From contig DWYC01000027.1 in the NCBI GenBank assembly GCA_019118925.1, forward strand, positions 1-32,891: a stretch of DNA of 32,891 nt, written 5' to 3'. Positions 1 to 32,891 of the stretch are shown here, one piece after another. The notes beneath the pieces are model-generated. The model saw only the letters and a program-made list of their open reading frames with translations. It did not search any database and was not told where the DNA came from. Position 1 is the first letter of the stretch, and each line of letters starts with the position of its first letter. The DNA is from Candidatus Flavonifractor intestinipullorum (GTDB taxonomy: Bacteria > Bacillota > Clostridia > Oscillospirales > Oscillospiraceae). Position numbers and translations under genes: made by a program.

Positions 1-115
1 TCTGACGATGCTAAACCTATTTTAGTGGCCATCCTGTCAATGCACCATGGCTGCGGTGACCATGCACCATTTTAGCGGTTTGGCTGCACCATTCGTGCGG
101 TCTAAGGGCACCGTT
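1..115. mobile_element. Possible IS21-like terminal repeat remnant
   Basis: Read on the minus strand, the octamer ATGGTGCA occurs three times at regular 22-base steps (plus-strand positions about 41-48, 63-70 and 85-92). Multiple short spaced repeats beginning TGGTGCA resemble the ends of some IS21-family elements in Firmicutes. No istA or istB sequence is present, so at most this is one end of an element lying to the left or a decayed relic. The family assignment comes from memory of such ends. Confidence 0.3.
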
Positions 116-241
116 TCAGGCGGTGTATTCAGCACAAACCAGCATCAAGGCGGAATTGCCGTCCGGGAAACTGCCTACCACGCGAGTGCGGCGGCGGATC
201 TCCCGATTCAGCCGTTCAATGACGTTATGATGGATATTTGA
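116..241 (-). pseudogene. IS256-family transposase C-terminal remnant
   Basis: The minus strand encodes about 41 residues ending at a TGA at 116-118. They contain NVIERLNREIRRRTRVVGSF followed by PDGNSALMLVC. This is the highly conserved C-terminal motif of IS256/Mutator-type transposases (IERLNREIRRR, then FP..SA.L). The catalytic DDE region is absent: sequence upstream of position 241 (higher coordinates) is unrelated low-GC DNA. It is a truncated relic left by deletion or insertion. Confidence 0.8.
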
Positions 242-483
242 TTCCAATGGATGATAAGTATTTCAGAATTGACCCCAAAAATCTCGGTTTCAAATATGGT
301 GGAGAAATTACATGTGTTGGAATGATTACAAACATAATTGGAGCAGATACCAATCCAGAAGATCCAAAGGACCTATTTGCCGCGCTTCAATTCAAAGTAA
401 ACGAAATTCTTAGAACCATCCTACCTACCAACGCTGAAAACTTATGTGTCATTCATCCGATAGCTGTGTTCTATGGTAGATAG
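238..483 (+). pseudogene. Orphan C-terminal fragment of an unrecognised protein
   Basis: An 81-codon open frame with low GC, unlike the chromosome to its right. It opens with TTG at 238 without a ribosome site, exactly where the IS256 relic begins, and ends with TAG. The sequence (YFRIDPKNLGFKYGGEITCV, later NLCVIHPIAVFYGR) looks like the tail of a larger globular protein, because strand-rich segments run up to a natural stop. I do not recognise the family. The likely history is a gene beheaded by the transposon. It could also be a small intact protein, but the absent start signals argue against that. Confidence 0.4.
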
Positions 484-1331
484 AGTATGTTCAATGCGAT
501 TACAAAGATAAAGGATGGCCATCTAGAAAATTAGATACAACTGTGCTATAATACTTCTAAACCATCCAATCATCCATCTCAAGCAAAACCCCTGATAGGA
601 TGGCCTGGATAGATTTTTGATAGCAAAAGTCCGAATAGACCTTAGGATAAGGATAATCTGCATCAAATAAAACCACGACGAATCAAATCCTCTATACAAA
701 AAAGTTTAGAAATGGATTTAACTCGGCGAGTGGGAATGATTTTAGAGAGGCCGCAAAGCCTTGAAAATCAAGGATTTTTGACCACTTAAACCGCTCTGTG
801 GCAACGATTTGGCAACAGTTTTTCATCCCGTTCCAGCGGTCCCGTTTGCTCTGCATCCGGGCTTTGCCTCCGCCCAAAACAATACGGATGTTCGGTTGCG
901 GACAGAGAAGAAGAGCCGGGGCCACAGCCCCGGCTCTTTTGCGCGCTTTGTGGAGGCGTTTGAAGATATGATTGGAGACGACCACCGCCGGACAGAGTCT
1001 CCACGGCTCGCAGTTGGACTGCGGGTCAAAGTCCGGATAGACGCGATCGCCCTGCGTAAACGCGCGCACCAGACTTCACCGCTCTCCAGGGCGCCGCCCT
1101 GCAAATGCCTTGGCTATTTCCCCGGCGGGAGATGGCCGCATACACAAATCGTTCTTTTTCTCTGCCCGATAAGTGCCAAAGGACTTCGGCGGCGTCGATG
1201 GCGTTGTCCATAGCCGGATATATGACGCAATGGAACAATTGCAGAGCGGCAGGATCACCAGGATACTCAGGACCGAGCGCAAACGTCCCGCTCCATTTTT
1301 GAAGCCGGTATGCCGCCCGCGGGGACATGCC
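484..1331. other. Degenerate region with no supportable gene
   Basis: Positions 484-780 are AT-rich with no coding signal. Positions 780-1331 are GC-richer with overlapping open frames on both strands, but none has a ribosome site, recognisable domain or consistent codon use. One minus-strand frame here reads straight through a terminator hairpin at 912-940. I see only the terminator as a real feature. Confidence 0.6.
912..940 (-). terminator. Bidirectional hairpin terminator
   Basis: A GAGCCGGGGC...GCCCCGGCTC stem with a 4-base loop, flanked by AAGAA on the left and TTTT on the right. It could end transcripts from either side. On the minus strand it would terminate the transcript carrying the 1736-2032 gene and the Ltp remnant. 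Confidence 0.7.
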
Positions 1332-1684
1332 TCAATACCCCACGGCCGCAACGCCATACAGGGCCTGCTCCGTGGTAAAGCCCTCATACTCCAGCTGGCT
1401 CAGCAGCTCATCCCGGGATAGGGCAAGGAGGTCCACATAACTCTGCGCTGTTTTTGCGGCCTGCTCGTTCCAGTCGGCGCCGCAGTTGTCTGCGGCGAAG
1501 GTGGCCTCTTCTGTCGTGAAACCCTCGTATTTCAGCTGTTCAATCAGGCCGCTGTAAGAAAATGCGGTGAACGAGAGAGGTAACTCTCTGCCGTGGACAG
1601 GGCGTTTTTCTGCCCCATAGTCAGGGTTGTCCCGGCAGCGGGAGCGGAAGAGGGAGCAACGGAAGGAGCGGCGGGGGACGGGGC
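1332..1684 (-). pseudogene. Frameshifted Ltp-family (host cell surface-exposed lipoprotein) remnant
   Basis: The C-terminal part encodes two tandem Ltp-type units: SYSGLIEQLKYEGFTTEEAT, and later LSRDELLSQLEYEGFTTEQA ending YGVAAVGY. Each has the family's S.(S)L..QL.YEGF(T/S)..(Q/E)A pattern. The natural upstream continuation (a Pro/Ala/Ser linker, then TMGQKNALSTAESYLS) lies in another frame and joins at a (GA)n/(CT)n dinucleotide tract at 1573-1579. Removing one CT unit restores TAESYLSFTAFSYSG. That frame meets a stop at 1685-1687, and no signal peptide or lipobox precedes it, so the N-terminus is also lost. Family members are secreted lipoproteins, some acting in phage superinfection exclusion. 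This copy appears dead. Confidence 0.75.
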
Positions 1685-1735
1685 TTATGTATATCAGAGG
1701 GGGCGCATGACCATGCCGGGAGAGTGCCGGAATTG

Positions 1736-2032
1736 CTATAAGATTGTCCGCCGGGCCGAGGAGAGCCACTTGTTCATAGACCCGATGTCCGCCTCAAGCA
1801 GCTGCTGGGCGGCGTCTGTTGCCGCCCGCTTATCCCGGATCTGAGGTTCATCATACGACTTTCTGCGGCACATCCAACAGGAACAGTGGATTTTCCCCTT
1901 GGACAACCGTCCGGCGGCGCCGCGCACCCACGCAAGAACATTCTCTTCTCCTCCGAGCTGACGGAGGATCGTTTTCTTGCGATGGATCACACGTATGCGC
2001 TGCTTGCGATAGTAACTGCGGTCTCTGCTCAA
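1736..2032 (-). CDS. Small conserved CxCxxC protein
   Basis: A 98-residue protein. It begins at a TTG (2032-2030) preceded by AAGGAG at 9-base spacing, a convincing start. The N-terminus is very basic (SRDRSYYRKQRIRVIHRKK), followed by KGKIHCSCWMC with a CxCxxC cluster around residues 50-55, then a Lys/Glu-rich tail. The pattern DRxYYRxxRxRxIxRK...KGKIHCSCxxC matches a family of hypothetical proteins I recall from Clostridia. The cysteines suggest metal binding and the basic N-terminus nucleic acid binding; both are inferences. It stands alone beside the Ltp relic. Confidence 0.6.
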   Translation of the reverse strand: MSRDRSYYRKQRIRVIHRKKTILRQLGGEENVLAWVRGAAGRLSKGKIHCSCWMCRRKSYDEPQIRDKRAATDAAQQLLEADIGSMNKWLSSARRTIL

Positions 2033-2331
2033 TTGGACTCACTCCTTGACAGTTCGGGCCGCCTGCAAGAGTCGTCAAGGAAATATGCTCTCTTACAGGC
2101 AGCCTATCTGCCGAGAAGAAAAACGGTGATAATCCATCATTTCACCCCCTGTTTAAGCTATTGTATCTCCGCCGGGGATATTAAGCAAGCCTTTTCTGTG
2201 CGGCGGACCCATCCGTTTCACACGCCGGGCCGGACTTGACCGGCCGCAAAAGTATGATAAGATAAGGATAACGCACCGGCCGAGGCAGGGCCGGTACCGG
2301 GAACACTATGCGAACAGGGAGGGGATCATTC

Positions 2332-3480
2332 ATGAACTATCGGGCGCTGGGGAACACGGGGCTGATGGTCAGCGAGATCGGCCTGGGGGCGGAATGGCTG
2401 GAGCGCCACAGTGCGGAGGAAGTCAAAGCGGTGATCGACCGCTGTGAGGCCCAGGGGATCAACGTCCTGGACTGCTGGATGTCGGAGCCCAACGTGCGCT
2501 CCAACATCGGCGCGGCCATCGCCGGGAAGCGGGAGCGCTGGATCATTCAGGGGCACTTCGGCTCCACCTGGCAGAACGGCCAGTATGTCCGAACCCGGGA
2601 CATGGACAAGGTGAAGCCCGCCTTTGCAGACCTGCTCTCCCGCCTGGGCACCGACTACATCGACCTGGGTATGATCCACTTTGTGGATGAGGAGGCCGAG
2701 TTCCACCGGATCATGGAGGGGGAGTTCCTGGCCTATGTGAAGGAGCAGAAGGCAAAGGGCGTCATCCGCCACATCGGACTGAGCACTCATAACCCCAAGG
2801 TGGGTATCCTGGCCGCCCGGAGCGGGGAGATCGAGATGCTCCTGTTCAGCATCAACCCCGCCTTCGACCTGCTCCCCGCCAGCGAGGACATGAACGACTA
2901 TTTCTCGGCGGAGCACTACGAGGCGGGCCTGGGCGGCATCCACCCGGACCGCGCCGAGCTCTACAAGCTCTGCGAGCAGCGGGGCGTGGGGATCACCGTG
3001 ATGAAGGGATATGCCGGCGGCCGGCTGTTTTCCGAGAGCACCTCGCCCTTCGGTGTGGCGCTGACGCCGGTGCAGTGCATTCACTACGCCCTGACCCGCC
3101 CGGCCGTGGCCAGCGTTCTGGCGGGTTATGACACCCCGGAGCATGTGATGGCGGCGGTGGCCTATGAGACGGCCTCCGAGGAGGAGCGGGACTACGCCAG
3201 TGTCCTGGCGGCTGCGCCCCGCCACGCCTACTCCGGCCAGTGTACCTACTGCGGCCACTGCGCCCCTTGCCCCAGGGGCATCGACATCGCCATGGTCAAC
3301 AAGCTTTACGACCTTGCGGTGATGCAGCCCCAGGTCCCGGAGTCCATCCGGGCCCACTACCAGGCCCTCAGCGCCAGGGCGGAGGACTGCATCGCCTGCG
3401 GGAACTGCGAAAAGCGGTGCCCCTTCGGCGTCCCGGTGATCCGGCGGATGGAGGACGTCAAGGAGCTCCACCTGCTCTGA
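2332..3480 (+). CDS. Aldo/keto reductase with C-terminal 2x[4Fe-4S] domain
   Basis: A 382-residue NAD(P)H-type oxidoreductase. It starts at ATG 2332 behind GGGAGGGG; an in-frame ATG at 2308 has no ribosome site. The N-terminus (MNYRALGNTGLMVSEIGLG) is the classic aldo/keto reductase opening, and the body follows the TIM-barrel plan, including DYIDLGMIHFVD and GVIRHIGLSTHNP. From residue 304 come two ferredoxin-like clusters, CTYCGHCAPCP and, from residue 353, CIACGNCEKRCPFG. Such fused enzymes are common in anaerobes, but their substrates are mostly unknown. The Fe-S domain implies electron transfer in addition to, or instead of, simple hydride transfer. It is monocistronic, with a terminator directly downstream. 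Confidence 0.9.
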   Translation: MNYRALGNTGLMVSEIGLGAEWLERHSAEEVKAVIDRCEAQGINVLDCWMSEPNVRSNIGAAIAGKRERWIIQGHFGSTWQNGQYVRTRDMDKVKPAFADLLSRLGTDYIDLGMIHFVDEEAEFHRIMEGEFLAYVKEQKAKGVIRHIGLSTHNPKVGILAARSGEIEMLLFSINPAFDLLPASEDMNDYFSAEHYEAGLGGIHPDRAELYKLCEQRGVGITVMKGYAGGRLFSESTSPFGVALTPVQCIHYALTRPAVASVLAGYDTPEHVMAAVAYETASEEERDYASVLAAAPRHAYSGQCTYCGHCAPCPRGIDIAMVNKLYDLAVMQPQVPESIRAHYQALSARAEDCIACGNCEKRCPFGVPVIRRMEDVKELHLL

Positions 3481-3546
3481 GGCGTGCGCCTGGAGCGGCC
3501 GATACCCGCTGGACTTTTTGCCCGCTTTTCCCCCTTCAGTCAAACA

Positions 3547-3596
3547 AAAAAGAGCGTGCAATCTTCTTCCGGGATGATTGCACGCTCTTTTTCATT
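3547..3596. terminator. Bidirectional terminator between convergent genes
   Basis: A 17-base stem AAAAGAGCGTGCAATC...GATTGCACGCTCTTTT with a loop of about 12 bases. It has an A-run on one side and a T-run on the other, so it can stop both the aldo/keto reductase transcript (+) and the blaI transcript (-). Confidence 0.85.
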
Positions 3597-3597
3597 T

Positions 3598-3868
3598 TTA
3601 TTCTGCTTGCGGTACAGCCGGCGCCCGCTCCGCCCCGTCGGGAAAGAACCACTGTCTCCACAGGGGCGGCTCCAGATCCAGACACTCGGCATCCGGCACC
3701 AGAGGCGGGAGGGAGAGGGCGTGCTGGTCGTAGCGGGTAAAGGAGCCGTTGGACCGGATGTAAATGTGGTCCGCGCCGCTGAGGGCGTCCTGTGCCGAAT
3801 CCTCGGCGTCGTCCACCCGCGCCGCCCCCCAGGGAGAGCGTGCCCAGATGAAGAAGAAAGTCCGTCAT
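3598..3868 (-). pseudogene. Truncated and frameshifted BlaR1/M56-like gene
   Basis: The ATG at 3868-3866 overlaps the blaI stop as ATGA, as in blaI-blaR1 operons. The first residues, MTDFLLHLGTLSLGG, match the N-terminus of M56/BlaR1-type membrane peptidases in related Clostridia. After a run of six G the frame is lost. Another frame then carries a plausible C-terminus (VDDAEDSAQDALSGADHIYI ... WRQWFFPDGAERAPAVPQAE) to a stop at 3598. Most of the expected protein (membrane helices and the HEXXH peptidase) is missing. I infer a large internal deletion plus a frame change. A short functional peptide cannot be excluded. Confidence 0.45.
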
Positions 3869-4233
3869 TTCGTTTCCTCCTCCAACTGGTCCAGAAAGGC
3901 GCGCAGCTCGTCCAGTTCCTGCCGGTCCAGGCCGTCCCTGGCCAGCGCGGCCACAAAATTCCGCGGCGTGCCGTACAGCCGCTTCAGCACAGACTGGCTG
4001 TCAAAGGACAGATATTCCTCCCGGGAGACCAGAGGCGTATACAAGTTGCTTTTTCCCATCCGGTGGACAGATACAAAGCCCTTCTCCACCAGCCGGGTCA
4101 GATACGTGTTGATGGTATTGCGGGACCACTGGAAAGAACGCAGCGAGTGATCCAGAGCCAGGCGGGGAACATCCGTACCAAGAGCCCAGAGGGCCTTCAT
4201 TACTTCCAGTTCTGTGTCGGGCAGTCGTTTCAT
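3865..4233 (-). CDS. blaI: BlaI/MecI-family transcriptional repressor
   Basis: A 122-residue winged-helix repressor. It starts at ATG 4233 with GAGGAG upstream. The N-terminal half (LPDTELEVMKALWALG, then WSRNTINTYLTRLVEKGFV) is the BlaI/MecI DNA-binding domain, and the C-terminal half is the dimerisation helix region. Family members repress beta-lactamase or stress genes and are inactivated when a BlaR1-type membrane protease signals. Here the partner gene, overlapping by four bases, is degenerate, so the repressor may be locked on or answer to another sensor. No beta-lactamase gene is in the window. The target could be its own promoter, which has a TGTAGTA element. Confidence 0.85.
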   Translation of the reverse strand: MKRLPDTELEVMKALWALGTDVPRLALDHSLRSFQWSRNTINTYLTRLVEKGFVSVHRMGKSNLYTPLVSREEYLSFDSQSVLKRLYGTPRNFVAALARDGLDRQELDELRAFLDQLEEETK

Positions 4234-4272
4234 AGGGCGCTCCTCTTATTTACTTCATTTGTCGTCGGTAAA

Positions 4273-4304
4273 ATTATACTACACAATCCGGCCGGCTCAG
4301 TCAA
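4273..4304 (-). promoter_or_regulatory. blaI promoter
   Basis: On the minus strand, TTGACT (4304-4299) lies 17 bases from TAGTAT (4281-4276), which overlaps a TATAAT at 4278-4273. The TGTAGTA across the -10 resembles a BlaI half-site (TGTA/TACA), consistent with autoregulation. The operator role is inferred. Confidence 0.5.
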
Positions 4305-4422
4305 GTTACAGAACAGTAACAACCGCCTTCTCAGGGGCGGGACGAAACCGGCCTGTGGGAACGCCCGCCGGCAGGCGCAAGGCGTTTTCAGCGAAAAGAG
4401 ACAGAAGTGATTTGCGATGCGC

Positions 4423-4450
4423 TGAAACATTTTTGCCGCTTCCGCTGTAT
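4423..4450 (+). promoter_or_regulatory. Candidate ECF sigma-dependent promoter
   Basis: TGAAAC (4423-4428), a typical ECF -35 element, is followed after 16 bases by CTGTAT (4445-4450), 60 bases ahead of the secreted stalk-domain gene. The ECF sigma factor encoded at 5472-6095 is the natural candidate to read it. Confidence 0.5.
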
Positions 4451-4509
4451 ATAGGGCAGAACAGGAACGCCGCTGTTCTACTCTGTATTATCAGAAAGGA
4501 TGTTATGCA

Positions 4510-5403
4510 ATGAAAAAGTTATCTGTCCTGGCGTTATGTACCGCATTGGCCCTCTCCGCCTCGGCCACATCGGCTCTGGCGGCGGGAAACGCTCCGGCAC
4601 TTATTTCGCCCGCCCCTGCGGCGGAGCGGCAGTCCGGTTACGACCTCTATGTGGACGGCAAGGATACCGGGAAAAACGCCTGTATGATGGTTCCCCTGCG
4701 GCTCTTTGCGGAGCAGCTGGGCTTCTCTGTGGTTTGGAGCGGTGACGGCACGGTTACCGTCGACGATGGCACGATGCACAGCACCATTACCATTGGAGAG
4801 GACTTGTACCAGGCCGTCACCAGCATTGACGGCGCGGAGGGCGCGTCCGCTCCGTTTTCTCTGGGGACGGCGCCTTTTGTCATGGAAGGGACGACTTATG
4901 TCCCGCTGGAGCTGTTCGAGGCTCTGCTGGGGAATCTGGAAGGCGGCATGACGCTGGAAAACGGGGTCCTCTCCATCCGCACCGCTCTGGAGGAGACGGA
5001 ACACAGCGCCCAGATTCCCAGTCCCTTTACCGACTGCGGCTCTCTGCCCGAAGCGGAGAAGCTGGCCGGCTTCCAGCTGAAGATCCCCGGGTCTGTCGGC
5101 GGCTCGGACAAGCGCGTTTTCCGCGCGGTTGAACATGATCTGCTGGAAGTGATCTATCAGGATGGAGAGACGGAGACCGCCCGGATCCGCAAGGCCCCCG
5201 GCCGGGAGGACGTCAGCGGCGACTATAGAGATTATGCGGATGTTCATACGGTTTCTGTGGCGAACATTCCGGTCACGATGAAAGGCGGACGTGACGGAGT
5301 CTCCCTTGCCATTTGGACCGACGGCGGATATACTTATTCCGCTGCGGTGGAAACCCCCATTTCGAGTGATGAAATGGCCCGACTGGTATCTGAAATCCGG
5401 TAA
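4510..5403 (+). CDS. Secreted stalk-domain (copper amine oxidase N-like) protein
   Basis: A 297-residue exported protein. It starts at ATG 4510 behind AGAAAGGA. Residues 1-25 are a signal peptide with a Lys-rich start and an ALAAG-like cleavage site. Residues 44-160 form a copper-amine-oxidase N-terminal-like (stalk) domain, shown by LYVDGK, MMVPLRLFAEQLGFSVVW and TYVPLELFEALLG. Residues 175-297 form a second domain, with EVIYQDGETETARIRKAPGR and later SGDYRDYADV. That domain is closely similar to the extracytoplasmic part of the anti-sigma factor encoded at 6076-6705. The gene has its own ECF-like promoter and terminator. I infer an extracytoplasmic effector or sensor belonging to this sigma system. 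The ligand is unknown. Confidence 0.8.
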   Translation: MKKLSVLALCTALALSASATSALAAGNAPALISPAPAAERQSGYDLYVDGKDTGKNACMMVPLRLFAEQLGFSVVWSGDGTVTVDDGTMHSTITIGEDLYQAVTSIDGAEGASAPFSLGTAPFVMEGTTYVPLELFEALLGNLEGGMTLENGVLSIRTALEETEHSAQIPSPFTDCGSLPEAEKLAGFQLKIPGSVGGSDKRVFRAVEHDLLEVIYQDGETETARIRKAPGREDVSGDYRDYADVHTVSVANIPVTMKGGRDGVSLAIWTDGGYTYSAAVETPISSDEMARLVSEIR

Positions 5404-5414
5404 GACAGCGTCTG

Positions 5415-5452
5415 TGGGGCGGGCCGGCGTTTCGGCCTGCCCCCATTTTTTC
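5415..5452 (+). terminator. Terminator after the stalk-domain gene
   Basis: A GGGGCGGGCCG...CGGCCTGCCCC stem with loop GCGTTT, followed by CATTTTTT. It separates the secreted-protein transcript from the sigma factor gene, so the sigma gene probably has its own promoter or depends on read-through. Confidence 0.8.
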
Positions 5453-5471
5453 GAGGCAGGGGGCGTGTAGA

Positions 5472-6095
5472 GTGGGACGATCTGTTGCATACCATTCACC
5501 GATTATTCCGGTGAGAAATCAATTTTATTTCCGGCTTTCTGCTGCGGTACAGAAGGTGGCCGTGCTTTTCGCAGGCAGCACATCTTCGCGGGAAGCGAGC
5601 CGGGAAGCCGTCAACCGCGAAGCGGAGCAGATATTGACCGTCTATGGAAACAGTATGCTGCGTTTTGCCTATTCTTATCTCCATAACATGAGCGACGCAG
5701 AAGATGTGCTGCAGGAGACCATGGTCCGGTTCTTAAAAGCGGCGCCGGCTTTTGCATCCGAGCAGCATAGGAAGGCGTGGCTCTTGCGCGTAGTGGGAAA
5801 TTTGAGTAAAAATCGGCTTGCTTACAATAAAATACGGATGGCGGACGAACTGAGGGATGAGCTTATAGCGGAGAACCGGGACGATTTATCGTTTGTCTGG
5901 GATGTGGTCAAAGCCCTGCCCGGCGACCTCCGTGAGACAATCCATCTGTTTTATTATGAGGGGTATTCGACCAAACAGATTGCGGATATTCTCCAGAAGA
6001 AGGAGGCCACGGTACGCACGCATCTGCGCCGGGGCCGGGAAAAGCTGCGGGAAATTTTGAAGGGAGAATACGATTTTGAAGATAAAATACGATGA
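5472..6095 (+). CDS. ECF-type RNA polymerase sigma-70 factor
   Basis: Up to 207 residues from GTG 5472. The conserved part starts near residue 50: region 2 includes LRFAYSYLHNMSDAEDVLQE, and region 4 includes LRETIHLFYYEGYSTKQIAD and ATVRTHLRRGREKLR. ECF factors are usually about 170 residues, so the true start may lie downstream. GTG 5563 or TTG 5633 (preceded by GGAG) are alternatives, and none has an ideal ribosome site. It directs RNA polymerase to a small regulon and is presumably held by the anti-sigma factor encoded by the next, overlapping gene. A likely target is the TGAAAC-type promoter at 4423. Confidence 0.85.
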   Translation: MGRSVAYHSPIIPVRNQFYFRLSAAVQKVAVLFAGSTSSREASREAVNREAEQILTVYGNSMLRFAYSYLHNMSDAEDVLQETMVRFLKAAPAFASEQHRKAWLLRVVGNLSKNRLAYNKIRMADELRDELIAENRDDLSFVWDVVKALPGDLRETIHLFYYEGYSTKQIADILQKKEATVRTHLRRGREKLREILKGEYDFEDKIR

Positions 6096-6705
6096 GATTA
6101 TGGAAAAGGTTGAAGTGAGCGGTGAAATGAAGACGCGCATTCTCTCCCGGCTATCCGGAATAGGGCCCGCGCAGAACCCGCGCCCCAAAATCGTGAACTT
6201 CTCCGCGCGCCGAAGATATTTGACGGCCGCCTGTCTGGCCGTTCTGCTCCTGGGCTCCATCGCCCTGCCGCAGCTGTGGAACAGCGGGCAGCCCGACCCC
6301 GATTATGTAATTAGCGTGCCCCATATTGCCGGGGCCGCATCAGCCGAAGAGTTGTCTGAAATGGTGGGATTTGCGGTGACGGATCTCACGAACCTGCCGT
6401 TTGAAATAGATCAGGCCATCTATACCGCCTATGGAGATCAGCTGGCCGAGATTACCTATCAGGGGGACGGCCAGACAGCCACCTTCCGCAAGTCGATGGG
6501 AAGGGAGGATAATTCCGGTGATTATACCATATACAGCGCGACCGTTGTACTCCAGCTGAATGGGATGACGGTCACCCTGAAGGGCGGCGGAGAGACGTAT
6601 ACACTGGCCGTCTGGTCCGATGGAGAGTACGCCTACTCATTGAATCTGACCGTGGGTTTGACGGCGGAAGCGTGGAGAGAACTGATTTTGAGCATGACAT
6701 GTTAA
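6076..6705 (+). CDS. Membrane anti-sigma factor with DUF4367-like exterior domain
   Basis: A 209-residue protein. It starts at TTG 6076 with GGGAGA upstream and overlaps the sigma gene by 20 bases, which suggests translational coupling. Residues 1-45 are a cytoplasmic, charged sigma-binding region. Residues 49-66 (LTAACLAVLLLGSIALPQ) are the single membrane helix. Residues 85-209 form an outside domain (EITYQGDGQTATFRKSMGRE, then SGDYTIYSAT and LAVWSDGEYAYSL) closely resembling the C-terminal domain of the secreted protein at 4510-5403. The arrangement is a standard one-TM anti-sigma factor. The shared domain suggests both bind the same ligand or each other. Confidence 0.8.
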   Translation: MKIKYDEIMEKVEVSGEMKTRILSRLSGIGPAQNPRPKIVNFSARRRYLTAACLAVLLLGSIALPQLWNSGQPDPDYVISVPHIAGAASAEELSEMVGFAVTDLTNLPFEIDQAIYTAYGDQLAEITYQGDGQTATFRKSMGREDNSGDYTIYSATVVLQLNGMTVTLKGGGETYTLAVWSDGEYAYSLNLTVGLTAEAWRELILSMTC

Positions 6706-6716
6706 GAAGCATCCTC

Positions 6717-6780
6717 CCGCTGTCCTGCGGACAGCGGCCCGGCAGGGCGTCCGTTTCAAGGGCGCCCTGCGTGTTTGTTT
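6717..6780 (+). terminator. Tandem hairpin terminator
   Basis: Two hairpins in series: CCGCTGTCC-TGC-GGACAGCGG (6717-6737), then GCAGGGCG...CGCCCTGC (6742-6770) followed by GTGTTTGTTT. It ends the sigma/anti-sigma transcript just before the convergent hxlR gene. Confidence 0.6.
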
Positions 6781-6820
6781 CCGGGTTCCCCTTTCGCTGT
6801 TTTCGGCCTGTGAGGACCAT

Positions 6821-7153
6821 TTAATCCTCGTATCGGCCCTTTTGATACGCAAGGCCCCAGGCTTCCATGGCGCTGATAATAGGGCGCATGGAGTTCCCCA
6901 ACTCGCTCAAGGCGTACTCCACCCGGGGCGGAACTTCGGGGTAGACCGTCCGGGTGACGATGCCGTCCTCTTCCAGAGAGCGCAGGCTGTCGGTCAGGAC
7001 CTTCTGACTGATCCCGTCCAGGTCCTTCTTCAGCTCGTTGAACCGCCAGGGCCGGGACAGGAGGTTGCGGAGAATCAATAATTTCCATTTGCTTCCGATG
7101 AGCTGCACCGTAGTGGCCACAGGACAGGCCGGAAGTTCCTCTTTGGTACGCAT
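6821..7153 (-). CDS. HxlR-family redox/electrophile-responsive regulator
   Basis: A 110-residue winged-helix regulator. The start at ATG 7153 is supported by AAAGGAGG at 8-base spacing; upstream in-frame codons lack this. Motifs are CPVATTVQLIGSKWKLLILR (recognition of the HxlR core, with the nearly invariant Cys at residue 10), RFNELKKDLDGISQKVLTDS and SLEEDGIVTRTVYPEVPPRV. HxlR members such as YodB, HypR and QorR sense quinones, disulfide stress or aldehydes through that N-terminal Cys and often control an adjacent oxidoreductase. Here the gene is divergent from the ACGX peptide/radical SAM/oxidoreductase operon and is its likely regulator. Confidence 0.9.
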   Translation of the reverse strand: MRTKEELPACPVATTVQLIGSKWKLLILRNLLSRPWRFNELKKDLDGISQKVLTDSLRSLEEDGIVTRTVYPEVPPRVEYALSELGNSMRPIISAMEAWGLAYQKGRYED

Positions 7154-7195
7154 AGAAATGCCTCCTTTAGTGCTGCACGGAGCAGGGATACATTC

Positions 7196-7225
7196 ATTAT
7201 AGATGCTGCCGTCCGGGTTGGTCAA
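7196..7225 (-). promoter_or_regulatory. hxlR promoter
   Basis: On the minus strand, TTGACC (7225-7220), an 18-base spacer and a perfect TATAAT (7201-7196), 43 bases ahead of the hxlR start. Confidence 0.7.
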
Positions 7226-7226
7226 T

Positions 7227-7295
7227 GGGTTACAAAAAGGTGACCCGGTAATAAAAAAGTGCGTACTTGTGGGCACAAATCGGGCCCGTTATACT
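7227..7295 (+). promoter_or_regulatory. ACGX operon promoter with two candidate HxlR operators
   Basis: A weak -35 TTGTGG (7267-7272), 17 bases, then TATACT (7290-7295). The near-palindrome AAGTGCGTACTT (7257-7268) abuts the -35. An inverted repeat GGGTTAC...GTGACCC (7227-7246) lies just upstream of the hxlR -35. HxlR proteins bind short inverted repeats in such divergent intergenic regions. That these are the sites is an inference. Confidence 0.5.
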
Positions 7296-7354
7296 GAAGC
7301 CGAGGGTCAGGAAAACACCCGACGGCCCAAGAAACTCAAAGGAGGAACCCTATT

Positions 7355-7531
7355 ATGGCACTGAAGAATCTGTTTGGTTGGAGCAGCAAGGCTGCGGACA
7401 AGGCCCCGTCCGCCTGTGGGAGCGCCTGCGGCGCCGGCGACAAGCCCGCCGAGCCGTCCTCGGCCTGCGGGGCCGCCGACCCCAAGCCCACCGCCTGCGG
7501 GAGTGCCTGCGGCGCCGGCGACAAGAAGTAA
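7355..7531 (+). CDS. ACGX-repeat RiPP precursor peptide
   Basis: A 58-residue peptide. It starts at ATG 7355 behind AAAGGAGG. Residues 1-18 (MALKNLFGWSSKAADKAP) form a leader-like segment. The rest holds five ACGX motifs: SACGSACGAGDKPA (residues 19-32), SACGAAD (36-42) and TACGSACGAGDKK (46-58). The only cysteines are those five. It lies 119 bases upstream of a radical SAM/SPASM enzyme. I recall a predicted 'ACGX-repeat peptide' family paired with an 'ACGX system' radical SAM/SPASM family, and this matches both. Cys-centred thioether crosslinks or another radical modification are expected, but the mature product is unknown to me. At this length it is easily missed by gene callers. Confidence 0.85.
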   Translation: MALKNLFGWSSKAADKAPSACGSACGAGDKPAEPSSACGAADPKPTACGSACGAGDKK

Positions 7532-7537
7532 GCGCCC

Positions 7538-7608
7538 GCGCCCCCGCGGGGCAGCCTGCGGGGGCGCACTTCCCAAGGGACGGAGTCTGCTCCGTGGTTT
7601 GGGAAATG
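7538..7608 (+). promoter_or_regulatory. Two hairpins between precursor and maturase genes
   Basis: GCGCCCCCGC...GCGGGGGCGC (7538-7547 with 7558-7567), followed by a second, interrupted stem (TTCCCAA...ACGGAG with CTCCGT...TTGGGAA, about 7569-7606). No long T-run follows, so this is more likely an mRNA stabiliser or partial attenuator than a full terminator. It would keep precursor transcript in excess over enzyme transcript. Confidence 0.55.
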
Positions 7609-7650
7609 CGCCCCCCTCTCAAAAAACAAGCAATCAGGAGGTAACTGGAG

Positions 7651-8685
7651 ATGGAATACTTCGCGTTTCAGTGGCACATCACCGACGCGTGCGACCAGCG
7701 GTGCAAGCACTGCTACATTTTTGCCGAGGACACCCGCAAGAAGCTGGACGCCATGACCTGGCCCCAGATGCAGGACACCTTTTACAACTGCCTGGACTTC
7801 TGTGAGGTCTGCCACCGCCGGCCCTACTTCTACCTCACCGGCGGCGACCCCATCCTGCACCCCAAATTCTGGGACCTGCTGGGACTGATGAAGGTGCACC
7901 GCATCCCCTTCACCATCCTGGGCAATCCCTTCCATCTGACCGACAAGGTGTGCAGGCGGCTGAAGGAGTACGGCTGCGAGAAGTACCAGCTCTCCCTGGA
8001 CGGCCTGCGCCAGACCCACGACTGGTTCCGCAAGCCCGGCAGCTTCGACTGCACCCTGGAGAAGATCACCTGCCTCAAGGGGGCGGGTATCCGGGCGGTC
8101 ATCATGACTACGGTCTCCGGCGCCAACATCGACGAGATTCCGGCGCTCATCGACACCGTGGTGGCCCACAAGGCGGACGTGTTCGCCTTTTCCCGCTACT
8201 GCCCCACCAGCGAAGAGAAGGACGTGGGCATCGAGCCGCTGCGCTACCGGCAGCTCCTGGCCGACTGCGACAGGAAGTTCAAGGAGTACGAGGCCGCAGG
8301 CTGTGAGACTTATTTCAACAAGAAGGACCACCTGTGGACTCTGTACGAGTATGAGACGGGCGAGTTCCGCATCCCGGAGAACGCGCAGGAGGGCATGATC
8401 TACGGCGGATGCAACTGCGGCAACTGCCATCTGACCATCCTGCCCACCGGCGACGTGTACGCCTGCCGCCGGGTGCTCAGCAGCAAGGTAGGAAATGCGT
8501 TCAGCGACCGGCTGGCCGACCTGTGGGTGTGTCAGGTGGAGCAGTACCGGGACTACGCCGGGTTTGAGAAGTGCGCCAAGTGCGAGCTGCTGGCCTGGTG
8601 CCGGGGCTGTCCGGCGGTGGCCAGCGGGCGGGACGGAAATTTCTACGCCGCCGATCCCCAGTGCTGGAAGGAGGTGTCCGCATGA
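7651..8685 (+). CDS. Radical SAM/SPASM peptide maturase, ACGX system
   Basis: A 344-residue enzyme, with ATG 7651 after CAGGAGGT. The radical SAM motif CDQRCKHC (Cys 14, 18, 21) sits in WHITDACDQRCKHCYIF, followed by the GGDP motif (TGGDPILHP) and the usual half-barrel. From about residue 250 a SPASM-type region carries GGCNCGNCHLTILPTGDVYA and later CAKCELLAWCRGCP, which would bind auxiliary 4Fe-4S clusters. SPASM enzymes typically modify ribosomal peptides, and the gene directly follows the ACGX peptide. It overlaps the next oxidoreductase gene at ATGA (8682-8685). The expected role is installing radical-based linkages on the ACGX cysteines or neighbouring residues. Substrate assignment rests on context and family memory. 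Confidence 0.9.
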   Translation: MEYFAFQWHITDACDQRCKHCYIFAEDTRKKLDAMTWPQMQDTFYNCLDFCEVCHRRPYFYLTGGDPILHPKFWDLLGLMKVHRIPFTILGNPFHLTDKVCRRLKEYGCEKYQLSLDGLRQTHDWFRKPGSFDCTLEKITCLKGAGIRAVIMTTVSGANIDEIPALIDTVVAHKADVFAFSRYCPTSEEKDVGIEPLRYRQLLADCDRKFKEYEAAGCETYFNKKDHLWTLYEYETGEFRIPENAQEGMIYGGCNCGNCHLTILPTGDVYACRRVLSSKVGNAFSDRLADLWVCQVEQYRDYAGFEKCAKCELLAWCRGCPAVASGRDGNFYAADPQCWKEVSA

Positions 8686-9644
8686 TCCCCAAAACCATGA
8701 ACGCTGTCCTGCTCACCGGGCCCACCCCGGCGGAGGAGATCCGGTTGACCGAAGTCCCTGTGCCGGAGGTGCGGCCCGGCTGGGTGCTGGTAAAGGTCAA
8801 AGCCTTCGGCCTGAACCACTCCGAGCAGATTTTGCGGCTGGGCGAGATCCGGGCGGACTACATCCAAAAGCCCATCATCCCCGGCATCGAGTGTGTGGGG
8901 GAGGTGGCGGACCCGTCGGACAGCCCTCTGGAAGTTGGGCAAAAGGTGGCCGCCCTCATGGGCGGCATGGGCCGGAGCTTCCACGGCAGCTACGCGGAGT
9001 ACGCTCTGCTCCCCGCCCACCATGTGTTCCCCGTCTCCTCGGATTTGTCGTGGCGGGAGCTGGCCGCCGTGCCGGAGACCTGGTTCACCGCCTGGGGCTC
9101 CCTCTTTGAATGCCTGCGCCTGGAGCCCGGGGATACCCTGCTGATCCGGGGCGGCACCTGTGCCCTGGGCTATGCGGCCATCCAGATCGCCAGAGGGCTG
9201 GGCTGCCATGTCATCGCCACTACTCACCGGGAGAGCAAGCTCCCCCTGCTGGCGGAGGCGGACGAGGCCCTGCTGGACACGGGGACGCTGGCGGGCCGGG
9301 TGTCCGGGGTGACCAGGGCCCTGGAGCTGGTGGGGCCCAGAACCCTCCGGGACACCCTGAACTGTGTGAAGAAGGGCGGTGTAGTGTGCAGCACCGGGAT
9401 CTTGGGCGGGGTGTCCGTCCTGGACGGGTTCGACCCCATCAAGGACATCCCCAACGGGGGGTATCTCACCGGCTTTTTCAGCAACTATCCCACCCAGCCG
9501 GTGATGGACACCATCTTTTCCCTCCTTCGGGATTACCGGCTCAAGCCCCGTGTGGGCGCGGCCTTTGACCTGACCCACATTGCCGACGCCTGCGGGGCCC
9601 AGGACAGCGGAATCGTGAACGGAAAGATCGTGGTCACGGTCTGA
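8682..9644 (+). CDS. MDR-superfamily quinone oxidoreductase/zinc-less alcohol dehydrogenase
   Basis: A 320-residue NAD(P)H-dependent oxidoreductase. It starts at ATG 8682 with AAGGAGGTG just upstream, overlapping the radical SAM stop. It has an N-terminal GroES-like domain (RPGWVLVKVKAFGLNHSE, then PIIPGIECVGEVADP) and a Rossmann domain at about residues 135-270, with IRGGTCALGYAAIQIARGLG near 155. The Cys/His ligands of zinc-dependent dehydrogenases are not evident, pointing to the quinone oxidoreductase branch. HxlR-type regulators often control such enzymes, so in this operon it may serve redox or electrophile detoxification. A part in peptide maturation is also possible. Confidence 0.85.
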   Translation: MIPKTMNAVLLTGPTPAEEIRLTEVPVPEVRPGWVLVKVKAFGLNHSEQILRLGEIRADYIQKPIIPGIECVGEVADPSDSPLEVGQKVAALMGGMGRSFHGSYAEYALLPAHHVFPVSSDLSWRELAAVPETWFTAWGSLFECLRLEPGDTLLIRGGTCALGYAAIQIARGLGCHVIATTHRESKLPLLAEADEALLDTGTLAGRVSGVTRALELVGPRTLRDTLNCVKKGGVVCSTGILGGVSVLDGFDPIKDIPNGGYLTGFFSNYPTQPVMDTIFSLLRDYRLKPRVGAAFDLTHIADACGAQDSGIVNGKIVVTV

Positions 9645-9731
9645 AATTCAGGGATCTTTGCCGCATGGAGACAGGAAAAGGCGCCGCATCAAGCTGCGCC
9701 CGGGCCGCCGTCACCAGATAGATTGGAACGC

Positions 9732-9764
9732 AAAAAATCGGAGTATCCCGAAGGATACTCCGAT
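9732..9764 (-). terminator. Terminator of tRNA-Pro copy 1
   Basis: Minus strand CGGAGTATCC-TTCG-GGATACTCCG followed by ATTTTTT, directly after the tRNA CCA end. A UUCG loop makes it a strong intrinsic terminator. Confidence 0.9.
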
Positions 9765-9840
9765 GGTCCGAGTGACTGGATTCGAACCAGCGGCCTCTTG
9801 AACCCCATTCAAGCGCGATACCAAACTTCGCCACACCCGG
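9764..9840 (-). tRNA. tRNA-Pro(GGG), copy 1
   Basis: A 77-base cloverleaf on the minus strand. The acceptor CCGGGTG pairs with CACTCGG, the D stem GCGA with TCGC, the anticodon stem CTTGA/TCAAG carries loop ATGGGGT (anticodon GGG), the T arm is GCTGG-TTCGAAT-CCAGT, and CCA is encoded. It is identical base for base to the plus-strand copy at 30934-31010. Confidence 0.97.
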
Positions 9841-9875
9841 ATGTATTCTGTTCTGCTGTCTCACGCAGCTTTTAT

Positions 9876-9904
9876 ACTATAGCATATGCCAATCCATTTT
9901 GCAA
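9876..9904 (-). promoter_or_regulatory. tRNA-Pro copy 1 promoter
   Basis: Minus strand TTGCAA (9904-9899), 17 bases, TATAGT (9881-9876). The second tRNA copy has the same boxes and spacing. Confidence 0.8.
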
Positions 9905-9987
9905 GTCTTTTTTTGAAAAAATTTGCCGGAATAGCGATAGGGGGCCGCGGGGGCGCATAGGATGTCTGGAAAAAGGAGGGATGCAGT

Positions 9988-10377
9988 TTGGCCTCAACCG
10001 GCACGATTCTGATCCGTGTGTATACGTCGCAGGCCCGTCTCCCGGTTTCCGGGGCAATGGCGGCCATTCTCCGGCCGGAAACGGGAGGAAAGACGGAGCT
10101 CCTGGCCCTGCGCATTACCGACGAGAGCGGAAAGACCGCCCCCGTGCGGCTGGCCACGCCCGGCGTGGACCAGGGAACCAGCCCGGGCGGCATGCCCTAC
10201 ACTCTGGTGACCGTCTGGGTGGAAGCGCCGGGCTACGGCTACCAGGTGGTGGAGGGGGTGGAGGTCTACCCCGGCGTGGAGACCGTTCAGGATGTGGAAC
10301 TGATCCCCCTCTCCCGGCCGGAGACCATCGGCTCGGCCGACGGAGAGACCACCCACATCACGCCCCCCAATCTCTGA
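9988..10377 (+). CDS. SleC-like N-terminal domain protein (split cortex hydrolase)
   Basis: A 129-residue protein. It starts at TTG 9988 with AAGGAGGG upstream. It begins STGTILIRVYTSQARLPVSG and contains LALRITDESGKTAPV, ending near THITPPNL. This beta-sandwich-like segment resembles the N-terminal pro-region of clostridial SleC, where similar sequence precedes the catalytic part in one polypeptide. Here it is a separate gene 15 bases before the catalytic gene. In Clostridium, SleC is a spore cortex-lytic enzyme activated at germination, and the N-terminal part keeps it inactive until cleaved. A separate inhibitory or chaperone-like subunit is an inference. Confidence 0.6.
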   Translation: MASTGTILIRVYTSQARLPVSGAMAAILRPETGGKTELLALRITDESGKTAPVRLATPGVDQGTSPGGMPYTLVTVWVEAPGYGYQVVEGVEVYPGVETVQDVELIPLSRPETIGSADGETTHITPPNL

Positions 10378-10392
10378 GCAGGAGGTGCGCTC

Positions 10393-11523
10393 ATGCCGCC
10401 CATCGTCACGCCTTATATCCCCCAGACCATTACGGTCCACCTGGGCCCGCCCGGCAGCAGCGCGGAAAACGTGACCGTCTCCTTTCCGGACTATGTAAAG
10501 AATGTGGCCTCCAGCGAGATTTACCCCACCTGGGAACCTGCCGCTCTGGAGGCCAACATTCTGGCCATCATTTCCTTCGCCCTCAACCGGGTTTATACGG
10601 AGTTTTATCCCAGCCGGGGCTATCCGTTTCAGATTACCTCGGAGACTGCCTACGATCAGAAATTCATCAAAGGGCGCAACACGTATGAAAACATCGACCG
10701 CATGGTGGATGAGCTCTTCACCACCTATATCCGGCGCCAGGGCTATGTGGAGCCCCTCTCGGCCAAATTCTGCAACGGCACCACCACCACCTGCGACGGG
10801 CTCTCCCAGTGGGGCAGCCAGGCTCTGGCCCAGGAGGGCTATTCGGCCATGGACATCCTGCGCTACTACTACGGAGACGACATTGAGCTGGTCACCGACG
10901 CGCCGGTGATGGGCCTTCAGCAGTCCTACCCCGGCGCGCCCCTCCGGCGGGGAGACCGGGGGGCGGCGGTGGTCCAGCTTCAGACCATGCTCAACCAGGT
11001 GTCCCGGGACTTTCCCGCCATTCCCCGTTTGAGGGAGGTGGACGGCGTCTTTGACGCGGACACGGAGGAGGCCGTGCGGGCCTTTCAGGAGGTCTTCGGC
11101 CTGGCGGCCGACGGGGTGGTGGGCCGGGCCACCTGGTATAAACTGGTCTATCTCTACGTGGGCATCCGGGACCTGGCCGAGCTGGCGGGGGAGGGGCAGG
11201 ACCTCTACGGCGATGCGCTCCAGCGCCTGGACGACGGACAGCTGGCCCCCGGAAGCCGGGGGCGCTGGGTCCGGGTATTGCAGTACATGCTCACCGTGCT
11301 GGCCTCGTTTTATAACGACATCCCCGCCCCCGCCCAGGACGGCATCTACGGCGAGGACACCCGTCAGGCGGTTCTGGCCTTCCAGCGCAACCAGTCCCTG
11401 CCCCAGACCGGAATCGTGGACGCCGCGGTGTGGCAGGCGCTCTATCAGGCCTACACCGGCATTCGGGACACGGTGGTGGTGGACGGGGAGACGTTCCCCG
11501 CGGCCATTTTGGACATTTCATGA
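10393..11523 (+). CDS. sleC: SleC-like spore cortex-lytic enzyme (SpoIID-like plus two PG-binding domains)
   Basis: A 376-residue protein, with ATG 10393 after AGGAGG. Residues 30-165 match the SleC/SpoIID-like lytic transglycosylase region: VKNVASSEIYPTWEPAALEA, ITSETAYDQKFIKGRNTYEN, then CDGLSQWGSQALAQEGY and ILRYYYGDDIEL. Two peptidoglycan-binding type 1 domains follow, at about 186-250 (LRRGDRGAAVVQLQTMLN) and 284-350 (LAPGSRGRWVRVLQYML). Clostridial SleC normally has one polypeptide with an N-terminal pro-region. That region is encoded by the preceding gene here, and a second PG-binding domain is added. The protein is expected in the spore, degrading cortex at germination. Confidence 0.8.
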   Translation: MPPIVTPYIPQTITVHLGPPGSSAENVTVSFPDYVKNVASSEIYPTWEPAALEANILAIISFALNRVYTEFYPSRGYPFQITSETAYDQKFIKGRNTYENIDRMVDELFTTYIRRQGYVEPLSAKFCNGTTTTCDGLSQWGSQALAQEGYSAMDILRYYYGDDIELVTDAPVMGLQQSYPGAPLRRGDRGAAVVQLQTMLNQVSRDFPAIPRLREVDGVFDADTEEAVRAFQEVFGLAADGVVGRATWYKLVYLYVGIRDLAELAGEGQDLYGDALQRLDDGQLAPGSRGRWVRVLQYMLTVLASFYNDIPAPAQDGIYGEDTRQAVLAFQRNQSLPQTGIVDAAVWQALYQAYTGIRDTVVVDGETFPAAILDIS

Positions 11524-11538
11524 GAAGGGGGCGCAGAC

Positions 11539-11793
11539 ATGTATGACTTTCCCATCCGGCCCGGCGGGCGCAGCCAGGCGCTTCTGCCCGCCCAGGCCAT
11601 GTTTCTGGAGCTCTCCCAGGTGTTCCGGGGCCTGGAGCCCGGGCGGGTGGACGGACTCCACACCGGCGCGTCGGTGCGCAATGTCCTCTGGCTCCAGCGA
11701 ATGCTGGACCAGCCCCAGACCGGCGCGCTGGACGGACCGCTGTTTTTCCGCCTGAGCCACCTGCACCGCCTGACCCGCCGCTGCCGGGGTTAG
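11539..11793 (+). CDS. Small peptidoglycan-binding-like protein in the sleC operon
   Basis: An 84-residue protein, with ATG 11539 behind GAAGGGGG, 15 bases after the sleC-like gene. The middle and end (SVRNVLWLQRMLDQPQTGAL, then FRLSHLHRL) resemble half of a peptidoglycan-binding type 1 domain, which typically reads V..LQ..L...TG..D..T...L. It is too short for a catalytic domain. It may target or assist the hydrolase, or be a decayed third domain. I am confident it is part of the operon, less so that it is functional. Confidence 0.55.
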   Translation: MYDFPIRPGGRSQALLPAQAMFLELSQVFRGLEPGRVDGLHTGASVRNVLWLQRMLDQPQTGALDGPLFFRLSHLHRLTRRCRG

Positions 11794-11802
11794 GAAGAGC
11801 GG

Positions 11803-11831
11803 TTGCATCCGGGGGAAAAATGCGGTAAACT
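11803..11831 (+). promoter_or_regulatory. Promoter of the thioesterase/deacylase pair
   Basis: TTGCAT (11803-11808), 17 bases, TAAACT (11826-11831). A GTCCGCC-CGGA-GGGCGGAC hairpin follows at 11839-11857 in the leader. Confidence 0.55.
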
Positions 11832-11892
11832 GAATCTGTCCGCCCGGAGGGGCGGACGGCAAAATACAAGAGAGTTTGGAGCGTGATTCCCC

Positions 11893-12285
11893 ATGTCGAT
11901 GGAACTGGGCCGCACGGGCCGTGCGGAGACGACTGTAACCCCGGACAACACCGCCGCCGCGATGGGCAGCGGCTCGCTGCCCGTATTTGCCACTCCCGCC
12001 ATGGTGGCCCTGATGGAAGAGGCCGCCGTAAACGCCTGCCGTGGCGCCCTGGACGAGGGCGAGACCACCGTGGGCACCCGGATGGAGGTGAGCCACGACG
12101 CGGCCAGCCCCCTGGGCATGGCCGTCCGGGCCGAGGCGGAGCTGACCGCCGTGGAGGGCCGGAAGCTCACCTTTTCGGTGCGGGCCTACGACGCCGCAGG
12201 GCCCATCGGCGGCGGCGTGCACCAGCGCTTTGTGGTGACGGCGGAGCGCTTCCTGGCCAAGACCGCCCGGCGGGGGGAGGTGTGA
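11893..12285 (+). CDS. FlK-like hotdog-fold acyl-CoA thioesterase
   Basis: A 130-residue protein; ATG 11893 with only a weak GGAG upstream. The sequence shows FATPAMVALMEEAAVNACRG, then ETTVGTRMEVSHDAASPLGM and LTFSVRAYDAAGPIGGGVHQ. These are the hallmarks of the FlK (fluoroacetyl-CoA thioesterase)-like hotdog family: the VGT...H motif, the central EAA helix and the G.G.H(Q/E)R end. Members hydrolyse short acyl-CoA thioesters, and fluoroacetate specificity is rare. The substrate here is unknown. It lies 3 bases ahead of the YbaK-type gene and is probably cotranscribed. Confidence 0.75.
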   Translation: MSMELGRTGRAETTVTPDNTAAAMGSGSLPVFATPAMVALMEEAAVNACRGALDEGETTVGTRMEVSHDAASPLGMAVRAEAELTAVEGRKLTFSVRAYDAAGPIGGGVHQRFVVTAERFLAKTARRGEV

Positions 12286-12288
12286 GCC

Positions 12289-12780
12289 GTGTCCATTGAG
12301 AAGTGCCGCGCCTTTTTCCGTGCCCTGGGCCGGGAAGAGGACATTCTGGAGTTCGATGTGTCCAGCGCCACGGTGGAGCTGGCCGCCAAGGCGGTGGGGG
12401 TGGAGCCCGCCCGCATCGCCAAGACCCTCTCTTTCCAGGTGGGCGAGGGCTGCGTACTGGTGGTGGCCGCCGGAGACGCCAAGATAGACAACGGCAAGTT
12501 TAAGGCCCAATTCCACACCAAGGCCAAGATGCTCACCCCCGAGCAGGTGGAGGAATTCACCGGCCATGCCGTCGGGGGCGTGTGCCCCTTCGCCATTGAG
12601 GACCCCCGGACGGTGACCTATCTGGATGTGTCCCTAAAGCGGTTCGAGACGGTCTATCCCGCCGCCGGGAGCTCCAACTCGGCCATTGCGCTCACCTGCG
12701 CCGAGCTGGAGGCGTACTCCCACAGCGCCGGCTGGGTGGACGTGTGCAAAAACTGGGCGGAGGCGCCAAAAGCCGAATAA
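12289..12780 (+). CDS. YbaK/EbsC-type aminoacyl-tRNA deacylase
   Basis: A 163-residue protein starting at GTG 12289 with GGGGGGAGG upstream. It carries the YbaK fold signatures: VELAAKAVGVEPARIAKTLS, VVAAGDAKIDNGKFKAQF, GHAVGGVCPFAI and YPAAGSSNSAIALTCAEL. The Lys in the KTL motif is the conserved family lysine. Members hydrolyse mischarged aminoacyl-tRNA (YbaK acts on Cys-tRNA-Pro, others on Ala-tRNA-Pro) in the cytoplasm. Exact specificity cannot be read from the sequence. It is followed at once by a strong terminator. Confidence 0.85.
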   Translation: MSIEKCRAFFRALGREEDILEFDVSSATVELAAKAVGVEPARIAKTLSFQVGEGCVLVVAAGDAKIDNGKFKAQFHTKAKMLTPEQVEEFTGHAVGGVCPFAIEDPRTVTYLDVSLKRFETVYPAAGSSNSAIALTCAELEAYSHSAGWVDVCKNWAEAPKAE

Positions 12781-12786
12781 AACGTA

Positions 12787-12826
12787 TCCCGGGCCCGGTG
12801 CAGTGCACCGGGCCCGGGATTTTTTG
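12787..12826 (+). terminator. Strong terminator
   Basis: A 33-base near-perfect palindrome (TCCCGGGCCCGGTGCA, one G, then its complement at 12787-12819) followed by TTTTTT. It ends the thioesterase/deacylase transcript. Confidence 0.9.
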
Positions 12827-12854
12827 GAAACGCGCGAAGGAGACGCGGGAAAAC

Positions 12855-14228
12855 TCAGCACTCGGGGAGGGAGGCGGCGGCCACGCTCTGACCCACCCGG
12901 CGGGCCTTCTCGTCGGGGAGGGTGGGGTTGATCTTGCCGGCGATGTCGGGGTACTCGTCGGCGAGGACCCGCTTGGCGTGCTCCAGGATGAGATCGCCGC
13001 CCTTGCCGGACATGACCCGGCCCAGCAGCAGGATGTGCTTGAAGCCGTAGAAGTGGTAGTACAACCGCAGGGCGTGGCCCAGATACACGCCGATGGAGCG
13101 GTAGATGGCGGCGGCCCGGTCGTCGTCCTGCTCCATGAGCCCCTGAACCACCTTGAGCTTCTCGGCGGGGGAGAGGGACTCGTCCAGCTGGATTCCGGCG
13201 GCGGGGGCCAGCTTGATGACCGAATCCTGAGAGAAGTACTTCACGCCGCAGCCGATGTCCCCCGACCACTCGTCCACCATGGCGGTGGGGGCGGCGTCCA
13301 CGGGGACAAACGCCAGCTCGTTGAGCCAGCCGGTGATATTGCCCTTCTCGTCCACAAAGCCCACGGCCTCGCTGGTGCCCATGGCGATGCCCAGCACGTT
13401 GTTCTCCTCCAGGCTCATGGCCCCCGCCAGGGCGGAGACGTCGCCGTCGTTGGCCACCACGATGGGCACGTCGCCAATCTCCTTGGCGGCCCGGAGGTAG
13501 ATGTCCTTCACCTTGGCGTCGAACTGGTCCTTGGGGACCTTCAGGAAGAGGGAGGCCACCATGGTGCGGTTGTCGATGTAGATACCGGCGGAGGACACGC
13601 CGATGGCGTCCACCCGGGGCATGTGGGCCGCAGCCGACTTGAAGGCGTCCACGATGCCCTGGTAGTGATAATCCGGGTCGGAGTTGGTCTTGGGGAACCA
13701 GACGACTTCCTCGGAAAAGACGGGATTGCCGTCAATGACGGCCGAGACCTTCCGGTCGCTTCCGCCGGCGTCGAAGCCGATGCGGCAGCCGTTCATGTGC
13801 CGGCCTACGGCCTCGGACTTGCTGACCTCGGCGGGGACGGCGTCGCAGCAGACCACCTCGAAGGGCTTTTCATAGACGCTGGCCATGAAATCCTGGTCGA
13901 AATCCCGGCTTCCGCCCTTGGAATAGGCGTTGTGAATGGCCTCGAAAATCGCCCTGTCCCCGGCGAGGTAGACCTTGAAGCCGCCCTTGAGCCACAAAAG
14001 GGTCTTGATGATGCGGTCCACATAGTAGAGGTCGGCCTGAGCCATCTCAGGGGTGCCGTGAATGAAGGTCTTGTAGACGGCCACCTGGCCGCCGGAGCGC
14101 TCCACGGCGATGTCCAGAGGCTTTTTGGCGTCCTTCAGAAAGGACTGATAGAAGGGAAAGAGCGGGATATAGTTGGGGTCCAGCTCGGGGAGATGCTGTA
14201 CAGACACGTCGATGCCAAGATGTTTCAT
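12855..14228 (-). CDS. ROK/ASKHA-type sugar kinase with long N-terminal extension (candidate ManNAc/GlcNAc kinase)
   Basis: A 457-residue protein; ATG 14228 behind GGAGGAGG. The phosphate-1 motif, usually within the first 15 residues of ROK kinases, appears only around residue 153 (RIGFDAGGSDRKVSAVIDG). It is followed by VVANDGDVSALAG near 257 and GIAMGTSEAVG near 275, then a helical C-terminus. The first 145 residues form an extra domain that I do not recognise. The gene is divergent from the sialic acid operon across a region with RpiR-like palindromes. Neu5Ac catabolism needs a ManNAc or GlcNAc kinase and none is encoded elsewhere in the window, so this is the best candidate. The role is inferred from context. 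Confidence 0.7.
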   Translation of the reverse strand: MKHLGIDVSVQHLPELDPNYIPLFPFYQSFLKDAKKPLDIAVERSGGQVAVYKTFIHGTPEMAQADLYYVDRIIKTLLWLKGGFKVYLAGDRAIFEAIHNAYSKGGSRDFDQDFMASVYEKPFEVVCCDAVPAEVSKSEAVGRHMNGCRIGFDAGGSDRKVSAVIDGNPVFSEEVVWFPKTNSDPDYHYQGIVDAFKSAAAHMPRVDAIGVSSAGIYIDNRTMVASLFLKVPKDQFDAKVKDIYLRAAKEIGDVPIVVANDGDVSALAGAMSLEENNVLGIAMGTSEAVGFVDEKGNITGWLNELAFVPVDAAPTAMVDEWSGDIGCGVKYFSQDSVIKLAPAAGIQLDESLSPAEKLKVVQGLMEQDDDRAAAIYRSIGVYLGHALRLYYHFYGFKHILLLGRVMSGKGGDLILEHAKRVLADEYPDIAGKINPTLPDEKARRVGQSVAAASLPEC

Positions 14229-14306
14229 GGGGATCCTCCTCCTTAAAAAATCAGCGGCGGAATCGCCCGCTCCCGCCGCGCCGGCGGGGGAGAGAGCCTG
14301 TCTTCC

Positions 14307-14339
14307 CTTATAGGCTATCAGCTTTTTGAAATCTGTCAA
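14307..14339 (-). promoter_or_regulatory. Possible kinase gene promoter
   Basis: Minus strand has a perfect TTGACA (14339-14334), but the best -10 (TATAAG, 14312-14307) is 21 bases away. A GATTTC/GAAATC half-site lies in the spacer. Weak support. Confidence 0.3.
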
Positions 14340-14358
14340 GGGACCGGGGGGGAGAAAA

Positions 14359-14412
14359 TGAAAAAATTTTTCAAAATAATCCTTGACGGAAAGAACCTTT
14401 CAAAGGTATGAT
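14359..14412 (+). promoter_or_regulatory. Sialic acid operon promoter with RpiR-type palindrome
   Basis: TTGACG (14383-14388), 18 bases, TATGAT (14407-14412). Upstream at 14359-14373 is TGAAAAAATTTTTCA, a near-perfect inverted repeat of the TGAAA/TTTCA type bound by RpiR/MurR/NanR regulators. A further GAAA...TTTC pair sits in the spacer. The regulator is encoded two genes along. Confidence 0.65.
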
Positions 14413-14488
14413 GTACTTGGCACAAAGGGAGCGCCCGGTTGTGCCGCGCAAATATGGCATTTCGAACAAAAGGAAGGCGGAATTGATC

Positions 14489-15709
14489 ATGGATCAGGAA
14501 ATGAGAGCGCGCCTGCAAGCGCATAAGGACTGGATGGAGGAAGAGCTGGATATCTGCATCAAATTCTGGCTGAAGCACGGAATGGACCCGGTGAACGGGG
14601 GCGTGTACACTTGTCTGGACCGGAAGGGCGAGATCTACTCCACGGATAAGAGCGTGTGGATGCAGGGCCGCTGCGCCTGGATGTTCGCCTATCTGTGCCA
14701 TCAGTACGGGGTGAAGGACGAGTGGCTCGCGGCCAGCAAGAGCTGCCTGGACTTTATGGAAGCCCACTGCATCAACCGTCAGGCGGGCAACCGCATGTAC
14801 TTTACGGTGACGGCCGACGGAAAGCCCCTGCGGCAGCGCCGCTATTGTTTCTCCGAGGGCTTTTACGCCATCGCCAACGCCGAGTATTACGGCGTGACCG
14901 GCGAGCGGGAGTGCCTGGAGCGGGCCCGGGCGGCCTACGAGCTCATCTACAAGCTCAATAACGGCCTCATCAAGGACCCCACCGGCCTGGGCCCCAAGAC
15001 CATTCCCGAGACCCGCACCGGCCGTGCACTGGCCGACCCCATGATCTATCTGAACATCACCTCGGTGCTGCGCCGGGTGGATCAGGACCCCGACTGGCAG
15101 AAGCTCTACGCCGACCGGGCCCACGAGTGCGTGGAGACCATCTTCAAATATCACTATAAGCCCGACCTCCACTGCACGCTGGAGTCGGTGGCCCCCGACG
15201 GGACTCCCCGCCTGGAGGTGACCGAGGGCCGGGTGGTCAACCCGGGCCACGACATCGAGTGCTCCTGGTTCCTGATGGAGGCGGCCCGCTACGCCAACGA
15301 CCCGGAGATTCACGCCACCGCCGTGAAGATTTTCGACCAGGCCTTTGCCGCCGGCTGGGACCAGGAGTACGGCGGACTGCTCTACTTCATCGACTGCCTG
15401 GGCAAGCCCACCGAGGCCTATGAGCACGATATGAAGCTCTGGTGGCCCCACGACGAGACCCTGATCGCCTCGATGATGATCTTCCGGGACACCGGCGACG
15501 TGAAGTATCTGGAGAAGTTCGAGCAGACGCTGGACTACTGCAAGCAGCACTTCTCCGACCGGGAGTACGGCGAGTGGTACGGCTACCTGCGCCGGGACGG
15601 CCTGCCCACCATGCCCAGCACCAAGGGCTCGACCTTCAAGGGCCCCTTCCACCTGCCCCGGATGCTCTCCATGGTGGACGGCATGCTGGCGCAGCTGCTG
15701 GCGGAATAA
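14489..15709 (+). CDS. N-acylglucosamine 2-epimerase (AGE family)
   Basis: A 406-residue (alpha/alpha)6-barrel epimerase interconverting ManNAc and GlcNAc. I chose ATG 14489, with AAGGAAGG upstream, over an unsupported ATG at 14408, because MDQEMRARLQAHKDWMEEEL is the natural family start. The AGE landmarks are present: SVWMQGRCAWMFAYL, NPGHDIECSW with the catalytic-type His at 254, and KGPFHLPRMLSM with His 388, matching the two essential histidines of animal and cyanobacterial AGE. WWPHDE is at about 319-323. It is first in the operon, upstream of nanR-like and lyase genes. AGE acts on unphosphorylated ManNAc, so the route may be ManNAc to GlcNAc before phosphorylation, unlike the NanE/NanK route. 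Confidence 0.9.
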   Translation: MDQEMRARLQAHKDWMEEELDICIKFWLKHGMDPVNGGVYTCLDRKGEIYSTDKSVWMQGRCAWMFAYLCHQYGVKDEWLAASKSCLDFMEAHCINRQAGNRMYFTVTADGKPLRQRRYCFSEGFYAIANAEYYGVTGERECLERARAAYELIYKLNNGLIKDPTGLGPKTIPETRTGRALADPMIYLNITSVLRRVDQDPDWQKLYADRAHECVETIFKYHYKPDLHCTLESVAPDGTPRLEVTEGRVVNPGHDIECSWFLMEAARYANDPEIHATAVKIFDQAFAAGWDQEYGGLLYFIDCLGKPTEAYEHDMKLWWPHDETLIASMMIFRDTGDVKYLEKFEQTLDYCKQHFSDREYGEWYGYLRRDGLPTMPSTKGSTFKGPFHLPRMLSMVDGMLAQLLAE

Positions 15710-15748
15710 GGGGAGAAGATTATCTTTGCAGAAAGGAGCGGGGGATGG

Positions 15749-16603
15749 ATGGCCTTCAGCAACGTGTTTGCCCAGCTGGATAACGAATACTACCAGCTGA
15801 CCAGTGCGGAAAAACGGGTGGCGGATTACATTGTAGCGCACCAGAGCCAGACGCAGTACATGTCCATTTCGGAGCTGGCGGAGAAGTGCAATGTAGCCGA
15901 GGCCACCATTTCCCGCTTCTGCCGCCGGATGGGGTATAAGGGCTACAGCGCCTTCAAGCTGGCGGTGGCCAACTCCGTCACCGGGCAGGCGGCCGCAGGC
16001 GCGGCCGTGCCCGGAGGGGAGGGCGCCGCACTGCCGGGCGGCCCCTATGGGGAGATGCTCAAAACCAACATCGAAGCCATTACTCAGACGGCCAACCTGG
16101 CCCGGCCGGAACAGATCCGCCGGGCGGCCCGGATGCTTCTGGAGGCGGACAAGGTATTCTGCATGGGCCAGGGGGGCTCCATGATCATGGCGGAGGAGGC
16201 GGCGCACCTTTTCTCCACGGTGCGTCCGGGCTTTTTCCCGGTGAGCGACTCCCACCTTCAGGCCATTCGCTGCGCGCAGCTCACCCGCGGCGATGTGGTG
16301 TTTTATTTCTCCTATTCCGGCTCCACCCGGGATTTAACGGACGCGCTGCGCCTGGCCCGGGAGCGGCAGGCGGGAGTCATTCTGGTTACCCGCTTCCCCA
16401 AATCGCCCGGGGCCGTCTACGCCGATATTGTGCTCCAATGCGGCTCCAATGAGAGCCCCACCCAGCTGGGGACGGTGGCCGCCCGGATGGCCCAGCTCTT
16501 TTTGCTGGATATGCTCTATTACGAGCTCTGCCGGATGGACGAGACGGGCACGGCCGCCGCCCGGAGCCGGGTGGCCCGGGCGCTCTCGGACAAGCACCTG
16601 TAA
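15749..16603 (+). CDS. RpiR-family regulator of sialic acid use (NanR-like)
   Basis: A 284-residue regulator; ATG 15749 after AAAGGAGC. Residues 1-77 form the HTH_6 domain (TSAEKRVADYIVAHQSQTQY, then CNVAEATISRFCRRMGYKGY). Residues 120-260 form a SIS sugar-phosphate-binding domain (FCMGQGGSMIMAEEAAH, VVFYFSYSGSTRDLTDAL). RpiR members in Gram-positive sialic acid operons sense an amino sugar phosphate such as ManNAc-6-P or GlcN-6-P and bind GAAA/TTTC palindromes. Such sites are visible at 14359 and 16695. It lies between the epimerase and transporter genes on the same strand. Confidence 0.88.
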   Translation: MAFSNVFAQLDNEYYQLTSAEKRVADYIVAHQSQTQYMSISELAEKCNVAEATISRFCRRMGYKGYSAFKLAVANSVTGQAAAGAAVPGGEGAALPGGPYGEMLKTNIEAITQTANLARPEQIRRAARMLLEADKVFCMGQGGSMIMAEEAAHLFSTVRPGFFPVSDSHLQAIRCAQLTRGDVVFYFSYSGSTRDLTDALRLARERQAGVILVTRFPKSPGAVYADIVLQCGSNESPTQLGTVAARMAQLFLLDMLYYELCRMDETGTAAARSRVARALSDKHL

Positions 16604-16694
16604 GGAGCGGCGGCTCCCGGCGGGCAGAAATGGTAATTTAATCCAGAAAGAAAAGAAAATTACTTGAAAAAAATTTGCGCGGGCAGAAAGAAAA

Positions 16695-16745
16695 GAAAAT
16701 ATTTTCAAAACTGCTATTGACAAACCACAATATAGATTGTACAAT
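16695..16745 (+). promoter_or_regulatory. Transporter promoter with perfect palindrome
   Basis: A consensus TTGACA (16717-16722), 17 bases, then TACAAT (16740-16745). The perfect 12-base palindrome GAAAATATTTTC lies at 16695-16706, 10 bases upstream of the -35. It fits an RpiR-type operator and matches the site type at the epimerase promoter. The binding-protein gene starts 62 bases after the -10. Confidence 0.75.
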
Positions 16746-16806
16746 CTACACAACGGGCCGGGAGAATAAACCGGCGGTTTTAGAAAAAATGGGAGGAAAT
16801 GATGAC

Positions 16807-18174
16807 ATGAAAAATTGGAAAAAAGTCCTTGCTCTTGTCCTCGCCACCGGTATGACGCTGAGTCTGGCCGCCTGCAACGGCGGCGGCTCCACGGCGAGCA
16901 CTGCGCCCAGCGATACGGGCAGCGGTGAGGGCGGCGGCTCCACCAGCGGCAACGTCTCCATCGAGCTGTGGACCTACCCCATCGGCCAGTTCGGCGATCA
17001 GGAGACCCTGGACGGCATCATCGCCGCGTTTAAGGAAGTACATCCCGAGATCGACGTGACCATCCAGCTGCTGGACTACACCAACGGCGACACCCAGGTC
17101 ACCTCCGCCATCACCGCCGGCACCACCCCCGACATCATCATGGAGGGCCCCGAGCGTCTGGTCTCCAACTACGGCGCCAACGGCCTGATGGTGGATCTGT
17201 CCGACCTGTGGACCGAAGAGGCCACCGCCGACATCTCCGCCGTCAGCGAGGCCGTGGTCAACGCCTGTAAGGGCAGCGACGGCGTCTACTACGAGTACCC
17301 TCTGTGCATGACCACCCACTGCATGGCCATCAACTACGAGGTGTTCGAGGCGGCCGGCGCCCTCCAGTACATCGACGAGGAGACCCGCACCTGGACCACC
17401 GACGACTTCGTGGCCGCGATGGAGGCCGTCCGTGACGCCGCTGCGGCGGGCACCGTGAACGTCATGTTCCCCGGCATCATCTACTGCGGCGGCCAGGGCG
17501 GCGACCAGGGCACCCGTGCTCTCGTCAACAACCTGTACTCCGGCACCTACACCAATGCCGAGCACACCGAGTACACCGCCAACTCCCCCGAGAACGTGGA
17601 GGCCCTGACCCTCCTGAAGAGCATGGTGGACAACGGCTCCCTGACGGCCGACTCCAGCTTCCAGGCTGCCGACGAGCTGCAGCAGTTCGCCAACGGCACC
17701 GCCGCTGTGACCTTCTGCTGGAACGCCTCCAACCAGTCTCAGTATGCCGAGCAGGTTCAGTTCACTCCCTTCGCCATGGCCTTCCCCTCTGACGACGGCG
17801 AGCCCGAGCTGTGCGGCGGTATCTACGGCTTCGGCATCTTCGATCACGGCGACGAGGCCAAGATCGAGGCCGCCAAGGAGTTCATCCGCTTCGTGTGCGA
17901 CGACGCCGAGCAGGGCCCCGAGAGCGTCCGCCTCTCCGGCTTCTTCCCCGTGCGCGATTCCTTCGGCAATGTCTATGAGGGCACCGAGAACGAGGCGCGC
18001 ATGAGCGAGTTCCAGGTCATGATGCCTTACCTGGGCGACTACTACAACGTCATCGGCGGCTGGACGGAGCAGCGCACCAACTGGTACAACATGCTCCAGC
18101 AGATCTTCGTCAGCGGCGCCGACATCCAGACTGCGGCCGATGAGTTTGTCACCGCCAGCAACGCCAACATCTAA
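16807..18174 (+). CDS. ABC transporter sugar-binding lipoprotein (sialic acid uptake)
   Basis: A 455-residue extracellular solute-binding protein of the type 1 family. The start is ATG 16807 with GGGAGGAA upstream. The signal peptide (KNWKKVLALVLATGMTLSLA) ends in a lipobox LAAC, with the lipid-bearing Cys near residue 21, and is followed by a Gly/Ser/Thr-rich linker. The body has the usual two-lobe pattern, such as VSIELWTYPIGQFG, EIDVTIQLLDYTNGDTQV and TAVTFCWNASNQSQYA. It captures the substrate outside the membrane for the two permeases that follow. The ligand is inferred to be Neu5Ac or a related amino sugar from the lyase operon. Confidence 0.88.
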   Translation: MKNWKKVLALVLATGMTLSLAACNGGGSTASTAPSDTGSGEGGGSTSGNVSIELWTYPIGQFGDQETLDGIIAAFKEVHPEIDVTIQLLDYTNGDTQVTSAITAGTTPDIIMEGPERLVSNYGANGLMVDLSDLWTEEATADISAVSEAVVNACKGSDGVYYEYPLCMTTHCMAINYEVFEAAGALQYIDEETRTWTTDDFVAAMEAVRDAAAAGTVNVMFPGIIYCGGQGGDQGTRALVNNLYSGTYTNAEHTEYTANSPENVEALTLLKSMVDNGSLTADSSFQAADELQQFANGTAAVTFCWNASNQSQYAEQVQFTPFAMAFPSDDGEPELCGGIYGFGIFDHGDEAKIEAAKEFIRFVCDDAEQGPESVRLSGFFPVRDSFGNVYEGTENEARMSEFQVMMPYLGDYYNVIGGWTEQRTNWYNMLQQIFVSGADIQTAADEFVTASNANI

Positions 18175-18203
18175 GTTTCAGGCTGGAAAACCTTTATGCA
18201 CTG

Positions 18204-18239
18204 CTGTGCCCGCTCCCTGTTGAGAGGGGGCGGGCACAG
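18204..18239 (+). terminator. Partial terminator between binding protein and permease genes
   Basis: A CTGTGCCCGC...GCGGGCACAG stem without a long T-run. Such intercistronic hairpins commonly lower permease expression relative to the binding protein. Confidence 0.6.
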
Positions 18240-18294
18240 TTCTTATCCCACGGGAGTGGGGGAAGTGTGAAATTTTGTGAAAGAGGGGAGACTT

Positions 18295-19233
18295 ATGGCG
18301 CAAAATGCCCCGGCGGTCACCGCCGAGCGGAAGCCCAAAAAGCAACGGCAGTCCCAGTTCTCCGGTATGAGTAAGGCGCTCATCCGGAGAGAGACCATCT
18401 CGGCCTATTTGTTCCTGCTGCCCAGCCTGATCTTCTTTGTGGGATTTGTTGTAGTCCCCATGGTCATGTGCGTGGTCTACAGTTTTCTGGACATGGGCCT
18501 GGATGTGAGCAGCGCCACCTTCATCGGTCTTGGGAACTATATTGAGATGTTCCAGGACAAGGTGTTCCTGAAGGGCCTGCTCAACACCGCGATTATCGTG
18601 GTGGTGGCCGTACCCACGGTAACGGCTTTCTCCCTGTGGGTGAGCTCCGCCATCTATCAAATGAAGCCGGTATCCCGGTCCTTCTTCCGCTGTGTGTTCT
18701 ACCTGCCGGTGGTCACCGGCACCGTGGCCGTCACCGTGGTGTGGAAGTGGATGTTCAACACCTATAACGGCCTCATCAATCAGGTGTTCGGCACCAGTAC
18801 CAACTGGCTGGGCAATGAGATGACCGCCATTTGGTGTATCATTCTCATCCTGTTCACCACCTCCATCGGCCAGCCCATCGTGCTCTATGTGGCGGCGCTG
18901 GGCAACGTGGACCAGTCCCTCATCGAGGCCGCCGAGGTGGACGGCGCCACCAAGCTCCAGGTTTTCTGGAAGATCAAGTGGCCCCAGATCCTGCCCACCA
19001 CCCTGTACATCCTGGTCATTACCACCATCAACTCCTTCCAGTGCTTCGCACTGATTCAGCTGTTGACTTCCGGCGGACCCAACAACGCCACGACCACCAT
19101 CATGTACTATATCTTTGACACGGCCTACAAGTATCAGCGCTTCGGCTATGCCAACGCCATGGGCGTTATCCTGGCCATCATCATCGCGATCTTCTCGGCC
19201 ATCCAGTTCAAAGTGACCAAGACCGACAATTAA
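18295..19233 (+). CDS. ABC sugar permease, MsmF/UgpA-type
   Basis: A 312-residue membrane protein; ATG 18295 after AGAGGGGAG. After a charged cytoplasmic N-terminus it has about six membrane helices, for example LFLLPSLIFFVGFVVVPMVM and IILILFTTSIGQPIVLYVAA. The EAA coupling loop (IEAAEVDGATKLQVFWKIKWP) contacts the ATPase. It pairs with the permease encoded 12 bases downstream to form the channel of the importer. Length and motif order are normal for the family. Confidence 0.9.
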   Translation: MAQNAPAVTAERKPKKQRQSQFSGMSKALIRRETISAYLFLLPSLIFFVGFVVVPMVMCVVYSFLDMGLDVSSATFIGLGNYIEMFQDKVFLKGLLNTAIIVVVAVPTVTAFSLWVSSAIYQMKPVSRSFFRCVFYLPVVTGTVAVTVVWKWMFNTYNGLINQVFGTSTNWLGNEMTAIWCIILILFTTSIGQPIVLYVAALGNVDQSLIEAAEVDGATKLQVFWKIKWPQILPTTLYILVITTINSFQCFALIQLLTSGGPNNATTTIMYYIFDTAYKYQRFGYANAMGVILAIIIAIFSAIQFKVTKTDN

Positions 19234-19245
19234 GGGGGTGAGAGG

Positions 19246-20091
19246 ATGAATAACGCGAAAAGCAAACTCGCCGGGACTTCAACCGGCTACAAGTGGCTCT
19301 CTGTAGTGATTCTGATCCTGCTGGCCGTCTTCTTCATCTTCCCGCTCTACTGGATCGTCACCGGTTCCTTTAAAGACGCCATCACCATCAACGCCCGTAC
19401 CCCCCAGTGGTTCCCCCTGGCCCCTACCATGGAGAACTACGCCAAGCTGTTTAAAAACCCGGCCTTCCGCTGGCTGGGCAACACGGTATTCATGGCGGTC
19501 ATGGCCATGTTCCTGACCTGCCTCACCGCCGCTCTGGCCGGCTATGCTCTGGCCAAGAAGCGGTTCTACGGCCGCGGGCTGCTGTTCACCATTATCATCT
19601 GCGCCATGGCCCTGCCCAAGCAGGTCATCGTCATCCCCCTGCTGCAGGAGATGAACATCCTGCACTTGGCCGACAACATCTGGGCGGTGATTCTGCCCAC
19701 CGTAGGCTGGCCCTTCGGCGTGTTCCTGATGAAACAGTTCTCGGAGACCATCCCGACAGAGATTTTGGAGGCCGCCCGGGTGGACGGCGCGGGCGAGCTG
19801 CGCACCTTCTTCAGCGTGGTCTTCCCCATGATTAAGCCCGGCATCGGCGCGCTGGCCATCTTCACCTTTGTCAACTCCTGGAACGACTACTTCCTGCAGC
19901 TGATCATGCTGACCAGCCGGGAGAACTGGACCATCTCTCTGGGTATTGCCCGCCTGCAGGGCGAGATGTCCAGCGACTTCGGCCTCATCATGGCCGGCGC
20001 GACTCTGGCGGCCATCCCCATTGTGGCGGTGTTCATCGCCTTCCAAAAGTACTTCACCCAGGGCATTGCCATGGGCGCGGTCAAGGGCTAA
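19246..20091 (+). CDS. ABC sugar permease, MsmG/UgpE-type
   Basis: A 281-residue membrane protein; ATG 19246. It starts with the typical YKWLSVVILILLAVFFIFPL helix and LYWIVTGSFKD loop, has about six helices, and carries the EAA loop EILEAARVDGAGELRTFFSV. It is the partner of the preceding permease. A strong hairpin follows before the lyase gene, so catabolic genes may be read at a lower level or from read-through. Confidence 0.9.
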   Translation: MNNAKSKLAGTSTGYKWLSVVILILLAVFFIFPLYWIVTGSFKDAITINARTPQWFPLAPTMENYAKLFKNPAFRWLGNTVFMAVMAMFLTCLTAALAGYALAKKRFYGRGLLFTIIICAMALPKQVIVIPLLQEMNILHLADNIWAVILPTVGWPFGVFLMKQFSETIPTEILEAARVDGAGELRTFFSVVFPMIKPGIGALAIFTFVNSWNDYFLQLIMLTSRENWTISLGIARLQGEMSSDFGLIMAGATLAAIPIVAVFIAFQKYFTQGIAMGAVKG

Positions 20092-20133
20092 GAACCTGGC
20101 ACGTTCACACGGTTTAGAGATACGGAGCCGGAG

Positions 20134-20170
20134 GGAGCCCGTCCCACGGCGTGGGGCGGGCTCCTTTTAT
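20134..20170 (+). terminator. Hairpin terminator/attenuator before the lyase gene
   Basis: A GGAGCCCGTCCCA...GTGGGGCGGGCTCC stem followed by TTTTATT. It would at least partly terminate the transporter transcript. I see no clear promoter between it and the lyase gene, so read-through is likely. Confidence 0.7.
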
Positions 20171-20221
20171 TCAACCAGCGTGCAAACGAAACGAGCAAAG
20201 AACGATTTGGAGGAAATTTTC

Positions 20222-21127
20222 ATGAGCGATCTGAAGAAATACTGCGGCGTAATCCCCGCATTTTATGCCTGCTATGATGAGGCGGGCAACATCTCGCCCG
20301 ACCGGGTGCGGGGACTGACCCGTTACCTGATTGGGGAGGGCGTCAACGGCCTGTATGTGGGCGGCTCTTCCGGCGAGTGCATCTATCAGAGCGTGGCCGA
20401 GCGCAAGCTCGTGCTGGAGAACGTGATGGCGGAGGCCAAGGGCAAGGTAGTGGTCATCGCCCACGTGGCCTGCAACAATACCGCCGACAGCCAGGAGCTG
20501 GCCGCCCACGCCGAGAGCCTGGGCGTGGACGCCATCGCCGCCATCCCGCCCATCTACTTCCATCTGCCCGAGTACGGCATTGCCCAGTACTGGAACGACA
20601 TCTCCGCCGCCGCGCCCAACACGGACTTTGTCATCTATAACATCCCGCAGCTGGCCGGCGTGGCCCTCACGCCCTCTCTGCTCGCCGAGATGAAGAAGAA
20701 CCCCCGCGTGGTGGCGGTGAAGAACTCCTCCATGCCCACCCAGGATATCCAGATGTGGCACGACGCGGGCGTTCTGGTCTTTAACGGCCCCGACGAGCAG
20801 TTTATCTCCGGCCTGGCCATGGGCGCCTGCGCCGGCATCGGCGGCACGTATGCCGTCATGCCCAAGCTCTACCGGAAGATCTATGAGCACTTCCAGAACG
20901 GGGAGATGGAGGCCGCCCGCCAGGTTCAGTACGAGGCCGACCGCATTATCTACAAGATGTGCGAGGCCCACGGCAACCTCTATGCGGTGCAAAAGGCCAT
21001 CCTGGCCAAGAAGGGCGTGGAGTGCGGCTCGGTCCGCAAGCCCATGCCCGCGCTGATTGAGAGCGACCAGGCCATTGTGGACCAGGCCGCCGCCATGATT
21101 GACGCCGCCGTGGCCAAGTACTGCTGA
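20222..21127 (+). CDS. nanA: N-acetylneuraminate lyase
   Basis: A 301-residue DHDPS/NAL-family TIM-barrel aldolase; ATG 20222 after TTGGAGGAAA. It cleaves Neu5Ac to ManNAc plus pyruvate in the cytoplasm. Visible landmarks are the carboxylate-binding YVGGSSGE loop near residues 44-51, the catalytic Tyr 139 in FVIYNIPQLAGV, and the Schiff-base Lys 167 in VVAVKNSS. The GSSGE form (rather than GTTGE) and YNIP fit the NanA branch rather than dihydrodipicolinate synthase. The neighbours (AGE epimerase, NagA, NagB, importer) confirm the pathway. Confidence 0.93.
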   Translation: MSDLKKYCGVIPAFYACYDEAGNISPDRVRGLTRYLIGEGVNGLYVGGSSGECIYQSVAERKLVLENVMAEAKGKVVVIAHVACNNTADSQELAAHAESLGVDAIAAIPPIYFHLPEYGIAQYWNDISAAAPNTDFVIYNIPQLAGVALTPSLLAEMKKNPRVVAVKNSSMPTQDIQMWHDAGVLVFNGPDEQFISGLAMGACAGIGGTYAVMPKLYRKIYEHFQNGEMEAARQVQYEADRIIYKMCEAHGNLYAVQKAILAKKGVECGSVRKPMPALIESDQAIVDQAAAMIDAAVAKYC

Positions 21128-21165
21128 CGGCGCCGGGATATCCAAGTTCAGGAGGCACGATTGCA

Positions 21166-21918
21166 ATGAGAATTTATCTGTCTGAGGACTATAAGGCCAT
21201 GAGCCGCCGGGCGGCCAACATTATCTCCGCTCAGGTCATCACCAAGCCGGACAGCGTGCTGGGTCTGGCCACCGGCGGAACCCCGGTGGGGGCCTATCAG
21301 CAGCTGGTGGAGTGGTACAAGAAGGGCGATCTGAGTTTTGCCGAGATCAAGACGGTGAACCTGGACGAGTATCTGGGCCTCTCGCCCCACCACGAGCAGA
21401 GCTACCGCTATTTCATGCAGGTCAATCTCTTCGACCACATTGATATCAAGCCGGAGAACACCCACGTGCTCAACGGCCTCGCCAAGGACCCCCAGGCCGA
21501 GTGCGCCGCCTACAACCAGCTCATCCGGGACTTGGGAGGCATCGACCTGCAGCTTCTGGGCATGGGCCACAACGGCCACATCGCCTTTAACGAGCCGGGG
21601 GACGACTTCGGTCTGGAGACCCATGTGGTCACCCTCACCGACCGGACCATCGACGCCAACACCCGCTTCTTCGAGAGCCGGGACGAGGTGCCCCGCCACG
21701 CGCTGAGCATGGGCATCAAAAACATCATGCAGGCCCGGCGCATCCTCATCGTGGTCAGCGGCGAGGAGAAGGCCGAGACCGTGTGCAAGGCCTTTGCCGG
21801 CCCGGTCACCAAGGACGTGCCCGCCTCGGTGCTCCAGCTCCACCCCGATGTGACGCTGGTGGGCGACCGGGCGGCCCTGAGCAAGCTGGTAGAGGCAGGT
21901 GTCCCCGTATGCGGCTGA
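21166..21918 (+). CDS. nagB: Glucosamine-6-phosphate deaminase
   Basis: A 250-residue protein; ATG 21166 behind CAGGAGGC. It converts glucosamine-6-phosphate to fructose-6-phosphate plus ammonia, the last step feeding glycolysis. Motifs include VLGLATGGTPVGAYQQLVEW (phosphate binding), VNLDEYLGLSPHHEQSYRYF with the catalytic Asp near residue 67, and LLGMGHNGHIAFNEPGDDF. Length fits the short Gram-positive form, without the long allosteric tail of the E. coli enzyme. It overlaps nagA by 10 bases (ATGCGGCTGA), indicating translational coupling. Confidence 0.95.
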   Translation: MRIYLSEDYKAMSRRAANIISAQVITKPDSVLGLATGGTPVGAYQQLVEWYKKGDLSFAEIKTVNLDEYLGLSPHHEQSYRYFMQVNLFDHIDIKPENTHVLNGLAKDPQAECAAYNQLIRDLGGIDLQLLGMGHNGHIAFNEPGDDFGLETHVVTLTDRTIDANTRFFESRDEVPRHALSMGIKNIMQARRILIVVSGEEKAETVCKAFAGPVTKDVPASVLQLHPDVTLVGDRAALSKLVEAGVPVCG

Positions 21919-23033
21919 CCGGCGCACGTGTTTTCGACGTCCAGGAGGGCTTTGTCCTCCGGGACGTGTGTACGGAGGGTGAACTCCTGTCCGAGACCAG
22001 TGTGGACGGCAAAACGGTGGACCTGTCCGGATGCTATGTGATCCCCGGCCTCACCGACCTGCACTTCCACGGCGCCCGCGGCCACGATTTCAGCGACGGC
22101 GACGCCGAGGGACTGCAGATCATGGCCGACTACGAGCTCTCCCGGGGTGTGACGCAGATCTGCCCCGCGGGCATGACGCTGCTGGAGGAGCAGCTCATCA
22201 AGGTCTGTCGGAACGCGGCGCAGCACCGCCGGACCAGCAGGCACGGCGCGCTGCTGTGCGGCGTAAATCTGGAAGGGCCCTTCCTCTCCTATGCCAAGAA
22301 GGGTGCGCAGAACGGCGACTGGCTCCACGCGCCCGACGTGGCCATGCTCCGCCGGCTGGAGGAGGCCTCCGAGGGCCTGGTGAAGCTGGTCTCCATCGCC
22401 CCGGAGGAGCCCGGCGCGCTGGAGTTCATCAAAGAGGTGGCCGACGAGGTGGTGGTCTCCATCGCCCACACCACGGCCGACTACGACACCAGCTCGGCGG
22501 CCCTGGCCGCCGGCGCCCGGCAGGTGACCCATCTCTTCAACGCCATGCCCCCCTTCAGCCACCGGGCCCCCGGCGTGGTGGGCGCCGCCTTTGACTCCGA
22601 GTGCAAGGTGGAGCTCATCTGCGACGGCGTGCATATCCACCCCAGCGTGGTCCGCGCGGTGTTCCAGCTCTTCGGGGCCCGGCGGGTGATTCTCATCAGC
22701 GACACCATGCGGGCGGCCGGAATGCCCGACGGCGACTACACCTTGGGCGGCCAGGCCGTGCAGGTCAAGGGCAAATACGCCACGCTGGAGGACGGCACGC
22801 TGGCCGGTTCGGTCACCGACCTGATGAGCTGCATGAAGACCGCCGTCTCCTTCGGCATTCCGCTGGAGGACGCGGTGCTGGCCGCGGCCGTCAACCCGGC
22901 GCAGGCCATCGGCATCTACAGCCGGGTGGGCAGCATCGAACCTGGTAAGCTGGCCAATCTGGCCGTTCTGGACGAACATCTGGAGCTCAAGGCCGTGATG
23001 TGCCTGGGCGAGGTGGTGGGCGGCAGCCTGTAA
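21909..23033 (+). CDS. nagA: N-acetylglucosamine-6-phosphate deacetylase
   Basis: A 374-residue amidohydrolase, with ATG 21909 inside the end of nagB. It removes acetate from GlcNAc-6-P, giving GlcN-6-P for NagB. Motifs are the metal-binding [11 protein letters not shown] near residue 52, [44 protein letters not shown], and the catalytic Asp about 265 in LISDTM. The metal pattern (HxH plus Glu and two His) is that of the family. The dependence on a 6-phosphate substrate implies a kinase upstream in the pathway, supporting the ROK gene's role. Confidence 0.94.
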
Positions 23034-23244
23034 ACCGCCCTTTGGATCGTTTCCCCCGGCGCGCGGCGCCGAACAATCAGGCGTCTCCGTCTTACTCCAT
23101 TTCCATAGGGCGGAGGGAGCCGTACATAAAGGAGGAAATCCGCCGGGCCGGCGGTGCGGCAGTGTGGAGACCTGTCGTAACGTGCCGGGAGGTTCGCTCT
23201 CCCCGCACAAGGGAGTTCCCGCGGAGGCGGGGCTTCTACGGCCC

Positions 23245-24369
<1,125 letters not shown>

Positions 24370-24383
24370 GAGAACACAAATCA

Positions 24384-24418
24384 GCGGCGCGCTGCTTAAG
24401 AGCAGCGCGCCGCTTTTG
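24384..24418 (+). terminator. Terminator of the sialic acid locus
   Basis: GGCGCGCTGCT-TAAG-AGCAGCGCGCC followed by GCTTTTG. It ends the long operon and faces the convergent membrane-protein gene. Confidence 0.85.
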
Positions 24419-24423
24419 TGCGT

Positions 24424-25248
24424 TTATTCGCCTTTTTCGGAATCAGAGCGGGAGGGAGGAACCACTTTGGGAATGAAGCGCCGCGCAAAGGAACCCTTGC
24501 CCTTGCTCCGGACGTAGAAAAAGCCCACCGTGGAGAAGATGACCGCGCCGATAAAATTCACGAACAGATCGGCCATGGTATCGTGCAGGCCGATATCCAG
24601 ATATCCGCCCAGGCCCAGCGCGGTCTGGGTGCCGTCGCCGTGGATCAGAATCACATCGGTAATGTCCTGCACCGGGATGGCCAGCGTACCGTGGTTGGGG
24701 TCCAGCATGACGGTGGAGATGGCGTTGAGCACCGTGTCCTTCTGCATGTCGAACAGAAAGACCTGGTCCATGAAAAACTCAAAGAATTCCCACACCACGC
24801 CGATGGTCATGGAGAAGCAGAAGGCGGTCACCGCCATAAAGAAGGGACTCAGGTGGAGGGAGAAGCGCTCATGCCGGTTGAGCAGGTCCACCAGAGAAAA
24901 GCCGATGGCGGCGCAGAGGAAGCCGTTCAGGGTGTGGAGAATGGTGTCCCAGTAGGGAAAGATGATGTAGAAAGCCTGAATTTCTCCCAAAATCTCCGCG
25001 GAATACGCGAAGAGCAGAATGATGATCTCCAGCGTATCCGGGAGGTCCACCTGCAGCTTGCGCTCGATGAGGGAGGGGAGGAGAAAGAGAATCAGCGTCA
25101 GGATACACAGAAAGACGTTCTCATAGTTCCGGTTGAAAAACTGGGCCACCATCACCAGGATGACCGAGGCCCGCAGCAGCAGGTAGACCGCGTTCATCAC
25201 CTTGGGGTTGGCCACGTGCCGGAAGCCTTTGGGGCGTTTCTTTGGCAT
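24424..25248 (-). CDS. Polytopic membrane protein (YjdF/DUF2238-like)
   Basis: A 274-residue membrane protein; ATG 25248 after AAAGGAGC. It has a basic cytoplasmic start (KKRPKGFRH), then about seven hydrophobic segments, for example VMNAVYLLLRASVILVMVAQ and CILTLILFLLPSLI. Conserved-looking polar motifs lie between them (YWDTILHTLNGFLCAAIGF, VWEFFEFFMDQ, DTMADLFVNFIGAV) and a basic tail ends the protein. The DT.LH and WE.FE..MD patterns resemble the YjdF/DUF2238 family of unknown function. The buried Asp/His/Glu residues could bind metal or protons (inference). It is transcribed alone, with a TATACT at 25301-25296 as a possible -10. Confidence 0.7.
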   Translation of the reverse strand: MPKKRPKGFRHVANPKVMNAVYLLLRASVILVMVAQFFNRNYENVFLCILTLILFLLPSLIERKLQVDLPDTLEIIILLFAYSAEILGEIQAFYIIFPYWDTILHTLNGFLCAAIGFSLVDLLNRHERFSLHLSPFFMAVTAFCFSMTIGVVWEFFEFFMDQVFLFDMQKDTVLNAISTVMLDPNHGTLAIPVQDITDVILIHGDGTQTALGLGGYLDIGLHDTMADLFVNFIGAVIFSTVGFFYVRSKGKGSFARRFIPKVVPPSRSDSEKGE

Positions 25249-25342
25249 AGTTGGCTCCTTTCCGCGGCGCCGGTGGCAAAACGGGCCGCGGACCTAGTAT
25301 AATCTATTTTGCCCCATTATTCCAGCCCTTGAAAGGAAAATT

Positions 25343-26302
25343 TCAGCCGGGATTCGGCTCCGGGTCCAAAAAGACGGTCTCTCCGCCCACCCGGGTGCAC
25401 CCCTCCGGGGCATAGCGCCAGTGGGTGAGGCGGCCGGCGGTGATGAAGTAGCGCAGCGGCTCCGGCGGCGCGGGGGGAAGGCGCGCGATGATGAGGAGCT
25501 TGATTTTCATCCGGTGGGGGACGATGGACTTGATGTACACCGACACCCGGTCCCCCTCCCGCACGCCGGGCTGAACTTCCGCCAGTCCGGACAGGTTGGG
25601 GGTGAGCTCCACAAAGATGCCGTAGTCTTTGACGCCCCGCACGGTGCCGGGCACCGTCATTCCCGCCTGGAAGGGGGCGGCGTTCTCCGCCCAGGTGCCC
25701 AGCAGTTCCCGGTGGGTCAGGTAGATGCGCTCTTCCGCCGGGTCTACGTCCAGCACGGCGGCGAAGATGTCCTGCCCCTCGTGAAAACGCTCCCTGGGGT
25801 GGGGGATGCGGGAGACGGAGATGTGTTCCACGCCGATCATGGACGTCACCCCGCAGCCCAGGTCCACAAAGGCACCGAAGGGCTCCATATGGGTGACGGC
25901 GGCGGGGAGGACCAGCCCGGGACGGCAGCGGGCGAGCAGGGCGTCCAGGGCCAGGCGCTGGGCCCGCCGCCGGGAGAGCCGGGGGCGGAGAACGCCGTTT
26001 TCCTCCTCCAGCGCCTCCACCGTGAAGGCCACCGGACGCCCCACCCGGGAGAGCAGGGCAATGTCCCGGGTGCGGCCCTCGGCGATGCCGAGAGCCCCCT
26101 CGGCCCGGGGGATGACCCCACGCACGCCGCCGCCCAGCTCCACCCACAGGTCGTGGGCCCCGTCGCACAGCCGCGCCACGCTCTCCAGCACGGCGCGGCG
26201 CTCCATGGCCCGCCGCAGCCCCTCCGGGGAGGCGCAGGCGGCCTGATTTTCCGCGGTATTGAGAAGGTGCCCCTCCGGGGGGAAACAACTTGTCAAATCC
26301 AC
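25343..26302 (-). CDS. Protein with two S1 RNA-binding domains
   Basis: 319 residues from GTG 26302; TTG 26296, better spaced from AAAGGA, is an alternative. The first 120 residues are a helical/beta region without an obvious match (LVDLTSCFPPEGHLLNTAEN). Two S1 OB-fold domains follow: about 127-195 (THMEPFGAFVDLGCGVTSMI, then EHISVSRIPHPRERF) and about 211-280 (GTVRGVKDYGIFVELTPNLS). It resembles ribosomal protein S1-like or YabR-type proteins of Firmicutes that bind RNA or ribosomes. The exact role is unknown. It is divergent from the DUF951 operon. Confidence 0.75.
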   Translation of the reverse strand: MDLTSCFPPEGHLLNTAENQAACASPEGLRRAMERRAVLESVARLCDGAHDLWVELGGGVRGVIPRAEGALGIAEGRTRDIALLSRVGRPVAFTVEALEEENGVLRPRLSRRRAQRLALDALLARCRPGLVLPAAVTHMEPFGAFVDLGCGVTSMIGVEHISVSRIPHPRERFHEGQDIFAAVLDVDPAEERIYLTHRELLGTWAENAAPFQAGMTVPGTVRGVKDYGIFVELTPNLSGLAEVQPGVREGDRVSVYIKSIVPHRMKIKLLIIARLPPAPPEPLRYFITAGRLTHWRYAPEGCTRVGGETVFLDPEPNPG

Positions 26303-26363
26303 CAGATCCTTTCCGCTCCCAAAAGGGATACTCCCTAAACCATATGCGCTGGGGGAGAGGGAA

Positions 26364-26392
26364 TTGACACGGGCGCGCCGGGAATCTATAAT
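26364..26392 (+). promoter_or_regulatory. Promoter of the DUF951-aminotransferase-radical SAM operon
   Basis: Perfect consensus boxes: TTGACA (26364-26369), 17 bases, TATAAT (26387-26392), 43 bases before the DUF951 start. Confidence 0.85.
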
Positions 26393-26435
26393 AAAAAGAC
26401 AAACGGCACAGGCGAGCGAAAGAGGAGGAAAAGCC

Positions 26436-26630
26436 ATGGATGTCCGGGTGGGAGACGTGCTGGAGCTGAAAAAGGACCACCCCTGCGGCAGCCGGGAGTG
26501 GCTGGTACTGCGGGTGGGGATGGATTTCCGGCTGCGCTGCCGGGGCTGCGGCCATGAGTTGATGCTCCCCCGAAGCAAGGTGGAGAAGAATATCAAAAAA
26601 ATCAGACGGACCGAGGAGCCAGAGGCATGA
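26436..26630 (+). CDS. DUF951 family small zinc-ribbon-like protein
   Basis: A 64-residue protein; ATG 26436 with AGAGGAGG upstream. The family pattern is clear: VGDVLELKKDHPCGSREWLV, then VGMDFRLRCRGCGHELML and PRSKVEKNIKKI. It has three Cys (one in HPCG, two in CRGCG), typical of DUF951, a short protein conserved across Firmicutes with unknown function and likely metal or nucleic acid binding. Its stop overlaps the aminotransferase start as ATGA, so the two are translationally coupled. Confidence 0.88.
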   Translation: MDVRVGDVLELKKDHPCGSREWLVLRVGMDFRLRCRGCGHELMLPRSKVEKNIKKIRRTEEPEA

Positions 26631-27691
26631 AAGAATTTTGGAGCAGCCGGATCCGGGCTCTGGAGCCCTATACGCCGGGCGAACAGCCCCGGGACCGGAA
26701 ATGGATCAAACTCAACACCAATGAAAACCCCTATCCGCCCTCGCCCCGGGCGCTGGAGGCCGTCCGCGCCGCGGCGGAGGCCGGGCTGCGGCTCTACCCC
26801 GACCCGGAGGCATCCGCCCTGCGGGAGGCGCTGGCGGAGTTTCACGGCCGGAAACCGGAGGAGGTCTTTGTCGGCAACGGCTCGGACGAGATCTTGGCCT
26901 TCTGCTTCCAGGCCTTCTTCGGCCCGGAACAGCCGGTGGTCTTTCCCGACATTACCTACAGCTTTTATCCGGTCTACGCGGGTCTGTTCGGCGTGCCCTT
27001 CCGGCAGATCCCGCTGAATGAGGACTTCACTCTTCCGGTGGAGCGCTTCCTGGGGGACAACGGGGGCGTGGTATTCCCCAATCCGAACGCCCCCACCGGC
27101 ATCGCCCTCCCTCTGGCGGAGGTGGAGCGCATCGCCTCGGGCAATCCCCGGGCGGTGGTTGTGATCGACGAGGCCTATGTGGACTTCGGCGCAGAGTCGG
27201 CGGCGGCCTGCCTGGACCGGCACCCCAATCTGCTGGTGGCGCGGACGTTTTCCAAGTCCCGGGCCCTGGCGGGGCTGCGGGTGGGCTACGCCCTGGGGAG
27301 CGCGAACCTGATCGCCGCCCTGAACTGCGTCAAGAATTCCTTTAATTCCTATACGCTGGACCGGGTGGCCCTGGCTGCGGCGGAGGCCTCGGTCCGGGAC
27401 CGGGCCTATTTTGAGGAGAGGCGCCGGGAAGTGATGGCCACCCGGACCCGGACGGCGGCCCGCCTGGAGGCGCTGGGGTTTGAGGTCTGCCCCTCCTGCG
27501 CCAACTTCCTCTTTGTCCGGCACCCGGACTACGGCGGAAAGGCCCTCTATGAGGGACTGCGGGAGCGGGGAATTCTGGTCCGCCGGTGGGATCAGCGCCG
27601 GGTTCAGGACCATCTGCGCATCACGGTGGGCAGCGAGGCGGATATGGACGCGCTGATGGACGCTCTGTCCGCCCTGACGACCCGGCGCTGA
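26627..27691 (+). CDS. HisC-like histidinol-phosphate/aromatic aminotransferase
   Basis: A 354-residue fold-type I PLP enzyme, with ATG 26627 overlapping the DUF951 stop. Motifs are KLNTNENPYPPSPRALEAV (N-terminal signature), VFVGNGSDEILAFCFQAFF, FPNPNAPTGIAL, VVIDEAYVDF, and ARTFSKSRALAGLRVGYALG with the PLP Lys at 210. It transfers an amino group from glutamate to imidazole-acetol phosphate, or to an aromatic or other oxoacid. No other his genes are nearby, so the substrate may not be histidinol-phosphate. It is followed 17 bases later by a radical SAM gene. Confidence 0.85.
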   Translation: MKEFWSSRIRALEPYTPGEQPRDRKWIKLNTNENPYPPSPRALEAVRAAAEAGLRLYPDPEASALREALAEFHGRKPEEVFVGNGSDEILAFCFQAFFGPEQPVVFPDITYSFYPVYAGLFGVPFRQIPLNEDFTLPVERFLGDNGGVVFPNPNAPTGIALPLAEVERIASGNPRAVVVIDEAYVDFGAESAAACLDRHPNLLVARTFSKSRALAGLRVGYALGSANLIAALNCVKNSFNSYTLDRVALAAAEASVRDRAYFEERRREVMATRTRTAARLEALGFEVCPSCANFLFVRHPDYGGKALYEGLRERGILVRRWDQRRVQDHLRITVGSEADMDALMDALSALTTRR

Positions 27692-27708
27692 GAGGAGGAA
27701 TTTATACC

Positions 27709-28593
27709 ATGCGCTATGAGGGAAGTATCTACCGTCCGCCGGGAGAGTGGCGGAGCTATCTGCTTCAGGTCACCGTGGGCTGCTCCCACAACCGGTGTAC
27801 CTTCTGCAGCATGTATAAGGGCAAAACCTTTCATATCCGGCCCCTGGAGGAGGTCTTTGAAGACATCGAGATGGCCCGGGCCTATTATGCCAAGCTGGGC
27901 CGGCCCGTCAAGCGGGTCTTTCTCTGCGACGGCGACGCGGTGGTGATGCGCACCGACGCGCTGCTGGCCATTTTAAAGAAGCTCTACGACACCTTCCCGG
28001 AGCTGGAGCGGGTGACCTCCTACGCGGGGCCCCGTTCCACCCTGTCCAAGACGCCGGAGGAGCTCCGGGCCCTGCGGGAGGCGGGCCTCTACCGGGTCTA
28101 TCTGGGCGTGGAGACGGGAGACGACGCCCTGCTCCACACCATCAAGAAGGGGGTAAACGCCCGGGAGATGCTGGAGGCCGGCATCCGCCTGCGGGAGGCG
28201 GGGCTGGACCTGTGGGTGATGGTGCTCCTGGGCCTGGCCGGGCCGGGGGAGCCCTCCCGCCGCCACATCCAGGCCACCGCGGAGATGATGAACGCCATGA
28301 AGCCCCGGCACCTGTCGGCGCTGACTCTGATGGCGGAGCCCGGCACCGAGCTGGGCGAGCAGGTGGAGCGGGGGGAGTTCCAGCTCATCACCGGGCGGGA
28401 AGCCCTGATGGAGACCAAGTGGCTGCTGGAGGGCCTGACGGTGGACCCGCTGCACTTCACCTGCGACCACGCCTCCAACTACCTGCCCCTGAAGGGCGGC
28501 CTGCCCGAGGACCGGGCGGCCATGCTCTCGGCCATCGACGCGGCCCTTCAGGATGAGGAGCTCCTGCGCAGCGAGTACGGCCGCGGACTGTAA
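27709..28593 (+). CDS. Radical SAM protein with CX4CX2C cluster motif
   Basis: A 294-residue protein; ATG 27709 after AGAGGAGG. The 4Fe-4S motif GCSHNRCTFC (Cys 25, 30, 33) has four residues between the first two Cys rather than the usual three. That spacing fits a family I recall with VTVGCSHNRCTFC-like sequences. Downstream are VKRVFLCDGDAVVM, YRVYLGVETGDDALL and a conserved tail (HFTCDHASNYLPLKGGLPED). The Elp3/HemN-like barrel lacks an obvious second domain. The reaction is unknown. It is last in the DUF951-aminotransferase operon, and a hairpin follows. Confidence 0.8.
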   Translation: MRYEGSIYRPPGEWRSYLLQVTVGCSHNRCTFCSMYKGKTFHIRPLEEVFEDIEMARAYYAKLGRPVKRVFLCDGDAVVMRTDALLAILKKLYDTFPELERVTSYAGPRSTLSKTPEELRALREAGLYRVYLGVETGDDALLHTIKKGVNAREMLEAGIRLREAGLDLWVMVLLGLAGPGEPSRRHIQATAEMMNAMKPRHLSALTLMAEPGTELGEQVERGEFQLITGREALMETKWLLEGLTVDPLHFTCDHASNYLPLKGGLPEDRAAMLSAIDAALQDEELLRSEYGRGL

Positions 28594-28603
28594 TAAAATG
28601 GGA

Positions 28604-28637
28604 AGAGGGCCCCATCCCACCGGGATGGGGCCCTCTG
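28604..28637. terminator. Hairpin terminator
   Basis: AGAGGGCCCCATCCC-ACCG-GGATGGGGCCCTCT. The T-rich flank (TCCCATTTTATT) lies on the minus-strand exit, so it serves the convergent small gene at least as well as the radical SAM gene. Confidence 0.7.
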
Positions 28638-28686
28638 ATTCTGCGGGGCGGTCAGGCGGCCGCCCCGCTCCGGCTATGGATCGCGC

Positions 28687-28824
28687 TCAGCAGCAGCCGT
28701 TGTTGTTGCAGCCGCAGCCGCTGTTGTTGCCGCACCCGCCGCCGTTGCCGCAGCAGCAGCACAGGATGAGAATGAGCACGATGATCCACAGGCAGCCGCC
28801 GCCCCAACCATTGTTACAACCCAT
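28687..28824 (-). CDS. Tiny Cys/Gly/Asn-rich membrane peptide
   Basis: 45 residues from ATG 28824, with GGAGG nine bases upstream, to TGA 28689. It begins MGCNNGWGGGCLW, continues with a short membrane helix (IIVLILIL), then four Cys in a row, and ends in a Gly/Asn/Cys tail (GNGGGCGNN ... GCGCNNNGCC). It has eleven cysteines in 45 residues. A Gly/Asn-rich N-terminus before a hydrophobic stretch recalls YjcZ-type spore peptides and small clostridial coat peptides, but the resemblance is general. A role in spore coat crosslinking or metal binding is a guess. It is easily missed because of its size; the start signal and low-complexity coding pattern support it. Confidence 0.7.
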   Translation of the reverse strand: MGCNNGWGGGCLWIIVLILILCCCCGNGGGCGNNSGCGCNNNGCC

Positions 28825-28973
28825 AATCCAATACCTCCATCCGAGTTACTGTGCCGGTCCGGGGGCGGGATGCCCTCCGTCCGTTCACAGTCCATCCTAT
28901 GCCGGACGGGGGAGGAGGTGACGGAAAAAATGCGGCCCGGCTGGAAGCCGGACCGCAGGCGGGCGGGGAATCT

Positions 28974-30068
28974 TCAGACGATGCGGGAGACGCTCACGTT
29001 CGCCCGGATGGCGGCGGACGTAACGCCGTCCATGGCGCCGGCGGCCACCAGGGACTCCAGCAGAGTACCTGAGCCGCCTTTTGGCGCGGCGTCCAGAGCA
29101 AAATAGGAGAGGTAGGCCACGTGAGCTCGCAGGAAGGGCTGCCCGCTCTGGAAGAGGCTGCACTCTCCGGCGGTGAGGACGCCCTGTTCCTGGGCGAAGG
29201 TCAGAGCGGTCTGCCAGGTGAAGTCGGGGGCGCTCCCGCCGTCCTGATAGCCCAGAGCCCGCAGAAGGAAGGTCACATACTCCGCCGCCCCCATGGACCG
29301 GGCGGGGCCAAACGCCGGATTTCCGGCGGCATCGGGGCCCACCCCGGCGGTGTAGCCCTTCTGGTAGGCGTAGGCGACATAGCGCTGGGCCCACGCGGGC
29401 ACGTCGGAAAAGGGACACGCTCCGGTATAGGACTGGGCGGCGGACTCCTCGCCCATCAGGCGCAGGAACATCACCAGGCCCTCCACCCGGGTAGTGGTCT
29501 TTTCCAGATCATAGCCCGAGCCGTAGGCGGTGCCCGTCCCGGCGAAGAGGCCCATGGCGCTCAATGCATCGGCCAGGGCGTTGTAGTCGGTGGCGGCGCT
29601 GGGGGCGAGGGCGGCCCGGCCCTCCGTGCTGAGGACCGCGGTGGCGCTGGTCACCGAGAGGACCGCAGTGGTGTTCTCCGCCGCCAAATAGCGGTGGCGG
29701 AGCTCCAGAGAGGAGCCGGAAGGGAGCACCGTCCCGCTGGTCACATCCACCACCGCGCCGGAGGCGTAGCTGACGGTGGCCTGACCGGCCAGAAGAAGAC
29801 ACCCGGAGCCGGTGGAGAGGGTGAGGGCGTCTCCCTGCTTATAGCGTGCGTCGCTCAGCCCCCCGGCGAGGCCGGACTCCTGCAAAACCTGCTGGTAGAC
29901 GTCCTGTGTCTCGTCGTCGATGCGGGTCTGAGCCTGGGAGAGCAGGGAGGAGGAGTAGGAGCCGTTCAGATAGCTGAGCGTGACCAGCGGATCCCCTGTG
30001 GACCCTGCGGCCAGAACGCCGCCGGCCAAAAGGGAGCCGGCAAGCAGGATGGAAGCGATTTTTTTCAT
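28974..30068 (-). CDS. Exported SLH-domain protein
   Basis: A 364-residue protein whose ATG 30068 overlaps the rex stop by four bases. Residues 1-21 (MKKIASILLAGSLLAGGVLA) are a signal peptide. Residues 25-160 are a Ser/Thr-rich beta region (LTLSTGSGCLLLAGQATVSY and SGAVVDVTSGTVLPSGSSLE). About residues 165-364 hold S-layer homology repeats, including VEGLVMFLRLMGEE, FSDVPAWAQRYVAYAYQKGY, and MGAAEYVTFLLRALGYQDGG. SLH repeats anchor proteins to pyruvylated cell-wall polymers. It is expected on the cell surface; the function of the N-terminal part is unknown. Coupling to rex is unusual but may be simple read-through. Confidence 0.85.
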   Translation of the reverse strand: MKKIASILLAGSLLAGGVLAAGSTGDPLVTLSYLNGSYSSSLLSQAQTRIDDETQDVYQQVLQESGLAGGLSDARYKQGDALTLSTGSGCLLLAGQATVSYASGAVVDVTSGTVLPSGSSLELRHRYLAAENTTAVLSVTSATAVLSTEGRAALAPSAATDYNALADALSAMGLFAGTGTAYGSGYDLEKTTTRVEGLVMFLRLMGEESAAQSYTGACPFSDVPAWAQRYVAYAYQKGYTAGVGPDAAGNPAFGPARSMGAAEYVTFLLRALGYQDGGSAPDFTWQTALTFAQEQGVLTAGECSLFQSGQPFLRAHVAYLSYFALDAAPKGGSGTLLESLVAAGAMDGVTSAAIRANVSVSRIV

Positions 30069-30706
30069 ACATCCTCCGAGATGAGATAACTCAGGGTTTG
30101 CAGGCTGTCGGAAAAGTGGACGCTCTCCACGCGCACGCCGGACTGCTGCACGTTGAGCTCGGTATTGGTGAAATTCCAGATTCCCTTCACGCCGCAGGCC
30201 ACCAGCCGTTCGGCCATGGCGGTGGCGGCGGCGCGGGGGACGGTGAGGATACCCACGCTGGCCGGATGCTGGGACAGATAGGACTCGAGCTGGTCGATAT
30301 GGAGGACGGGGGTGGTTCCGATGGTAGTACCCACCACCTCGGGCAGGACGTCAAAGGCTGCGTTCAGATGGAAGCCGCTGGCCTCGAATTGAAAGCTCTT
30401 GATGAGGGCGCGGCCCAGATTTCCGGCCCCCAGGATGACCGCCGTATGCCCCTGGTTCATGCCCAGAATATCGGCGATCTCCCCCAGAAGCTTGTCCACA
30501 TTATAACCGTAGCCCTGCTGCCCGAATTCTCCGAAGCAGGACAGGTCCTGCCGGAGCTGGGAGGCCGTCAGGCCCATGGAAGCGCCCAGAGCGCTGGAAG
30601 AGATGCGTACCACACCGGCCTGGTTGAGATCGGCCAAATGGCGGTAATAGCGTGGAAGACGGCGAATAACGGCCTCCGACACCTTGTGTTTTCTCAAGAC
30701 GATCAC
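30065..30706 (-). CDS. rex: Redox-sensing transcriptional repressor Rex
   Basis: A 213-residue protein. I chose GTG 30706 (VIVLRKHKVSEAVIRRLPRY), which has AGGAAA upstream and gives the normal family length, over a TTG at 30745. The N-terminal winged helix includes RRLPRYYRHLADL, SSSALGASMGLTASQLRQDL and FGEFGQQGYGYNV. The C-terminal Rossmann domain binds NADH/NAD+ (AVILGAGNLGRALI). Rex represses fermentative and NADH-oxidising genes when NAD+ is high and lets go as NADH rises. A Rex box overlaps its own promoter. The neighbour downstream is the SLH protein, with 4-base overlap. Confidence 0.95.
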   Translation of the reverse strand: MIVLRKHKVSEAVIRRLPRYYRHLADLNQAGVVRISSSALGASMGLTASQLRQDLSCFGEFGQQGYGYNVDKLLGEIADILGMNQGHTAVILGAGNLGRALIKSFQFEASGFHLNAAFDVLPEVVGTTIGTTPVLHIDQLESYLSQHPASVGILTVPRAAATAMAERLVACGVKGIWNFTNTELNVQQSGVRVESVHFSDSLQTLSYLISEDV

Positions 30707-30765
30707 ACTCGTTTCCTGCGCGGAGGTTAGAGCGTGCCTCCGCAAGTCTTATTCGTTTCGTTTTT

Positions 30766-30805
30766 ATTGTATCGGATTGCGGTTGGTTTGTCAACTTTTT
30801 AACAA
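30766..30805 (-). promoter_or_regulatory. rex promoter with overlapping Rex box
   Basis: Minus strand TTGACA (30794-30789), 17 bases, TACAAT (30771-30766). The 18-mer TTGTTAAAAAGTTGACAA (30805-30788) fits the Rex operator pattern TTGTTAANNNNTTAACAA with one mismatch and covers the -35, implying autorepression. Confidence 0.8.
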
Positions 30806-30869
30806 CCATAATTTAAACTGGCTAGTTTTGAAAGAACCGCACAGAAAGAAAATTTTTTTGAGAAAAGGC

Positions 30870-30898
30870 TTGCAAAAAAGACGGAGGTGTGCTATAGT
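30870..30898 (+). promoter_or_regulatory. tRNA-Pro copy 2 promoter
   Basis: TTGCAA (30870-30875), 17 bases, TATAGT (30893-30898). Sequence between promoter and tRNA (AAAAGCTG...GAGACAGCA) is also shared with copy 1. Confidence 0.8.
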
Positions 30899-30933
30899 GT
30901 AAAAGCTGTCTGAGACAGCAAAAGAAAATATAT

Positions 30934-31010
30934 CCGGGTGTGGCGAAGTTTGGTATCGCGCTTGAATGGGGTTCAAGAGGCCGCTGGTTCGAATCCAGTC
31001 ACTCGGACCA
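30934..31010 (+). tRNA. tRNA-Pro(GGG), copy 2
   Basis: A 77-base cloverleaf identical to the minus-strand copy at 9764-9840, with anticodon GGG in the loop ATGGGGT and CCA encoded. A lower-GC mobilizable element begins a short distance downstream, and tRNA 3' ends are common integration sites. Confidence 0.97.
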
Positions 31011-31016
31011 AAAGAT

Positions 31017-31070
31017 AGAAATCCGAACTTAATCTTCCAAGTTGGAGATGGGTTCGGATTTCTTCTTTTT
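31017..31070 (+). terminator. Terminator of tRNA-Pro copy 2
   Basis: The stem AGAAATCCGAAC...GTTCGGATTTCT encloses a second stem, and TTCTTTTT follows. It differs completely from the terminator of copy 1, so homology stops at the tRNA 3' end. Confidence 0.85.
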
Positions 31071-31102
31071 ACAGAAAATCTGGATTTAATCCGATAAACG
31101 AA

Positions 31103-31148
31103 AAAAGGCGGGCTTTCCTCGTTGGGTTGAGGAAAGCCCGCCTTTTCG
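31103..31148. terminator. Bidirectional terminator
   Basis: AAAAGGCGGGCTTTCCTC-GTTGGGTT-GAGGAAAGCCCGCCTTTT, an 18-base perfect stem with A-run and T-run flanks. It would insulate the tRNA from the mobile element. Confidence 0.9.
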
Positions 31149-31221
31149 TGTGTAAACATCTCATATAGTAAATGTGTTTTGAAAGTCCCCTTTGGCATAA
31201 ATATGATTTAGTATTATGTAT

Positions 31222-31248
31222 ATCAAGTGCCCGAAGTGAGCACTTGAT
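31222..31248. repeat. Inverted repeat downstream of the mob operon
   Basis: ATCAAGTGC and its exact complement GCACTTGAT separated by 9 bases in an AT-rich stretch, 17 bases past the stop of the small gene at 31265. It could be a terminator without a T-run, or a recombination/attachment half-site pair of the element. Confidence 0.5.
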
Positions 31249-31264
31249 CGGAGATTGATTCGTT

Positions 31265-31447
31265 TTATCCAGCTTTAGCTATATGCTGTTTCAGCTGTTG
31301 TTCCTCCTTCCACTGGGCAAACTGACGCTGCCCTTCTTCGCTGGCATAAAACTTTTCAATCTCCGGCAGCAGCACACGGGCCAAAGCCTCCATCTCGTGC
31401 TGTGGAATCCCGGTGCCGTAGTCATTTACCTTTTTCTTTTTTGCCAA
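31265..31447 (-). CDS. Small mobile-element protein downstream of the relaxase
   Basis: 60 residues if begun at TTG 31447 (AKKKKVNDYGTGIPQHEMEA), which has GGAGG eight bases upstream; ATG 31462, overlapping that GGAGG, is less likely. The sequence is basic then acidic-helical (LARVLLPEIEKFYASEEGQR, QFAQWKEEQQLKQH). I do not recognise a named family, though similar small helical proteins follow MobV genes in clostridial elements. Its position 62 bases after the relaxase gene suggests a shared transcript and an accessory role. Confidence 0.6.
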   Translation of the reverse strand: MAKKKKVNDYGTGIPQHEMEALARVLLPEIEKFYASEEGQRQFAQWKEEQQLKQHIAKAG

Positions 31448-31509
31448 ATGGTGTACCTCCATAATAGATTTGCATATACGTACAAAGAAAAAGCCGCCAC
31501 ATATGGCGG

Positions 31510-32493
31510 TCACAAGTTTTGCTCAATAGGCCGCTCCTTTCTCCCGGAGCCACGGGTATACACATCCAGAACTTCCTTTGGGATACGATCAAGAACCGCC
31601 ACAGCGTCAGCATAGTCCCGCCGCAGCTTGGCATCGGCCAGCTGCTTTAAAGTGCTTTCCTGGGTCGCTTTCTCTAGGGATTGCTCCAGTTGAGTGTTCT
31701 TCTGTTTCAGCTTTTTGTTCTCCATGGTGGTTTCCATAAATGCCACCTGATATTTCTTCATGAGGTTGTACATCCGCTCCACAGCCGGGATATACTGATC
31801 CATAAAAGCTGCAATCTCGGCAGCTCTGCTTTTTGCGTTAAAGGCTCCAATACCGGCCAGCAGTTCCTCCAGCTTGGCTTTCTGTTTGAGCAGGAGGGTC
31901 ATCTCCTTGAACACTCTGGGCGGGATGTGGTCACGTCCGGTCTGGCTGGCACTTTCTCCTCGCTCGAGGTCGGGATATTTCCGTACCATGTGCTCCCAGA
32001 ACTTGTCCTGCCACTGGGTCAGCTTTTTCTTGTTTCCCACGATTTCCTTGGCGCTGAGCCTGCCATCCACAGTCAGTGGGACAAAAGAAAGGTGCATATG
32101 GGGCGTTTTCTCGTCCATATGCACCACAGCGGATATGATTGTTTTGGGGGCTTGGTTTTGCTGGAGAAAGGTCAGCGCCTCTTGGAAATAGGCTCTGATT
32201 TCAGATTTCTTCTTTCCCTGAAAGAACTCCGGCGTGGCAGTTACCAAAGCTTCCACGACTCGAACACTGTCTGACCGGGTACGGCAACCGGCTTCTTTGA
32301 TTTGCCGCTCCGCCTCCGCACGATATTTTCGTTTCGGCTCGATCAGATGGAAATTATACTTACTCCTGCTGATGTCCACATCGGGGTTGCTGGCGTATTT
32401 CTCTTTGGTGCGCTCGTTGTGGGCTTCAATATTCCCGATCTCCGGTCCCTTGTACTTGGCAAAACGGAGAATGGCATACTGCGGCTTACTCAT
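31510..32493 (-). CDS. MobV-family relaxase (plasmid mobilization/recombination)
   Basis: A 327-residue protein; ATG 32493 after AAAAGGAGG. The relaxase N-domain includes QYAILRFAKYKG, then HNERTKEKYASNPDVD, and the metal-binding motif HMDEKTPHMHLSFVPL at about residues 123-138, the HxDExxPHxH signature of MobV/Pre proteins. A coiled coil follows at about 230-290 (MENKKLKQKNTQLEQSLEKA). MobV enzymes nick an origin of transfer, usually just upstream of their gene, and lead the strand into a recipient using another element's conjugation machinery. GC content is well below that of the chromosome. The primase gene upstream completes a typical mobilizable-element module. Confidence 0.93.
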   Translation of the reverse strand: MSKPQYAILRFAKYKGPEIGNIEAHNERTKEKYASNPDVDISRSKYNFHLIEPKRKYRAEAERQIKEAGCRTRSDSVRVVEALVTATPEFFQGKKKSEIRAYFQEALTFLQQNQAPKTIISAVVHMDEKTPHMHLSFVPLTVDGRLSAKEIVGNKKKLTQWQDKFWEHMVRKYPDLERGESASQTGRDHIPPRVFKEMTLLLKQKAKLEELLAGIGAFNAKSRAAEIAAFMDQYIPAVERMYNLMKKYQVAFMETTMENKKLKQKNTQLEQSLEKATQESTLKQLADAKLRRDYADAVAVLDRIPKEVLDVYTRGSGRKERPIEQNL

Positions 32494-32598
32494 ATGTTGT
32501 CCTCCTTTTTCCGTTTCTCAAATTACTGTGTGAATTGCTATAAAGAGCGTACAGCGGCCAATCAAAGTGTACGTACGTACAGCGTCCGCTCCCCGATA
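32494..32598. other. Candidate origin region between primase and relaxase genes
   Basis: A 105-base noncoding stretch with CGTACAGCG twice (32548-32556 and 32576-32584) and the perfect palindrome GTACGTACGTAC at 32569-32580. MobV origins of transfer usually lie directly upstream of the mob gene, so an oriT or replication origin is plausible. No known oriT core is recognised. Confidence 0.35.
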
Positions 32599-32642
32599 TT
32601 AGCGCCGCCATTCTTCCGGCTCGTCTTCCGGTACGTACGTAC
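32569..32642. repeat. Pair of GTACGTACGTAC palindromes
   Basis: Perfect 12-base palindromes at 32569-32580 and 32631-32642, 62 bases start to start. The second is inside the 3' end of the primase gene, where it encodes part of RTYV. Two copies of such a rare symmetric word this close suggest protein-binding sites. Confidence 0.7.
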
Positions 32643-32891
32643 GCATCGAATCACCGGAAAACACCGACATATTATTTCTTACCAGAACCTCAATTCCCAG
32701 AAAGCCACGCACCCGCCGTCCGGCGGCATTGGTCACATTGTTACAGTATTCCAGATTGTAGCGGCTCTGGCAGGCGATCAGGGCTTCGCTGAAACTGCGA
32801 GGTTTCAGGGCAGGCAGATTGTTCTCGGTGCAGTAAATCTGGTATGCCTCATACAGCTCTTTAGAGCTAGCAGACATATCGGCTTTCCGGC
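32599..32891 (-). CDS. P4/D5-type plasmid or phage primase, C-terminal part (runs off window)
   Basis: The last 96 residues of a longer protein: the frame is open through the window edge and reads KADMSASSKELYEAYQIYCT, then LKPRSFSEALIACQSRYN and GRRVRGFLGIEVL. The pattern (S..LY.AY..WC..N, then a winged-helix-like segment and GFLGI) is the usual end of D5_N/P4-type primase-helicases of plasmids and integrated elements. The ATG at 32877 is internal, not the start. It is probably needed for replication of the excised element. The catalytic domains lie outside the window. Confidence 0.75.
   Translation of the reverse strand, partial: RKADMSASSKELYEAYQIYCTENNLPALKPRSFSEALIACQSRYNLEYCNNVTNAAGRRVRGFLGIEVLVRNNMSVFSGDSMRTYVPEDEPEEWRR

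Follow-up and report, generated by a model that had tools for sequence, protein, structure and literature searches.

Zinc-dependent macrodomain proteins (Zn-macro) and class-M sirtuins (SirTM) form an ADP-ribosylation pair. In Staphylococcus and Streptococcus, the pair belongs to an extended operon that, according to excerpts of two reports, also encodes GcvH-L, LplA2, OYE and LLM (PMC4518038, PMC11490716). According to the later of the two, published in 2024, no SirTM target is known except GcvH-L, those of other SirTM/Zn-macro systems are called elusive, and the macrodomain of one minimal pair failed to demodify GcvH-L (PMC11490716). Among Cys-modifying systems, a passage of a review describes SbtM as making a thiooxazole from Cys with removal of four hydrogens (PMC11002830). 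In captophorin precursors, which contain EGKCG repeats, Cys residues become copper-binding thiooxazoles, as stated in part of PMC12668002.

Peptides with ACGX repeats and their partner enzymes are grouped in NCBIfam as TIGR04341 and TIGR04340, whose model names cover only peptide and enzyme. The original prediction placed a locus of Candidatus Flavonifractor intestinipullorum with these known families, and correctly so, as both members exceed the curated cut-offs: the peptide reaches 64 bits against 28 over profile positions 1 to 65 of 65, and the enzyme reaches 599.2 bits against 400 over positions 1 to 341 of 341. Since peptide and enzyme belong to a named pair, the pair itself is not new. 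The new part, described by this survey, is its setting, i.e., an HxlR regulator with a putative operator, alternating reductases, and a link to SirTM/Zn-macro. A literature search returned, among the matches listed, no relevant or experimental paper on the ACGX system and, as judged by title and start of abstract, none on an HxlR/ACGX/SirTM link. No paper combining three of HxlR, macrodomain, sirtuin and radical SAM was found in the literature searched.

Gene content of the locus

The window, i.e., the whole stretch of 32,891 nucleotides that was analyzed, contains the cassette at positions 6821 to 9644 (Table 1). Direct reading and profile scores confirmed the gene content originally reported, with a peptide carrying five ACGX motifs, a radical SAM/SPASM enzyme, an overlapping MDR gene and a divergent HxlR gene. 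The MDR start overlaps the radical SAM stop codon by 4 bp (ATGA). Genes for PPOX, macrodomain and SirTM proteins are absent from the cassette and from the window as a whole.

Table 1. Features of the ACGX cassette and its flanks
Feature	Position	Strand	Basis or remark
HxlR-family (MarR/DUF24) regulator gene, 110 aa	6821..7153	-	divergent from peptide; PF01638 109.8 bits
Promoter-like site for HxlR gene, TTGACC-18-TATAAT	7196..7225	-	consensus scan, 11/12 matches; adjoins putative operator
Putative HxlR operator GGTTAC-N5-GGTGAC-N2-GGTAAT-N6-GTGCGTACTT	7228..7268	.	conservation upstream of radical SAM gene
Possible -10 hexamer TATACT, peptide promoter	7290..7295	+	read by eye
ACGX-repeat precursor peptide, 58 aa, leader MALKNLFGW	7355..7531	+	TIGR04341 64 bits
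Radical SAM/SPASM maturase (predicted), 344 aa	7651..8685	+	TIGR04340 599 bits; PF04055, PF13186
MDR-family NAD(P)H oxidoreductase, 320 aa	8682..9644	+	PF08240, PF00107
tRNA-Pro(GGG), downstream boundary of cassette	9764..9840	-	ARAGORN

The ACGX peptide and its predicted maturation

The peptide gene is preceded by AGGAGG at 7340, and each of the five Cys residues of the peptide lies within an ACG motif. This number is beyond chance, as shuffling the peptide 200,000 times never gave more than three such motifs. In 69 related peptides, Gly follows Cys in 454 of 455 cases.

The predicted maturase has the motif C14-X3-C18-X2-C21 near its N terminus and, toward its C terminus, a SPASM region rich in Cys. 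After TIGR04340, the highest-scoring named family is SbtM (TIGR04082), at 169 bits, far under the cut-off of 350 for membership; the alignment covers positions 198 to 515 of 516, so that the N-terminal third of the model is missing. The SbtM model matched all 14 ACGX enzymes scanned. Among four other radical SAM/SPASM proteins used as a control, three scored 62 to 77 bits, and the fourth did not have SbtM among the matches listed. Because SbtM, which acts on Cys in the review passage cited above, removes four hydrogens, this sequence comparison does not favor the loss of 2 Da per Cys that had been expected for a thioether. The SbtM scores and the four-protein control make us lean toward thiooxazole rather than thioether formation.

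A conserved HxlR regulator and alternating reductases

We surveyed the neighborhoods of the best 80 of 552 confirmed relatives (hereafter the survey set). Their best segments share 72 to 99% identity with the window enzyme, and the neighbor profiles were also built from these loci. The original proposal was to ask how often HxlR and an oxidoreductase accompany ACGX pairs. Of the 63 loci in the survey set with 3 kb or more of upstream sequence, 54 have a divergent HxlR gene inside that distance, and 70 of 74 have a nitroreductase or MDR gene no more than 2.5 kb from the radical SAM start.

Targets of HxlR-type regulators include nitroreductases and quinone reductases. Like the thiol-sensing YodB and HypR, the regulator of the window has an HxlR domain, a conserved N-terminal Cys and a divergent reductase operon; unlike theirs, the operon at the ACGX locus also contains the peptide/radical SAM module. 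The single N-terminal Cys, Cys10 in PACPV, is invariant in 58 of 58 aligned HxlR sequences, in keeping with the predicted HxlR link. The best named models, RrpB (117.8 bits) and RrpA (82.2 bits), remain below their cut-offs of 175 and 185, respectively. The formaldehyde-sensing HxlR of B. subtilis uses a Cys11-X-Lys13 pair in helix 1, according to an excerpt of PMC7835342; sensing of that type was ruled out, as Cys-X-Lys is replaced by the consensus CPV.

The reductases of the survey set alternate, with nitroreductase in 48 of the 74 loci, MDR, the less frequent partner, in 22, and neither in 4. The two enzymes are unrelated to each other. The best NCBIfam match of the window MDR is the PIG3 quinone oxidoreductase (148.8 bits, under the cut-off of 296.8). 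The MDR had been proposed to be a detoxifier or a third biosynthetic enzyme. A conserved reductase agrees with that proposal, but replacement of MDR by nitroreductase rules out an obligatory biosynthetic role, and given the alternation, a generic function as NAD(P)H reductase is likelier than an MDR-specific step. In L034, L038 and L094, the nitroreductase gene starts approximately 1.6 kb after the radical SAM start, and another gene may intervene.

By eye, no exporter or protease/peptidase occupies a fixed place among the 40 recurrent ORF clusters listed, as the original prediction had it for the window; this would suit a peptide that stays inside the cell. One cluster resembles ABC ATPases (5 loci) and another EamA proteins (4 loci), both at scattered positions.

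A putative operator shared with SirTM operons

In the survey set, the operator core GTGCGTACTT occurs within 1 kb upstream of the radical SAM gene in 66 of 80 loci, and in 64 of the 73 with at least 700 bp upstream. It tracks the regulator, being present in 51 of the 54 loci with HxlR versus 4 of the 9 where HxlR is missing (P = 0.0008). The pattern at 7247 to 7268 has two exact matches in the 2.25-Mb assembly of the window, which is 81% complete, one at the peptide promoter and one 63 bp before the Zn-macro start. With at most one mismatch, it has 33 matches in 68 genomes versus 9 for a reversed control; 20 of the 33 belong to ACGX loci, 4 to SirTM operons and 1 to an HxlR/nitroreductase pair (L155), and 8 are unassigned. 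Upstream of the 19 SirTM places that do not lie within 6 kb of the radical SAM gene, the core is exact in 7, has one mismatch in 2, is absent in 8, and is cut by a contig end in 2. Two of the seven SirTM-bearing genomes without ACGX also have SirTM operons with the core (L119 and L121). A common switch sequence before the ACGX and the ADP-ribosylation genes suggests that both belong to one stress system. Eight of 27 SirTM stretches carry an HxlR gene of their own, which scores lower to the profile of the ACGX-linked HxlR, and the window's assembly has two HxlR genes found, the second on contig C60; two regulators may therefore share the operator. The scan for consensus promoters, which relies purely on consensus matching, gave two such sites in the region versus 0.8 expected and did not pick up the TATACT hexamer.

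Association with the SirTM/Zn-macro pair

Many ACGX operons continue into genes for an FMN/ferredoxin protein, a zinc macrodomain and a SirTM. In the 62 loci of the survey set with at least 3.7 kb downstream, PPOX-ferredoxin is present in 36, Zn-macro in 25 and SirTM in 33. The window's genome has the pair on a separate contig, C17, where a sirtuin with QG in place of HG lies next to a zinc macrodomain; this pair carries YTQG and GCFHPLHNCIDN. The sirtuins of relatives from the survey set have YTQG (30/34) or YTGG (4/34), and the zinc-loop pattern is present in 25 of 28. The macrodomain reaches 377.6 bits to NF003163 (cut-off 272) and is closest to the solved chains 8rsi, 5kiv and 8rsl (271 to 277 bits). 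The sirtuin is closest to 5a3a (239 bits), the canonical Sir2 1ma3 scoring only 22 bits.

The association extends to whole genomes. The 34 genomes that pass the TIGR04340 cut-off, out of 400 searched, were set against 34 controls. We hand-picked these controls from the remaining genomes without knowledge of their SirTM content, with completeness as the main criterion; the genomes are not independent of each other. At 400 bits or more, a threshold chosen after the scores were known, SirTM was found in 32/34 ACGX genomes versus 7/34 controls (P = 4.5e-10). The association is weaker at 150 bits or more (32/34 versus 14/34; P = 4e-6), and Zn-macro at 200 bits or more gave 31/34 versus 14/34 (P = 2e-5). 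The best SirTM match contains a stop codon in 4 of 32 genomes (G231, G294, G216 and G306).

As far as the excerpts of the reports describe it, the extended SirTM operon has in common with this system a SirTM with QG, a Zn-macro, oxidoreductases, a small sulfur-bearing carrier (here a candidate) and a link to oxidative stress. In contrast, the candidate carrier here is a Cys peptide instead of lipoyl-GcvH-L, the regulator and oxidoreductases differ, and the window genome has peptide and pair at separate loci. The SirTM operon on C17 contains no GcvH-L gene, the only PF01597 match of the 81% complete assembly being on C60 and partial (23.7 bits, cut-off 22.2, positions 40 to 74 of 122). Full-length GcvH (at least 127 bits) was found in 9 of the 34 ACGX genomes.

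A probable stress-response regulon and alternative explanations

Alongside the direct observations of gene content, conservation, reductase alternation, operator sequence sharing and genome co-occurrence, we consider it fairly probable that the locus forms one branch of a redox or electrophile-response regulon of gut Clostridia that is under HxlR control and combines a Cys peptide, an exchangeable reductase and ADP-ribosylation. Under stress, an HxlR repressor whose one Cys is reactive would let go of the operator, which would switch on the peptide, the maturase and the NAD(P)H reductase at this locus, and the ADP-ribosyltransferase SirTM and the Zn-macro hydrolase on the other contig. The maturase would most likely oxidize the repeat Cys residues; as with SbtM, 5-thiooxazoles may result, with a loss of 4 Da each, and the product would serve as an intracellular carrier of reactive sulfur ligands. 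The reductase, whether MDR or nitroreductase, might remove the electrophile or keep the carrier reduced, and SirTM/Zn-macro would tune the system by reversible ADP-ribosylation, as for lipoyl-GcvH-L in Staphylococcus and Streptococcus. The original interpretation, a peptide tied to redox or electrophile stress and possibly acting inside the cell, is thus supported in part: the HxlR link and the lack of a fixed exporter or protease agree with it, an MDR-specific step and -2 Da per Cys are less favored, and it did not include the FMN/ferredoxin protein, the Zn-macro/SirTM pair or the operator common to both loci. Concrete candidates for both a partner and a regulator of SirTM/Zn-macro pairs emerge from operon linkage and the common operator, and ACGX peptides gain a physiological setting from the HxlR/SirTM context. 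We propose only tentatively that SirTM/Zn-macro pairs in gut Clostridia have the modified peptide as their physiological partner or as the substrate that they ADP-ribosylate. A ribosomal peptide would then replace lipoyl-GcvH-L as a gene-encoded, radical-SAM-built carrier of a sulfur cofactor, and reversible ADP-ribosylation of its Asp/Glu-rich spacers would switch its redox activity; if true, this would make a RiPP an intracellular redox carrier that ADP-ribosylation controls.

Many SPASM maturases form thioethers, and the solved chain closest to the window enzyme by sequence is that of a thioether former, SkfB (55.9 bits); next come 5wgg and 5v1q, taken here to be CteB and SuiB. The peptide might accordingly be a thioether-bridged, sactipeptide- or ranthipeptide-like RiPP in which the radical SAM enzyme links every Cys to a carbon of a different residue (-2 Da per Cys), and housekeeping systems would export it as a signal or antibacterial. 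We regard this as unlikely: SbtM is the best other named family, no exporter/peptidase cluster has a fixed place by eye among the 40 listed, and HxlR, reductases and an ADP-ribosylation pair would be odd companions for an exported RiPP. The control of nitroreductases and quinone reductases by HxlR-type regulators, as well as the presence of the operator at L155 and at SirTM operons of two genomes without ACGX, would suit an ordinary quinone-detoxification operon. The peptide would then act simply as a thiol sponge or metal buffer, SirTM/Zn-macro being a separate stress module with no more in common than the operator. That explanation is possible but rather improbable, given the genome-level association of SirTM with ACGX and the constancy of peptide and radical SAM gene while reductases alternate; loci were picked by the radical SAM gene, whose constancy is thus by design, that of the peptide not. 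A metal buffer could also arise if the radical SAM enzyme made a counterpart of the thiooxazole RiPPs that bind copper, the bufferins and captophorins, with induction following the oxidation of HxlR by metal or disulfide stress. The excerpted sources offer parallels in the repeated CG motifs, a stress link (PMC12668002) and a thiooxazole made by SbtM (PMC11002830). However, captophorins and bufferins are matured by MNIO enzymes, not by a radical SAM enzyme, and inspection of the 40 listed clusters by eye showed neither a copper exporter nor a metal regulator, which leaves this reading doubtful. A chance neighborhood of four unrelated genes, in favor of which nothing was found, is next to impossible in view of the gene order kept in many loci, the 4-bp overlap and the conserved upstream motif.

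Variation of the peptide gene

A leader rule finds the peptide in 69 of the 80 loci of the survey set and misses it in L034, L040, L051, L056, L059, L060, L063, L066, L067, L080 and L090. Peptide absences were checked in 10 loci by reading the 420 upstream bases by eye in three forward frames. L059 has radical SAM and MDR genes and no peptide in its whole 17 kb; it is the one clear case, among the best 80 of 552 loci, of the arrangement that the original prediction had named as evidence against itself, loss of the peptide with enzyme and oxidoreductase kept. L066 and L090 have no peptide either, within only 265 and 53 bp of upstream sequence, respectively. L063 and L090 lie at a contig edge, and L067 contains masked bases. 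By eye, L034, L040, L051 and L060 resemble collapsed or frameshifted repeats, L056 and L080 have repeats without an evident leader, and L082 and L085 encode short peptides.

Cassette genes and family membership

The four genes of the original prediction, coding for an HxlR regulator, an ACGX peptide, a radical SAM/SPASM enzyme (rSAM) and an MDR reductase, were all borne out by reading the window, and the last two overlap by ATGA. The peptide scored 64 bits against TIGR04341 and the rSAM 599 bits against TIGR04340, both above the NCBIfam cut-offs; the pair is a genuine member of an already named family. The five ACG motifs of the 58-residue peptide do not stem from its composition, because none of 200,000 shuffled versions contained more than three. 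A literature search on the pair yielded no paper among the matches listed. The value of the locus lies less in the pair than in its link to an ADP-ribosylation regulon, that of a class-M sirtuin (SirTM) and a zinc macrodomain protein (Zn-macro).

Coordinates of the cassette and of related features elsewhere in the window's assembly (G000; C17 and C60 are other contigs)
Feature	Position	Strand	Basis
HxlR gene	6821-7153	-	direct sequence reading
ACGX peptide gene	7355-7531	+	direct reading; TIGR04341
rSAM gene	7651-8685	+	direct reading; TIGR04340
MDR gene	8682-9644	+	direct reading
SirTM/Zn-macro pair	C17, 34349-35122 and 35131-35970		profile search of assembly
Exact operator-pattern matches	window 7247-7268; C17 34264-34285		pattern search
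Second HxlR gene	G000:C60:96874-97140		107.5 bits

Conserved neighbours and alternating reductases

Genome contigs were scanned with an alignment of 14 ACGX enzymes, and the best 80 of at least 552 confirmed relatives were taken as loci. Judged by their titles, most come from metagenome-assembled genomes of gut Clostridia (Oscillospiraceae, Lachnospiraceae and others); two carry the titles Bacteroides (L067) and Brocadia (L092), and our guess is that these may be misbinned. A leader rule detected the peptide in 69 of the 80 loci. These peptides have MALSNL-like leaders and CGxACG repeats, in which Gly follows Cys in 454 of 455 cases and Ala precedes it in 428 of 455, with Cys-Cys spacings most often of 4 (n = 201) and 13 (n = 142). 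Some genomes (G294, G306 and G231) harbor two ACGX enzymes. Locus L059 has the rSAM and MDR genes, with no HxlR gene within 3 kb upstream and no ACGX peptide found across its whole 17 kb; it is perhaps a decayed or re-purposed copy.

Neighbours were counted with profiles built from the surveyed loci themselves. Of the 63 loci whose upstream sequence extends 3 kb or more, 54 have a minus-strand HxlR gene in that 3-kb interval. Three of the nine HxlR-less loci (L055, L076 and L089) show, by eye, an Rrf2-like regulator gene upstream of the peptide, and they carry nitroreductase, FMN/ferredoxin protein (PPOX-ferredoxin), macrodomain and SirTM genes. The reductases alternate: within 2.5 kb of the rSAM start, 48 of 74 loci have a nitroreductase, 22 an MDR and 4 neither, and L111 has an MDR followed by a nitroreductase farther along. 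Where at least 3.7 kb of downstream sequence was available (62 loci), we counted nitroreductase in 44, MDR in 17, PPOX-ferredoxin in 36, Zn-macro in 25 and SirTM in 33. Nitroreductase, PPOX-ferredoxin, macrodomain and SirTM genes occur together in 16 of these loci, and 18 have window-like content (nitroreductase alone in 11, MDR alone in 7). Scans of representatives identified the nitroreductase as PF00881, PPOX-ferredoxin as PNPOx_N plus 4Fe-4S, and the macrodomain as PF01661/NF003163; the sirtuin matched SIR2 at 22.1, under the Pfam cut-off of 24. Inspection by eye of the 40 recurrent clusters listed revealed neither an exporter nor a peptidase at a constant position; an ABC-ATPase-like cluster (5 loci) and an EamA-like one (4 loci) have scattered positions.

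Co-occurrence with a SirTM/Zn-macro pair

The closest solved chain to the sirtuin is 5a3a (239 bits), which we take to be Streptococcus pyogenes SirTM, with only 22 bits for the canonical 1ma3, and those closest to the macrodomain are the protein-ADP-ribose hydrolases 8rsi, 5kiv and 8rsl. In related operons, the sirtuin motif is YTQG in 30 of 34 sequences and YTGG in 4, and 25 of 28 macrodomains show the zinc-loop pattern. The pair on contig C17 of the window's assembly has YTQG and GCFHPLHNCIDN.

SirTM at 400 bits or more is found in 32 of 34 ACGX genomes versus 7 of 34 controls (Fisher p = 4.5e-10, a value that ignores kinship). Lowering the threshold to 150 bits brings the controls to 14 of 34 (p = 4e-6), and with a limit of 200 bits Zn-macro is present in 31 of 34 ACGX genomes versus 14 of 34 controls (p = 2e-5). 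In 13 of the 32 genomes no more than 6 kb separates SirTM from the rSAM; in the other 19 it is farther away or on a different contig. The best SirTM match contains one stop codon in 4 of the 32 (G231, G294, G216 and G306). On contig C28 of G306 (L161), two tandem SirTM-like genes stand behind a single macrodomain. More distant sirtuin-like genes, at about 184-255 bits to the SirTM profile, form tandem pairs or triples in G143:C207, G182:C22, G246:C1 and G294:C1 and C5.

A putative operator shared by both operons

Upstream of the window peptide lies GGTTAC-N5-GGTGAC-N2-GGTAAT-N6-GTGCGTACTT, a putative HxlR operator with GTGCGTACTT as its conserved core. Of the 80 loci, 66 have the core in the 1 kb preceding the rSAM; among the 73 with at least 700 bp available, the count is 64. 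Its presence goes with that of HxlR (51 of the 54 HxlR-bearing loci versus 4 of the 9 others, p = 0.0008), and the three Rrf2-like loci do not have it. The pattern GGTNAY-N6-GTGCGTACTT has exactly two exact matches in the 2.25-Mb window assembly, against 0.008 expected assuming uniform bases; the one on C17 is 63 bp ahead of the macrodomain start. Allowing up to two mismatches gave 3 matches in this assembly versus 2 for the reversed control. Across the 68 genomes, up to one mismatch gave 33 matches versus 9 for the control: 20 in 19 ACGX loci (two in G347), 4 in SirTM operons (G000, G318, G347 and G368), 1 between HxlR and nitroreductase genes, and 8 without an assignment. The HxlR/nitroreductase match (L155, contig C58 of G194) has one mismatch and is flanked by a distinct HxlR gene and a gene resembling a nitroreductase, a hint that the regulon may reach further.

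At the 19 SirTM places on another contig or more than 6 kb from the rSAM, the core was found upstream (within about 2 kb) exactly in 7 and with one mismatch in 2; it was absent from 8, and 2 were cut by contig ends. It is exact at SirTM in 2 of 7 SirTM-bearing genomes without ACGX. An HxlR gene is present in 8 of 27 SirTM stretches, with profile scores of 163-171 versus mostly 196-216 in ACGX loci (177 in L074 and L079). The putative operator may therefore serve a second type of HxlR as well. Two HxlR genes were found in the window's assembly, one in the window and one on C60, and the 10 kb of sequence inspected around the C17 pair contained none.

Proposed mechanism

Beside the observed gene content, conservation, reductase alternation, operator sharing and co-occurrence, the HxlR Cys is conserved in 58 of 58 sequences. 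We propose that HxlR would sense thiol-reactive stress through this Cys and repress both operons. The rSAM would modify the peptide repeats, the substrate of the reductase and flavin proteins would be the electrophile or the peptide, and SirTM/Zn-macro would tune the system.

The lipoyl-GcvH-L system likewise has a small sulfur carrier, oxidoreductases and SirTM/Zn-macro in one operon. Solely by this parallel, the ACGX peptide itself could be ADP-ribosylated. Full-length GcvH (at least 127 bits) occurs in 9 of 34 ACGX genomes, or 12 of 34 exceed the Pfam cut-off if short matches are counted; the single match in the window genome is partial (23.7 bits) and on a contig other than C17. In the portions of the literature available, GcvH-L is the sole known SirTM target and those of other pairs are described as elusive (PMC11490716; see also PMC4518038). 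Word searches of the available text found neither "radical" nor "HxlR" in the main text of PMC11490716, and neither "radical SAM" nor "HxlR" in PMC4518038. No link of the ACGX pair to a SirTM/Zn-macro regulon was seen among the matches listed, as far as their available text goes.

What the rSAM might do to the peptide can be approached through its relatives. Its second-best family is SbtM (TIGR04082; 169 bits, with the third at 103), and this profile matches all 14 aligned ACGX enzymes at E 1e-20 or better. Four further rSAM/SPASM proteins, from the same family of bacteria, served as a comparison: SbtM scores 62-77 bits in three and is absent from the best 25 of 30 matches of the fourth. According to passages of a review, four hydrogens are lost from SbtM substrates and Cys becomes a thiooxazole (PMC11002830); captophorin precursors, in the part of PMC12668002 available, have EGKCG repeats with 5-thiooxazoles and are generally copper-binding. 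Against such chemistry, the window rSAM falls below the SbtM cut-off of 350. The solved chains nearest to it, SkfB followed by 5wgg and 5v1q (presumably CteB and SuiB, respectively), also count against it; SkfB and CteB form thioethers and SuiB is a cross-linking enzyme.

Other features of the window

At 5472-6705, a gene resembling that of an ECF sigma factor was seen by eye, with one for an anti-sigma-like membrane protein after it. Also by eye, 12855-23033 looks like a sialic-acid/amino-sugar utilisation cluster, with a ROK-like kinase, an epimerase, an RpiR-like regulator, an ABC sugar transporter, a NanA-like lyase, NagB and NagA. Two tRNA-Pro(GGG) genes lie on opposite strands (9764-9840 and 30934-31010). 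The region by the second is perhaps an integrated mobile element; beyond this tRNA gene, a Mob-type relaxase-like gene was seen by eye at 31510-32493 (-).
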